Of a stretch of 64,000 nucleotides of DNA, positions 1 through 64,000 are shown piece by piece. Below the pieces are notes generated by a model that was given only the letters and a program-made list of their open reading frames with translations, had not been told where the DNA came from and did no database searches. A program made the position numbers and the translations under genes. Positions within the stretch are counted from its first letter, which is position 1. Each line of letters begins with the position of its first letter. Where the stretch lies: NCBI GenBank assembly GCA_036898135.1, contig CM072523.1, positions 34,235,242 through 34,299,241 on the forward strand. The letters run 5' to 3'. Origin of the DNA: Oncomelania hupensis. Lineage: Eukaryota > Mollusca > Gastropoda > Littorinimorpha > Pomatiopsidae.

Positions 1-324
1 AGTAAGTGTCAATTTCATTGACAAATTTATCATTGGTCCTTATTTCCACGATATTGGATCCATTGACAATTAATGTGGACTTGTCGTCAATGCCTGGAAA
101 GGAAATCGTCAACATGTAAGTCACATTAGTTACTGTTTGGCCATAGCGGCAAAATACAATGGACTCCTTTAACCTTTGTGTTTCTCTTTGTAGTACTAAA
201 TGAATTACCGTTTGGCTCTAGCAGCAAAGACAACAGGATTGCTTTCTTTTTGAATGCATAAGTTCGAACCGTTCTTCCTGTCCTCTTCTGCTTGCGTTCT
301 AATGTACTTTTTAATGATAGTACT

Positions 325-424
<100 letters not shown>

Positions 425-520
425 GTGTAAGATACACAAATAATTTGCTGAAATGAAATCTTGTTAAAGACACCCATATTATAAACTAAGAACACTATTA
501 ATACTCCAGCCTTGTTCTAG

Positions 521-1455
521 CTTATCCTATCCTATCCCTTAACTCGAAAGTCGTTGGAACAACACAGATGATCGCTCAACCAGCATACTCCATCTTTCTC
601 TGTTTTCAGCACCGTTCCTTGCAGGATAATCTTTCCAAGGCCTGATGCTCTGGTGACGAGGCCATAACATCGGAGTTTCCATTTCTTCACCACTGTGAGC
701 ATGTCATCGTGTTGTCCAATGGCTTGTGTCATGGTCTCTCGGACTTCGTTGTTGGTGATGTGCTGGGTATAGGAAATGCCAAGAAGTCTTCTGTAGCACC
801 TCATCTCCATATTAATTTTTGCATTCTTCGTTGTAGGTCTACTGTGAGAGTCCATGTTTCGCAAGCGTATAGGAAGATGGAGTTGACAAGGGAGCGCAGC
901 AACCTTATCTTGGAGTGTAGACTGATTGTCCTGTCTTTCCAAATGGACTTCAACCTTGTCAGGGTAGCAGCTGTTTGTGCGATCCTGGAGAGGACTTCTT
1001 GTCGCGACCAATTGTCTGATACAATCGCTCCTAAATACTTGAAGCTGTGCACCGTGTTGAGGCATTGGCCTTGGACTTTGATGTCCGCGTGGATGACGTT
1101 GTTGTTTCTGTAGGTATTTCTCGCAGATTTTTCTGAGGTTGAAAAACTGCTCAGTGGTACTTCGCCCTGCCCTGAATATTGCTTGTTCTTCAGCTATTAT
1201 TTGTTATGCTTGGGGTTTCAAACTTTTGAGTATTATTTTCAAGAGGACTTTGCTTGGATGGCCGAGGAGGCTGTTTTTGCTGTAGTTTTCGCACTCTTGA
1301 AGATTACCCTTTTTGGGAAGAGTGATGACAAGCGATTGGGTCTGTGGTGTAGGCCACTCCCCAGTCTTCCAGATCTTGTTACAGATAATGGTGAGAGCGT
1401 AAATCATCGCTTCTCCTTCTGCTTGAACCAATTCTGCGGGTATGTTGTTGTCGCG
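521..1455 (-). pseudogene. RTE LINE fragment, RT C-terminal half with core deleted
   Basis: The minus strand encodes pieces of the same reverse transcriptase as the copy at 3466-5478: a thumb/linker part (LPKKGNLQECENY, SVITLPK-like context) and the C-terminal part (HSFKYLGAIVSDN, MEMRCYRRLLGIS). The 3' end carries the family's (CCTAT)n tail at 521-538. The segment holding the catalytic FADD box is missing: near 1110-1120 the sequence jumps from upstream of the core to downstream of it. Several frameshifts are present. A dead, internally deleted copy. Confidence 0.9.
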
Positions 1456-1935
1456 AAACAAGCGCCTATGCTACATGCAACTTGGATACTCCGCCTTTAG
1501 TCTAGACAATGCGTCATAGACAATACGTCATAGACAGTGACGAGAATATTGTTTTCAGAATGACGTAGTGTTCGACATTTTTTTTTAATTTTTATTGTGG
1601 TTTCATTTTTAGAAATAGTTGTTACCATAGACAATTTGTATACCATCCTTTCGATTGGCTGAATGTGGAAATGATACGTTGGAAAAATATTCGAGCAACC
1701 ATCTTTGGGGGCAAGAAACGTATGTTCACGCCAGACCACTATTTTTGGATTATAGAGGTCATAGATTGGGTTCGAAAAGCTCGTCTCACCCAAACAACAC
1801 GTGTCGTAAACACAACAAAAGAATCCTGAGCTGGTAAGTTAAGATTCGATGTGTGAAGCTGAGAAATGGGTAGTCTTGTGCTTGTGTCCATTGCGCCATG
1901 CGAATCATTCATCGTCCTTCATCAAGGTGATTCGT

Positions 1936-2038
1936 TATAAATTCTCAGTGTATGTAATTTATATGGTAATAGTAGCTGTTATTTTAACATGTTGTGCTCA
2001 ATTCATATAAATTCTCCAGTGCGTGAAATTTATATGGT
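1936..2038. repeat. Two-unit tandem repeat (about 70 bp period) used as LINE target
   Basis: A unit beginning ATAAATTCTC and ending ATGGTAATAGT occurs at about 1938 and again at about 2008. The second unit is interrupted at 2039-2050 by the RTE LINE and resumes after it at 5489. Otherwise 1500-2038 holds nothing I can identify. Confidence 0.65.
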
Positions 2039-2050
2039 AATAGTTAATTT
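2039..2050. repeat. Target site duplication, left copy
   Basis: AATAGTTAATTT at 2039-2050 is repeated exactly at 5489-5500, directly after the (GGATA)n tail of the LINE. This fixes the element's ends. Confidence 0.8.
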
Positions 2051-2239
2051 TTTTTGGCATCACTGGGCGAAAGTCTTCTACACAGAAGTCACCGGCCAGG
2101 GCGGAGGAACCTCACGTTACTACAGGTTCAACGACCATGTGCTCAGGGCCAAGGCGAGCCACACTTTATTCGTGGATTTCGGCTGTGGCCAACAGCCTGG
2201 AGAAGATTGGGTACCGCCAGGTCTTTTTTGCACAAGATA

Positions 2240-3263
2240 CACTACATGATGACACTATCTACTAATTCCATACCGGATCGGTCGTCGCCCGGCTCAAGGA
2301 CCGCGCCTTCCGTTGGCCACCAGGACGGAGGTGTTAAGTATGCTACTGATGGACAATTTAGCAAGATCCGCACGAGAAACAACATCGTCATAGGAACCTG
2401 GAATGTCAGGACCCTAACTGCGGAAGGAAAATTAGAAGAACTGGCCCACGAGTTGCACCACTATCGATGGAATGTTCTAGGCATCAGCGAACTGCGATGG
2501 AAAGGCCTAGGGGAAACAACAACCGACAAAGGCCACAAGCTCTATTTCAGCGGTAGAGATGACAGGCACGAACACGGCGTTGGATTCTTGGTCCACAAGA
2601 ACATTCTAGCCACTGTCATGGGTTGCCGCCCAGTCTCCAGTAGACTCATTACCATCCGCCTGAGAGCAGCCCCTTTCAACATCACCATCATCCAGGCCTA
2701 TGCCCCAACATCAGACTATGACGACAGCGAAGTGGAGGATTTTTATGAAAATCTACAGGCGGTCCTTGACCAAGTGCCGAAGAAGGACATAGTCATAGTG
2801 CAAGGCGACTGGAATGCCAAGGTTGGCCAAGATGCGCACCACAACTGGGGAGACACATGTGGACCCCACTGCAACAACGAGACAAATGACAGGGGTCTGA
2901 GACTCTTGTAGTTTGCCAGATACAACAATCTGGTACTGGCAAACACGCTTGGTCTCCACAATAACTCCAGACGATGGACATGGCACAGTCCCGGCGGGGA
3001 GGATCACAACCAAATTGACTACATCATGGTCAAGAAACGCTTCAGTTAAAGCATCAACATTGGCAGGACACGCACTTTTCCAGTTCGAGAAGACATCGGA
3101 AGTGACCACGATCTCGTGATGATGTCTTTCCGGCTCCACTTGAAGAGAGTAAATACAGCAAAGTGCACTAGACTGAAGTTCGACCTGGACAAACTGCAAG
3201 ACCCGGAGGTGGCAGAACTATTTAAGGCCACAATTGGAGGGAAATTTGCACCACTGCTCAATT
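2240..3263 (+). pseudogene. RTE endonuclease domain, two premature stops
   Basis: The frame beginning near 2240 encodes an exonuclease-endonuclease-phosphatase fold: GTWNVRTL, then SELRWKG, QAYAPTS, VIVQGDWNAKVG and finally IGSDHDLVMM. These are the usual metal-binding and catalytic blocks of APE-type LINE endonucleases, which nick target DNA to prime reverse transcription. In-frame stops interrupt it at 2909-2911 and 3047-3049. The conserved reading continues in the same frame to about 3263, where family-like sequence ends. Both stops fall inside the domain, so no functional protein is expected from this copy. Confidence 0.88.
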
Positions 3264-3465
3264 TTGGGGCCGGTGAAGTAGATTCAACGATTCAACGAAG
3301 TTTATTGGCCAAATTGACATAAAACATGCACATGGAATATGTTGCGATGTGGCAGTAACATTCATAAAACATACATGCAAACACACGTTTACCAGCTAAT
3401 AAAATACCGATCAAGCGTGCACACATACACACGCAAACAACAAATAGTAAATAGATGTCAACACC

Positions 3466-5478
3466 ATGACCACCACCTTCAACTCAGCTGTGACAGATAC
3501 CGCCACTGAGACCCTTGGCAAGCACCGACCAAAGAAGAAGCCGTGGATCACACCTGAACTTTTGGATCTGTGTGATAAACGAAGAGAGATAAAAAAGAAA
3601 AAGAACACCTCACAGGGAGCTGATGTCTACCGAAAAATCAAAAATGACATCCGAAAAGGCATGCGCACAGCAAAGGAGAACTGGATAGAAAATCAATGCC
3701 AGGAAATAGAGAACAGTCTGAACAAGAGCAACAGCAAGAAGGCCTACCAGACTGTGAAGCGGCTGACAAGTGTCAAACAGCCCAAAGTCTCTACGATCCA
3801 AAGTAAGTCTGGCATATGCCTTACAGAAGAACAAGAAGTCTTGGACAGATGGACAGAGTACAGCTCAGACCTTTACAACCATACACCAAATGGAGACCCA
3901 TCAGTTCTAGCATGTCCCGAGAACAGAGAAGAAGAAGAAATCCTGCAAATTCTCCGGGAAGAAGTTGAGGCAGCAGTGCAATCGCCAAAGAAAGAGAAGT
4001 CAGCGGGAGTGGACAACATACCCGCGGAACTGCTACAAGCAGGAGGAGAAGCGATGATTGATGCCCTCACCATTATCTGTAACAAGATATGGCAGAGTGG
4101 GGAGTGGCCTATACCATGGACCCAGTCGCTTGTCATCACTCTTCCCAAAAAAGGTAACCTTCAGGAGTGTGAAAATTACCGCACCATCAGCCTCATCAGC
4201 CATCCCAGCAAGGTCCTCCTGAAAATAATATTCAACAGGTTGAAACCCCAAGCTGAACAAATCATAGCTGAAGAACAAGCAGGATTCAGGGCAGGGCGAA
4301 GTACCACTGAACAGATTTTCAACCTCAGAATAATCTGTGAGAAATACCTACAGCACCAACAACATCTTTATGATGTGTTCATAGACTTCAAGAAGGCGTT
4401 TGACCGAGTCTGGCATGCAGCTCTATGGGCAACAATGAAAGTGTACAACATCAGCCCTAAAATTATTGAAGTCATCAAAAGCCTGTATGACAAGGCTACC
4501 AGTGCAGTCCTCCACAACAGCGCCATCGGGAACTGGTTCAGAACAACAATCGGTGTGCGTCAAGGATACCTACTCTCTCCAACACTCTTCAACATCTTCC
4601 TAGAGCGCATCATGTCAGATGCTCTTGCAGATCATGAAAGTACAGTCAGCATAGGGGGTAGAGCAATGTCCAATCTTCGTTTTGCGGATGACATTGATGG
4701 ATTGGCTGGAGAGGAACAAGTACTTGAGCAGCTTGGACAGAGGCTTGACACCACCTCCAGAGCTTATGGAATGGAAATAAGTGCAGAGAAGACCAAAATG
4801 ATGACCAACAACACCAATGGCATCAACACGGACATCAAAGTCCAAGGCCAATCCCTCAACACAGTGCATAGCTTTAAATATTTAGGAGCCATTGTATCAG
4901 ACAATGGGTCCCGACAGGAAGTCCTCTCCAGGATCGCACAAACAACTGCTGCCCTGACAAGGTTGAAGCCCATTTGGAAAGACAGGACCATCAGTCTACA
5001 TTCCAAAGTAAGACTGCTGCGCTCCCTTGTCATCTCCATCTTCCTATATGCTTGCGAAGCATGGACCCTCACAGAAGATCTCCAACGAAGAATACAAAGC
5101 ATGGAGATGAGGTGCTACAGAAGACTTCTGGGCATTTCCTGTACCCAACACATCACCAACGACGAAGTCCGACAGACCATCACACAAGCCATTGTGCAAC
5201 ACGATGACCTGCTCACCGTGGTGAAAAAACGGAAACTCCGATGGTATGGCCACGTCACCAGATCATCAGGCCTTGCAAAGACTATTCTGCAAGGCACAGT
5301 GCAAGGAGGTAGAAGAAGAGGGAGACCGAAAAAGAGGTGGGAGGACAACATTCGAGAATGGACTGGTTTGACACTGAGCGAAGCCATCAGGGCTGCTGAG
5401 GACAGAGAAAGATGGAGTATGCTGGTTAAACGATCATCTGTGGTGCCCCTACGACCTCAGGGTTACGGGACCGGATAG
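3466..5478 (+). CDS. RTE reverse transcriptase (open part of LINE ORF)
   Basis: A 670-residue open frame. The reverse transcriptase palm and fingers run from about residue 180 to 450, with blocks FRAGRSTTEQ, VFIDFKKAFD, GVRQGYLLSP and the catalytic box FADD within RFADDIDGLAG. After it comes a conserved C-terminal region, with HSFKYLGAIVSDN and the basic GRPKKRWEDNIREW block typical of this clade. The stop lies just before the GGATA tail. The ATG at 3466 follows a foreign insert, so the native protein would have started upstream in the endonuclease part. It copies its own RNA at a nicked target; without the endonuclease this copy is probably not autonomous. Confidence 0.93.
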   Translation: MTTTFNSAVTDTATETLGKHRPKKKPWITPELLDLCDKRREIKKKKNTSQGADVYRKIKNDIRKGMRTAKENWIENQCQEIENSLNKSNSKKAYQTVKRLTSVKQPKVSTIQSKSGICLTEEQEVLDRWTEYSSDLYNHTPNGDPSVLACPENREEEEILQILREEVEAAVQSPKKEKSAGVDNIPAELLQAGGEAMIDALTIICNKIWQSGEWPIPWTQSLVITLPKKGNLQECENYRTISLISHPSKVLLKIIFNRLKPQAEQIIAEEQAGFRAGRSTTEQIFNLRIICEKYLQHQQHLYDVFIDFKKAFDRVWHAALWATMKVYNISPKIIEVIKSLYDKATSAVLHNSAIGNWFRTTIGVRQGYLLSPTLFNIFLERIMSDALADHESTVSIGGRAMSNLRFADDIDGLAGEEQVLEQLGQRLDTTSRAYGMEISAEKTKMMTNNTNGINTDIKVQGQSLNTVHSFKYLGAIVSDNGSRQEVLSRIAQTTAALTRLKPIWKDRTISLHSKVRLLRSLVISIFLYACEAWTLTEDLQRRIQSMEMRCYRRLLGISCTQHITNDEVRQTITQAIVQHDDLLTVVKKRKLRWYGHVTRSSGLAKTILQGTVQGGRRRGRPKKRWEDNIREWTGLTLSEAIRAAEDRERWSMLVKRSSVVPLRPQGYGTG

Positions 5479-5488
5479 GATAGGAAGG

Positions 5489-5500
5489 AATAGTTAATTT
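5489..5500. repeat. Target site duplication, right copy
   Basis: Exact match to 2039-2050 (AATAGTTAATTT). The following bases resume the interrupted tandem repeat seen before the LINE. 5501-6266 holds no gene I can identify. Confidence 0.8.
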
Positions 5501-6266
5501 AACATGTTTTGCTTAGTTCATAAAGAACGTTGTTGCATTCTTGATCATTGGTACAGTGTGGATGAACAGCGAGGAGAGAACATTATTATGTTTTGGGAAT
5601 AAGATACAATAACCCGTGAATATGCAGGGTTCTTGTTCAAAGAACGTCAACGGCGTTCCTCGCTGGTCATTTAACGGGATGCGGATTGTGTACTTAGTCC
5701 CTGTTATTTGTGCGCAGGGAAAGGATTTTTCTTGTATTTCTGGCTGTTTTGGACTCCTGACACGATCATTTTAATCTACTTCCATCTTCTACGCCTACTC
5801 TTCTAATGACATTGGGTTCGCCATATCCTTGACGTCCATGTGAAGTCAGCTGTACAAAGTATCTTCCTCCTGGCCAAGCGTGAAGACGGATACCTGATTA
5901 AAACTAGGAGCAACACTTCAAGATCTACTTCAAGATATAACTAAGGAAGTCAAGACTTTCCATGCCAGCTAAGTGATAATCCAAATAACAGCATATCTAT
6001 AAGAACCGTGTCATCACGGGTTCATCGTATCACATCATATGAAATAAATATCATCTACCATCAACCAGTTGTATTCTTTTTTAGTTGTACATGTAAAAAA
6101 GCAAACAGGACGAATGAATAGCCAATAATTTCTTTTATTCTTTATTTCCTATTTCTGAACATTATTTTCCTGTCTGTATCGAATTTTGGACATAGTAAGA
6201 AGAGAAAATTGATTATATTTATATAAAATTCTTTTAGTCTGTTCATTCACCATTTGACATCATAAT

Positions 6267-6269
6267 ATA

Positions 6270-6344
<75 letters not shown>

Positions 6345-6370
6345 TATATATATATATATATATATATATA
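6267..6370. repeat. (AT)n microsatellite
   Basis: Roughly 100 bp of almost pure TA repeats, directly adjoining the RTE fragment that begins at about 6376. Confidence 0.95.
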
Positions 6371-6375
6371 ACGCG

Positions 6376-6790
6376 ACAGTTGTGCACTCCGGCCCATTCC
6401 CCATTCTTCAGCGATTGCACTGCTGCTTCAACTAATCGGAGAATTGGGAGGGTTTCTTCTTGTTCTCTGTTCTGGGGACATGCTAAAACTGATGGGTCTC
6501 CGTTTGGTGTGTGGTTGTAAAGGTCAGAGCAGTACTGTGTCCATCTATTTGATTTTTTTACAAGGCACATGCCAGACTTGCTTTGGATCGAGGAGACCTT
6601 GGACTGTTTAACTGTCAGTCAGCCGGTTCTCAGTCTGGTAGGCCCAAAGAGCGAAGGTCTTTGGTAGGCCTTCTTGCTAGTGTTCTTAATCAGACTGTTC
6701 TCTGTTTCCTGGCATTGGTCTTCTATCCAGTTCTCCTTTGCTGTGCGCATGCTTTTTCGGAGCCATTGTTGATTTTTCGGTAGCTTATGT
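6376..6790 (-). pseudogene. RTE LINE fragment, region before the RT domain
   Basis: The minus strand gives DRWTQYCSDLYNHTPNGDPS and flanking pieces, matching the segment of the full copy at about 3625-4020 (DRWTEYSSDLYNHTPNGDPS). Internal frameshifts and small deletions make it non-coding. No RT core, tail or target duplication can be seen, so it is an interior fragment. Confidence 0.88.
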
Positions 6791-7270
6791 CATGCAGCAC
6801 ACTTATTAAAAGTAAAATTCTTTTAGTAATTATATTTTGTTAATGTAGATTTTGTTAAGAAAATATTAGTAAATGAGCATTGAGATAATGCAGGAAACCA
6901 CTTTTTTTCAACTACCAGTTAATTAATTTATTTCTGACTTTTTTTTATTTACACTGAAACAGTATATTACCTGTCGACTTTTTCCAGCCTTGTATGTTTC
7001 TATGTATAAAAAAAAGTATTTCGTTATTCGTCAAAGAATCAAAATAGACTTATACTTGTAATAGGAAGACGTTCCTAAAAATTTTTTTTAATTTGAAAAG
7101 CTTTCATGTTGTAGTTTTCCTCTCTGAACCAACTGCTATAATTTACAAACGGTATGAACGATAGATTTGCAACACAAAACACGGAATACTAAGTTCCCAC
7201 GCTTCGAGTTTAGTTTATCCTTCTACTAACTCTCCCTTCGTATCCATTTACTTATATGTTAATTATCTAC

Positions 7271-7436
7271 CACGTGGAATACAATAAGCACTCTTACAGT
7301 TAACTTCACGCAGGAGATCATTCCTGACTGGAAAGACTGTAACAGGTGATGTAGTCTCAGATGACACGGCAGAGCACAGACCACACTGAGTCAGGACCAA
7401 CAACGAGAACAGCACAGGAGTGAAGGTGGACTCCAT
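7271..7436 (-). CDS. Possible first coding exon of a secreted protein (copy 1)
   Basis: The ATG at 7436 opens a frame with a convincing signal peptide: a short polar start, then a leucine-rich core (VLFSLLVLTQCGLCS) and a small-residue cleavage site. About 30 mature residues follow, including two cysteines, and a candidate donor (G|GTAGAT) lies at 7271/7270. A paralogous start exists 1.3 kb upstream at 8746 (see that entry). No domain is recognisable and no downstream exon was found. Probably the first exon of a small secreted, perhaps cysteine-rich, protein, or a relic of one. Confidence 0.45.
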
Positions 7437-8139
7437 CATTAACAATGTTGAACTTCCACACTAGAGCACCACATATCGCACTACACTGGTCGCAACTCAC
7501 AAATACTTAAACTTGCCAGTTTGTCCATATCAGGTGACAGTGAGGCAATAATTTTCATTCTTCCAAGAACACAATTGTCAAGGGAGCAGGCACTGTTTGG
7601 GTGAGGCGGGGATAAGAGCTGTTTAAAACAAAAATCAAAATTTATTTGGCAATCTGATTCGTCTAATTGTTTTTTTCTCTCTAAGTTTCCTAGAAAATGT
7701 ACATCCGTAAGTTTTTCATGAAGTAACATCCTTATCCGTATTGCTTTATTATATACACAATTTATAACAAAGACCAGGAAATAAATTGATTTAGTTTTAT
7801 ATCAACAGTTTAGCGAGCAAGTGTTCTAAAACATCGACAATTAGTGCCTAACAAGTGGATGATGATGGCGTTGATGATGATTATGACGGAGATGCAGATG
7901 ATGAAAAACAATACTTATGTGTTACATTTTGGTATTATTCTAATTCTATTCTACTCTGTTTCTATATTTATATTGTCCTTATCATACAGCTGCTTATATG
8001 ATTCTGCCTACAATACCTCCAAGAGCTTATTTCTCCTCATGTGCCAGAACGCAGCTTTCGTTCTTCACAGCATTGTCGACTTAAATGGTCTTGTGTTCAG
8101 TAGGGCAATACAAAATAAAATTTAAAAATGACGATGGGA

Positions 8140-8260
8140 TTACAGATCCTTCACAAATTCTGCCTCTAATCTGTGGAATGGCCTTCCTCTTCAGCTGAAA
8201 GAGTGACAGCTTGTTCTCATTCAAGATCTGTTCTTATACTTTGTCATGAACCTCAGAACT
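8140..8260 (+). pseudogene. Relic of a LINE C-terminal end
   Basis: The plus strand reads SNLWNGLPLQLKE followed by a stop and a diverged hydrophobic tail. This resembles the WNSLP motif near the C-terminus of many CR1/RTE-like reverse transcriptases. Only about 40 codons can be matched and a stop interrupts them. Confidence 0.35.
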
Positions 8261-8602
8261 GTACGGTTAGAAAAGCCACCTTGGGCAGAAATATTAGTTT
8301 TTTTTTATTTTTAGTTGTTTGTATTTTTCAGATATTGTTCTACCCTGTCATTGTTGACATGGTCACTGCCAGCCTGCAGTGGTCTTTACCTCTGTGGAAT
8401 ACCTGCCGTCCGTTGTTGTGATATATAAATGACTCCATCTCTTCCAGCTCTTGTACCTAACATTATTATAATTTATAATCGAAAATGGGTGTGTGTGGGG
8501 GTGTGTGTGTGTGTGGGAGAGAGAGAGTTAGAGAGAGGAGAGTCTGTCTGTCTGCCTGTCTCTGCGTATTCTCAATAAAAATTCACAGTTTGGCTCTCAG
8601 CA

Positions 8603-8746
8603 TCACCGCATTTGGCAAGGACATTGGTGGTATCTGGAGAGAGCATGTCTATGTTTCCTCAGGTCTATGCATTTCAGGTCAGAGCAGAGACCATACCGAG
8701 TCAGGACGAACAACGAGAGCACTAGCACAGTAAAGACGGACTCCAT
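8603..8746 (-). CDS. Possible secreted small protein or exon (copy 2)
   Basis: The ATG at 8746 opens a 47-codon frame with a signal peptide (VLVLSLFVLTRYGLCS) clearly related to the one at 7436: both begin MES.FT and share VLT..GLCS. The nucleotide match also covers bases just before the ATG, so the two are duplicates. After the signal peptide the sequences diverge. Copy 2 has three cysteines and ends in TGA at 8603, or may be spliced before that. Function unknown. Confidence 0.4.
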   Translation of the reverse strand: MESVFTVLVLSLFVLTRYGLCSDLKCIDLRKHRHALSRYHQCPCQMR

Positions 8747-8820
8747 CAATAACACTTTTAACATTCGCCCATATGTTTGTGATCACACAGTAATAGGTGT
8801 TTATTAAATTAATAATTTAC

Positions 8821-8882
8821 ACACACACAAACACACACACACCCACCCACACACACACACACACGCACGCGCGTTCGCGCGG
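8821..8882. repeat. (CA)n microsatellite with CG-rich end
   Basis: CA dinucleotides with interruptions, grading into a short GC-rich alternating purine-pyrimidine tract (ACGCACGCGCG). 8883-10010 shows no gene; one 107-codon frame at 9308-9631 has no recognisable features. Confidence 0.9.
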
Positions 8883-10011
8883 TACTTGTTCTATGAAATC
8901 CTACATTGTTTCATGAAACATCAAATCTGTTAACCATTACAAGTTATTCTCTTTGAACAATGTCAATTGAATATATTCCTTTTGTTTAGTAGGCAATTTT
9001 TTTTTTGTTTCGAATAGCAGGCTTTTATTGCTATTATAGTACTATTATAGCCATTGGGGATTTACCATGATAGTTTAAGAAAAAACAGCAAATATGGTGA
9101 AAGGGTTAATATATGTTCTTAAGTGCCGTGTCGCCTGTATAGGAAATGAGCCCTTGAAAGAACAATTCGCCGTAATCATGCACAGTTAAGTTTACCGTTA
9201 GTGATTGTCGAAGTTCTGTAGTTGTCGGAGCCGCGATGCTGACAAAATAACAAATCCGTGTGCGTTGAAAGAGAACACGTTATTAATGTCTGTATAGCAC
9301 AGGCAGCTTGCTGGATCGATTATTTGACAGCACAACGGTGTGCATGAACGCCCTTAACTTTAGCCCGTACGTAAATTTTAACCATAAAGTTACGACTGGG
9401 CAATTAGGCCAAGCTGGTTTAAGACCGCCCATAGCTATGGCAGATTTTGGAGATATGGGCAAAATTTGTGTACGACTTTTATGTAAGCTTAATGCACACC
9501 TCTCTATGTTAAGCTATCAACACGTACTGACAGAACTCATTACTCACTTTTCACCTAGTTTCTGCAGTAAGCCTGAGCAGAAACATTGGCAGATGCCACT
9601 GGTTAATAAGGCCACTAGTAAAGTCACATGAGTGCGGAGGCAGTTGTCTATAACTTACATATATTCGTTTTAAGTAGCCTAATTTATTGTGGGGCAATTA
9701 GATCGAGACTTGATCTTGAAAAAGGACAAGTGTCATCAGAGTGCATGGAACTTTCCGGACCTGATTATAACTTGAAGGGAAAGAAAGAAGAGTGAATGAA
9801 CAGAGGAAACCCAGTTTTGACTGGTACACCTAAAACTCACCGCCTTGGAATCAAATACCTGATTGTAGGACGGGAGTGGGGAATGCGGATGAGGAGTGTT
9901 GGGGAGGAGGGAGGGAAAGATGTGAAGGCGGAAGAGAGCATTTATCCGGCTTCACCTATGAAATAAATGCAATGTCTGTATATCTCTCCTTCCGCCATTA
10001 CCTTCCCTCCC

Positions 10012-10066
10012 TGGCTCGGAAGAGTCCGCTGGACCTAAAGCAATAACCATGTAATGTAATGTAAAC
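10012..10066 (+). mobile_element. Short 3' tail of the I-type LINE family
   Basis: GAGTCCGCTGGACCTAAAG with flanks matches the 3' end of the full LINE at 35436-41252 read on the minus strand, and is followed by ATGTA repeats, the same kind of pentameric tail. It is a severely 5'-truncated insertion. Confidence 0.7.
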
Positions 10067-10069
10067 CTC

Positions 10070-10074
10070 CCCTC
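10070..10074. repeat. Solo LTR target duplication, left
   Basis: CCCTC, repeated exactly at 12955-12959 after the LTR's terminal CA. Confidence 0.65.
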
Positions 10075-10179
10075 TGTGACGAGATTACTAGTTTTACCCT
10101 GCCTATTTACTATTTAGCCTTGTCTAGTCATTGTAACCTTAGAAAGTTAGGGTATTACACAGCAGCCGATTACAATATA

Positions 10180-10338
10180 CAGGGGCGGATCTTGTTCTTG
10201 TGCACGTGCACACCCCCTTGGCGGTCAAAAAAAAAAAAAAAAAGAAAAGGAGGGAGAAAAGGATAAGAAAGAAGAGAAAAAAAATTACTAATTCTCACTC
10301 ACCACACAGTTTCATGTACCTCCAAATTATTATTATTA

Positions 10339-10373
<35 letters not shown>

Positions 10374-10800
10374 CCAAACTTGTACATGCATCAGGTCAGT
10401 TTTGAATAAAACTGATGTGAGTGGCTATTTCTTGTTTTATTTGCAGTAACTTTATCTGTCTTTGTATAAGCCTTTATGCAAGATGTTCTGCTATTGTAAA
10501 TTTTATCATCAGAGTTTGCAGAGGGGTGTTTGTGTGTGTGTGTGGGGGGGGGGGACTAAAAGAGGACTTTTAGCACAAAACAATACTATTTTCAGTCCTT
10601 AAAATAATGCCCAAAATGCACCAGATTGCACAGATTTTAACCATTATTTTCATATTTTTCCGGGGGGGGGGGGGGGGGGAGGGGGGGCATGCTCCCGGAC
10701 CCCCCTAGTACACTCGCCTGCTTCGCAGGCTCGCGCTTGTGGCTACGCCACTTCGCATTAGCTGTGCACACCCCCTCAACAATGGAAAGATCCGCCCCTG
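10180..10800. mobile_element. Non-autonomous hAT-like DNA transposon, nested in LTR
   Basis: 14-bp perfect terminal inverted repeats, CAGGGGCGGATCTT and AAGATCCGCCCCTG, bound a 621-bp element with no transposase. The CAGGGGCGGATC terminus is characteristic of a widespread group of animal hAT elements. The interior has GT repeats (10341-10371), an A-rich tract and a long G tract (10663-10687). A clear 8-bp target duplication is not visible. Confidence 0.7.
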
Positions 10801-11844
10801 GTATAGGAGGTACACACACTGCGAGCTTGACGCAGGCAGTTAGTGACGTCAGCACTGTGGGCCTTGAATCCGAAAGTTTTAACCAATGGGACGCAGGCAG
10901 AGCGGTTAGAGCCGGTTCTGACTGGGTCAAAACTTAGCATAGCTTAAGTCAGTGCTACGAAAGACACCGAAGTCTACACAGCTAGACCGGAGCAGAGAAC
11001 TATCTTCACTCATAGACCAGGAAACAGGACTTTAGAATTTTAGAATTCTATCAAGTAGCCACGAGGCCTGACTTTGTCAAACAGGTAAATGAACATACTT
11101 CTGTTTCATCGTGATATATTTATATTATTGTTGAAATTATGTTTGTAGAATTTGCTATGCATAGATGTGAATTGTTAATCCGAATTTGCGTGACCACGTG
11201 GCGAAACACGACCGGTTGCGCCGCCATGTTGTATACCTGACAGAACCACTGTTGTTGAACCTATATGTATGTTTGCAGACCAGTGGCTGTACCAGTGAAT
11301 GTTTATATTATTATTAATTCTGTATTTGTATGGTTGGCCACGATTTATATATATTTATGTATGTATAGAGTTGAGATTCCAGTGGACCACGGACGTAGCA
11401 GAATGTTCGTCGCTTATGTATAGAGATGTGGAGCTATCACTGAGGGCTACTTTGGCTTTCAGTGAGACGCTCTGCACAAACCGATTATTCAGGGTTAGGC
11501 AGAATTTCGTCTACGTCTCTTATATTACAGACGAGCAGGCGAGCTATCCCGTGCGCCCAACTCCACAAGAAAACCAAGTTGGCTGTTTAGCCCCTACAGC
11601 ACAAGGCTGAGGGAGCAACCCTGGAAAACCCCCTGCAAGACCCCACAGCGTGGCAAGGGACCAAACTACACGACGACACATCGTGAACCAGAAGCTACCT
11701 CAACGAAGGACTTCAAACACACCATACTGCAGTTAAGCAGTGATGGAGAAAGTTTTTAAGCTAGGGGTATTTATACCCTCAACCAAAACATGTGGGTTTT
11801 TTTATACCCTCATTGCAAACATAAGGGTTTTTTTATACCCCCTT

Positions 11845-12102
11845 TCAGTTTTTTAGGGGGTACACCAACATACGTAATAAACACTTTGCGTGGAAAGTCT
11901 TTTCATCAGTTTGAGTTTCTTCAGCCGGGCCCGGTTGCGGCTCACCTTTTTCTTCTCTTACCGAGCACTCAAAGCCAAAGGCTGACAAAAAAGTTTGTTT
12001 TTCTTTTCCTTCATCTTGTTTTAATTTTTTTGAGCAATTAGTTTTGTCTGCTTTATTTTTCCTTTTCTTCGGCTTCCCCTCAGATCGCTGCTTGTCGGCC
12101 AT
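11845..12102 (-). pseudogene. Lysine-rich N-terminus, probably truncated transposase
   Basis: The 85-codon frame starts MADKQRSEGKPKKRKNK and is rich in Lys and Glu, with a nuclear-localisation-like basic start. A TATATAAG box lies about 30 bp upstream on the minus strand, with a plausible leader. It lies wholly inside the hAT element, so it is probably the first part of a transposase whose catalytic region has been lost. No zinc finger or DDE residues are present. Confidence 0.5.
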
Positions 12103-12128
12103 GTTTAATGTTGGGTTGTTGTCAGTCT

Positions 12129-12136
12129 TATATAGC
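12129..12136 (-). promoter_or_regulatory. TATA box of the hAT internal gene
   Basis: TATATAAG on the minus strand lies about 30 bp upstream of the ATG at 12102. Confidence 0.4.
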
Positions 12137-13429
12137 CAATCAAAAGCGTCGAGAAAAAATAGTGAATATTATCGTGCATATGATTGGCTGTTTCTCGGAA
12201 GCGACAGAATGAATAGGAGGGGGAGAGAGGGTGGTAGGCGGTCGCGCAGGATGCACAGGCACACGATCCAAATTGAGCGAATGCTGTACGCACGACCGAA
12301 ATAGTTGTACCTGATGATACCTCCCAGCAACTTAGCTTTACGTTTTCATACCCCTTTGACACTGACTTTGTGCGTGTTTATACCCTTTCATTACATTTTC
12401 GTTACGTGATTTCCCAACTCAGTACGTGAAACACGTACGATTGTACGTGATCTCCATCACTGAGTTAAGTGACACGGAAGAAGTGCACCCAAACTGATAG
12501 CAAAAGGACCACAGTAGTCCACTCTTCAGACCTATAGTAAAACGGACCACAGTAGTCCAATCTTCATGAAATCTAGAAGCCAGTGCCCGATGAAGACATA
12601 ACAGCTGCATAGACTATCAGCGATCGAATTATTTGCATTGACTTATGACATTTTAAGGTAGATTAGCACATCGAAGATCTGGTATAGAGTAGAAGAAATA
12701 AATGTGTGATTTTAACTGTTATCAAGTGGCTGGACTACATATGATTCATAGCCGTGTGAAAGCTAGTGTGACAGTGATCTTTTACCATTTTTCTATCTAT
12801 CTCTGTATCCCAGCCTTAACACAGACCGAGCTAAACAAATAAATTTATTAAAGTAATTCACAGGGTGACTAACTAGCAGTTCCCATCGAATAAAGCGTGA
12901 GGGTTACAGCATTCCATTGTGCAGAGCCCAGTAACCCATAAACCCCACGTGACACCCTCCCAACATTCAAGTTCATGTGGGAGAAATACAGGACGGCTAC
13001 ATTCTGCAATCCTACAGCTAACAAGTATCACAATAGTCATGTACAAATACATACAGATATTAGGATTCTTTATTGCCAAGTGGCATAGATACAACGCAGA
13101 AGGAAAACATTTCCGCGTGCTAAGTATGGTCTACATAACTCTTACCGTTAACGCCTCCAAACATCACCGCTAGTTCGTAAAGCGGGCTCGGTCCACCACT
13201 TCCCAAATGTTTTGCCAAACGCCCATTTTCTGTCGCCTTTTTCTTATCATCGCCATTGTTATCATTAGCGTTATTTGTGCATTGTGGGTCTATACTTCAT
13301 TTTCCCTTTTTTCTTGTTCAGAATCATGTATAATTATAGTAAGTTGAAAGATAATAATATGTATACTCATTTACTATCCTTATTTTTTGGAAATACTGTT
13401 AATCAAAGATGTAAGTTGAAGCACCATTT

Positions 13430-13625
13430 TTGTATCCATTGTAACTTACCCACCGCCGTAACTCACTTGCACGGCGATGATCCAGGTTCGAATCCTGTGG
13501 TGAGCAAGATGAAAGTGGCCATATTTACTGTCCATCTGAGCACTGTGATTGCTTTGGTGGTTCAGTGTTGATTTAGGTCTCAACCTCTTTTTCCCTGGGA
13601 CGGTTATCTTCGTCTGCCATGTTGC
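13430..13625 (+). repeat. Possible tRNA-derived SINE relic
   Basis: A B-box-like GGTTCGAATCC occurs at about 13487, followed by a non-tRNA body. An A box cannot be placed convincingly, so this is a tentative call. The surrounding 12955-13939 holds no other recognisable feature. Confidence 0.35.
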
Positions 13626-13939
13626 CAATGGTGAGTGTAGATATTATACTTCAATGTTCATTCACTATCATTCAGATTATAATGTTATCTTCGTTATCAT
13701 CATCATCATCGTCGTCGTTTTCACCTCAGTGTGATCGTCCTGTTTATATTACTCATTAGTCCTTGTTATCGTCGTAAATCTCATTCTTTTCAACATCGAG
13801 GTGGACATCGTTGTTCCTATTGCGGCTTCTGTTATCTTCCTCCCCCCTTACCCCAATCCGTCTCTTACTCATCATCGTCGTCCTTCTCAACACAAGAATC
13901 TCTCAACTCTCTACTCTCACCCCTGATCGTTGGCCGGAG

Positions 13940-14123
13940 ATGAACCCGGAGAGAGCCAGCGCGAGCTGATGAACAACACTGACAAAAGCCTAATGCGGCT
14001 GCTGGGTCCGCACAGCGTTATTCGCTACATGAACTCCGTCATCACCAAGAGGAGGAGGGAGGACAGGCCGTCAACTTCACGGACTTGTTCGGGCACATGG
14101 TCGGAGAGACGCTGCTGAAAGAG
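13940..14123 (+). CDS. Tentative exon of an unknown gene, with a one-base frame break
   Basis: A possible acceptor at 13938-13939 and a strong donor (GAG|GTGAGT) at 14123/14124 bound 184 bp. The first part reads SQRELMNNTDKSLMRLLGPH; the last part, in another frame, reads VNFTDLFGHMVGETLLKE and joins in phase to the next candidate exon. A one-base indel in the AGGAGGAGGGAGGA tract would account for the switch. I do not recognise the protein. It could be a real gene with an assembly error, or a pseudogene. Confidence 0.4.
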
Positions 14124-14587
14124 GTGAGTAGAACTCAGCCATGTCCCGTTTCTCAGAGCCAGCTTTATGTAGGTCTAGGTGCCCAGTTCTTCTTTTTATT
14201 GCTGCTTTAGCTTTAAATTTTATTGAAAGTAAGACACCGAATCATTGCTGGTTCACTCGGCGCTGGGTGTCGTTTCTTCACTGCCGACGGTCCCATCCAA
14301 GTAATAAATCAGATGATTGTTACTTAACATTATCTAAAATTGTGTCTGTGCCCTACATAATAATTATGCCATAGCGTCTATATAAGCTGCTGCTCATTGT
14401 CTATATAAGCCGCTGCTCGTAGCAATAGTAATAGTAATAATATTTTGATGACTGTTTCATGTATACCAGTGACTGGATAGTCGACTGATAGACCCAAGGG
14501 AGAAAACTCAACATGGCGTTGTGCAAGTTCTTCGTAGCCAAACGGGAGAAACAGTAACCTACAAAGAGCAGCGTCTGCACTTTCTAT

Positions 14588-14637
14588 AAGGAAGAAGAAG
14601 AAGAAGAAGAAGAAGAAGAAGAAGAAGAAGAAGAAGA
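14588..14637. repeat. (GAA)n microsatellite
   Basis: Pure GAA triplets, about 50 bp, in the intron between the two tentative exons. Confidence 0.95.
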
Positions 14638-14709
14638 CAACAATGCAAGTTGAAACAGCAAGGGAGAGAGCCAGAGGAGATGTTCGTCGACTTCTCTCCT
14701 TTTCACTAG

Positions 14710-14790
14710 GTCCTGGAGATGACTGGGTTGGGGAAGCTGAAGGATCGCTGGAGAGCAAAGAGTTCAGAGACACCTCATTCAGCGACAACG
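14710..14790 (+). CDS. Tentative second exon of the unknown gene
   Basis: A pyrimidine tract and CACTAG acceptor precede 14710, and a donor ACG|GTAAAAG follows 14790. The 27 codons (VLEMTGLGKLKDRWRAKSS and on) join in phase with the preceding exon's LLKE end. No domain is recognisable and no further exon was found. Confidence 0.4.
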
Positions 14791-14872
14791 GTAAAAGTCT
14801 TTTATTTTGATGGATATGAACATATAACTGACTGAATAAAGAATGACAAAGAGAAAGAGGGAGGGAGAGGAA

Positions 14873-14877
<5 letters not shown>

Positions 14878-14941
<64 letters not shown>
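14878..14941. repeat. (GA)n microsatellite
   Basis: GA dinucleotides; further GA-rich and (ATA)n tracts follow at 15080-15125 and 15428-15459. 14800-16005 holds no supported gene. Confidence 0.95.
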
Positions 14942-14943
<2 letters not shown>

Positions 14944-15426
14944 GGTGGATGAGAGAGAGGGGAGTGTCGTGCGTTGGGCAGTGTCGGGTACAATAGAAAA
15001 AAATATGCCAACAGAAAAAGCACTCAACACAATCACTCTATACCATACACACGAAGATATATTTTAAAAATTACCTGGAGTGAGAGAGAGAGAGACAAAG
15101 AGAGAGAGAGACAGACGGAGAGACAGAGGGCGGGAGGGAGAGGGAGGGTGAGGGAGCGGCCGTGGAGTGAGAGAAGGTAAGGCATAATAGCGAAAATATG
15201 GAAAGAAAGAAACCAGGTGTGTGAATGAATACAAAGATAAATGAAAAACAAAATAAGGAAAGAAAACGAAACAAAGAAAGAAAGGGAAAAAAAAAAGAAC
15301 GAATGAATGAAAAATAAAAACATAAATATAAAATAAAAAGTTACAAGCAGTTTGCAGTTCAATATTCGCACTCTTGTTGTGGCATGTCCTGACAATGTAT
15401 AGAAAATAGAAATCATATAAAAAAAC

Positions 15427-15459
<33 letters not shown>

Positions 15460-16005
15460 TAACAACAACAACAAGAAGAATACAAGAATTTATAACGCGC
15501 ACACATCTCACCAGATACAGTGAAACGAGGCGTTATAAACATATAACATGTATAATATAATAAAATTATCCTGCTATCGATCACCAGGTTCAATAACGCA
15601 ATAACAGACAGAGGCAACAGGAGAAAACACATCAGTATATCAAGAACTGTCCCATATTTTAAATTAATCTACTATACACTCATATTAAAATGGGTAACGA
15701 CCACGCTTAGGGCGTCAGCAGAATGCCAGTCTTGTTGTGAGGTACTGAGTTCGGTATCATCTCCTGTTTATTCCCGGACTAGACTGGCCAGACCAGACTG
15801 GCTCCATCAATGTCTCGTGAAACGAACGGAATGGAACTGAATTGGATCGCACAGTCTTTGGCGCTTTTGATGTCTGGCCTTGTCTTGGGGTTGGCTACAC
15901 AAAAATATGATATATCATGCCTCGATATTTGGTACTTTTGTTTTAAACAAAAAGTGCTGGGTTGTATACATTTTTCGTAGGAAGCAGGAACTCTGCAGCG
16001 ATCAA

Positions 16006-16167
16006 CTATTTCAGTTCTACGCTGAGATATTTCTCCCTGGCTTCAGCATCGCCTGCGCCTGTGTATTTCTCTTTCTTGGCCACAAGCCCATTCTCGATCA
16101 TGGAGCACGCCATATCGACGATCGTATCTCGCATTTTCTGTGGTTCCACTTTCAGGACAGTTCGCAT
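16006..16167 (-). CDS. Reductase gene, exon 9 (last)
   Basis: The acceptor (TTGTAG) on the minus strand precedes 16167, and the frame ends in TAG at 16006-16008. The 53 residues include VEPQKMRDTIVDMACSMIE and end KYLSVELK, the C-terminal helix typical of dihydroflavonol-reductase-like enzymes. It joins exon 8 in phase 0. It lies 11 kb from the previous exon before the Polinton is considered and completes the reductase. Confidence 0.85.
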   Translation of the reverse strand: MRTVLKVEPQKMRDTIVDMACSMIENGLVAKKEKYTGAGDAEAREKYLSVELK

Positions 16168-17181
16168 CTACAACAGAAAAGTATTGACATCTAACATTTA
16201 TTGAGACCAGTGAAACCCGGTCCCATGCGAAAAAGACGAACGGTAATTACAATAGTATACCTGCAGCTGTATAGCGTCGGGAAACCAATGGATCAGGGGT
16301 CCCATGTAAGCTTTCGCCTGGCGGGTTTAGAGTGCATTGAGCGGAGCGTTTCTTGGTTCTAACATGACACTATAGTTTCGTTGTTTGTTTTTTTCCCCTT
16401 CTAGACTAGACTTATCTGGAAATACTTTCAAATAGCCGGGAATAAGAACGAGCCAAACGTCGATCTGCCGGTCCGTTGTACACTATATCTCAAGAGCCAC
16501 AAGACAAAATTGGACCACATTTCATAGGAACATTGCCTAGGTTAGTGGTCTGACTCCCGTGTCATCAAGGTCAAGTTCACTGGAGTTATTTTCTTGCTAA
16601 ACACGTTTCGTTCACTATCTCAAGAAATGCTGAACCGATTTTGCTGAGTTATAGTGAACCCCGTTGTCGGTCATTGGGTCGGTCCATCGTTCCCAATTTC
16701 ACTTGTTTGTTATAAAACCCAACTTTTGGGGGATCGGGAGGAGGGGGGGAGGGGGGGGGGCGTCATCACTTTTACTTCCGATACTTTAACCGCTGCTAGA
16801 TCATTCGTATAAATGTGTACTTTCTCAAAGTTCAAGGTCATAGTGCTTCAACATTTTCCAAACACGTTTTGCGCTGTATCTAAAAATTGTCTGGGCCGAG
16901 TCCGATTATTAAAATGAAAGAAAAGAAAAAAAATATATATATATAAGCCTATCTAAAGTATATTACTAACCCTGCTGCTTGCTCCACACTACCACAAAGT
17001 CGTGTGTTTGCCTTCTGAGAGAGAAGAACAACGCATAACATAAAACCCCTTGAAACGAAAAAATGTTATCCACTCAATTTGTTTATTCTTCTTTTGCCAA
17101 ATATTGGCTTAAAAAAAAAAAACAACTTCGAACCAATTGATGGTATAACATTTTGTTGTTTCAAAGGATTTTATTTTATTG

Positions 17182-17198
17182 TATGTGTGTGTGTGTGG

Positions 17199-17234
<36 letters not shown>

Positions 17235-17254
17235 GTGTGTGTGTGTGTGTGTGT
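17182..17254. repeat. (GT)n microsatellite
   Basis: GT dinucleotides with a few GGG interruptions. 16168-17426 (intron 8) holds no other recognisable feature. Confidence 0.95.
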
Positions 17255-17426
17255 TTACATATACAAAGACAGTTTCGATAGTGGCCTATCATTCTATGTT
17301 TACCTTTTGCTTCGTTCGGCATAAAAATTAACACTTTTGATAATGCTTATTTTTCAGGCATGTGTGTGAGTAATGTCTGGAAAGACATTTGAATGTCTTG
17401 CCATCTTCATCTTTTAGTATCCTCAC

Positions 17427-17548
17427 CCTAGTGTTGTCAAAACTGCGGGCGATACCGTAGTCAGCAAGCGCTTTCTTGGTAGAAGCGCTCCACAAAGCGA
17501 CGATCATCATCTGCCATTTTGGAGCTACTGCAGTAGGAATGACGTAAC
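17427..17548 (-). CDS. Reductase gene, exon 8
   Basis: The minus-strand frame after acceptor CCAG|GT runs GYVIPTAVAPKWQMMIVALW and ends FDNTR before donor AGG|GTGAGG. The FDNTR block is the conserved stretch that positions the substrate loop in this SDR subfamily. It starts in phase 1 and ends in phase 0, matching exon 7 and exon 9. Confidence 0.88.
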
Positions 17549-17584
17549 CTGGCATGAGAACTGAATATGAGAAAGTAATAAGGA

Positions 17585-17756
17585 ATGATGATGATGGTGA
17601 TTGGTGAAGATGGTGATGATGATGAAGATGATGACGACGAAGATGATGATGATAAACTTGGTGATGATGACGACGACGATGATGATGACGATGACGACGA
17701 TGATGATTGATGATGGCGACGACGATGGTAATCACAATGAACATGATGATGATACA
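17585..17756. repeat. (GAT/GAC)n imperfect trinucleotide repeat
   Basis: Imperfect GATGAT and GACGAC triplets just upstream of exon 8 on the gene's strand. It creates His- and Ser-rich frames that are not genes. Confidence 0.92.
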
Positions 17757-18499
17757 TAATGATACGAAATGAAGAGGGAAATGGAGATACCGAAAGAAAC
17801 AGGAAGGAAAGAAGAAAGATTAACGGAAATAAAAGATACAGTTAAACATAAGTAGACTAATTGAGGGTCATGAATTCCCAGTTTGATGGCTCAACATTGT
17901 CTGTGTAGTCATTTTGTCCCCTTTATGACAATAGGCCTAAATTCTAAACTCGGGACTACCATTGCAGCTGAAGCGCACGGCTTTGCGACTGCGTCTCGAG
18001 CTAATCTTGCGCTAAATCGAAAGTGTATCACCCTGTATGAGGCTGGGCGATGGTTCGGTCACCCGGAAATGCTAACACGGTAGAAGGTCGGCAAAGACTT
18101 TGATATATAAAGACATGCCATGAGGCCCACTTCAACAGAGTTTACATGTAAAACAGCGATCCTAGCGGTAGAACTGTTTCTATGTCAAGGGAGGTAATAC
18201 GCGTTCAATAAACAACTGTCGGCAAGGTCTACAGTCGATGCAAAAGCTCTTTTATTTCACAGTTTTCTTTGTTTTGCGTAATTAAAATAAATAAATAAAT
18301 AAATAAAAGTAGTTTGATATATTAAAATATATACTACTTTAAAAACAGTCAAGCTGATCTCATGCTGATAAACAAAAGAAGTAAGTTTGCATGCTACTTT
18401 CCTACTTTGATAAGTTCAGCATGCCCCTGCTATCATATTATTTTATCTGGAATATTATCTTTCGTAACAAGAGATCCGTAGGATCTCATCTTTGATATG

Positions 18500-18695
18500 A
18501 TGATGATAATCATTGTTGTCAGGGTGGCGACGTGGTGATCGTCCTTAACGCTCATGCAATAGGACGTTAAGCTTCGTTGTTCCTCCTTATCTTTCGTAAT
18601 GTAATAGGACGTTAAGCTTCGTTGTTCCTCCTTATCTTTCGTCCCTTATACGCTTATGTGTCCGGGGACGTTAATCTATTTTAACTAACTAACTA
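18500..18695 (+). repeat. SINE-like repeat tail with internal duplication
   Basis: AATAGGACGTTAAGCTTCG and its downstream 20 bp occur twice in tandem. It is followed by GGACGTTAAT and ACTAACTAACTA. The GACGTTAA(n)CTAACTAAC ending is a common molluscan SINE tail. No tRNA head is visible. Confidence 0.4.
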
Positions 18696-18863
18696 TTACT
18701 TGCTATAAATGTTTAAATAAGCCTGTAGAAATTCTAGAGTTTTAACTCTTTGAGTACTATATTTTATAACAAACTGAAATGTAATGTAAACACCTAATGT
18801 CCTGTAAAACGTGGACAGAGAGAGTGCATCTTCTCCGCCATCTCAATGGTTTTTCTGTTAGCT

Positions 18864-18869
18864 CAGATA
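18864..18869. repeat. Polinton target duplication, left
   Basis: CAGATA, identical to 32071-32076. Six-base duplications are the hallmark of Maverick/Polinton integration. Confidence 0.9.
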
Positions 18870-19029
18870 AGAGATAGCAATAATGAGCGTAAAGCGCCTC
18901 ATGTTTTTCTGACACCCTTTTACTGCAATTTATGGCTGTTTTATGAGCTTTTAAAAGGCGTGCCAAAGCACTCTGGGAATCCGGCATTTGCTAAATATAA
19001 TGTATATTCGTATATCTTGCGTCTTTGGT
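18870..19029 (+). repeat. Polinton terminal inverted repeat, left
   Basis: The first 16 bases (AGAGATAGCAATAATG) match the reverse complement of the right end exactly. The next 45-60 bp are diverged. About 100 bp ending in GCGTCTTTGGT match again with few differences. Confidence 0.9.
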
Positions 19030-20750
19030 CTCCCCATCAACTCCAAAACTTAGCCAGTTATTTAGTTATTAGTCAAAACTTATTTAAAAACTTAGAAATA
19101 AAACTTAGAAAAAATACCTTACTTAGAAAGTAGAAAACTTACAGAAAACTTACTTAGAAAACTTAAAAAAAAACTTACTACTGAAATTGGAAATTTTTAC
19201 AAAAACCGGTGGTAGCACTTCCCGCTTGGACTCTCTCCCTAACTTGGTGGAGTGGGACGGACCCCTCGACCTTTTGCACGCATCTCCCACTCCACCAAGT
19301 GAGCCCAAGCGTTGTGGCATGTGTTGTCTGTCATCAAACCCCAAATGGGGAATCTCTACGAGACGAAATTAGAGAAACCCACGGAGGTGTACTGACTGAA
19401 CTTTGGCTGCGAGTCGGACAGTTGGATTAAGTAGGAGGCTCCAAGGACACTGCGCGCATCCTCCAGTCTTACCCAATGTCATGCAACCATTCGTTCTTGC
19501 GTTCAATATCTGTTTACTTGTTGCCTGAGGCTTGACAATTGGATTAAGTAGGAAGGGATCGAGAGTTAGCGTGCACCTTCCAGTCTTATCCATTGTCATG
19601 GCAATTTTTAACATGTATCCAAGCCACTTGCCACTTTGTACACTGTGTCTATTATTGCAATAGGACAGACATTTGGCCTTAATGCCTTAGCAAATTCAAC
19701 ACATGCCACAGAAGTGACTAACCACACCGAAAATCTATACTTCCTTTTTTCTTTATATCCCCATCCAGATCGCTCATAAAAGAAGATTGGGCTTGGGAAA
19801 TTACATTCAACAAACCAGCATTAATATTCGTTATTCTAAATGTACAATTCTAAATAATACACCATTAAGTGCGGCAATCTTTATTACATATTGTTCATAT
19901 TAATTTTTAGTGTGTAACAAATAGATATATAAATAAAAATTTATATTAAAGCATGTGTTTCCCATTTACTAGCTGTAAGTTAAACCAAGGGAAATAATTT
20001 GTGTGTATTTTAAACATGCATTAAGCATGTGATCCAGTTGAAAAACAGAATCGGAAATTCCCCTTTACTAGACCAGAGGAAATAATTTGTGTACAGGAAT
20101 ATTTGTGTGCTTTCTCTGTGTGAATGTAAAATCCTTAGTAAGTTTTTTGCCTTTGCTTAGATATATAAAAAGAAATTTATATTAAGCATGTGATCCAGTT
20201 GAAAACAGCAAATAGAAATTTATATTAAGCATGTGATCCAGTTAAAAACAGAACCTGGAATTCCCTTTGCTAGGGGCAGTCTGAAATAATCAATATTCTT
20301 GGCCTAAGCCCAGTTTATTCAATCGGGAATTCCCGCAAACATTAATGTTACAACCTTATACAGATTCAAATGTAATACAGATTCAAATGTAGAGTTTAAG
20401 ACAACAACTGAAACAGCAAATAGAAATTTATATTAAGCATGTGATCCAATTAAAACAGAACCTGGAATTCCCTTTGCTAGGGGCAGTGTGAAATAATCAA
20501 TATTCTTGGCCTAAGCCCAGTTTATTCAATCGGGAATTCCCGCAAACATTAATGTTACATACAATCTTATACAGATTCAATATAAGCCCCATTCAGTTAA
20601 GGGAAGTAATAAAAACATTACTACGCATTCATAAGTAAAGTTGCGGTTGCTTCCCTTTGACTGTATTTGGTGATTTGAAGCCTAAAAATCCATTTTTTAA
20701 TTTAATTTAAAGTTTTGTTATCAGTATAAAAATGACGGACACAAAAAGTC
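19030..20750. other. Gene-less left arm of the Polinton with internal repeats
   Basis: 1.7 kb without coding signal where the polymerase front half should be. It has ACTTAGAAA-type repeats (19080-19180) and two diverged copies of a GACA(G/A)TTGGATTAAGTAGGA unit (about 19420 and 19535). Two near-identical 170-bp units lie at about 20207-20375 and 20410-20580, sharing GCATGTGATCCA and TTCTTGGCCTAAGCCCAG. Probably a replaced or deleted region. Confidence 0.7.
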
Positions 20751-20828
20751 TTTCGCAATCTCCTTTGTTTAAAGACATCTTTCAAACTTTACAACTCCCT
20801 ATTTTCTCATTATATTTCTTCGCCAGGA

Positions 20829-21341
20829 ATGAGTTGGGATGCTTTCTTAAAACTTAGCGGTTCTAAAATCGATCTCATAACTGACCAGGTAATGATGACA
20901 ATGATTGAGTCGGGCATTCGTGGAGGAATAAGTGTGGCAGCTCATAATTATTGCAAAGCCAACAATAAATACCTGAAGCACTATGACCCCTCGCAGAAAT
21001 CTAATTATATAATGTACTTTGACGCCAACAATTTATACGGTTGGGCAATGAGTGAGCTTTTACCGGTTTCAGATTTCAAATTACTTGTTAATCCAAACCC
21101 CGCAAACTTGACTTGGTTAAACAGTATTTTAAATCACCCTAAAGATCATACTATAGGGTTTATTGTCGAAGTTGACCTAGAGTATCCCAATGCTTTACAC
21201 GACCTACATAATGATTACCCATTAGCACCAGAAAGATTGCATGGTACGGACAAGCAACTTAAACTTATTCCCAACCTCTATAATAAATCTAATTACGTCT
21301 GTCACTACAGAAACCTGCAGTTCTACATCAGACAGGCATGA
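20829..21341 (+). pseudogene. Type B DNA polymerase remnant, first part
   Basis: Reads like the palm region of protein-primed viral/organellar family B polymerases: SWDAFLKL, then IRGGIS and the motif A block YFDANNLYGWAMS with the catalytic aspartate. The match begins a few codons before the first ATG, at an SPG-SWDA sequence, but no exonuclease domain is found upstream, so the N-terminal half is missing. The frame closes at 21341, while the protein continues in another frame from 21338. The two frames overlap by four bases (ATGA). A degraded replication gene. Confidence 0.9.
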
Positions 21342-22270
21342 AGTGCACAGCGATTCACAAGCTTTTATTCTTTAAACAAACGAATGTCTTGGCCGGGTAC
21401 ATCAATAAAAACACAGAGCTTAGAAAACAAGCGCAATCTACGTTTGAAAAAGATTTCTTTAAGCTGCTGAATAACAGCTGTTTTGGTAAAACTATGGAGA
21501 ACCCATACAAGCGAAAAGACGTCAGGCTAATTACATCACCCAATCAAGCGATTAAATTAACATCTAAGCCTCAATACCTTGGTTACAAAGAGTTTCATGA
21601 CTCCCTGTACGCTGTTACCATGAAAACCACGCAAGTTAATCTAGACAAACCAGTGTTTATGGGGATGACTATTCTCGACCTTTCTAAATTATTAATGTTC
21701 GAATTTTACTACGATTACTTTAAACCTAAATACCCGGAGGCCAGAGTTTTATACACAGACACAGACTCCCTTATACTAGACATCCCTACTGAAGACATTT
21801 ATAAAGACTTAGAATCGGAACTGCAACATTACGATACTAGTGACTATCCTGAAACTCACCCTTTGTACAGCAAAGCAAACCAAAAGAAAATAGGTTTGAT
21901 GAAAGATGAAATGAACGGGAAACTTATTGAAGAATACGCAGGACTGCGATCTAAGCAGTACAGTATTAAACACGAATCGGGAGAATCTTCAAAAGCGAAA
22001 GGCACCCAAAAAGCTGCAATAAAAAACAGAGATATCAGGCATGAAAACTACTTGGAAGCCTTAGATGGAAAAGAAGTTAAACCATACCCTAACACAACTA
22101 TAAAGTCTAAAAACCATATAGTGTCCACTGCTGTGACGACCAAAAAAACATTATGCGCTAATGACACAAAGAGAATAAGAGTAACTAAGGAGTTCGCATA
22201 CGCTCTAGGCCACTATAAATTACAGGTAGAAACAGCGACTGCGACTACGAGTAAGGAGGAGGGCCCGTAA
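21338..22270 (+). pseudogene. Type B DNA polymerase remnant, second part (motifs B and C)
   Basis: 310 codons continuing the polymerase after the frame break: motif B (FKLLNNSCFGKTMEN) with its invariant lysine-side helix, and motif C (LYTDTDSLIL) with the two catalytic aspartates. It runs to a natural-looking C-terminus 24 bp before the convergent gene ending at 22295. Both catalytic motifs of this half are preserved. The frame break could be a single-base lesion or an assembly error; I did not test programmed shifting. Confidence 0.92.
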
Positions 22271-22294
22271 GGTTTGAATAAATGTTAACTGTAT

Positions 22295-22960
22295 TTATTC
22301 TGAAGCACTGAGCTTTTTCTTCAAAGCATCTAGCTGCTCTTTCCGTCCCAGTAGTCTCCCTTCCTCTATTAATTTTTTTTTAATTTCTTCAACATTAACA
22401 GGTGCAGACCTAGATTTAGATTGTATGTCGTGCTTCAACTTTTTATATTCTTCAAAATCTCGCTGGATAATTACAAACTCTTGGTCCTGAATCTGAGTGT
22501 CTTCTAGAGCTTTAGAAATTATTAAGTTCATGCTAGTAAGTTTAGCTATCGCCAGGCTAGAAATGAGGTCGTGTTTTTCTAGTTTCTTAGATACTTTAGT
22601 ATTAATTACACCAAGTAGAACTGACATAACTGAAGATAATCCGGCAGCCACTCCTAATCCAATACTAATTGGTATACCAATTCCAGTCACCAATAATCCC
22701 ACGCTGACCGCAGCTTCCGCTGCATTAATAACATTTAGACCAGTAGACACGTAATTTATTCCGCTATAAGCGCCGGAATACCTTCGTCTGCATCTAGAGT
22801 ACTTTTGGATATCTGATTCAATTTGAGTCCTAACTTTTCTTATTTCTTCCAGCCTGAACGTTTGAACATTAGTTAAGTCTAACGTTGGAGCACTGGGCTG
22901 TACAATTGGTTGTTCATCCACTACTGCTTCTACTATAGCAGGATACAATTTTGTCGTCAT
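22295..22960 (-). CDS. Polinton membrane/coiled-coil protein, unknown function
   Basis: 221 residues: a proline-rich start, a helical part (residues 30-60), a long glycine-rich hydrophobic region at about 72-119 that could span or insert into a membrane, and a charged coiled-coil C-terminal half. Such proteins recur next to the polymerase in invertebrate Polintons, from my recollection of the family; no function is established. By analogy it might help breach host membranes, but that is a guess. Confidence 0.8.
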   Translation of the reverse strand: MTTKLYPAIVEAVVDEQPIVQPSAPTLDLTNVQTFRLEEIRKVRTQIESDIQKYSRCRRRYSGAYSGINYVSTGLNVINAAEAAVSVGLLVTGIGIPISIGLGVAAGLSSVMSVLLGVINTKVSKKLEKHDLISSLAIAKLTSMNLIISKALEDTQIQDQEFVIIQRDFEEYKKLKHDIQSKSRSAPVNVEEIKKKLIEEGRLLGRKEQLDALKKKLSASE

Positions 22961-22995
22961 ATTTTTAGTGTGAAAAAAAAAAGGGTTAACAATAA

Positions 22996-23862
22996 TTAAC
23001 TTGATTTTAGTTTATTAGCAAAATATTCTATTTGACTATCAGAAAATATCTGATCGCTGAAATAAAATGCTAACAGATCTACGTTGTCTAGGCTAATTTG
23101 CGCTATTCTGTCAATAGGATTTGGAACAGGGACAAAAGTTATCTTGGGTGATGAAGTAAATACGGAAAACTGATTTTCATTATCTCTTTTCTTCATAAAT
23201 ACTGTAACTCGTCTGGGATCCTCATCTAAATCAACCCAACTTAGAGACACTTGCGGAATTACATTAAAATTTCTCTGCGTAGGCCTGTGAGCAATTATGT
23301 CCAGTACTATCATAGCTGTGCTACCTAGCTGTAAAGGAGGCTGCAGAATAACTCTAACATTTTTCCCTGCGGTTTCACGCTTATGTAAAACATAGCTGCT
23401 TTTTTTGTAGGCTTTGACTTCTATGGTTTCCCGATTGTTTTCATCCGGCACTAGACTAACTAACATAGGCCCGGCGTTAATAATTTTCTTAAATTTATTG
23501 TCTGGTCCCATAAAAGTGTAAGGGCTTTCGCACTTGAATTTAATAAGCCAATCTAATTCTGTGTCTATAGGTGTTAAAGACCAGGTATTTTCTCGTTTAG
23601 TAATAGCATACTTAAAATCGGGATCTACTTTACCGGCATAAAAATCCTTTAGCTGATCGATAGACGGTTTTTCTGGCAATACTGGCGGCGGCACTGCTTC
23701 AGGTACTGCCGGCACTAGCGCTCGTTTATAATATCCATTTTGTGTAAATTCGAAACCGTAAATAGACCCAACAATAGCATTCGCATCAAAGTCGATTGTG
23801 TCTGCTAAGTCTTTCAGTTCAATGGTAGGACAGGTTACTGGAATTTGAGGGCCGATTGACAT
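22996..23862 (-). CDS. Polinton protein of unknown function, possibly structural
   Basis: 288 residues without membrane segments: a proline-rich stretch near residues 50-70 (VPEAVPPPVLPEKPSI) followed by a beta-rich body. The start at 23862 is preceded by an AT-rich leader. It is co-oriented with the penton-like gene 19 bp away and the 221-residue gene, so the three may be expressed together. A virion component is plausible from position and composition only. Confidence 0.75.
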   Translation of the reverse strand: MSIGPQIPVTCPTIELKDLADTIDFDANAIVGSIYGFEFTQNGYYKRALVPAVPEAVPPPVLPEKPSIDQLKDFYAGKVDPDFKYAITKRENTWSLTPIDTELDWLIKFKCESPYTFMGPDNKFKKIINAGPMLVSLVPDENNRETIEVKAYKKSSYVLHKRETAGKNVRVILQPPLQLGSTAMIVLDIIAHRPTQRNFNVIPQVSLSWVDLDEDPRRVTVFMKKRDNENQFSVFTSSPKITFVPVPNPIDRIAQISLDNVDLLAFYFSDQIFSDSQIEYFANKLKSS

Positions 23863-23881
23863 TGTATTTTAAAATTAAACT

Positions 23882-24580
23882 TTATTTTATCTCAAGAATA
23901 ATTGTAAGATCTTCAAAGTCTACAATTTCGTTGTTTTGGTTAGTTATTTTGAAGCATAAACTAGTATGATAGTCCTGACTTAAGTGGCGTTTTTGAGGTA
24001 GAAATTTTAATGAAACTGGATCGCAGTAAGATTCTCTCTGAGTTGAGATTATCCTTAGCAATGTACTAGGAGTTCCGTTTACTAAGTTTTCCGATGTCTT
24101 CAGTTGATGAAGGTACACAAACAATCTATTATTAATTAACAAATTCATAGGGTTTGATCCAATAAATCTTATAGAACTGCCGACAGTGCTGGAGCTGTCA
24201 GATAAAGATAATTCATTGCCACGGAAACCTAATATTTCTGCCAGCTTTGGCGCAAGTGTAACGCTGGTAATGTCTTTATGCAGGGTTTTATGGAAAGTTA
24301 AAGTTACTATCAAGTTTGCAGGGTTCATTTTTGCTTCAATCGAATGAGGTTTAAACAATTCTTCAGTAAGTCTGCAGAAGTCATAATAGCCGGCATGAAT
24401 AAAGTGCCTTTTTTTATTAATCATTATCCAGTTGTTGTTTAGTTCATGACTAATATTTAACCATTTAACCGTGTAGAATATTTCGTGAAGGATTACGTTA
24501 AGGTCCCTGTTTTTGTTGTCAATAGGATGCTGAAGTTCAATGGGCACACCTGATTTTACAGATTCGAAAGTTACAAACAT
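23882..24580 (-). CDS. Penton-like minor capsid protein
   Basis: 232 residues. The layout fits Polinton minor capsid proteins, which form the pentameric vertices of icosahedral capsids with a jelly-roll fold: an N-terminal beta region with EIFYTVKWLNIS, the AGYYDFCRLTEEL block at residues 63-75, and LAPKLAEILGF at 109-119, all recurring positions in this family. It starts at 24580, with a 22-bp AT-rich spacer to the divergent gene starting at 24603. Identification rests on motif pattern, not on structure. Confidence 0.78.
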   Translation of the reverse strand: MFVTFESVKSGVPIELQHPIDNKNRDLNVILHEIFYTVKWLNISHELNNNWIMINKKRHFIHAGYYDFCRLTEELFKPHSIEAKMNPANLIVTLTFHKTLHKDITSVTLAPKLAEILGFRGNELSLSDSSSTVGSSIRFIGSNPMNLLINNRLFVYLHQLKTSENLVNGTPSTLLRIISTQRESYCDPVSLKFLPQKRHLSQDYHTSLCFKITNQNNEIVDFEDLTIILEIK

Positions 24581-24602
24581 ATTTTTTTTAAATATAATAA
24601 AA
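24581..24602. promoter_or_regulatory. Divergent AT-rich promoter spacer
   Basis: 22 bp between the starts of two divergent genes, containing TTTAAATATAA. The same 11-mer occurs in the divergent spacer at 27108-27141, suggesting a shared element-specific promoter motif. Confidence 0.5.
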
Positions 24603-25844
24603 ATGTACGCGCCTTATAAATATAACAAAGCTGCAAAGTATACTACAGGGCCTTATTATTACGAAAAAGCAGTCGACCTAACCAAGCTGACAATAGTTGT
24701 GGCAGCCAACGTCCATTTCGAAACTATCCCCCATAATATTTTTGATCATTACCTCAACCCAGACATTACGAGCGACTTTTTAGCTAACCAATGGCTAAAC
24801 AACGGGGGTATGCAGTTCTTTCAGAATCAAATTAATTTTGCCGTGTCATGCGCTACAACTGGTTGCGGAGTTTCTTACGTTCATCACCTTAATCACCCAG
24901 ATCCCATGTTGAAGTCTATTTATCTGTTCCATTTGTATTATCAAGTGAGGCGGGTGTTGTCTGAACTTCAGGCTCCGTTACCTACTGACAAAAACTTTAA
25001 TCCCTTTAACAACGGCTTTGACAAGAAAGCGTATCAAAGGTTGTGCAATGAATTCGGAATTGATACTAAAACAGACTTCAGACAAAAACTAGACCTCAAT
25101 CACGGAATGGGAACTTTATTTAGATACGCTGTAGGTAATTTATACACGGGGCCTTACGTACCTGGATTTACATCATTTAACCACAACAGCCAGGTTCCTT
25201 TACTGTATATCAGACAAAAACAAAGTGCAGCATACAGCACTTTTATATTAGACACATCAAACGGATTTACTCAAAGTGGGGTGGAAAGGCTGAATGAATC
25301 TATTCGTACGTATGCGTGGTGCATTTTGGGGTCTCAAGCACAAACACGAAGTAATATCATTGGGGAAGGAACTAGCTTCGATGCACAAAAGCAGTTTCTA
25401 GCCAACATTGAAGATTCTATTAATTCGGCAGTAGATTTGCCCGCGAGTATTAAAAGATATCAGGACACTTTAAAGTATGCTAGATCGAAAGTAGATTACG
25501 TAATAGGTTTAGGACTGTATATGTTGCCTTCAGACCTTCAGCTTAGGATAGGAACTATATCAAACTACAACAACAATATAGTGATTGCTGACCCTCAGTT
25601 TCATATAGGCTACAATCCTACAATAAATACAGTGAATACCGCGAATACAGTGAATACAGCAAATACGGTATTTACTGCTAGGCCTAATAATGAACCTTTA
25701 AGTTCGCCACCACTTCCAAGCCTACCAAGCCTACCAAGCTTGCCGGAACTGCAAATGCCGGTAATTGATCATGGGGTTTCACGTCTAGCGCTTACAGGGG
25801 GTTTATTGTTTGCTGGGTTAATTGGGATTTACTATTTTAAGTAA
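24603..25844 (+). CDS. Polinton protein with C-terminal membrane anchor, unknown
   Basis: 413 residues from the ATG at 24603, which directly follows the AT-rich spacer; an in-frame ATG further up lies inside the opposite gene and is less likely. A tyrosine-rich start, a soluble body with several cysteines and histidines, then low-complexity repeats (NTVNTANTV, LPSLPSLPSLP) and a hydrophobic tail (GLLFAGLIGIYYF). The last 27 bp overlap the 3' end of the convergent gene. Perhaps a membrane-associated virion or attachment protein; no known domain is recognised. Confidence 0.78.
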   Translation: MYAPYKYNKAAKYTTGPYYYEKAVDLTKLTIVVAANVHFETIPHNIFDHYLNPDITSDFLANQWLNNGGMQFFQNQINFAVSCATTGCGVSYVHHLNHPDPMLKSIYLFHLYYQVRRVLSELQAPLPTDKNFNPFNNGFDKKAYQRLCNEFGIDTKTDFRQKLDLNHGMGTLFRYAVGNLYTGPYVPGFTSFNHNSQVPLLYIRQKQSAAYSTFILDTSNGFTQSGVERLNESIRTYAWCILGSQAQTRSNIIGEGTSFDAQKQFLANIEDSINSAVDLPASIKRYQDTLKYARSKVDYVIGLGLYMLPSDLQLRIGTISNYNNNIVIADPQFHIGYNPTINTVNTANTVNTANTVFTARPNNEPLSSPPLPSLPSLPSLPELQMPVIDHGVSRLALTGGLLFAGLIGIYYFK

Positions 25845-27107
25845 CCAGAGTAATATTATTATAAACAAAGACCACAGATGCTCAGACGCCCAAACCACAA
25901 CTTTAGAAGCAGTATTAAATATCCATGAAAATACAGAACCTAATATTCCTGGAAGTGCGTCTACAAGTTTGTCACCTAGGCGTTTCAATAAGTTAGCTAT
26001 GCTTTGTAAAGTCTTTTTAATCCAGTCTTTAACCGGACTACCGCCAGGTCCACCAGGTCCGCCAGGTCCACCGCCACCGATGCCTACGGTTCTAGTCAGT
26101 GCTAAGACCAGTGTGCTTATTGTCATCCCAACAGCTGTAAGAATGCTAAATATTGTAACACCTTGCTCTCTGAACAGTGTTTGAATTCTTTCTGCAAGTG
26201 TAGTGTCTTCGTGTAAAATTTTATGCACCGTTTCTTTTATTCTGGCGAAATTAGTTATTAATTTTTCTCTGTTTATGGATAAGGCTTCTAGCCTCGCCGC
26301 GCGTTCTGTGTAAAGGTCTGCGAGCCGCTTTTGAATCAACTGTTTTACCTCAATGCTTAAGTTCGCGTCATCAGCTTCTGCTAGTTTATTTTTTTGTTTT
26401 TCTATATGTTTGTCGAGCTCACCGAGCTTGGCCAAATTCATCATTGTCTCCCCTCTCACAGATTGTAAAGCTTTATCTAAGCCCTGAAGTTCACGCAGTG
26501 GCAATAATGGCGTGTCATTGATAGTTTCCATAACCTGATCAATATTGGTGTCCTCATTTGTTTGTAAGGTTGTTAACTCTTTATTTACTTCTAATGCAGA
26601 ACTAGTTAAGTTAGTTAAGTCTTGTAGTTCTATTTCTGAACTTAACGATGCATCTATTCGTTGAAGTGAAGCTACTGCTTGGCGATGCAACGCTGGCACT
26701 CTATTATCGGAAAGCCCCAATGATCGTATTACAGTCACTGGGAGTTTAGTTTTCAAAGTAGACCATGCATAAAATTTGTCAGGATTCTTTAACATAGTTA
26801 ACTGTACTCTCACTTTTTTACCGGATACATTAGTGTTTATAAACAAGTGATTATTTTTGTCTAGTTCGAAGTCACCGGGACTAACATAATCAGGTAACTC
26901 GCGCCCGATGTAATTGTAAAATTTATTGATTTTTCTGGCTTTTTGGGTTTCAGTTACTTGACGTAATTCTTCTCCTATACTTAGCCTTGTTTGGCTCATG
27001 TCGTCTCCTACCATAGAAAGAAGTCTGCTGGTTGTGTCAACGTTGAGGTCTTCATTAGGCTCATTTGGTTTAAACACTTCATCAAGAGCTTCACCACCTG
27101 TTGCCAT
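25818..27107 (-). CDS. Polinton membrane protein with Gly-Pro linker
   Basis: 429 residues: an acidic start, a globular N-terminal part, a long helical/coiled-coil region (about 205-300), a hydrophobic segment at about 317-338, a GGGGPGGPGGPGG linker at 344-356, then an amphipathic and hydrophobic C-terminus (363-426). This architecture recurs in many cnidarian and mollusc Polinton-type elements, from recollection. Function is unestablished; size, abundance and membrane character suggest a capsid-interior or membrane-active protein. It starts opposite the major capsid gene across a 34-bp spacer. Confidence 0.82.
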   Translation of the reverse strand: MATGGEALDEVFKPNEPNEDLNVDTTSRLLSMVGDDMSQTRLSIGEELRQVTETQKARKINKFYNYIGRELPDYVSPGDFELDKNNHLFINTNVSGKKVRVQLTMLKNPDKFYAWSTLKTKLPVTVIRSLGLSDNRVPALHRQAVASLQRIDASLSSEIELQDLTNLTSSALEVNKELTTLQTNEDTNIDQVMETINDTPLLPLRELQGLDKALQSVRGETMMNLAKLGELDKHIEKQKNKLAEADDANLSIEVKQLIQKRLADLYTERAARLEALSINREKLITNFARIKETVHKILHEDTTLAERIQTLFREQGVTIFSILTAVGMTISTLVLALTRTVGIGGGGPGGPGGPGGSPVKDWIKKTLQSIANLLKRLGDKLVDALPGILGSVFSWIFNTASKVVVWASEHLWSLFIIILLWLLKIVNPN

Positions 27108-27141
27108 TTTTTAAATATAATTTTTTTTTATCGCATTAAAA
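27108..27141. promoter_or_regulatory. Divergent AT-rich promoter of the major capsid gene
   Basis: 34 bp with TTTAAATATAA, then a T-rich tract and ATTAAAA directly before the capsid ATG. It repeats the motif of the 24581-24602 spacer. Confidence 0.5.
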
Positions 27142-28419
27142 ATGCAAAGCTACGGAAACTTGTTAGACCCTACACGTCGATTGAGGACACCTTTAGGCAT
27201 CAAAGGTGAGAAAAGCACAATAATTATTACAAACAATCCAAGCAGCATAGAGCCTAATCAGCTACTAACCATAAGATTTCCAAATTTAGGTCCTGATGAT
27301 GTAATAGTTCCGGGCAGTCCTAAACTAGGATTTAAAATTAGTCTGAATTCTGAGGACGATCCTAACAGAACCGTAGTCAACAATCTAGGCAGAGCTATAA
27401 TTAAAAGAATGGTTATTAAACTTGATGGGCGAGAAATCCAAAGTATCGATGACGCCGGTGTTTTGTTTTGTTACACAGATCTGTGGCTGAGTAAATATGA
27501 AAGGGAAGATTTAGTTGGTCAGGGGATTCAAGCCGCCAATGTGGCAAAACTTCGAATCAAAGCTGGCGATGCTGTCGTTTCTAACAAAGGTGAAAATGCA
27601 TTAGCTGCTGTATACAAAAACAGGTTTTATTTTCCACTCGATTTTGAACTGCTACACAGTCATCTGCCATTTCATCAAGGTTCATTTAACGACAGGCTGT
27701 CTTACGAAATTATTTTCAATGATTATTCTCAAGTAGTAATTAGCTCTGACAATGATGCTAGGTATACAATTACAGACATCACGCTTGAATACGAAGTGGT
27801 CACTCACGCTGAACTCAGTAGGATGATCAGGGGCCAATATGACAAACTAGCAATTTATTATGATAGGATCGTTCGCTACAGACAATTTAATAAAGATTTA
27901 TTAGATGCACTATGGACCATCAACATAAATTCACCTGCTCGAAGTTTTAAAGGTGTACTGTTGTTGTTTGTGAAAGAATCTAATTACAATCGTGACAGCG
28001 AGAATTTTATCAATCCTAATATTTCAAAAGCGTCTGTTGTGATTGAAGGTAAACCTAATCAATTATTTGCTAATGGAATGATGGGATTTCAACAGTTTGA
28101 TGAGATTAGGAAAATCTTGGGTGGAGGTAGATTGAGGACTGACACTGTGGATTTGATTTCTAAAGATCTTCATTTGCATGACACAAGACTGCAAGATTAT
28201 CTCGTGAATAAGTTTGCGTTGTGGTTAGACTTTCGAACCATACCCACCAATGAACTTCATGGATCTGGAAGAAGAATTGAAAACGGAACAGATGGTATAA
28301 CAATTGAATTGCATAGGGAAGCAAGTGCAAGGTCAGAATCAGTTACAGTATACATGTATATAATTATGGATGCTCAGCTAAACATTGAAAATGGAAGATT
28401 AAAAGATTTAGTATATTAA
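27142..28419 (+). CDS. Major capsid protein, double jelly-roll (hexon-like)
   Basis: 425 residues matching the Polinton/adintovirus major capsid pattern: two successive beta-rich halves, with blocks such as VNNLGRAIIKRMVIKLDG (about residues 91-108), a LHSHLPFHQGSFNDRLSYEI segment between halves and a C-terminal VTVYMYIIMDAQL strand. Double jelly-roll proteins of this kind assemble as trimers into icosahedral shells. The frame is unbroken. It stops 3 bp before the packaging ATPase, so the two form a pair on the same strand. Confidence 0.92.
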   Translation: MQSYGNLLDPTRRLRTPLGIKGEKSTIIITNNPSSIEPNQLLTIRFPNLGPDDVIVPGSPKLGFKISLNSEDDPNRTVVNNLGRAIIKRMVIKLDGREIQSIDDAGVLFCYTDLWLSKYEREDLVGQGIQAANVAKLRIKAGDAVVSNKGENALAAVYKNRFYFPLDFELLHSHLPFHQGSFNDRLSYEIIFNDYSQVVISSDNDARYTITDITLEYEVVTHAELSRMIRGQYDKLAIYYDRIVRYRQFNKDLLDALWTININSPARSFKGVLLLFVKESNYNRDSENFINPNISKASVVIEGKPNQLFANGMMGFQQFDEIRKILGGGRLRTDTVDLISKDLHLHDTRLQDYLVNKFALWLDFRTIPTNELHGSGRRIENGTDGITIELHREASARSESVTVYMYIIMDAQLNIENGRLKDLVY

Positions 28420-28422
28420 AAA

Positions 28423-29034
28423 ATGACCTCTTTGTTACCTCGTGATCCTCATTGCGGAATGATCGTTGGTATGACGTCATGCGGAAAGACTGTCTTTGTT
28501 CTGGATTTGTTAGAAAAATATTACGCAGGACACTTTGATTATATAGTAATTTTTTGCCCAACTATTCAATATAATAAAACCTACTTAGATCGTAAGTATG
28601 TCTGGACAGATGAAAATATCTTTGTTGTAAATACCAATGGCAAGCTCAATGAGTATTTAACGTATTTTTATAACCTGTTTGAGAATGAGGGTAATACGTT
28701 ATTCTTAATCGATGATTGCAGTGCAGAAAAAGATATTGTATTAAAACGGAACATATTGAGCAAGCTGGCTTTCAGTGGACGCCATGTGAAAATTAGTGTC
28801 TGGTTAATCACGCAGAAATTTAATTCAATATTAAAGGATTTTAGAGAACAAGTAAAATTCGTGTGCCTGTTTTATTGCAAAGATCGAGACAGCTTTGATA
28901 ACTGTTTAAAAGAAAATGACGTAATTGCATCAAAAGAGGAAAGAACTAAATTAAAAGAACAGCTAAAAAAAGGCAAGCACTTAAAATTATTATTAAAAAC
29001 TGACCAACCAACTGGCTATACAATACTTATGTAA
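28423..29034 (+). CDS. FtsK/HerA-family genome-packaging ATPase
   Basis: 203 residues, the usual compact size for Polinton packaging ATPases (poxvirus A32-like). Walker A is GMTSCGKT at residues 16-23 and Walker B is NTLFLIDDCS at 91-100. A later ITQKFNSILKDFRE block fits the sensor region. It would pump DNA into preformed capsids. It starts 3 bp after the capsid stop and ends before a duplicated 70-bp spacer. All catalytic residues are present. Confidence 0.93.
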   Translation: MTSLLPRDPHCGMIVGMTSCGKTVFVLDLLEKYYAGHFDYIVIFCPTIQYNKTYLDRKYVWTDENIFVVNTNGKLNEYLTYFYNLFENEGNTLFLIDDCSAEKDIVLKRNILSKLAFSGRHVKISVWLITQKFNSILKDFREQVKFVCLFYCKDRDSFDNCLKENDVIASKEERTKLKEQLKKGKHLKLLLKTDQPTGYTILM

Positions 29035-29190
29035 GTAAGTAAGTTCTTTTATAATTTAATTATTGTAAGTTATAAGTTTTTTTTTTAAAGTCGACTTAAT
29101 TAAGTTAGATGTAAGTAAGTAAGTTCTTTTATAATTTAATTATTGTAAGTTATAAGTTTTTTTAAAAGTCGACTTAATTAAGTTAGATGT
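29034..29190. repeat. Tandem duplication in the spacer after the packaging ATPase
   Basis: A unit of about 75 bp beginning GTAAGTAAGTAAGTTCTTTT and ending TTAATTAAGTTAGAT occurs twice in a row with only a small length change in a T run. Confidence 0.85.
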
Positions 29191-29252
29191 AAGTCACTAA
29201 GTCAAAAAAAAAGGGTTGAAGGTAAGTAATAGTGGTGATGATTATAGTTCAT

Positions 29253-30218
29253 TTATCTTAATGGCTCTGTGTCTGGTGGAACAATCTGAAGTTCTTCTTT
29301 TACAAAGTTTCTTTGTGGTGTTCTACGATCGCTTCTCGGTCTTAAATAATATACAGGCGGATCAGTAGATAATGCTCTGTCAACTTCATAAACGCTTAAT
29401 GACCAAATTGGGTCTGTAGCTCGCCTTCTAGTGTCATTAGCAACTTCTCCAGGCTGATAAAGGTATCTAACAGTTTTGTTCATCAAAGTTAGATCTGGCT
29501 GACCAGGCTTTGAAACGGTAACAACAATCTGTTTCTTTTTAATAGCCTCAACTGGTTTTAATCCTGTAACTCTGGCTGGTTCTGAATTCATTTCCCTTAA
29601 AACTCGAGGCAGCCTTAAAACCCATTCTGTATTAGGGGTTTCAGTAAAGAGTTCCTTTGAATACTGATAAGTGAATAATCTTTCTGCCAGTTGCCGATTA
29701 AAGTTTTCTACAATGCCTTGTGATCTGTGCAATTCAACAACTCCTCTTCTAACAGTTACATTATGTTTTAACAAAAGCTGGTTAACAGCTCCTTTGAATT
29801 CAGACCCTTCATCGCATTGAATAAGTCTAGGGAACCTTAGAGGCCCTCTTGAATAAATCGCATTTAAGGCTTGAGCGACCTCAGCAGAATTTTTAGTCCT
29901 AAGAGCATGTGCGTCTTTAAACCGGGTAGCTATATCAATAACAGTAAGGGCATACCTGTATTTCTTTCTATATATTTTGTCATGGGGAAGATATAACAAA
30001 TCTATTTGATGCGTGTCATTTGGTCTGGAGTTTTCAAATTTTGGTCTTATTATTTTCTTCGGGGGTGGAAGATAGATTTGCCATACAGCTTGCTTCGATA
30101 ACCATTGTTTAACTACGTTTTCTGACAAGCCAGTCTTTTCTACTAGTTTATTAACTGCCGTCATCCCTTTCCAATATCCGGATTGAGAATAATATAATCT
30201 AGACAAACGTGAAGTCAT
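29253..30218 (-). CDS. Retroviral-type (rve) integrase
   Basis: 321 residues. The DDE core has D73 (HQID), D136 (QCDEGSEF) and E171 (GIVENFNR), with 34 residues between the last two as in retroviral-type integrases. The N-terminal 45 residues contain a helix-turn-helix-like segment (AVNKLVEKTGLSENVVKQWL) in place of a clear HHCC zinc finger. The C-terminus (about 260-321) has a beta-rich tail. This enzyme inserts the element and makes the 6-bp duplication. All catalytic residues are intact. Confidence 0.95.
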   Translation of the reverse strand: MTSRLSRLYYSQSGYWKGMTAVNKLVEKTGLSENVVKQWLSKQAVWQIYLPPPKKIIRPKFENSRPNDTHQIDLLYLPHDKIYRKKYRYALTVIDIATRFKDAHALRTKNSAEVAQALNAIYSRGPLRFPRLIQCDEGSEFKGAVNQLLLKHNVTVRRGVVELHRSQGIVENFNRQLAERLFTYQYSKELFTETPNTEWVLRLPRVLREMNSEPARVTGLKPVEAIKKKQIVVTVSKPGQPDLTLMNKTVRYLYQPGEVANDTRRRATDPIWSLSVYEVDRALSTDPPVYYLRPRSDRRTPQRNFVKEELQIVPPDTEPLR

Positions 30219-30221
30219 ATT

Positions 30222-30647
30222 TTATTTAGATTTATATTTTTGTTTAACGAGGTAATAAACTACTGTTATTCCAAACACAATTAAAATTAATTCTCCGGTC
30301 TCTGACATTGTAAATGCAATGTTAGGTGTGTAGTAATCAGATAACACTGGCTGCTTTAATGAAGGTAGTGTTGTGCCGGTGAATAAATAATATTGGTGCA
30401 AAGCTTCATCAACGTCTTCGAATGTTTTATCAGCATGACCTTCTTCTTTCAATCTTGTATTAACAAAATCAAGCTGCATTAGTCTGTTTTTCTCGTATTC
30501 GGCCTGATCTTGTTGTAATTTTTCCATTGCTAAGTTATGCCGTTTTGATTCTTCTTTACTGTCCAGTTTTGAAAACAAATAATTTGACCCTGAAAAGGCT
30601 AAGGCGTTGACAGCAGCAGAACCAAGCACCATTGCAGCACCAGCCAT
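30222..30647 (-). CDS. Polinton small membrane protein
   Basis: 141 residues: a small hydrophobic start (AGAAMVLGSAAVNALAF), a charged helical middle and a C-terminal transmembrane segment (LILIVFGITVVYYLV) ending in lysines. It stops 3 bp before the integrase start on the same strand. Function unknown. Confidence 0.78.
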   Translation of the reverse strand: MAGAAMVLGSAAVNALAFSGSNYLFSKLDSKEESKRHNLAMEKLQQDQAEYEKNRLMQLDFVNTRLKEEGHADKTFEDVDEALHQYYLFTGTTLPSLKQPVLSDYYTPNIAFTMSETGELILIVFGITVVYYLVKQKYKSK

Positions 30648-30683
30648 TTTTTAATTTAGTTTTTTATTTTATTTGTATTTAAA

Positions 30684-31211
30684 ATGAATTGTGATGACTT
30701 GTTAATGCAAGAAGCTATTAATGTCACAGGTACTGGTGTTGACAACGAGAAAAAAGACAGGCTGGTTGCATTAGTAGCTTCCGGAAAGTCAAAGTATTAT
30801 CTCGGTGTTGACTTAACTACTGAACAAGTGCAAAGACTGAGGCCTGAAGAGATCATTATATTACATAATAAATATGATAAAGTTCTCGGCGCTTTAATGG
30901 TTAAAAGTTTAGGGCGTTCGATTGTGAAGTTATATACCAAAGCTGTGTCGGCCTTTGTTACTTTAGATTGTGAGAATGATTTATTTGATGATTTGATTAA
31001 AGATCCAGTTATTGTTAATGGGATTAGTGAGGCATCAAGAAATTTGTATTATAAGTTTGGAAGCTTGTTGACCCCATTTTCAGCCGGGCTAATTACTTTT
31101 CAACACATAAATTTCTCTGCTATTAAAAATGGACTCTTCCAATCCGGAGATGGAGAAGGAGACGGAGGTGAAGAATTCAGAGAATCAACAGAACCCAGTG
31201 ACAGTCACTAA
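30684..31211 (+). CDS. Polinton protein of unknown function
   Basis: 175 residues, mostly helical, with blocks SKYYLGVDLTTEQV and SLGRSIVKLYTK. No catalytic motif is visible. It overlaps the next gene (starting 31129) by 83 bp in another frame, a compact virus-like arrangement. It is divergent from the 141-residue gene across a 36-bp AT-rich spacer. Confidence 0.75.
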   Translation: MNCDDLLMQEAINVTGTGVDNEKKDRLVALVASGKSKYYLGVDLTTEQVQRLRPEEIIILHNKYDKVLGALMVKSLGRSIVKLYTKAVSAFVTLDCENDLFDDLIKDPVIVNGISEASRNLYYKFGSLLTPFSAGLITFQHINFSAIKNGLFQSGDGEGDGGEEFRESTEPSDSH

Positions 31212-31575
31212 ACAAAAGAGTTTGGGAAGAATTGCAGCTGGAAAGAAGTTAGCAGAATTTAACAGGTTACATAGATGGAACAGACAAACAAAAGCAAACA
31301 TATTAAGAAAAAAGGAATCACCAAAAGAAGAAACAATAATGCAACAAACATTAACAACAAATAAAGAAGAACCAATACAACCAATACAACCAGTACAATC
31401 TTCAAATAACATATATTATTTATGTATAGCCGGTGTAGTGGGTGCAAGTGGGTACATAATATATAAATACCGCCAAGGAAAAAAGAAACAGAAACCCTCA
31501 AAACCACTTGTAGAAAAAGAAATTGAATTATCTCCATCATTGAAGCCATCATTAGATGTGTTTTCAATGCAGTAA
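31129..31575 (+). CDS. Polinton basic membrane protein
   Basis: 148 residues: an acidic N-terminus, a basic block (QKSLGRIAAGKKLAEFNRLH) that could bind nucleic acid, a glutamine/proline stretch (PIQPIQPVQ), a transmembrane segment (YYLCIAGVVGASGYIIY) and a lysine-rich tail. Its start overlaps the end of the upstream frame. A DNA-condensing or virion membrane role is possible; no homologue is named with confidence. Confidence 0.72.
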   Translation: MDSSNPEMEKETEVKNSENQQNPVTVTKQKSLGRIAAGKKLAEFNRLHRWNRQTKANILRKKESPKEETIMQQTLTTNKEEPIQPIQPVQSSNNIYYLCIAGVVGASGYIIYKYRQGKKKQKPSKPLVEKEIELSPSLKPSLDVFSMQ

Positions 31576-31611
31576 TAATTTATTATTATTTTTTTTATTA
31601 TATATAAAAAA

Positions 31612-31848
31612 ATGAGTGTACCATATGAACAAACAATTGTAAATCTTGGATACCATAGTGTTGTCTTAGTGGGCTTAAATACAGCTTATGCCATGATTGC
31701 AAAATCTCTTTTAAAAATGAAACCTATTGAATTGGGGAAAATGGATCTTTCAGATGCTGGTAAACTGGTTGGTATCTTTTCATTATCGTTATTTACTCGG
31801 GACTATCTTGTTAAACAAAAGATCATTCCAGCAGATATTAATGTGTAA
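31612..31848 (+). CDS. Polinton small hydrophobic protein
   Basis: 78 residues with a hydrophobic segment at about 16-30 (VVLVGLNTAYAMIAK) and a second one near the end (LVGIFSLSLF). It follows an AT-rich leader (TATATAAAAAA before the ATG). It is the last gene before the right terminal repeat. Function unknown. Confidence 0.68.
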   Translation: MSVPYEQTIVNLGYHSVVLVGLNTAYAMIAKSLLKMKPIELGKMDLSDAGKLVGIFSLSLFTRDYLVKQKIIPADINV

Positions 31849-31899
31849 TGTTATACAACCATAATGTAGAAGGGTTGTAATTTTTTTTTTTTTTTTTTA

Positions 31900-32070
31900 A
31901 CCAAAGACGCAAGATATACGAATGTGTATTATATTTAGCAAATGCCGGATTCCCAGAGTGCTTTGGCGCGCTTTTTAAAAAGCTCATAAAACAGCCATTA
32001 TTTTGCAATAAAAAGCCTCCTTTAGTAACTCTATGAGCTTTGGGGTTCAGAGCCCATTATTGCTATCTCT
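31900..32070 (-). repeat. Polinton terminal inverted repeat, right
   Basis: The reverse complement starts AGAGATAGCAATAATG like the left end and ends with the GCGTCTTTGGT block at 31900. The middle is diverged from the left copy by substitutions and indels. Confidence 0.9.
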
Positions 32071-32076
32071 CAGATA
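32071..32076. repeat. Polinton target duplication, right
   Basis: CAGATA, identical to 18864-18869. Confidence 0.9.
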
Positions 32077-32827
32077 TACTTAGTCGATTTTATCAGTCAT
32101 TTATATAAATTTTCTTTTATTTGATGGTTTCGAAGTTTATCTGTATCTGATGGAAACAGCTTGTCAAGTATCGTTAATCTGTACTCAAAGATTACTGGCT
32201 TGAGACATCAAGACCTGAGCAGTTCTATTTTTTTCTGTGTGTAGGTGTGTGTGTGTGTGTGTTTGTTTTTCTATGAGCACCACCCCACAATGTGTGCCAC
32301 CTTGTCGTACTTTCTTTTTAGCGCGCGGCATTTTCCCAAGTGACGACAGTTATTTCGCTAGGTGGCGCTTCTCTAATATCGAAAGTAGCGAACTCCCGGA
32401 AGTGGGCCTCATGGCATGTCTTTATATATCAAGGTCTTTGAGGTCGGTGACAACAGTAGCATGGAGAAACAGAAACACGGCTTAAAACTGCTTATATCGC
32501 GCAAGTGTACCCACTGCTGCATTCATAAACAAAAGTTACATCATTATTGTTTTTCCGAAAGAACAACAACAACAACAACAAAAACACTAAAAAACAACAA
32601 CATTGACGTAAAATAACAAATGCGGGAGTCAATCACCATACTTCAACGTATAGGAAAGTAATTACCGTGCCGTCTACCAGCAGCGATCTCCCTGCCTTTA
32701 CACTACATGTGTGAGTTATAAAACTCAGAAGTGTGTTGAGAATGTACGAGTGTGCGTAACATACATTTGAGCCTGCATGTGGGTTATAGATCCACGCGCT
32801 TTAATTCCGATGTAGAAGTAAAGGTCG

Positions 32828-32837
32828 TATATTATTA

Positions 32838-32931
<94 letters not shown>

Positions 32932-32932
32932 A
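32828..32932. repeat. (TTA)n microsatellite
   Basis: About 105 bp of TTA triplets with two C substitutions, ending 14 bp beyond the donor side of exon 7. Confidence 0.95.
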
Positions 32933-32945
32933 TCATAGTACATAC

Positions 32946-33026
32946 CTTGGGGTCCGAAGACGAACTCTAGCAGCTTGGCTATTTCAACGATCCACATGCT
33001 GCCAGCACACACGATGTGGCGATGAC
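32946..33026 (-). CDS. Reductase gene, exon 7
   Basis: After acceptor GTCAG the frame reads HRHIVCAGSMWIVEIAKLL and ends EFVFGPQG across donor CAAG|GTATGT. It begins and ends in phase 1, matching exons 6 and 8. The R-I-C-A-G block is the usual position after the substrate domain in this family. The following intron (15.4 kb) contains the Polinton. Confidence 0.88.
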
Positions 33027-33265
33027 CTGACAACAAGATGAACTGCGCCCATATAATTCAACATTTCAGTTTCGCGGCTAATACTATGACAACTGTATAC
33101 AGTACACGACAGCATTCCAATTAACAGTGCAGGATGCAGGGTGATAGGTCCACACATAATGATGGTTAGTAGGCGGCCTACGTGGGTACCACCACCGAAG
33201 GGCACAAGGATTGACACAGCGCCGCAAAAACACCTCCATACGCAACTCAGTCCACCCCTAGCTGA

Positions 33266-33535
33266 GAATGGGTTGCCTACCTGGCTCCGTTAAGAACCGG
33301 GAAAGGCAAGGCCACGATGGAGAGGAAATGGGTAACCGCCCTAATAAAGCTGACCCTGAGAAAACGGAGTCCAAAAATGCCTCTCACCCATTAAATGGGT
33401 AGCCTACCGGACTCTTGTTTAGAATCAATAAAGGCAAGGCCGCGAGGGAGAGGAAATGGGTAACAGCCCTCATGAAGCTAGTCCTGAAGAAAAGGAGGCA
33501 CCAAAATGCATCCTCTCTCCCCTACGACCAAAAGG
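33266..33535. repeat. Interspersed repeat, two adjacent diverged units
   Basis: GGAAAGGCAAGGCC or AAAGGCAAGGCCGCGAGG, then GAGAGGAAATGGGTAAC and CTGA(G/A)(G/A)AAA blocks occur twice at about 130 bp spacing. It resembles a molluscan SINE body from memory; no tRNA head is visible. The rest of 33030-34170 holds nothing else I can identify. Confidence 0.5.
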
Positions 33536-34171
33536 GGACAAGGACTCATTAATTTATACATAATAAATTTTGCACTTTGTTTAGCGATCTCGGTGTAACG
33601 TGCTGAAAGCGTCCCTGGCCTAGTTTAACTCCCGGGAGTAAAACCAGGCCGTCCCAGATGAACTCCCTGGAGGAATTCTGGTCCTGGGTAATGGCTACCT
33701 GTATTGTGGTTTCGCCTGAGATATTGGCTGCTTTTTTTTGATAGCTGGTGACTACAAATCACAAATTTATAGCCAACAAGACATGGATTGTACTTTTATT
33801 TTCTTATCAAGAGACCACCGTACCAGCTGAAACAACAGCTCAAAGCGCTGGCCCAAAGCCAGGACCCAACTCAAGCAATCCAATGGGCATCCAGCTCATT
33901 GTCAAACGCTTTGGACAATTGAACTTCCGGACCCTGAACGACCGGAACGTAGGCTATACGCCTTTATTTTACAGCCCCCTTCCCCCCTCCCCTCCCCCTC
34001 TCCCCCCCCCCCCCAAAAAAAAAGTTTAAAACTGAAAAATGGAAACGAGCGAACTATTAATAATTAAATCCAAATGAAAGACTTGTATATAACTCGAGAC
34101 ATTACCCCGAATGTAGTCTTCTGTACGGATTGCAGCTGTTACCTGCATAATTAGTCAACATTAAGTCATAC

Positions 34172-34283
34172 CTGCAGCTTGTACCTCGGTCAGAGCGACG
34201 ACGTGACAAGTAGCAGCGTCTCTGACGTCACAAATAGGGTAACATGCACTGGGTACCTTGGACATGCCTTTCAGCAACAGCTT
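34172..34283 (-). CDS. Reductase gene, exon 6
   Basis: The acceptor GATGCAG precedes 34283. The frame reads KLLLKGMSKVPSACYPICDV and then RDAATCHVVALTEVQAA before donor GCAG|GTATGA. DVRDAA-HV is the conserved block lining the active site of dihydroflavonol-reductase-like SDRs. Enters in phase 0 and leaves in phase 1. Its acceptor sequence is also the core of the adjacent minisatellite. Confidence 0.9.
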
Positions 34284-35287
34284 CTGCATCAACTGTTCAT
34301 AAACATATCACAAACATAAACATTCTTTCAGCAACGTCTTCCAAATGAGATGAGATTTTAAAAAAATTAAAAAAAAAAAATTCATAACACATCTTTTGTT
34401 TTGTTTATCGCGGATAAATCCAGCAATTTTTGCATCAGCTGTTCTTATAAATTCAGATAAATTCATAAGCTTCTGCATCAAATGTTAACACCGATAAATT
34501 CGCTAGCTTCTGCATCAAATGTTCACCACAAATAAATGCATTCGCTTGTGCATCAATTAAGTGTATCAAGGGTTAATCACGGATATATTCATTACATTGG
34601 GCATCAGCTGTTCATCTCAAATAGATAAATAATATTCATTAGATTCTGCATGAAGGGTTCATCGAGGATAAATTCATTAATTTCTGCAAAAGCTGTTCTT
34701 ATAGAATTCTGATAAATTCCTTAACATCTGCATCAGGTGTTTGAGCTTCGGTATCCGATGTTTATCACTGACTGATAAATTCATCTTTATCTGCACCGGT
34801 ATTCCTCATAGACAGGTTAAGTCGCCATGTTCTGCATCAAGTGTTCATAACAGATAAAATCATTAACTTGTGCTGCAAGTGTTCATCACAGATAAATTCA
34901 TTACCTTCCGCATCAAGCGTTCAGATTCATTGCCGTCTGCATTTATGTGTTTATTTATGTCTTTTCCATCGAAATTATAAGACAGCCTTCTGCATCAAGT
35001 GTTCATTACAGACGAAGCTTGGCCAAAAGAAAATTTGACAAGAAAAAGGCGTGAAAAATACGGCAAAGGTCTAGTGCTTTTCCTCTATAATTAGATAAAA
35101 TTTGATAATTGATTGCTCCCCAATGAGAACTTTCCTTCAACGTTGACAGTATCCTATAAGGTGAAAGTCTTTCTGGATCCCTTTCCTCCACTCTGTATAG
35201 GAGGATGAGAGCAAAGTGTAAGACAGTTTTTTTCGATCTTTAAAGGTCGTCATCACACACACACGCACACACACGCGCACACACACC

Positions 35288-35372
<85 letters not shown>

Positions 35373-35425
35373 TCATCATCGTTTGCATCAGGTGGTTCAT
35401 AACTGATACAGAAGCTTCTACATCA
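34284..35425. repeat. Degenerate minisatellite built on the exon 6 acceptor region
   Basis: About 20 imperfect units of 35-60 bp with the core CTTCTGCATCA(A)GTGTTCAT and GATAAATTCATTA. The first unit coincides with the acceptor of exon 6, and a further unit lies beyond the LINE at about 41262-41285. Confidence 0.8.
35255..35370. repeat. (CA)n(GA)n compound microsatellite
   Basis: CACACACGC-type repeats pass directly into about 75 bp of GA repeats within the minisatellite region. Confidence 0.95.
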
Positions 35426-35705
35426 TGTGTATTCAATACAATACAAGGTTATTGCTTTAGGTCCAGCGGAGTCTTCCGAGCCAAATCAGGACCAGAGAGA
35501 CGTTATCTTAAAATATTATAAAATGATTCAAATCTTAAAAAACAAACCTGTTACTCTTAAATACCCAAACAAACTTTCACATGACATCTCTTTAAGAGTC
35601 TTCTTTAAAACTGATGTATTAAAAATATAATCTCTTTCTTCAATCAAATCACTAAATTCAGTCCTAACAATAAAATCCAAACTAAACAAAACATGTCGAT
35701 ATGAT

Positions 35706-38700
35706 TTATATGCGACAGAACAAACCAACATCATGTAAAAATTGAAACAGATGTTGACCATTACATACTTTAAAAATCTCTTTGAAAGGTATGGAACCAA
35801 AATATGTTTCCCTTTTCTCAATCAAATCAGCACATTCAGACATAAAATGGCGAACAGAAAAAGATTGATCACATGCAAAGCACCATGGTGGTTCTTCTCC
35901 TTTTAAAAGGAAACTGTGGGTGACATAAGTATGCCCAATATGAAGGCGAGATAACACTGTTTCTTCTTTGCGAGTGGATGCAAAGTTAGGCAAAGAAGTG
36001 GACAAATCGGGAAGAATTTGAAATAATTTGTTGTTGACATGGTTAGACCAGTCAGTCTGCCACAGTCGTTTACAATAAGATCCAGTCATACAACGTAGGT
36101 CAGAGTAGGGCACAAACTGGAAAATCTCAGGAGGGAAATCGAGGTGTAGAGCATCTTTAGCCGCCCTGTCTACTGCAATATTGCCGCGGATGCCCATGTG
36201 ACCAGGGACCCACATAAAAACTATCTTTTTACCCTCAGAAATAAGTTGTGTATGGAGGTCATGGATCTCTGCCAGAAAAGGGTGTGATATCTTTCTCGTG
36301 GAAAGAGCCTGAAGTGCTGACAATGAATCAGACATGATTAAAAATGAGGTTCTTTTGGATTGATAAACTTGTTTCAGAGCTAAAAGAATTGCCTTGAGCT
36401 CAGCTGTATAAACAGAACAAAAATCAGGTAAACGCTGTTGCAAAGGCTGGTCTAAGTGTCTCCTGGAGACAGACGCAGCAGCAACTGAATCTCCTTTCTT
36501 TGACCCGTCTGTAAAAAGTTGTTCATATCCTGGGTATAAAGCACACTGTTCTAAATAAAGTTGGTTATATACGGTTTCGGATGTATTGTTTTTAAGGAAA
36601 GCGGACAACTGCCAATTAATGTTTGGGATACATAATTTCCATGGGGGGGCTTCAGTCCGAAGCTCATCGTCGTTGATGGAAGCAACATCAATGCCTGCTT
36701 TTTCCAGATGAGCTTGCATTCTGATGCCAAACGGAGGGATTGTGTTAGGTTTAGCTTCAAATTTCTGAACAAAATCTGGGTTGAAAACACAGTCATAAGC
36801 AGGGTTCATAGGATCAGTTTTTAATTTTAAATAGTAATTCATTGACAATTTTGTACGTCTCAGCTCCAGCGGGGGTTCGTTAGCTTCCACGTAAAGGCTT
36901 TCACAAGGGGAAGTGCGAAACGCACCCAAAGCAATGCGTAGTGCCTGATGGGCAACTGGATCTAGCATCTTAAGATAAGATTTTCTAGCAGAACCATAGA
37001 CAATGCAACCATAGTCTAACTTGGATCTAATTAAAGAACGATATAACAGCAATAAAGTTTTCTTGTCAGCACCCCAGTCTGTACCACTGATAACCTTGAG
37101 CAAATTGCAGGCCTGTTGACATTTTGTTTTCAAAATTTTCAGATGAGGAATGAAGGATAGCTTTTGATCAAAAATAACACCCAAAAATTTGACTTGTTGG
37201 ACTGCCTTTATTGGAGTTTTATTGAGGAGAATAGTAGGGTCTTGAATAATTCCCCGGTGCTGGGAAAAGTGAATACATTCAGTTTTTGCTTCAGAAAATT
37301 TAAAACCATTTTGTAAAACCCAGTCTTCAACGGCGTTGACACATAACTGTAGCTGACGTTCTGCAGATGCCAAAGTTTTACCTTTGGCTACCAATGCAAA
37401 ATCGTCGACAAATAAAGAATTCTCAATTCCCCGTTTAACGGAACGAACAATATTATTTATTTTAATATTAAACAGCAAGGGAGACAAGATGCTACCCTGA
37501 GGCACTCCCATCTCCTGTTCTCTCGTATCTGACAAAGATCCCCCAACCTTAACGTGAAAAATTCTGTCTGTTAGAAAATTGGATATAAACAGAGGTAAAT
37601 GTCCCTTCAAACCCATTTCTTGTAAATCTGAAAGAATGCCATATTTCCATGTGGTATCATAAGCTTTTTCCAAATCAAACATGATGGCAACGACATGTTC
37701 ACCCTGGACGAACGCGTTACGGATAAAAGTTTCCAGTCGCACCAGGTGGTCAACAGTACTTCGACCACTTCGAAAGCCACACTGAGTGTTGGATAAAATA
37801 TTATTTGTTTCTAGATACCACAGTAAGCGAGAATAAACCATTCTTTCTAGCGTCTTGCATAAGCAAGACGTTAGGGCTATTGGTCTATAGTTTGTCGGGT
37901 TAGTATGGTCTTTGCCAGGTTTAGGGATGGGTACAATAATGGCCTTTCTCCAGGAGGGAGGAAAGGTGCCAGTGATCCAGAGCTGATTGAAGATGTCCAG
38001 CAGTTGAGACCGTGAGTACCTTGTTAAATGTCTGAGAAATTGATAATGTACATCATCCGGTCCAACTGCTGAATCTGCACTTTTGTTAATTGCATCGTCA
38101 AGCTCGACTAATGAAAACGGAAGGTTGTAATCTTCAGAATTATCGGAGGTAAAATTTAACTGTTGTTTTTCTTTACGGGTTTTAACTGTTTGAAAAGGGA
38201 CAGAATAATTTTCAGAGGAAGAATTTGCAGCAAAAGAAGAAGCCAAAAGATCAGCTACTAATTTTTTATCTCCGATTATGTCACCCTGCACAGTAAGGCA
38301 TGGGCTCACCTGTTTGTTACTTTTATTTTTGAGTTTGCGGACTACTTTCCACACCTTCGACAGTTTCGCTTTCGAATTAAGCATGGAGGCGAAACCTCTC
38401 CACGATTCTCTTCTCTTTTGTTTGAAGAGCTGTCGGCATTGCGCTCGCAAACGTTGGTGGTTTTGTTTATTGTCAGTGCTTGGGTGTAAAAACATAGTTC
38501 TTAAAGCTTTTTTACGAGCTTGCTGAAGTTTTCTACATTCATCGTCAAACCAGGGTTTTTTAAGTGTGTGAGGGTTTGACGAAGTTTGCGGAATGGACTC
38601 CTTGGCACTGTTAATAACTATGTCAGTATAAAGCTGTATTGGATCTAAGGCATTTGAAAATTCCTGTTTCTTAGCACGTAGCTGGGCCTCAGACAGGTTA

Positions 38701-39392
38701 GAAAATAGACTCCAGTTAGCTTGTTTCAGTTTCCACCTGCCATGAGTTTGCTCAAGGTTATCTGAATCATGTTTTAATAAAACCGGGAAATTGTCGCTGC
38801 CATGGAGATCTTCTAAAACTGTCCATTTAAAATCCAAAAGTAACGAGGGATCACAGATTGATATATCAATGTGGGACAAAGAAGCAGTTCTAGAACAGGA
38901 AAAAGTTGGAGCACCCTCGTTCAAAGTTACTAGGTTTAACGAGTCTAAAATATCTTCAATTATTTTACCCTGAGAATCGGTACGATCACTACCCCACAGG
39001 GGAGAGCGTCCATTAAAATCTCCCAACAACAAAAAAGGGGGAGGTAACTGTTGAATCAAATTCTCAAGGTCATTTTTGTTTACATTTATGGATGGTGTCA
39101 AATATAGAGAACAAACTGTGAGGGATTTAAAAAAAGATACTCTAGCTGCAACTGCGGGTAAACTTGTATTCAGTGAAATTGGGTTAAATGGGACGTTTCT
39201 ATGAATAAAAAGTGAAACGCCTCTAGAAGATAGACAATCAATAGACGAATAACCAGTAATATCTATAGGATGTTTTTCTGACAGGAGAGTTTCCTGAAGG
39301 GCCAATACTTCAGGTCGATGCTCTGTCAGCAGACAGCATAGCTCCTCATAATTTGCCCTTATCCCTCGGATGTTCCATTGTAAAATGGACAT
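35706..39392 (-). CDS. LINE ORF2: endonuclease, reverse transcriptase, RNase H
   Basis: About 1228 residues from the ATG at 39392 (MSILQWNIRGIR); an ATG at 39437 in the same frame adds 15 residues overlapping the end of ORF1. The endonuclease occupies the first 230 residues (LALQETL, LLLGDFNG, GSDNFPVLL). The RT follows, with GFRSGRSTVDHL, IMFDLEKAYDT, GVPQGSILSPLLFN and the catalytic FVDDFAL. RNase H comes last, with LFTDGSK, YTAELKAI, MSDSLSAL and WVPGHMGIRGN, containing its four acidic residues. A cysteine/histidine motif (CFACDQSFSVRHFMSEC) lies at the C-terminus. All catalytic residues are present. Confidence 0.95.
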   Translation of the reverse strand: MSILQWNIRGIRANYEELCCLLTEHRPEVLALQETLLSEKHPIDITGYSSIDCLSSRGVSLFIHRNVPFNPISLNTSLPAVAARVSFFKSLTVCSLYLTPSINVNKNDLENLIQQLPPPFLLLGDFNGRSPLWGSDRTDSQGKIIEDILDSLNLVTLNEGAPTFSCSRTASLSHIDISICDPSLLLDFKWTVLEDLHGSDNFPVLLKHDSDNLEQTHGRWKLKQANWSLFSNLSEAQLRAKKQEFSNALDPIQLYTDIVINSAKESIPQTSSNPHTLKKPWFDDECRKLQQARKKALRTMFLHPSTDNKQNHQRLRAQCRQLFKQKRRESWRGFASMLNSKAKLSKVWKVVRKLKNKSNKQVSPCLTVQGDIIGDKKLVADLLASSFAANSSSENYSVPFQTVKTRKEKQQLNFTSDNSEDYNLPFSLVELDDAINKSADSAVGPDDVHYQFLRHLTRYSRSQLLDIFNQLWITGTFPPSWRKAIIVPIPKPGKDHTNPTNYRPIALTSCLCKTLERMVYSRLLWYLETNNILSNTQCGFRSGRSTVDHLVRLETFIRNAFVQGEHVVAIMFDLEKAYDTTWKYGILSDLQEMGLKGHLPLFISNFLTDRIFHVKVGGSLSDTREQEMGVPQGSILSPLLFNIKINNIVRSVKRGIENSLFVDDFALVAKGKTLASAERQLQLCVNAVEDWVLQNGFKFSEAKTECIHFSQHRGIIQDPTILLNKTPIKAVQQVKFLGVIFDQKLSFIPHLKILKTKCQQACNLLKVISGTDWGADKKTLLLLYRSLIRSKLDYGCIVYGSARKSYLKMLDPVAHQALRIALGAFRTSPCESLYVEANEPPLELRRTKLSMNYYLKLKTDPMNPAYDCVFNPDFVQKFEAKPNTIPPFGIRMQAHLEKAGIDVASINDDELRTEAPPWKLCIPNINWQLSAFLKNNTSETVYNQLYLEQCALYPGYEQLFTDGSKKGDSVAAASVSRRHLDQPLQQRLPDFCSVYTAELKAILLALKQVYQSKRTSFLIMSDSLSALQALSTRKISHPFLAEIHDLHTQLISEGKKIVFMWVPGHMGIRGNIAVDRAAKDALHLDFPPEIFQFVPYSDLRCMTGSYCKRLWQTDWSNHVNNKLFQILPDLSTSLPNFASTRKEETVLSRLHIGHTYVTHSFLLKGEEPPWCFACDQSFSVRHFMSECADLIEKRETYFGSIPFKEIFKVCNGQHLFQFLHDVGLFCRI

Positions 39393-39439
39393 AAAAATTA
39401 AGTAAAAGAATGCTAAAATTTTCATCTCCGAGAGCACAA

Positions 39440-40900
39440 TTACGTGTCTTTATCTTTTGGACCCTCGTCCATCTCTTCATGTTCCATCAACCCCCCGAAA
39501 CGGTTCTCCGTTTCGAGAGGCTGATGGGGCTTGGAAGAAAGGGGTCCGGGCCTTTGATTTTTTGTCAAAGCCCCGGAACCCGAACTGCCAGCGGACTTCT
39601 TCCCCTTCTCCCCAGCACCGGACTTTATATCTTCCCTCTCCCCTTCACCCCTGCCAATCTTTCCCTCTCCTCCTCTGACGCTCTTCTGCTGGGTAACTAG
39701 AATTTTAGTCGCCCCAGCAACTACCCGGTCGCTAAAACCGGTCGTTGCTGGTGCGGTGGCATGAGGCATAACCTCCTTCGTGGCAGGAGTGACGGCTTTT
39801 GGCACGGCCGTCTGCGCGCTTGGAGTGACGGTTTTTGACGTGCCCGTCGGCACGTTCTCCAGTGGAATCGGTGGGGCTGGAGAAACCCCCTTCTGGGCAA
39901 ACAACACGAGCATCTTTTCTAAAGCATCCATCCGTTTGCACAACGTTTCCAAGATCTGTGTTATTTTACTCATGGCAGTGTCCATTGTCGGGTGTGCGCT
40001 AGGTTCCACATGAGATGTGGAACCCGCCACAGACGCAAAGGACCTCTCTTTAAGCACCGGCCTACTTGCAAGAACTTTTTTCCTTGCGTCGCCAAAGGAG
40101 CAACTCTCAGTGGCCCGCACCTTTTGGATTTCCAGCTCCAACTGCCACTGAGGACAGTCTTTGGAGCTGGAAGAATGATTCCCGGCGCAATTCACACAGC
40201 AAATCGGATTTTTGCATTCGTTTTCGTGTTTCTCTTTACCACAATCACGACATATTTCCTTGCTTTTACAGGTCTTGCTACCGTGACCAAATCTTTGGCA
40301 CCGGTAGCATCGCAACGGTGATGGTACAAACGGCGTCACCTTCACCCTAAGGTACCCCACCTTGAGTGACTCCGGCAACTTGGCCATAGCGAAGGTCACA
40401 AAAAGTGTGTTGGTGGGGATACGTTGGGGTCCTTTGGTGACGAAAACCCGCTGGACTGCTGTGACCCCCTGGCTGGAGAGCTCATCTCGGATTTCCAGTT
40501 CCGACATGTCGATCAAATCCTGACATCGGATGACTCCCTTGGAGGAATTCAACCGTCCATGCACAGAAACTTTGATTTGTCTGTCAACAAATAGGGTCAA
40601 ATTCCTCTTTAGAAGACTATCCGATGCCCTTTTGGTTGAGCACTCCACCAGGTAGGCCCCAGATCTAAGTTTTTTCACATCTTTGAACCCGATTGTGCAA
40701 ACGGATTGAAAACCCTTCTGTATGGCGAACGGAGACAGCTTGCCTAGTGGCATAGCCGGATCCGCCCCCTCTACAACCAAAAAACGAGGCCAGGCCCCTT
40801 CTACCCCCGATGCACAAGCTTTCTGTCTCGTGTCCATGTCACTGTCCGTGTCCGAGTCCGGTCCGTCATCACGCAGTCGTCTTTTATTTGTGGAAGCCAT
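39440..40900 (-). CDS. LINE ORF1: gag-like nucleic-acid-binding protein
   Basis: 486 residues with three CCHC zinc knuckles near residues 199-253: CYRCQRFGHGSKTC, CRDCGKEKHENEC and CVNCAGNHSSSSKDC. An acidic start (DSDTDSDMD) and an RNA-recognition-like region precede the knuckles; a coiled-coil-like segment (IT.ILE.L.KRMDALEKML) and a low-complexity tail follow. It packages LINE RNA. It stops 47 bp before the preferred ORF2 start, so ORF2 is probably translated by reinitiation or from the overlapping upstream start. Confidence 0.93.
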   Translation of the reverse strand: MASTNKRRLRDDGPDSDTDSDMDTRQKACASGVEGAWPRFLVVEGADPAMPLGKLSPFAIQKGFQSVCTIGFKDVKKLRSGAYLVECSTKRASDSLLKRNLTLFVDRQIKVSVHGRLNSSKGVIRCQDLIDMSELEIRDELSSQGVTAVQRVFVTKGPQRIPTNTLFVTFAMAKLPESLKVGYLRVKVTPFVPSPLRCYRCQRFGHGSKTCKSKEICRDCGKEKHENECKNPICCVNCAGNHSSSSKDCPQWQLELEIQKVRATESCSFGDARKKVLASRPVLKERSFASVAGSTSHVEPSAHPTMDTAMSKITQILETLCKRMDALEKMLVLFAQKGVSPAPPIPLENVPTGTSKTVTPSAQTAVPKAVTPATKEVMPHATAPATTGFSDRVVAGATKILVTQQKSVRGGEGKIGRGEGEREDIKSGAGEKGKKSAGSSGSGALTKNQRPGPLSSKPHQPLETENRFGGLMEHEEMDEGPKDKDT

Positions 40901-41351
40901 GTTAGTAATTTATGAATTCATCCCCCCTGCTCCCCACCCACCACGGAGTCCAACAAGGGGATGCGTCCAAGCGGAAAGTCCAGCAAGGAAACGCACCAGG
41001 GTTACAGGGGGGATATACACCCAGACAATCCCGCACTGCCACTACGGTTTTGTTCAAGTTTGACCCATGAGCCGCAGCCTTCTAGCAGAGCTAGGGCAAT
41101 ACACGACCAGCCGCTTGACTGACGCGGGCCACGCCAGCCTCCCGTCTAGGAGAAGTCCGGGCCAAAGAGGTGTGTTAGTGTGAGGGACCGCAGTCCCTCA
41201 GTGACCTCAACCTCCAGGATCCCATTCTCCCCCGACACGGGTTGCCCAGATGAATTAATTCAACAACAGCTTCTGCATCACACACATTAGACAAATACAT
41301 TTTAATTCCGGGTTTTCGTTATTTTTATGTAGGAGAAGGTAGGCTGTCGTC

Positions 41352-41371
41352 ATCATCATCATCATCATCAT

Positions 41372-41402
<31 letters not shown>

Positions 41403-41410
41403 GTCGTCGT
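41352..41410. repeat. (ATC)n microsatellite
   Basis: ATC triplets between the LINE and exon 5. Confidence 0.95.
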
Positions 41411-41428
41411 TGTCGTCTGCTTGCTAAC

Positions 41429-41511
41429 CTGTACAGTTGCATTAGGTGTCGTATGTAACACGGGTCCCATCAGCATGCCAGGATTGATGACCACCAGTTC
41501 AAATGCCGACT
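41429..41511 (-). CDS. Reductase gene, exon 5
   Basis: The frame reads SAFELVVINPGMLMGPVLHT and ends NATVQ before donor CAG|GTTAGC. FELVVINPG..MGP is the strongly conserved block after the catalytic YxxxK in this family. It enters in phase 1 through acceptor GGAAAG and leaves in phase 0, in step with exons 4 and 6. Confidence 0.9.
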
Positions 41512-41608
41512 CTTTCCACAAAAGCATCGAATGTTTGAGAAAACGTGTTTGATGGATGAATGGATGGTTGGAAGATTCACTACTATCAATACGACTACTA
41601 CTACAGTC

Positions 41609-41613
41609 GTAGC

Positions 41614-41672
<59 letters not shown>

Positions 41673-41674
41673 AT
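41609..41674. repeat. (ATC)n microsatellite, second tract
   Basis: About 65 bp of ATC triplets. 41757-41810 is rich in TATCC repeats, like an isolated RTE tail. 41935-42095 is A-rich with TAAA repeats. Confidence 0.95.
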
Positions 41675-42096
41675 ACGAACAAATCAATCCTCATCGTTGC
41701 TCGGAGGCTTCCTCCTATTTGTACCACTATTACGTGTTGTGATTGTTTTCTTCATCACCCTATCTTATCCTATCCTATCCTATTTGAAGGACAGGATAGG
41801 ATATTGTTTTCCTCTTATCTATCCCTTATTCTTCATCTGTTCCTTTTTCTCTTTCTCCTTCTTCTTCGTCTCCTCCTCCTCCTCACGGTATTTGAAACTC
41901 AAATCAAATCAAAAATCCAATAGAGGTGATGACTTAAATAGTTAAAATAAATGAAAAACAATATACACAAACAAGCAAAATAAATAAATAAATAAATAAA
42001 CATATCACTGCATGACTAACTAAAGAAAAACAAAAACGTAAAAAAAAAAAACACTATAAAAATAAATAAATAAATAAATAAATATATATAAATCCA

Positions 42097-43482
42097 ATCC
42101 TATCTTATCCTATCCCGTAACTCGATAGTCGTTGGGGCACCACAGATGATCGTTAACCAGTGTACTCCATCTTTCTGCCTTTGCTCAGTGTCAGGCCAGT
42201 CCATTCTCTAATGTTGTCCTCCTACATCTTTTTCGGTCTCCCTCTTCTTCTGCCTCCTTTCACCGTGCCTTGAAGGATGATATTTGCAAGGCATGCTGAT
42301 CTGGTGACGTGGCCATAACACCTGAGTTTCCGTTTCTTCGCCACTGTGAGCAGGTCACCGTACTATCCAATTGCTTGTGTGATGATCTTTCGGACTTCAT
42401 CGTTGATGATGTGCTTGGTAAAGGAAACGCCCAGAAGTCTTCTGTAGCACCTCATCTCCATGCTTTGTATTCTTCGTTGTAGGTCGGCTTTGAGGGTCCA
42501 TGTTTCGCAAGCGTATAGGAAGATGAAGATGACAAGGGAGAGCAGCAATAATTACCTTGGAGTGTAGACCAATGGTCCTGTCTTTCCAAAAGATCTTCAA
42601 CCTTGTCAGGGCAACAGTTGTTTGTGATATCCTAAAGATGACTTCCTGTCGGGGCGTATTGTCTGATACAATGGCTCCTAAATATTTCAAGCCGTGCACT
42701 GTGTTGAGGGAGTGGCTTTGGACTTTAATGTCCGTGTTGATGCCATTGGTGTTGTTGGTTTTTATTTTGGTCTTCTTTGCACTTATTTACATTCCATAGG
42801 CTCTGGAGGTGGTGTCAAGCCTCTGTACCAGCTGTTCAAGTTCTTGTTCATCTCCGGCAAATCCATCAATGTTGTCCGCAAAACGGGGGTCGGAGATTGC
42901 TCTATTCTATATGCTGACGGTGCCTTCGTGATCTGTAAGGGCATCTGACATGATGCGCTTCAAAAGAATGTTGAAGAGTGTTGGAGAGAGTAGGAATCCT
43001 TGACGCACGCAGATTGTTGTTAAGAACCAGTTCCCGATGGCGCTGTTGTGGAGAACTGCACTGGCAACCTTGTCATACAGACGTTTGATGACTTCAATAA
43101 GGTTAAGGCTGATGTTGTACACTGTCATGGTTGCCCACAGAGCTGCATGCCAGACTCGGTAAACGCTTTGTTGAAGTCTACAAAAACATGATAAAGTTGT
43201 TGGTGCTGTAGATATTTCCCGCAGATTTTTCTGAGGTTAAAAAACTGCTCAGTGGCACTTCGCCTAGCCCTGTATCCTGCTTGTTCTTCAGCCATAATTT
43301 GTTCAGGTTGGGGATTCATAACCTGTTGAGTATATTTCAGGAGGACCTTGCTGGGATGGCTGATGAGGCGGCTGGTGCTGTATTTTTGACAATCCTGAAG
43401 GTTACCCTTTTTGGGAAGAGTGATGACAAGCGACCGAGTCCATGGTGTAGGTCAGTCCCCACTCTGCCAGATCTCGTTACAT
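42097..43482 (-). pseudogene. RTE LINE fragment, RT domain (in intron 4)
   Basis: The minus strand shows, from 3' to 5', the (CCTAT)n tail at about 42097-42115, the C-terminal RT region (MEMRCYRRLLGVS), the core (FADNID-like region, VRQGFLLSPTLFN) and upstream LPKKG blocks, matching about 4078-5488 of the full copy. Many frameshifts break it. 5'-truncated. Confidence 0.9.
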
Positions 43483-43682
43483 ACATACAGACACACAATC
43501 ATACATACATGCCTGCATACATACATAATTACATAATGAAAAAGAACCGGAGAGATGACGTCAAGACATGTACATGTCACGCGCGCGACTTGACAACAGC
43601 AAAAGAAAGACTGAAGGGGCGAAAACTCTCCGAGACAGCATCACTCATGTCTCCCCATTAGGGGTTAGTTAGAGAGATTAGA

Positions 43683-43706
43683 TAGAAGGAAAGAAAGATA
43701 GAAGGA

Positions 43707-43754
<48 letters not shown>

Positions 43755-43790
43755 ACGAAAGAAAGATAGAAAGTAAGAAAGAAAGAAAAA
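43683..43790. repeat. (GAAA)n microsatellite
   Basis: About 105 bp of GAAA repeats directly next to the donor side of exon 4. Confidence 0.95.
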
Positions 43791-43803
43791 CAAATATGCT
43801 TGC

Positions 43804-43932
43804 CGTTGTTTCGGTGTATTTCCCAAGCTGCTGACTCGGCCATGATCTTGCTCTTGTTGTATGCATCAGTCGTGTCAGAGACTTTCGTGAAGTTTGTTTC
43901 GTCTTTGGGGCTATCGTGCGACTTAGGCCCCC
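43804..43932 (-). CDS. Reductase gene, exon 4 (catalytic YxxxK)
   Basis: After acceptor TTTGGAG the frame reads GPKSHDSPKDETNFTKVSD and then DAYNKSKIMAESAAWEI. YNKSK is the catalytic Tyr-x-x-x-Lys of SDR enzymes. Entry and exit in phase 1 fit exons 3 and 5. The only donor in phase is a GC (ACG|GCAAGC), so intron 4 would be a GC-AG intron. Confidence 0.88.
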
Positions 43933-44565
43933 CTCCAAAGTACAACAAAAGGGGCAAGTTGAAAAAAAAAAAGACTTGAAAATTGATACATATGGCATCA
44001 TCAACTTAAATTGTGCTTCATTGCTCTCTAATACAGCGACACACACACCCCAATCACATCACATCCCCTACCTCCCATCCATCCCAACCCCCAACTGTTC
44101 TGACCAACACGCGAAAAAGTAGACACGCTTGACCCATAGTGCATCATTAATCTTACAGTAAACCCTTATGTTTCTACTCAGGAAATATTTTTTTGTCAGT
44201 GCGTTTTTAGCTTCTTGCCCCACCAACCCGACCCCCTATCCCCCCCACCCCCACTTTCCATCCCTTCACTCTTTTCATATATATGACCTAACAACACAAC
44301 GACATAACCACTAAGCAATCTCCTCTATCATAAACACAAACCAACTCGATATAGTATACAATTAATTATGTATGGAATTACCTTGGTAATATATTTATTT
44401 GCGATGTGTTTCTGTGTTTATTTGGATTTTTTTTTAACCACTTTCTGCTAAATAATCTTTATATAGGTTGCTAAATAATGAATTATGTACTGATACAATG
44501 CATTATTTAGAAGATTGTGTGAAATAATTTATTTTTTTAATAAACCTTTCTAAATAATGATCTGT

Positions 44566-44630
44566 TTACATATATATATATATAGATATATATATAGATA
44601 TATATATAGATATATATATAGATATATACA
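44566..44630. repeat. (TATATATATAGA)n repeat
   Basis: TATA dinucleotides with GATA punctuation at 14-bp spacing. Confidence 0.9.
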
Positions 44631-45064
44631 CATCATTTACCAGAATTTGCTAAATAATATATTATTTAGAAGATGCTGCTAAACAATACATTATTTATGT
44701 AAACAATTCATTGTTTAAAGACTGCACTGTTCATTATTTAGGGGATTTCAGTATTCGTTTGAAAATTGGTTTTCATAATTTGACTGCTTTCTATAATCAA
44801 ATCAAGCCCTTTTCCAAAGATTGTGTATCCAAAATTCGTGTTAATTATTTATTTTTAACATAAATCTCTCCACAAGTTCGAAGATAAAACGTCTGTAACG
44901 TCCCGAACACAAACGAAAGGTCAAGGTCATTTCTGTGCGGGAGTGTTCAGTATTTTCCAGTATCTCCGTCAGAAAGAAGAAAGCCTTTGTTTTGAATTGA
45001 TTTACCACTAAAAGAAAAAGAAATGGCAGTAGCTGGAGTATTGAATTGTTGAAAAACTGGAATC

Positions 45065-45073
45065 AACGGACTG

Positions 45074-45118
<45 letters not shown>
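45065..45118. repeat. Poly(T) tract
   Basis: More than 50 T in a row, 160 bp before the RTE fragment's 3' end. Confidence 0.9.
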
Positions 45119-45122
<4 letters not shown>

Positions 45123-45277
45123 CAAGATCTCTGATAATTTGCGAGTTCTTCATGTTTTTTTTTTTTTACTCCGAAGGCAAGAGAATGGAGAAATAATTAT
45201 GGATCCCTCCTTTCCAATGCCGTTATTATTGCAGTTTGGTATATTTATAATTAATATTATTGCGAACGTATAAAAAT

Positions 45278-46989
45278 CCAATCCATACTCGAAAGTCGTT
45301 GGGTCACAACAGATGATCGTTTAACCAGCCGACTCCAACTTTCTCTGTCGTCAGCAACCCTCATGGTTTCGCTCAGTGTCAAGCCAATCCATTCTCGACT
45401 GTTGTCCTCTTACTTCTTTTTCTGTCTCCATCTTCTTCTGCGTCCTTGCACCGTGCCTTGCAGGATGGTCTTTGCAAGGCCTGATGATATGGTGAAGTGG
45501 CCATGCCATCGGAGTTTCCGTTTCTTCACCAATGTGAGCATATCATAGAGTTACCCAATGGCTTGTGTGATGGTCTGTCGGACTTCATCGTTGGTGATGT
45601 CCTGAGTATAGGAAATGCACAGAAGTCTTCTGTGGCACGTCATCTCCATGCTTTGTATTCTTCATTGTAGATCTGCTGTGAGGGTCATTGTCTCGCAAGC
45701 GTATAGGAAGATTTAGATGACAAAGGAGCGCAGCAGCCTTACATTGGAGTGTAGACTGATGGTCCTGTCTTTTCAAATGGGCGTCAACCTGGTCAGAGAA
45801 GCAGTTGTTTGTGCGTTCCTGAAGAGGACTTCCTGTCAGGTCCCATTGCCTAATACTGTGGCTCCTAAATATTTGAAGCTATGTACTGTGTTGAGGTTTT
45901 GGCCTTGGACTTTGATGCTCGTGTTGATGCCATCGGTGTTGTTAGTCATCATTTTGGTCTTTTCTGCACCTATTTCCATTCCATAGGCTCTGGAGGTGGT
46001 GTCAAGCCTTTGTACCAACTGTTCAAGTTTTCGTTCCTCTCCAGCCAATCCATCAATGTAATCCGCAAAACTGAGGTTGGAGATTGCTCTTTCCTCTGTG
46101 CTGACTGTACCTTTGTGATCTGCAAAGGCGTCTGACATGAGGCACTCCCAAAAGATGTTGAAGAGTGTTGGAGAGAGTAGGCATTCTTGACGCACGCCGA
46201 TTGTTGTTATGAACCAGTTCCTGATGGCGCTGTTGTGTAGGGCTGCACTGGTAGCCTTGTCATACAGGCTTTTGATTACTTTAGTAATGTTAGGGCTGAT
46301 GTTGTACACTCTCATGGTTGCCCACAGAGCTGCATGCAAGACTCGGTCAAACGCTTTCTTGAAGTCTAAAAAAACATATGATATAGATGTTGTTGACGCT
46401 GTAGATATTTTTCGCAGATTATTCTGAGGTTGAAAATCTGCTCAGTGGTACTTCGCCCTGCCCTGAATCCAGCTTGTTCTTCAGCTATGATTTGTTCAGC
46501 TTGGGGTTTCAATCTGTTGTATTCTTTTCAGGAGGACTTCGCTTAGATGGCTGATGAGGCTGATGGTGCGGTAGTTTTCACACTCCTGAAGGTTACTCTT
46601 TTTAGGAAGAGTGATGACATGAGACTGGGTCCATGGTGTAGGCCACTCCCCACTCTTCCAGATCTGATGAGGGCGTCAATCATCGCTTCTCCTCCTGCTT
46701 GAAGCAATCCCGCGGGTATGTTGTACACTCCCGCTGACTTCCCCTTCAGCGACTGCACTGCTGCCTCAACTTCTTCTCGGAGAATTAGGAGGATTTCTTC
46801 TTCTTCTCTTTTTTGGGTACGTACTGCAACTGATGGGTCTCCGTTTGGTGTGTGGTTATAAAGGTCAGAGCAGTACTCTGTCCATCTATCCAAGACTTCT
46901 TGTTCTTAAATAAGGCAAATGCTTTGAATCGTGGAGACCTTGGGCTGTTTAACACCTGTCAGCCGCTTTACAGTCTGGTAGGCTTGTGG
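45278..46989 (-). pseudogene. RTE LINE fragment, longest partial copy
   Basis: The minus strand covers about 3740-5480 of the full element: DRWTEYCSDLYNHTPNGDPS, an altered LPKKG block, RT core with LSFADYIDGLAGEE (FADY in place of FADD, so the second catalytic Asp is changed) and the C-terminal part. Multiple frameshifts. It lies inside the TIR-bounded element. Confidence 0.9.
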
Positions 46990-47232
46990 CATAAAAAATA
47001 GAATGAAATAAAAACAGTTGCCTCATATTAAATCGAAAAACAGCGTAAAATGAATTTCAAATTTCTTTATCACTACACACAACCTCACAGCAATACGACT
47101 TGTATCTGCGAATTTCCTACATAATGAAAATTGTAGTCCCTAAAATTGACATGCTTACTTAAATAATGACTTATTTAGCAACATCTTCTAAATAATACAA
47201 TATTTAGCAAATTCTGCTAAACAATGCATTAT

Positions 47233-47237
47233 ATAGG
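47233..47237. repeat. Target duplication of the LTR composite, left
   Basis: ATAGG, identical to 49333-49337. Confidence 0.6.
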
Positions 47238-49332
47238 TGTGTGTTACGTTGAAACGCGAACGAAAGTATGTCGGAAACGCGCACGATAGATCTAATCGTT
47301 TCGTTTTGCAAAGTATTCAATAATGGAGTTTATTTACCTTTGATTTGAGTTTGCATTGTTGTTAGGAGAGGCTTTGTATAACGTTGATGATTTGCGTTAG
47401 TCGATATTACTGGGGAATTTTCTGGATGTGCGTGTTTACTCTCGATAGAAATTTCCCGATACATGTCGAAGCAAGAGGACGTTCCGGAAGGAGAAGAAAT
47501 ATGTATTGACGTAAGTCAGTGATGACGATCTTTTATTTGATTGGTGTTAGTGCGTCATTTCTACTGTATTCGAAATTGTTCGGGAAGAGAGAGAGGTTAT
47601 AAAATTATGTGCCGCGCTGTTTTGTGAAGTTGCTGTTAGAAGTTGTTGATAGTGAAGTTGGAAAGTAAATTTGAGAGTGGAAAGGCGATTGAGCGATTGT
47701 ATGCAGTTGTTGATGTGTGCTGAATAAAAGTGGAAAACTTCATACGTCGACTCCGTGTCTTGTATGCTGAGTGAGCAGGCTGCGTGGATAAACGAATCTG
47801 AGTTACACCTTATCAGGAATTCAGCATTGGGGCTGAATCAGATACTGATAAAGAAAACACCATCATCAAACCGAGTGTAACAGTGTGACGGTGGGTCTCT
47901 TGTTACTGGGCTGTGCACAATGGAATGCTATTACCCACTCTTTTTTGTCTGCGGGGATCGGCTAGTATAATCACCCTGTGACTAATCTTAATACATTTAT
48001 AAGTTTAGCTCGGTCTGTGTGCGGATAGGGTTATAGAGATAGGGAGAAAATGGTAAAAGATTCACTGACACACTAACTCTCGCACGGCTATGAAACATAG
48101 GTAGTCCAGCCATTTGTTAACAGTAAATATCACACATTTATTTCCTCTACTCTATACACAGTTCTCTAAACACTAAACTAACTTAAATGTCTAAATTCAC
48201 TTCGAATCGGTCGTTCCTTGATGAGTCTACACTGCTACTGTTCTTGATATGTGCTAATGTCTCATCATTGGGCTATTTGTTCTGTCTGTCCTGTTGTTGG
48301 TTTCAGGAGAGTGGACTAACGCACAGTCCTTCTAGGTCCGTGTTAGTGCACGATTTATTCGGTCACTTCGCTTGTTTCCTTGAGGTGTGGTAATGGTGTC
48401 TCTTCCTTGTTTGTAGACTATGGGCTCTCGTAGCTCAGTGCTAGAGGCTCCACTGCAGGCCGAATGTCAGAGTCGACTCTTAGTGGTCTTCTTTCTGCAT
48501 CGGGCCAATGATGCCTGCTGGTCTGCAAAATATGAGACGAATTTCTGCAACACCGTGTTTACTAAGGGTGGGCAGAGCGTCTCACTGATGGCAGAAACAG
48601 CCCTCAGTGATAGCTCCACTTATATATAAATAAGCGACGAACATTATGCTAAGTCCGTGGTCGACTGGAATCTCCAACATACTTCCTATACATATATTTA
48701 TATCATGGCTAAATTACACACATGGAGAAGTAATTAATACTATACACATTCTCAGGTACAGCCACTGGTCTGCAATAATACACATAGGCTAAACACAGAT
48801 AGACAGTAGGACTACCTCGTGGTTTTGGAAACCGGTCGGGTTCGCCACGTGGTCAGCAAAGTTTGACTAACATTCACAATTCTAAACATTGCAAAACTTC
48901 ACAAACATAATACAGCAATAATATCGATAAATCGCGATGCAACAAAAGATAGATCATTTACCTTTTTGACAATGTCAGGCTGTGGCGATACTAGGTTGAA
49001 TTGAATTTCACCTGTCCATGCTTTAGTCTTCTGCTAGAGAGATATCAGAGCTTAGCTCCGTCTCGTGTGAGCGTTAGGCACAGAATGACTCTCTAGAGTA
49101 GTGATCAGCCCGCGAAAACTAGTGATACTACAAGTGGCTCCCCTAGTGGGTGTTACTGGCTAAACGTCAGCATGAGGTCACTGCCTACCTGAGCCAGCGT
49201 CAGCATACACACGCTCAGCACACAACTGACTTGCGTCGTGCTAGTCAGCGACTTAACTTACATAGGCTACAACAGGCTGAACTATTTAAGGCGTATAGCA
49301 GTAGTCCCGGGTCTAACTAGCCTTTTGTGACA
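47238..49332 (-). mobile_element. Composite LTR relic with two different LTR-like ends
   Basis: Bounded by TG...CA and the 5-bp duplication ATAGG. Positions 49332-47884, read on the minus strand, are a second copy of the LTR at 10075-12954. About 76 bp of other sequence follow (47808-47883), then about 570 bp (47807-47238) starting TGTAACTCAG and ending TAACACACA, which looks like a different LTR with AATAAA-type signals on the plus strand. No coding region remains. A recombined or internally deleted retroelement. Confidence 0.55.
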
Positions 49333-49337
49333 ATAGG
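49333..49337. repeat. Target duplication of the LTR composite, right
   Basis: ATAGG, matching 47233-47237. Confidence 0.6.
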
Positions 49338-49584
49338 TAAACAAATCATTATTTAGAAACACTTCTAAATATATTCTTTAACATAATCTGCTAAATAACG
49401 CATTGCTTGTAATGGGCCAAAATATTAAAATTATTTCCCTTGAATATGCAAATGTTCAGCCGATAGGTGCGCCAATAGTCGCGTACTTCCATGTTCAGGT
49501 CGTGGATCAAAATCTACAGTTTTAAGTCTTTTTTGATGTCGGTATATATCTTCAGCTTTCATAGGCGACCCCAAATGTTTTTTT

Positions 49585-49731
49585 GCTTGGTGAAATGTTT
49601 GGAGTGATTATGTACATGTTGTCAGTGCTACAAACGATTTATTTTGTGCTCGGCCTGACAGACTTTTCACAAAATAAATCAGTTTGTAGTACTGACAACA
49701 TGTACATAATCACTCCAAACATTTCACCAAG
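49585..49731. repeat. Foldback hairpin with 64-bp arms
   Basis: Arms 49585-49648 (CTTGGTGAAATGTTTGG...) and 49668-49731 are reverse complements with only a few mismatches and a 19-bp loop. Probably a MITE-like foldback element or a palindromic duplication. Confidence 0.85.
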
Positions 49732-49822
49732 TCTGAAATCATACATAATATTTTTTTAATAGTCTAGTCATATAATATATATTAATAATAACAAATTTTT
49801 ATAGAATTCGGTACTCCAGCAG

Positions 49823-49833
49823 ATGGCGTGACG
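49823..49833. repeat. SINE copy A target duplication, left
   Basis: ATGGCGTGACG, matching 50030-50040 (ATGGCGTAACG) at 10 of 11 positions. Confidence 0.75.
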
Positions 49834-50029
49834 TTGTTGTTTGTAGATTATAGTCACACGACACTTTCGCATATAGGTGACTACTGGACCGATTTATACT
49901 GACACCAGCGGGCCAGTTGTTGGTAAAGGGAAAAATAATATGATCACAAGTTGACCAATCCGGGATTCGAACCAGCGACCTTTCGGTTACTAGCAAGACG
50001 CTCTTACCAACTGAGCTAGCCTGCCCCAC
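49834..50029 (-). mobile_element. tRNA-derived SINE, copy A
   Basis: On the minus strand a tRNA-like head (GGGGCAGGCTAGCTCAGTTGG with A box, GGTTCGAATCC B box) is followed by a unique body with CTGGCCCGCTGGTGTCAGT and an ACAACAAC-type tail. The anticodon arm is degenerate (TAGT at the anticodon loop, Thr-like) and cannot fold as a working tRNA. The same family occurs at 54640-54840. Flanked by a near-perfect 11-bp duplication. Confidence 0.88.
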
Positions 50030-50335
50030 ATGGCGTAACGCAACACGGTATACAGTTATTACAAGGGGCTCGATCACGTAGGCCTATTTACTACCGGAAG
50101 TACGCTACCCTAGGCGCACTCTATCGGATTGTCTTCCCCGAAGGTGGAGTTTTTTGGCTCATTGGTTATTAACAGAGAAAATATGTTATTTAGAGAAATC
50201 TTACATCGTTTGTAAACACATGATTATTTAGAAATGCTTCCATATAAAGATTGTTTAGCTCAAAGTGCTTAAAAAGCACCGATAAAAAATCGCAAATAAA
50301 TATTTTACCAAGGGAATTCCATAATTATATAGACC

Positions 50336-50403
50336 GTGTGTGTGTGTGGGTGCGTGTGTGTGTGTGTATGTGCGTGTGAGAGAGTGAGGGGGGGAGAAGG
50401 GGG
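50336..50403. repeat. GT- and G-rich simple repeat
   Basis: GTGTGTG with CGT and AGAG interruptions next to the right end of the TIR-bounded element. Confidence 0.85.
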
Positions 50404-50487
50404 GAGGGATAGAGTCTGATTTACGTGTTATACAGAAACACTTTACAAAATCATAAAAGTACTGACACTTTATAAGAAAACAGCTCG

Positions 50488-51412
50488 TCCTATTCTATCC
50501 TATCCCGTAACTCTAAATGTCGTTGGGACACCGTAGATGATCGTTTAACCAGGGTACTCCATTTTTCTCTGTCCTCAGCAACCCTCATGGTTTCGCTCAG
50601 TGTCAAGCCAGTCCATTCTCGAATATTGTCCTCCCACCTCTTTTTCTGCCTCCCTCTTCTTCTGACTCCTTGCACCCTGCCTTGCAGGGTGGTCTTTGCA
50701 AAACTTGATGCTCTGGTGACGTGGCTATAACATCGGAGTTTCCGTTTTTTCACCACTGTGAGCATGTCATCGTCATGTCCAATAGCTTGTGTGATGGTCT
50801 GTCGGACTTCGTCGCTGGTGATGTGCTGGGTATAGAATATGCACAGAAGTCTTCTGTAGCACCTCATCTCCATGTTTTGTATACTTCGTTGTAGGTCTGA
50901 TGTGAGTGTCTATATTGCCATTGGTGTTGTTGGTCATCATTTTTGTCTTCTCTGCACTTATTTACATTCCAAAGGCTCTGGAGTTGGTGCCACACCTCTG
51001 TACCAGCTGTTCAAGTTCTTGTTCCTCTCCAGCCAATCATCAATTTTATCCGCAAAACGGAGGTTGGGGATTGCTATACCCCCTATGCTGACTCTGCCTT
51101 CGTGATCTGCAAGGTCATCTGCCATGATGCGCTCCAAAAGGATGTTGAAGAGTGTTGGAGAGAGTAGGCATTCTTGACGAACACCGATTGTTGTTCTGAG
51201 CCAGTTTCCGATGGCGTGGTTGTGGAGGACTGCACTGGTAGCCTTGTCATACAGGCTTTTGATGACTTCAATAATGTTAGAGCTGATGTTTTACACTCTC
51301 ATGGTTGCCCACATAGCTGCATGCCAGACTCGGTCAAACGCTTTCTTGAAGTCTACAAACACATGATATAAATGTTGTTGGTGCTGTAGGTATTTCTCGC
51401 AGATTATTCTGC
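50488..51412 (-). pseudogene. RTE LINE fragment with internal deletion (in intron 3)
   Basis: The 3' (CCTAT)n tail at about 50488 is followed on the minus strand by the C-terminal block (GRQKKRWEDNIREWTG) and part of the RT, with the segment between about 4870 and 5060 of the full copy missing. Ends about 110 bp before exon 3. Confidence 0.9.
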
Positions 51413-51523
51413 GTGATTATTTTGTGCTGACACTTTGTAAGAAAACAGCTCGACACAGATAGAATACAAAGACAGTCGACATCAGCATCACAGCCACAGC
51501 AGAAAAGAAAAAAACCCACTCAC

Positions 51524-51705
51524 AGTCGATGGCGACACAGGAGCTGGTCAGCACCACTCGCTTGATCGTGCCTGCGGCCACGCAGGCCTGCAAAACGTTT
51601 GTAGTGCCTTCCACTGCGGGTTTGATCACGTCATCGGGATTTTTGGGATTCCCAAAAGGGAAAGGACTCGCGATATGGATGACATGCGTCATTTCCTTTA
51701 CTGCC
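51524..51705 (-). CDS. Reductase gene, exon 3
   Basis: After acceptor TTGCAG the frame reads AVKEMTHVIHIASPFPFGNP, then VEGTTNVLQACV, KRVVLTSSCVAID and donor T|GTGAGT. VIHIASP and VVLTSS are the cofactor-binding and catalytic-serine blocks of dihydroflavonol-reductase-like SDRs. It enters in phase 2 and leaves in phase 1, in step with exons 2 and 4. Confidence 0.92.
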
Positions 51706-52162
51706 CTGCAAATAAACAGTGTCATCCCGTGGACTACCCTACTGGCAAATTGTAGGCAAGCAAACGAACTAAACAAAACGTGTGTCATTTCTTGTACAGT
51801 TCAGCCCCGCAAAGAAACCGAAAAAGAAAGAATGAAGAACATACACATCAAAAGATGCGGACATTTTAGTTTTTGTACAAGTTTTCATAGGCAAAATAAT
51901 TATAGTCTCAACCTCAGATCCGCCTCGACCACCTGGAAAGCAAGGAAGTAATCAACATAGCAACGAATTAGTCAGTCAATCAACCATACAATCAGACCAT
52001 TAACCCTTTCCCGTGACAAATACATGTGGTCATTTTGGTACAGTTAGAATAGTACATATCCACAGTGGCCTTTATAGACATATAATGCATACCCAAGCTT
52101 GGTACAAGGCTCTTTTTATGCGGTTGGTTTCAAAGCTAGATGATTTTGTTTGACGTCTAAGA

Positions 52163-52222
52163 GAATGTGTGCGTGTGTGTGCGTGTGTATGTGTGTGTGT
52201 GTGCGTGTGTATGTGTGTACTA
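52163..52222. repeat. (GT)n microsatellite in intron 2
   Basis: GTGT repeats with CGTGT interruptions. Confidence 0.9.
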
Positions 52223-52305
52223 CGTGTCGCTAGGACGTCATCTTGGTCGTCCTAAAGGCAGGTAAATGATACCAAGCACAAACAAGCCTTCTCTAGCTAA
52301 CTCAC

Positions 52306-52525
52306 GCATCCCATGACTCTTTATTGAGTAAGTCAGCCTCGACCAGCTCTAAAGGAGGGGTGGCAGTGGGACAGAGCTTCTGCAGGTGCTCAGTCTTCTT
52401 CGCGTCCCCCAGGCTGCGCACCGTCCCTCGCACAAAGTGCCCCTGCACGAGCAGCTGCTGGATCACGTGACCTGCCAGGTACCCAGATGCTCCAGTCACC
52501 AAGACTTTGAATTTGTCAGCAAGGC
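52306..52525 (-). CDS. Reductase gene, exon 2 (NADP-binding motif); gene description
   Basis: The frame after acceptor CACAG reads FKVLVTGASGYLAGHVIQQL and ends ELVEADLLNKESWDA before donor GC|GTGAGT. TGASGYLA is the TGxxGxxA dinucleotide-binding motif of extended SDR enzymes. Together with exons 3-9 (51524-51705, 43804-43932, 41429-41511, 34172-34283, 32946-33026, 17427-17548, 16006-16167) it forms one gene with every junction in phase. The product would be a soluble NAD(P)H-dependent reductase of the dihydroflavonol-4-reductase/aldehyde-reductase/cinnamoyl-CoA-reductase-like group, with catalytic Ser (VLTSS) and YNKSK. The natural substrate in animals is not known. Introns are unusually long and transposon-filled. 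Confidence 0.93.
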
Positions 52526-52753
52526 CTGTGTTGAAAACAACAATTCATGGTTTGCGATTGTCGTCATCATACAATTCTCTTCCTCGTCACTATTCATTCA
52601 TTCTTTCTTTCTGTGGTCGGTTTGTTAATAATGATTGTCGGTTTTCAACGACCTTTTACATCACCAATCTCTTTTCATCATCATTATTATCGCCCTCGTC
52701 GGGCTTTGACGTCATCAGCATCATTGTTTTATCAGCAGTTTCACCACCACTAC

Positions 52754-52778
52754 CTGTCCCCAACGAGGTAATACACAT
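52754..52778 (-). CDS. Reductase gene, candidate exon 1
   Basis: ATG at 52778 preceded by GCAGCA, eight codons, then a weak donor ACAG|GTAGTG. It ends in phase 1, as exon 2 requires (giving a total of 371 residues). The short length and weak donor make it a guess; exon 1 could lie elsewhere upstream. Confidence 0.35.
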
Positions 52779-52914
52779 TGCTGCGATCGGTAGAAAGTAT
52801 CGCCAAAACTCCCGCTAGCAGCACGTGAAAGTATTCCCTCCATCCCTTCAAAGTATACTTTGGGCTCGCTGCTAACCGCAGATGCGAACCGCAGTACTGT
52901 TTAAAAGTGACGGA

Positions 52915-53317
52915 AAGAGCGGAATATTGCTAAAAGGGTTCGGGTAAGGGTTAGTTGTCGATCTATCCCTAGCCCTTGCCCTAACCCTTTTTTTTTTTTA
53001 TACAAAAATGCTCTTTTTTTCTTTCCAAAAACCCATTTGCCTTCTTGGATTCTTAAATTGTATGAAACCAAGTGAGGACACTATCCGGCGTCAATAAACG
53101 GTTCAAAAAGATTCTGAAACGGTTCGTAATTTAAGACAGTTGACCTAGAAACAAATACAGCGTGACCTAAGTCGTCGCCTAGAGGAGACGAAACTTACTT
53201 TTCCGTTTCCGAGCGGAATATTGCTACAAGGGTTCGGGTAAGGGTTAGTTGTAGATCTATCCCTAGCCCTTGCCCTAACCCTTTTCTATACAAAAATGCT
53301 CTTTTTCCATCCCAAAA
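52915..53317. repeat. Direct repeat pair, each unit an imperfect palindrome
   Basis: GCGGAATATTGCTA, GGGTTCGGGTAAGGGTTAG, CTAGCCCTTGCCCTAACCC and CAAAAATGCTCTTT occur in the same order at 52915-53035 and 53211-53317. Within each unit the G-rich and C-rich stretches are inverted complements resembling degenerate telomere-like repeats. Confidence 0.8.
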
Positions 53318-53429
53318 TGTTCCGTTTCTAGTCTTTCAGCGACACTGTAACTGAGCAGGCTGCTAACCTCGCCAAAGTATCCCTTCAAGGGGCAAGGTAT
53401 GACGGCTTAATAGTGTCAAAAGTCCAGAA

Positions 53430-54560
53430 TTTCAATTCTAGTGTAGAATTTTAATTCCATCTTTCAAAATTAAAATTCTGTCACAAAATTACAATTCTAT
53501 AAAGTCACAATTAAAATTCTGTGAAGTCAAAATTAAAATTCTACAACAAAATTGAAATTATATTTCATAATTAAAATTCTATAATAGAATTAAAATTCTG
53601 ATTTCCAGAATAACAATTCTGATTCACATAATTACAATTCTGATTTTTAGAATTAAAATTATCAAACGTAATTAAAATTACATGCTCTCATAATTTCAAT
53701 TGTGACTTTTGACACAAGTAAAGCATGTAAAACGATATCAAAAGTTTAGAATTAAAATTATGATCTAGAATTACAATTTTACTTTAGAATTTTAATTCTA
53801 TTATTTTATAATTAAAATTCTATTCTAGAATTTTAATTCTATACTAGAATTTTAATTCTGAGATTCGAGAATTAAAATTCTACTCTAGAATTTTAATTCT
53901 AAGATTTGAGAATTAAAATTCTACTATAGAATTTTAATTCTAAGATTTGAGAATTAAAATTCTACTATATAATTTTAATTCTGAGATTCGAGAATTAAAA
54001 TTCTACTCTAGAATTGTAATTTTGAGATTCGAGAATTAAAATTCTATTCTATAATTTTAATTCTGAGATTCGATAATTAAAATTCTACTCTAGAATTTTA
54101 ATTCTAAGATTTGAGAATTAAAATTCTACTCTATAATTTTAATTCTAAGATTTGAGAATTAAAATTCTACTATAAAATTTTAATTCTGAGATTCGAGAAT
54201 TAAAATTCTACTCTAGAATTGTAATTTTGAGATTCGAGAATTAAAATTCTATTGTAGAATTTTAATTCTGAGATTCGAGAATTAAAATTCTACTCTAGAA
54301 TTTTAATTCTGAGATTCGAGAATTAAAATTATATTATAGAATTTTAATTCTGAGATTCGAGAATTAAAATTCTACTCTATAATTTTAATTCTGAGATTCG
54401 AGAATTAAAATTCTACTCTAGAATTTTAATTCTGAGATTCGAGAATTAAAATTCTACTCTGGAATTGTAATTTTGAGATTCGAGAATTAAAATTCTATTG
54501 TAGAATTTTAATTCTAGAGTAGAATTTTAATTCTAGATCAGAATTAAAATTCCAGAGTAA
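53430..54560. repeat. 1.1 kb satellite of short palindromes
   Basis: Alternating AGAATTAAAATTCT and AGAATTTTAATTCT motifs, reverse complements of each other, separated by short spacers such as ACTCT and GAGATTCG. In 53860-54510 they form a regular 41-bp unit; earlier units (53430-53850) are irregular. Every unit can fold into a hairpin. Confidence 0.92.
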
Positions 54561-54629
54561 AACTTTAATTAGAGGCTTTTCTTCACTTCCACAAAAAAGA
54601 GTGTTGACTTTTAAGGTGAAGGTCGGCTT

Positions 54630-54639
54630 ATCGCATTTG
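54630..54639. repeat. SINE copy B target duplication, left
   Basis: ATCGCATTTG, identical to 54841-54850. Confidence 0.9.
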
Positions 54640-54840
54640 AGTGGGGCCGGGTAGCTCAGTTGGTAAGAGCGTCTTGCTAGTAACCGAAAGGTCGCTGGTT
54701 CGAATCCCGGATTGGTCAACGTGTGATCATATTATTTTCCCCTTTACCAACAACTGGCCCGCTGGTGTCAGTATAAATCGGTCCAGTAGTCACCTATATG
54801 CGAAAGTGTCGTGTGACTATAATCTACAAACAACAACAAC
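54640..54840 (+). mobile_element. tRNA-derived SINE, copy B
   Basis: Same family as copy A: tRNA-like head (A box around TAGCTCAGTTGG, B box GGTTCGAATCC), body with CTGGCCCGCTGGTGTCAG, and a CAACAACAACAAC tail. Perfect 10-bp duplication at both ends. It ends 58 bp before the start codon of the plus-strand gene, so it lies in its promoter or leader. Confidence 0.92.
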
Positions 54841-54850
54841 ATCGCATTTG
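54841..54850. repeat. SINE copy B target duplication, right
   Basis: ATCGCATTTG, identical to 54630-54639. Confidence 0.9.
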
Positions 54851-54898
54851 TCCCCCTTTACTTGTTCGCGCCAAGGAGCTTGATTCGCATATTTTCGA

Positions 54899-54923
54899 AT
54901 GGCGTCTGCCAGTACCAGTGAAG
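54899..54923 (+). CDS. Unknown coiled-coil gene, exon 1
   Basis: ATG with MASASTSE followed by donor GAAG|GTAATT, leaving phase 1. The next exons continue in phase. The gene's first exon lies 58 bp after a SINE. Confidence 0.6.
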
Positions 54924-55427
54924 GTAATTAATTTTATACACTTTGTTTCCCTTTGAATGAAATAAATTACTATCTGTATTGTTTGAGCTTTAAAACGAAA
55001 AGAAAAAAACATATATCGCAACTCGCAAGTAAATTTAGCGCCACATAAATAATTAATTGTTATTAAAGGGAAGCATTGGAAAATTTGTGTATTACATAAT
55101 TATAGAAATAAGCAGTTTCGAGTTAACAAATTAGAGTGCCAGGCTGGTTGGTAGGGTGCTTTACTAGGGTTTTTATGGTCCTCTCGGGTATAAACCCACG
55201 CGTGACCTATCCTATGATGCAATGATGTACCCAAAACAATACCTATGAGCGACTGTATACATCAGTTGGTCAGTCTGGTCAAGAAGTCTCAGTTTTATAT
55301 AGGCTAGGCCAGGGTCTCCATCAGTGTACAGTGCTGATCTCCCAGTTTTAGAGTTAATCTATAGACACAGTTCATTATCATAATTTTTTTTTTATAGTCT
55401 GGATTGTTTTTTGTTTTGTTTTTTCAG

Positions 55428-55517
55428 CTTACAACTCTGAAGATGAATTTCAACCTTGGCTCAGACTATCACTACTAGTGTTAACTCCACACAGGACTGT
55501 GGCACCACTGATCAGTA
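55428..55517 (+). CDS. Unknown coiled-coil gene, exon 2
   Basis: A long T-rich tract and TTTTCAG precede 55428. The frame reads AYNSEDEFQPWLRLSLLVL and ends at donor AGTA|GTAAGC, leaving phase 1. The acidic start followed by a leucine-rich stretch is unlike a known domain. Confidence 0.55.
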
Positions 55518-56182
55518 GTAAGCCTATACTCGGGCAAATTTTACTATAAATCAATAAGCTTGTAAACAGTAATAAATTACTTATTACCAAGATATAATGC
55601 TGATGCTGATAGTTTATTTTAAATCGAACATAGTTATTGTAATTCAGTGTATATATTTGTGTGTGAACATACAAAGGTAATGCAGCAATAATATTGCTGA
55701 GACTGAGAGAGAAAGATATAGAGAGAGTGGCGGTGTGTCCGATGTAAGCTATAGTGTTTTGTTTATGTCTGTCCATATTTATATTTATGTTCATTGTGTA
55801 TCCCACACGCATATCCTTGTTTATATGAGGACAATAAAACAATCGTTATCGTTAAATTATTTTCATCCATTGACCAAAAGAAATTACCTACCACTGATTT
55901 GTTTCCATTTCCCTCAGACATATGGAAGAAAAAGAGACAAATCATTAGTTATTGGATGGAGGGAGTGCCTTGAACTAATACATTTTTGTCTCATATCATT
56001 TCACATGGAAATAGACATTAAATTAATATAAAAAAAGAAGAAATTATTGATTACCTAATGAAATGTGTCAATAGCAAGTAAACATTTGTTAGAGATAAAA
56101 AAGAAAGAAAGAAAGAGACAAAATGTTTTCACTAATGACTAAAATAACAAAGTAAACACAGAACAATTAGTATGAATTCTGT

Positions 56183-56486
56183 TCAATGAACAGTCTCTCA
56201 AACACTATCACAATAAAATGTAAATTTCAGTCTTCAATATGTATTGCCAGGAATATATTATATGATAGTTAGGAAGAAAAAAATTATAAAATTTATTACT
56301 GCAGTATCATGTACACTGTAGAGAATCAGCTTGGGGAAAAGAGGGTGGGATCACAAACATCTTTTTTAGGATATTTTGTTTACTTTTGCTGATGAGCAAT
56401 AATAATGTATACCCTCCCCCCCCCAAAAAAAAAAAGAAAGAATAAGATTAGATAGCACTTGAATTAGAAATTACATGTGTGTCTTT
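56183..56486 (+). repeat. Inverted repeat flanking exon 3, left arm
   Basis: 304 bp from TCAATGAACAGTCTC to ATGTGTGTCTTT. In at least 220 bp it differs from the reverse complement of the right arm at about one position, apart from a C/A tract of different length. Confidence 0.95.
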
Positions 56487-56553
56487 GGGGATTTATTTAC
56501 ATATGATATAATTGTAATTATGCATTAATACTTTGTGCACCTATTGTCCACAG

Positions 56554-56607
56554 ATGAAGGAAACAATGGACAGCATGAGCAAGACAATCAAAGCAGTGCT
56601 ATTCAAG
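56554..56607 (+). CDS. Unknown coiled-coil gene, exon 3 (in the loop of an inverted repeat)
   Basis: Acceptor TCCACAG, 54 bp reading NEGNNGQHEQDNQSSAIQ, donor CAAG|GTATAA. Enters and leaves in phase 1, so it is a cassette of exactly 18 codons that can be skipped without shifting the frame. It lies between the two arms of a large inverted repeat. Confidence 0.6.
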
Positions 56608-56660
56608 GTATAACAGATAAAATAATTTATATTCTTTGATCTTAATGAAACTATAGTGCT

Positions 56661-56997
56661 AAAGACACACACATGTAATTTCTAATTCAAGTGCTATCTA
56701 ATCTTATTCTTTCTTTTTTTTTTCTTTTTTTTTTTTTTGGGGGGGGGGGAGGAGGGAGGGGGTGAGGGTATACATTATTATTGCTCATCAGCAAAAGTAA
56801 ACAAAATATCCTAAAAAAGATGTTTGTGATCCCACCCCCTTTTCCCCAAGCTGATTCTCTACAGTGTACATGATACTGCAGTAATAAATTTTATAATTTT
56901 TTTCTTCCTAACTATCATATAATATATTCCTGGCAATACATATTGAAGACTGAAATTTACATTTTATTGTGATAGTGTTTGAGAGACTGTTCATTGA
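56661..56997 (-). repeat. Inverted repeat flanking exon 3, right arm
   Basis: 337 bp, reverse complement of the left arm, longer because its T and G tracts are longer. The spacer between arms is 174 bp. Confidence 0.95.
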
Positions 56998-57254
56998 TTC
57001 GTGCATTTTTGTCTTGAAAACTCTTACGGGACAAAACTCCTCATGTGTGTGTGAGGTCTGTTAGATCAGCTTGGGAATATTGGATGCTTTCTGCCAAATG
57101 GTCGCTGATGCTTCCTATGATGTTTTTATTTGGCAATGTAGGCATTTTATATGTATGTGTTTTGTTGATATTTTATTATGTTTATATTCTATTTGTTTTT
57201 GTAAACGGGGTTTCGATAAATTAGAGTATAGGCTCAGCATCCCCGGCGTGTGAT

Positions 57255-57436
57255 GTCTTTATTGTAAAGTGACCAGCTGGTGGAGTGCCTTCAGTGTTAC
57301 CACTAGGGTTGTTTCGGCATATCTTTTATGCAGATCAGGGGCAAGTCATCATTCAGCGAAGTTGTGGTCTTGATTTTGTGGTCGTGAGTCAGCTCTTTGC
57401 AGTCCACTGGACTCTGTAAGTGTAAGCAATGAATAA
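57255..57436 (+). mobile_element. 3' fragment of the I-type LINE family
   Basis: GATCAGGGGCAAGTCATCAT, TTTTGTGGTC and GTCCACTGGACTC blocks match the 3' end of the LINE family seen at 35436 and at 63193. No tail repeat is visible; it joins the RTE scrap at 57440. Confidence 0.5.
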
Positions 57437-57439
57437 CTA

Positions 57440-57528
57440 ACTCCAGCCAATCTATCAATGTCATCCGCAAAACGGAGGTTGGAGATTGCTCTACCCCCTA
57501 TGCTGACTGTGCCTTCGTGATCAGCAAA
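57440..57528 (-). pseudogene. RTE LINE scrap (RT core)
   Basis: About 90 bp matching the FADNIDGLAGE region of RTE copies in reverse (ATCCGCAAAACGGAGGTTGG), next to the LINE fragment above. Confidence 0.75.
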
Positions 57529-57857
57529 AATGTTTATTAATTACATGGCATTGTTATTAATACCTATTAAGTATTATGTTATAAGTGTACATTCTAAATT
57601 GTGGATGAATTCTTGAATGTCTGTTGAAAATAGAAATGCATTCAAATGTATATCAGTTTAAATGTGAGAGTGAATGACGCAAGAACAGATTGTAAGATTA
57701 GGTTCCTTGTTGGGAATAAAATATCTGAATTTGAATCTGAATCTAGATTACTCTGAGTTTGATTATTATTATCTTACAATTTGTTAACAACATGTTACTA
57801 GGGAGAAGGAGGTGGGTCGTTGCAGCGACACACTGTACTCAGACTCCAGCACTACAG

Positions 57858-57980
57858 GAGGACAGCCTATGCTGATGCCTGCAGAACTGCGAGAGATAAC
57901 CTCACAGCTGGGATAGTCTGGTACACAAGCTGGAGGCTGCCGTTATGGATGTTGTTGCTGACATCAACGCCAAGAAGAAG
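57858..57980 (+). pseudogene. Unknown coiled-coil gene, exon 4 with one-base frame break
   Basis: Acceptor CTACAG, donor AAGAAG|GTCAGA. The first half reads GQPMLMPAELREITSQL in the frame set by exon 3. The second half reads DSLVHKLEAAVMDVVADINA in the frame required by exon 5. The frames switch in a GGG run near 57908, a typical spot for a one-base indel. Phase with exon 5 is restored only if that base is ignored. Either a sequencing/assembly error in a real gene or an inactivating change in this copy. Confidence 0.55.
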
Positions 57981-58192
57981 GTCAGAGGACAGTTTTTCTC
58001 TAACACTCCATTTTTGTGTCATTTCATTTGATTTTGGCTCCATTATCACCCAATTTCATTTGATTTTGGCTCCATTATCACCTAATTTATTATCACCTAA
58101 TTTAATTTGATTCCATTTCATACATAATTATCTTTTATTCCATTATGTTACTTTTCATAATCTTTGCCTTTGTCTGCATCATGGTACTTTCT

Positions 58193-58203
58193 GTATATCA
58201 GAC
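58193..58203. repeat. RTE target duplication, left
   Basis: GTATATCAGAC, identical to 58414-58424; the last three bases may belong to the element. Confidence 0.85.
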
Positions 58204-58413
58204 TATTCTGCAAGGCACAGTGCAAGGAGGTAGAAGAAGAGGGAGACCAAAAAAGAGGTGGGAGGACAACATTCGAGAATGGACTGGTTTGACTCTGAGC
58301 GAAGCCATCAGGGCTGCTGAGGACTGAGAAAGATGGAGTATGCTGGTTAAACGATCATCTGTGGTGCCCCTACGACCTTCGGGTTACGGGACAGGATAGG
58401 ATAGGATAGGATA
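58204..58413 (+). mobile_element. Recent 5'-truncated RTE insertion, 0.2 kb
   Basis: Matches the last 210 bp of the full RTE copy (5282-5488) with about six differences, ends in four or more GGATA repeats and has an 11-bp direct duplication. It contains part of the RT C-terminal coding region with one stop. The low divergence points to recent movement of this LINE. Confidence 0.93.
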
Positions 58414-58424
58414 GTATATCAGAC
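58414..58424. repeat. RTE target duplication, right
   Basis: GTATATCAGAC, matching 58193-58203. Confidence 0.85.
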
Positions 58425-58816
58425 CAGTTCTATAGTACGTTTTATGTGCATACACCAACGCTAAGGTCAGAGACCACTTTTTTTTCCTTAAGCTCCATTT
58501 TCCATTCATTTGATCTCATTTCTTTTCTTTTATTCCATTATATTATCTTTCAGAATGTGTGCATGTTATATCTGTATTATAGTATTTTCTGTAGATCAGA
58601 CCACTTTCTATAAAACTGCCTTTGGCAGGCATTGTGATTTCGTCTTTGTATCATAAACCACTTCATTTTTGCATCATGGCATACAATAACATATTCTGTG
58701 GGACATAAACTTGATTTTTTTTAATCACAGCAATCGATTTCGCTTTGTGTCATATTATTTTTGTTTATGTTACCTTTTCTCGGTTTTGCATTATTGTAAT
58801 GCCTTCTTGTGTGCAG

Positions 58817-58945
58817 TCATTGAAGAAGGATGGCTTATTGACAAAGGAGAGACAACTCTTTGTCTACTTTCACACCAATCCAGAAGTTCTCCACAACACC
58901 ATAGAGAAGCTAGAGGAAAGATTACGGGCTTTGGAGGTTAAATAA
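58817..58945 (+). CDS. Unknown coiled-coil gene, last exon
   Basis: A good acceptor (TTCTTGTGTGCAG) opens a frame of 42 codons: SLKKDGLLTKERQLFVYFHT, then NPEVLHNTIEKLEERLRALE and stop TAA at 58943. The heptad-like leucine pattern at the end predicts a coiled coil. Together with exon 4 it would form a small helical protein. I do not recognise the family. Confidence 0.75.
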   Translation, partial: SLKKDGLLTKERQLFVYFHTNPEVLHNTIEKLEERLRALEVK

Positions 58946-59269
58946 AGAAGACAATGGTCTCTGTACAGATGCATCACAACTTGGAAATTCTTTGTGGCAT
59001 TTTGGCGTTCAGGTTCTTTGTTTCCTAGACCTGCACCAAGTCCATAGCAACATAAGTGCAGTAAATAAATCAGCCAGTTAACCCTGTTGTTTTTGCCCGT
59101 TAAAAATGTGTCTTACCTTGATAGAAATGAAGACTCTGTTAAGAAGCAATACAGATGACAAGTTGGGTAGAGAGTAGAAATTTCTCTTTTTCTTTATATT
59201 ACCCCCCCATCCCTCCCTTTTCCCCTTTTTTCTCCTTTAGAAAATCTGTAGCTGTGAATTTGTTCCCTA

Positions 59270-59275
59270 AATAAA
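59270..59275 (+). terminator. Polyadenylation signal of the coiled-coil gene
   Basis: AATAAA about 325 bp after the stop codon; a second AATAAA lies at about 59463. Confidence 0.45.
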
Positions 59276-59299
59276 ATGTACTTTATCTCCTTATCTTAG

Positions 59300-62200
59300 C
59301 TGTTCACACAACGAACAGTGATATTTATGGAGAGAGTATGTGTGCATGGTGTTGGTGATGATACTCGGCATGCTGAACATTGTATCTTTTAAAAGTTTAA
59401 AGTGCAGATCATAATAATTTCATTTTTTGTTGTATTTTACACATTCTGGTTCATTTGAACTAAATAAAACAAAACTTATAATAATGCAAATGCTGAGCAT
59501 TATATTTTTTACAAGTTTAAAGTGCAGATCATAATTGTTTCATTTTCAAAAAAAAAGGTTTCCTACAAAATTGGTTCATTTGAACTGTTACAGTAAAGAA
59601 AAGGGTTTCAAAATATAATAAATAACTGAAAACTACTTTGTCGGGTGAAACAAGGAAGAGAGAGTTTGCACGCGCACGCACACATGCCCAACACCCAAAA
59701 ATTGTCATTACATTTCTGATCTTTCCACACATTTATTCTGCCAAGTGTTCTATTTTCACTATGTAATAAATGAACACAGGATTCCTCTTTCTACCAAGTA
59801 CACTCTACCATACATTGGGAAAAATAAACCTCCATTGGTTAAAATAAACTGGTAATTCACATATGTATGCTAATAAAACCAAAGATAAGTACAATAGACT
59901 ATTGCATAATTGAGAGCAAAATACACTACCAGTACCAACGACATTCTTAACAAATTGCTAACAGTCACTCATACAGCTAAAATTATATGTAGCTGTAATT
60001 ACAATATGCCAAATAATATTAACCCCTACGTCTACTTACAAATACATATACTTGTAATGTCTTTTGAAAGAACACTATAGATGTATTGTTACAGTTGATG
60101 TTGGGTCAATATCATTCTATGGTTAACTAGTCTATAGTATAAACTAGGACACCACAAAAAACATCGACAATACATGCAGAGAAAATGGCTGGTTGTTAAA
60201 ATTTGATTACTCCGACTTCCAAGGTTAATGTGACAATAAATATTTCACTGAAAACAAAATTTACTAGGGGGAATGTTCAAGTATAATCTTGTGAATGGAC
60301 TAGAAAGGTAGCAACAGTTTAATACTGGATACATCTAAAGAACATAATAACTAATAAGATTATAATCTTGTGCATGAAATGCATCAATAAAAAATTCTTG
60401 AACTGATATTAATCTGCTGTAACTGAGTAAGGTAATTTACTTCTTATTTGTCTATATTACATTATCTACTCCAATAATTATTTAACTGTGCCCAAGTGAC
60501 TGCTGTGTTTTGGACCACATTACACTGCAAAAACTATGCTGATATACAAAGAACTGCATCAATCAAAATTCTGAACTGATGTTAATCTAAGGTATGTTAA
60601 TTTACTTCTCTATCATCTATAATTATCTCCTCCTATAATTATTTACCAAAGTTGAAGTGTCCAATAGAACTGCAGTGATTTGGAACACACTACGCTGCAA
60701 TTCTTTAACTTGACACATCAAGTAGTTGTAAATTTATTTTCATCTGCCACATTTACAGAGTTTTTAGGCAGTACATGTGGCTATTTTCAAAACAACACAA
60801 GGAGTGAATAATGCACTACACAAAAAATATTTACAGCGTGGACAAAAAAACAACTAAAGAATTAAAAGATACATATTTCAATTCTGTACAGAAGTCTAAT
60901 GGAAGAGAACCAGTACCACACACGCACAAACAGAACTGTATCAATAAATGGGTACAAAAAAGCATGCAATCTATACAAAAAATTTTAGGTTATACACTAG
61001 ATTTTTAAAAAATTTCATGTATTGCACTGATGAATGGGTCATTTTTCATTTAATAAAAATTAATTATGGCCATTTTAATCTAACGTGTCACTTGATGCAA
61101 TGCCTACCTTATTTATAATAGTTACACATGATGCAGTTTGGAACATTTGTTCAACAAGAAGTCTGATATTACACAACTTCCAATCCACTGCCATTCTGTG
61201 AAGTGGGAATAGGTAAACAAGATGTACACTTGAACGTCATTTCTACCTCTACCCTAAAAAAGCAAACTATGGTTAGAGTTTGCTTCAAACTACACTACAG
61301 GCTAATGTATTTTCACAATGTCCTGCACAATATTCTTCGTATGTTCTGATTCAAATTTTTAAGACACAAAGGACTAAAAAGTGAAGTTACATCTGGAATG
61401 TTACTGGCCGGTTACCAAGAGGAATGTACGTTACATTACCGAAGTGTAAATAATCATACAGGTTTTCATGAAAGCTTTTATTTGTTGGGTTACAGAGTCA
61501 ATCAAAACGTAGCTCTAAACCTTCAGTGAGATTGTTTCAATTCTCCATTTGTAAAGAAATTTGCTTTAGCTAGCCTGCTCCTACTGACTACCATATTGCT
61601 GAAATATAAATCTTGTATAGGTACCAAAGGGACAACAAAATTCAATCCAAGATAACAGCACACATCCATTGTTTCTACAACATCCTACGCTAAATTGCAA
61701 TGCAGCCAACTCTGCCTAGCATATCACAACTGACAAATTGCACGTCACCATTTAGGGTCAAAAACTGCTCCAAGCTGCTGTAAGTACTGTTACCATCCAT
61801 GGGGAATGTGTGACAGTATCATCCTGTCATTTATACCGAAGATGTAAAGAATGTCTAGACTGAGACCATGTTAATGTTGAAAACCAAGAAATATTTCAAA
61901 GAAAACTGAGCACTTAACGTTAAAATTCAACACAAATATTTCTAAGTTGATGGAGAACTTGTTGACATTGAGCCAAGAACATTTTCAAAAACATGAAGCG
62001 TCTACCACTTTCACACCATTGATAAAACGGATGAAGAACTTATAGCCTCAAAATACCTGTTAATACACAGTCCTGAGTCAACCATCCCAAACTGAAAGTT
62101 TGCTTGTTGCACACAGACCAAAATGAAAAAGAATAGACTACAAGGAAGTGCTTGAGACCAGCAAAAGTCTATGTTGTAGACACTATTTTGGTCATTCACT

Positions 62201-63190
62201 GAGTGCTTTCACCGAGTGGTAATCATAGAAAATATGCCAATCAGAATTATGTACATTTCAACACCGACAATCCATGAACATATGTATTAAAAATGAGCTC
62301 TACTGGAACATTATACTACCCTATTCACTGATCATTTATGAGGTCTCATGAGTATACATCTTGCCAAGTTTGCTTGTGATAGTTGAAATAGGTTATGAGT
62401 TCTTTATTCACTTTAAAGTTTTTGCACAGGCAGACGGCGGACAGACGTACAAAATTGGTTGAGGTCATTTTTGTGACTATTTATGACTCATCTTGCACAG
62501 ATTTGCAAAAATCAACACAAAAAAATGTGGGTGACTACATAAGACTTGCATTGCTATGCATGTGACTGTAAGTCAGAAAAAGGAGAGTGACTTTCATTGT
62601 TGTAGATGTGCAGCAAGTTCACTCCTTACTGCACTAGTACGCATATAGGTCCTCAAGAGAATGTGTTCTTATATTTATGGGTCTGTGTCCAATTACTACT
62701 TATACTGGTTCTTCGATCACAATATCAAAACACAACTGCTTTATTTAGACAACTCATGAAGTCACACATACATATAGGCAGGAACAGCAGTACTGCAAAA
62801 ATGCTGGTTGTACTTGTTAATGAGTAATGCTACACCCTGATCATTTAACTTGTAAGTTTTGATCCTGTACAATACCACCCCTCGCTATTTATTAAAAGGT
62901 AACACCAAGCATAGCAATATACAATGATATTCCATGTAAAACAAATGCAACCGATATATGTGACACTCTCAAACTAGTCAACTTTGTGAATGTGCAACAA
63001 AGGTATGTTTTAAAGTAAGCATGTGAATAAACTTACAAAACTTCACCAGATATAAAAATAAAAATGAAAAGTAGCAAGGCTAAATACGAAAGCTTCTTTA
63101 AATCTTAGTAAACAATTAAAAGCAAAACCAAATGTTTGTATACAATAAAAATATCGCAAGCGCAAACCTCTGGTTCCAAATGTGTTAGTT
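59300..63190. other. AT-rich stretch without recognisable genes
   Basis: No long reading frame, domain or tRNA is visible. The stretch from about 59700 on has unusually even composition and few transposon remnants; it could be a long 3' untranslated region of a minus-strand gene starting beyond the window, but that is a guess. Confidence 0.4.
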
Positions 63191-63192
63191 AT

Positions 63193-63276
63193 TCATTGCT
63201 TATAGCGTCCAGCGGACTGCAAAGAGCCAAATAAGGACCACAAAATCAGGACCATAACTTGGTTGAATTCCAAATG
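63193..63276 (-). mobile_element. 3' scrap of the I-type LINE family
   Basis: ATTCATTGCTTATAGCGTCC and GCAAAGAGCC are the reverse complement of the LINE 3' ends at 57360-57436 and resemble the one at 35445-35510. Confidence 0.55.
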
Positions 63277-64000
63277 TGTACTTTAACCTAGTATGAATGG
63301 GGTATCATCTGCAAGAACTCGAAATATTGCTCCACAGCAAAAAAATAATTTAGAAAAAAGAAAAACAAAAGAAAGCTGTTATTTATAACTTGTATTTATC
63401 ACTATCATCCATCGTCCAACAAATGCCAGTCACAATCTCAATTCTAGAAATACATTAAGATAAGCATAAGTCACAAAATCTATCGTCATCGATCAAATAA
63501 ACAGTCACAAACTGTACAAGCTATCAATGAAATACACATCAGTGAAAACATCTTTAACTAGCAATGTAAATAATATACATGTATCGGCCTTAATAACATT
63601 AAACCATTCTCATTTCCTGTCCGAGACCGCACACGGGCCGATTGCTACAACTATTATCACAAGTGCTGGTATAGTTTGGACTGGGGAATTTGTGTCTGCT
63701 TTCTTTTAAATTTGATGAAGACTATGAACACAACTGTAGCCAAAAGCATGGAACACATACTTCGGTACGCCTTATCAGCCTCTAAACACTAAACAGACAT
63801 CGAGTGTGCAACACCCTATCTGCATCGTCCAAGTCTCTGTACATACAGGAGACTTAACTTACAGCTGCACAACACATCCCTGCAATAAGCTTGAGGAGGG
63901 TCCATGCTTCCTATAAACCACGATGATGTTAAACGATGTTCATTGGTAATGCACAGGTCTCTAGCCATTGTCAAATGCTCAGTATGCTTCCTTCCTCCAC

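What the first reader, a model, noticed from the sequence alone, without database searches (positions are those of the whole stretch)
18870..32070. A Polinton with all capsid, packaging and integration genes open but replication gene broken
The major and minor capsid genes, packaging ATPase, integrase and seven accessory genes appear unbroken, while the polymerase lost its front half and has a frame break. That pattern suggests this copy could still make particle proteins or be mobilised by another copy's polymerase, or that the capsid genes are kept under selection. The 6-bp duplication is perfect, so the insertion is not very old.
Basis: partly seen in the sequence, partly recalled or inferred. 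Interest (0 to 1): 0.9.

Follow-up and report, generated by a model that had tools for sequence, protein, structure and literature searches.

The report
Damaged young copy of bursting Polinton
This is one recently inserted copy, with a damaged replication gene, of a virus-like transposon that has spread to many places in this animal's genome, where dozens of sister copies still have that gene uninterrupted.

Summary
The Polinton at 18870-32070 is real: exact 6-bp target duplication, inverted ends, and an uninterrupted double-jelly-roll capsid protein, packaging ATPase and DDE integrase. The polymerase is damaged differently from the description: its first ~24 codons survive, ~1.88 kb (codons ~25-651) is deleted, and a second frame break lies near 21335. 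A minor capsid gene and a protease were not recognised.

The host genome (1.45 Gb) holds about 200 close relatives among the places scored, on contigs C1-C17 and some small ones. Of 128 scored polymerase places, 58 keep a full-length frame, and none of the other 127 has this copy's 325-aa frame. Polymerase variants shared between copies are as constrained (omega-like 0.08) as those of ATPase (0.07) and integrase (0.11). So the break looks like a private accident in a young copy; it does not show capsid genes kept while replication is abandoned. Shared variants are constrained and private ones relaxed in the best-sampled genes; end types and one accessory cassette vary. This fits recent multiplication through functional genomes. 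Caveat: copies were scored or chosen by similarity to this one. No particle or transcript evidence was examined.

The parts
18864..18869 (.). left target-site duplication CAGATA
   Evidence: exact match to 32071-32076
18870..19036 (+). left terminal inverted repeat (starts AGAGATAGC)
   Evidence: related ends in sister copies
20203..20580 (.). 207-bp tandem duplication in the left non-coding region
20732..20803 (+). start of polymerase gene, ~24 codons retained
   Evidence: matches residues 1-24 of a sister ORF
20804..21338 (+). polymerase piece 1 (residues ~652-827 of sister), after the deletion junction
21338..22270 (+). polymerase piece 2 (residues ~829-1146), after the second frame break near 21335
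   Evidence: 7,500 homologues among 7,996 scored candidates; alignment
22295..22960 (-). ORF221, hydrophobic middle and charged C-terminus (by eye), function unknown
   Evidence: no family hit above cut-off
22996..23862 (-). ORF288, candidate minor capsid protein (unverified), fast evolving
23882..24580 (-). ORF232, candidate minor virion protein (unverified), fast evolving
   Evidence: 4 homologues, best 92%
24606..25844 (+). ORF412, hydrophobic C-terminal segment (by eye), function unknown
25818..27107 (-). ORF429, Gly-rich with hydrophobic C-terminus (by eye), function unknown
27142..28419 (+). major capsid protein, double jelly roll
28423..29034 (+). packaging ATPase (Pox_A32 family, Walker A and B)
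29029..29202 (.). 80-bp tandem repeat x2.2 between ATPase and integrase
29253..30218 (-). rve-type DDE integrase
30222..30647 (-). ORF141, function unknown, constrained in sisters
30684..31211 (+). ORF175, function unknown
31129..31575 (+). ORF148, function unknown, fast evolving
31612..31848 (+). ORF78, small ORF conserved in sisters
31891..32070 (-). right terminal inverted repeat
32071..32076 (.). right target-site duplication CAGATA

Best explanation
This is a young copy of a Polinton/Maverick family that has recently multiplied to a few hundred copies in this genome. The full-length elements encode a ~1,147-aa B-type polymerase, an rve integrase, a double-jelly-roll capsid protein and a packaging ATPase. 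By analogy with known Polintons (inferred) they copy themselves by protein-primed replication outside the chromosome, may package, and insert by the integrase with a 5-6 bp duplication. This copy inserted recently and carries two lesions in its polymerase, not seen in the other copies read: a 1.88-kb internal deletion and a frame break. Its other genes are open mainly because the copy is young. Shown: anatomy, many close copies, intact sister polymerase frames, constraint on shared variants, relaxation of private ones in the best-sampled genes. Inferred: the replication and particle steps, and whether the deletion came just before or after insertion.
For: Ends, TSD and gene set. Own genome: 99 scored MCP places of 1,344 candidates (the window's own included), each full-length, without stops, >=99% identical. 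128 scored polymerase places of 1,345 (own included), 58 with a frame >=1,140 aa. About 200 places in the two lists together, 27 in both. Of 20 sisters read at the polymerase, 5 have one full frame, and none shows this copy's junction. Private divergence of this copy 4 in ~3.1 kb. Shared-variant omega-like ratios: Pol 0.08, ATPase 0.07, INT 0.11; single-copy ones 0.44, 0.31, 0.16. Shared vs single in Pol p 1e-16.
Against: Only the best-scoring places were scored, so MCP intactness (99 of 99) and its lack of amino-acid change (45 synonymous, 0 non-synonymous shared variants) come from a sample ranked by MCP identity. Sisters for the other genes were all reached through their MCP, which favours young copies. 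Relaxation of private variants is not seen in ORF221 and ORF175 (lower), nor clearly in ORF288, ORF232 and INT. ORF221 is whole in only 2 of 9 sisters. Counting all genes, this copy has 22 private variants in 9.2 kb against fewer sisters, which makes its open frames a ~4% event without selection. Some one-base frame breaks may be assembly errors. No transcripts, particles or extrachromosomal DNA were examined. No protease was found. Both sisters with readable ends have 5-bp, not 6-bp, duplications.
Confidence: 0.82

Rival explanations
1. The deletion arose before insertion: a polymerase-defective genome was replicated and inserted by enzymes of a full sister.
For: Full sisters exist to supply the enzymes. 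Many scored places have short polymerase frames (66 of 128 under 1,000 aa), and three places on three contigs share a 473-aa frame.
Against: None of the other 127 scored places has this copy's 325-aa frame, and none of 20 sister stretches shows its junction, three of them unreadable there. So there is no sign that it was propagated. The repeated frame lengths are not beyond chance (p about 0.1). The genome search for the junction did not complete.
Confidence: 0.12
2. Capsid genes of this copy are kept by the host after insertion (exaptation) while the polymerase decays.
For: All twelve non-polymerase frames are open, a 4-18% event without selection.
Against: The copy is young, the same frames are open in many other copies, single-copy variants in Pol, ATPase and ORF429 are relaxed, and the genes sit in a complete mobile element with both ends.
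Confidence: 0.03
3. The polymerase damage is an assembly error and the copy is whole.
For: Frame breaks are common in the sister copies, and there are tandem repeats close by.
Against: The deletion has a clean junction against a sister, and several sisters from the same assembly carry the segment.
Confidence: 0.05

Closest known systems
Polinton/Maverick transposons (polintoviruses)
   Same: TIRs, 6-bp TSD here, B-type polymerase, rve integrase, packaging ATPase, double-jelly-roll capsid protein (gene list from PMC4028283; text parts 1 and 2 of 4 read).
   Different: No protease recognised (identifiable in 74% of the Polintons in PMC4028283); penton not identified; two sisters with 5-bp duplications; this copy is 13.2 kb against 15-20 kb stated there.
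Vertebrate Mavericks with broken polymerase (axolotl, tuatara, pike; PMC8097293: abstract and passages, section 8, part 1 of section 14)
   Same: Many copies with fragmented polymerase; strong purifying selection on core genes, with higher ratios on some terminal branches.
   Different: In those hosts all elements seemed defective, and the largest number of intact copies in one vertebrate genome was 38. Here 58 scored places keep the polymerase frame (whether all other genes are intact in each was not tested).
13-kb Maverick burst in the snail Potamopyrgus antipodarum (PMC12596079, passages seen)
   Same: Recent burst: hundreds more copies of a ~13-kb element than in its congeners, ~3.5 Mb.
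   Different: Gene constraint, recombination and polymerase status were not in the passages seen; sequence relation not tested.
Adintoviruses (PMC11071296, passages seen)
   Same: PolB, rve integrase and a hexon-like capsid protein.
   Different: OTU-like polymerase N-terminus not tested; no chromodomain hit in the integrase, which is inconclusive.

Membership tests
Polinton/Maverick | terminal inverted repeats | tested here: met
   18870-19036 / 31891-32070; related ends in sisters
Polinton/Maverick | 6-bp target-site duplication | tested here: met
   CAGATA exact in the window copy; both sisters with readable ends show 5 bp
Polinton/Maverick | protein-primed B-type DNA polymerase | tested here: met
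   homologues include PF03175-annotated proteins, though Pfam itself gave no hit to the pieces; full frame in 58 of 128 scored places, damaged in this copy; protein priming not testable
Polinton/Maverick | rve-family integrase | tested here: met
   PF00665 E 5.7e-10; D, D, E present
Polinton/Maverick | FtsK/A32-type packaging ATPase | tested here: met
   PF04665 E 1.1e-14; Walker A and B
Polinton/Maverick | double-jelly-roll major capsid protein | tested here: met
   Foldseek matches to PBCV-1 and mavirus MCPs, E about 1e-14 to 1e-11, TM (query) about 0.5-0.58; sequence search of PDB found none
Polinton/Maverick | single-jelly-roll penton (minor capsid) protein | tested here: inconclusive
   candidates ORF288 and ORF232 without family hits (ORF288 also 59); ORF232 model pLDDT 44
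Polinton/Maverick | adenovirus-like cysteine protease | tested here: inconclusive
   no hit in Pfam or NCBIfam; a diverged one could be missed
Adintovirus | PolB with N-terminal OTU-like domain | not tested
   sister polymerase N-terminus was not scanned
Adintovirus | rve integrase with C-terminal chromodomain | tested here: inconclusive
   no chromodomain hit in Pfam for the 321-aa integrase

The most novel reading that the evidence does not exclude
This family is a currently replicating, virion-forming Polinton virus of this animal. Many genomes co-replicate outside the chromosome and exchange sequence before reinserting, so that copies mix ends, accessory cassette and gene variants while capsid and replication proteins are held nearly constant by repeated passage through particles.
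Probability: 0.27. Interest if true: 0.88.

Novelty: new member of a known kind. Interest (0 to 1): 0.57.

Why it matters
Polintons carry virion genes, but whether they make particles is open (PMC4028283 calls finding actively reproducing ones an important experimental challenge). This genome holds many recent copies, dozens with an uninterrupted polymerase, whose shared variants show purifying selection on replication, packaging and integration genes together. That makes the question testable in one animal. It also warns that a single copy with open capsid genes and a broken polymerase says little by itself.

Tried and rejected
Relatives in IMG/VR: none; in GTDB genomes: one degenerate piece in an archaeal MAG (L001). 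Capsid kept, polymerase abandoned: rejected. TIR divergence as an age clock: rejected. Arms at ~9% difference would imply about 58 lesions in the other genes, and both arm types occur at either end of sisters. My first frame-break counter reported one-base gaps at gene ends even in MCPs that one search shows open, and used a wrong integrase frame; I replaced it. The conserved-column scan stopped with an error on polymerase piece 1. It gave piece 2 one change in 70 conserved columns (rank 58 of 121) but MCP five in 102 (rank 110 of 121, the less conserved side). P0001 has the same count, so I read that as a trait of the lineage, not decay of this copy. Recurrent polymerase frame lengths as proof of trans-mobilised lineages: not beyond chance. 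The extra cassette as a hidden protease: it holds an open frame of 98-148 residues in the five copies printed, not identified. Odds changed on checking: novel case 0.30 to 0.27, best explanation 0.83 to 0.82, exaptation 0.02 to 0.03 (exchange evidence mixed; all-gene age estimate higher).
Full report
What is there. The element runs from 18870 to 32070, with an exact 6-bp duplication CAGATA on both sides. Its ends are inverted repeats of about 170 bp that begin AGAGATAGC. They match in an outer 19 nt and an inner stretch (30 and 81 nt at 90 and 94%), with a non-matching segment between. Inside are a polymerase remnant, twelve other open frames without internal stops, and short tandem repeats.

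Gene identities. The 425-aa protein at 27142-28419 has 812 homologues, the best at 97%. Its predicted structure (pLDDT 74) matches PBCV-1, iridovirus and mavirus major capsid proteins and viral capsid proteins in BFVD. The 203-aa protein is an A32-type ATPase and the 321-aa protein an rve integrase. ORF232 has 4 homologues and a model too poor to use. ORF288, ORF221, ORF412, ORF429 and the right-end ORFs have no convincing family hit.

How the polymerase is damaged. With 120 listed homologues, similarity reaches left only to 20748 (216 matched stretches) and there is a change of frame near 21335. Against a natural sister frame of 1,147 residues the window copy has residues 1-24, 652-827 and 829-1146. 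The junction is clean at 20803/20804 and 1,880 bp is missing. The lost part should include the exonuclease domain, and motifs A, B and C remain in the pieces (domain and motif names recalled; residues seen). Piece 2 has 1 change in 70 conserved columns, rank 58 of 121, so it is not long dead.

Sister copies. The genome has 1.45 Gb in 428 contigs; C1-C17 make up at least 1.38 Gb (C6 from positions). The MCP search scored 99 of 1,344 candidates, the window's own included. All 99 were full-length, without stops and at least 99% identical. The polymerase piece search scored 128 of 1,345; 58 have an open frame of 1,140 aa or more, 4 of 1,000-1,139 and 66 less. The lists share 27 copies, 14 with the full polymerase frame, and together name up to 200 places, with copies on each of C1-C17. 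A few may be two hits in one rearranged element. A capture-recapture figure is about 470, rough because both lists are ranked by similarity to this copy. These fractions need not hold for the unscored copies.

Is the break special? In 20 sisters chosen through their MCP, 5 have the polymerase in one full frame (L033, L040, L041, L046, L051), one more spans it with one stop (L037), and the rest are broken, rearranged or only partly in the fetched stretch. None shows residues 1-24 joined to 652 as here; in L034, L035 and L050 that part could not be read. In 29 sisters, ORF429 is whole in 22 and the ATPase in 22 (my count; L015 counted although its match ends one residue short). The integrase is only partly in those stretches and was not counted. 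In a third set of 10, one had no matching gene (L058). Of the 9 left, ORF288 was whole in 6, ORF232 in 7, ORF412 in 7 (two end slightly short) and ORF221 in only 2, with three copies sharing a break at residue 195. In six more, the integrase was whole in 5, ORF148 in 5, and ORF141, ORF175 and ORF78 in 6. Lesions per kb: Pol 0.40, ATPase 0.45, ORF288 0.47, ORF232 0.36, ORF429 0.21, ORF412 0.20, INT 0.19, ORF221 2.27. The polymerase breaks often mainly because it is long; ORF221 is the outlier.

Selection. Variants found in two or more copies mostly arose before the last insertions; variants found in one copy are mostly later. One search used the window plus 29 sisters (ORF429, MCP, ATPase), 19 (Pol; one of the 20 fell to an 85% identity filter), 9 (ORF288, ORF232, ORF412), 7 (ORF221) or 6 (right end). 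Shared-variant ratios (non-synonymous over synonymous, per site) are Pol 0.08, ATPase 0.07, INT 0.11, ORF141 0.05, ORF221 0.13, ORF175 0.16, ORF412 0.17, ORF429 0.20, ORF232 0.36, ORF288 0.41, ORF148 0.42; ORF78 has three shared variants, all synonymous. Single-copy ratios are higher for Pol 0.44, ATPase 0.31, ORF429 0.59, ORF412 0.34, ORF141 0.27 and ORF148 0.59. They are little different for INT 0.16, ORF288 0.47 and ORF232 0.43, and lower for ORF221 0.09 and ORF175 0.09. The contrast is strong for Pol (p 1e-16), ATPase (p 0.004) and ORF429 (p 0.0007). Pol does not differ from ATPase or INT, and is more constrained than ORF429, ORF288, ORF232 and ORF148; MCP is more constrained than Pol, but in a biased sample. 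MCP has 45 shared synonymous and no shared non-synonymous variants, with mean dS 0.058, and those 30 copies rank first by MCP identity, so its constraint is overstated. Two further hints on MCP point different ways. The 11 residues differing from the nearest outside relative avoid the 117 most conserved columns (permutation p 0.014 on mean conservation). But the lineage, P0001 included, departs from 5 of 102 conserved columns, more than most of 121 sequences. Purifying selection across core genes is what PMC8097293 reports for cyprinid Mavericks.

Age. Against 29 sisters this copy has 4 private variants in ~3.1 kb. At that age about 1.7 lesions are expected in its other genes, and none is an 18% event. 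All twelve genes give 22 private variants in 9.2 kb, but most of these against only 6-9 sisters, which inflates the count; then none is a 4% event. Both use an assumed 0.1 frameshifts per substitution. If the end arms had diverged since insertion, about 58 lesions would be expected. Instead the two end types occur at either end in sisters: the left type at the right ends of L062, L066, L070 and L072, the right type at the right ends of L064 and L068 and at the left ends of L073 and L050.

Exchange between copies. Over 1.9 kb of capsid and ATPase genes in 30 copies, 1,149 of 2,145 pairs of informative sites show all four combinations, the minimum number of recombination events is 39, and association falls slightly with distance (r -0.09; 4 of 2,000 shuffles as extreme). 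Against simple crossing-over, the share of incompatible pairs does not rise with distance (0.56 under 200 bp, 0.42 at 1.8 kb). Short-tract conversion or repeated mutation at the same sites may therefore explain much of it. Nine of 29 sisters carry an extra ~0.5-0.6-kb cassette beside the integrase with an ORF of up to ~148 residues. Mixed end types and the movable cassette favour exchange among co-replicating genomes; gene conversion between inserted copies is not excluded.

Place among known things. It meets the tested defining features of Polintons; penton and protease are inconclusive. Copies with broken polymerase are common in vertebrate Mavericks (PMC8097293), and a recent 13-kb Maverick burst is described in a snail (PMC12596079, passages). 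I did not identify the host or test whether that element is related. So this copy is ordinary; the family's scale and youth, with many intact polymerase frames, are the interesting part.

Noticed in passing
window 35706-40909 (-): Two long open frames (1,247 and 489 aa) overlapping by about 10 bp that look like an apparently uninterrupted two-ORF non-LTR retrotransposon (identity judged by eye, not scanned).
   Followed up: no
window 18092-18133 and 32399-32440: A 42-bp inverted repeat, 98% matching, lies outside both ends of the Polinton.
   Followed up: no
window 53822-54515: A 41-bp tandem repeat of about 17 copies.
   Followed up: no
L070/L071 and L072/L073: Two sister copies show 5-bp target duplications (AGGAC, GGAGG) where the window copy shows 6 bp.
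   Followed up: partly
L004, L005, L007, L009, L010, L012, L014, L017, L021, about 3.6-4.2 kb: Extra cassette with an ORF of up to ~148 residues between ATPase and integrase in 9 of 29 sisters; it shares a 22-bp match with the polymerase start region.
   Followed up: partly
L052-L061, ORF221: ORF221 is whole in only 2 of 9 sisters, and three copies share a frame break at residue 195, perhaps an alternative C-terminus.
   Followed up: no
G000:C158:140654-200858: Four MCP copies within about 60 kb on one small contig, perhaps nested or tandem elements.
   Followed up: no
L001: A Candidatus Diapherotrites MAG contig carries degenerate Polinton capsid, ATPase-like and polymerase pieces (read by eye), perhaps contamination.
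   Followed up: partly
G000:C1, C5, C6: Three polymerase places share a 473-aa open frame, which could be one inherited lesion; not beyond chance.
   Followed up: partly
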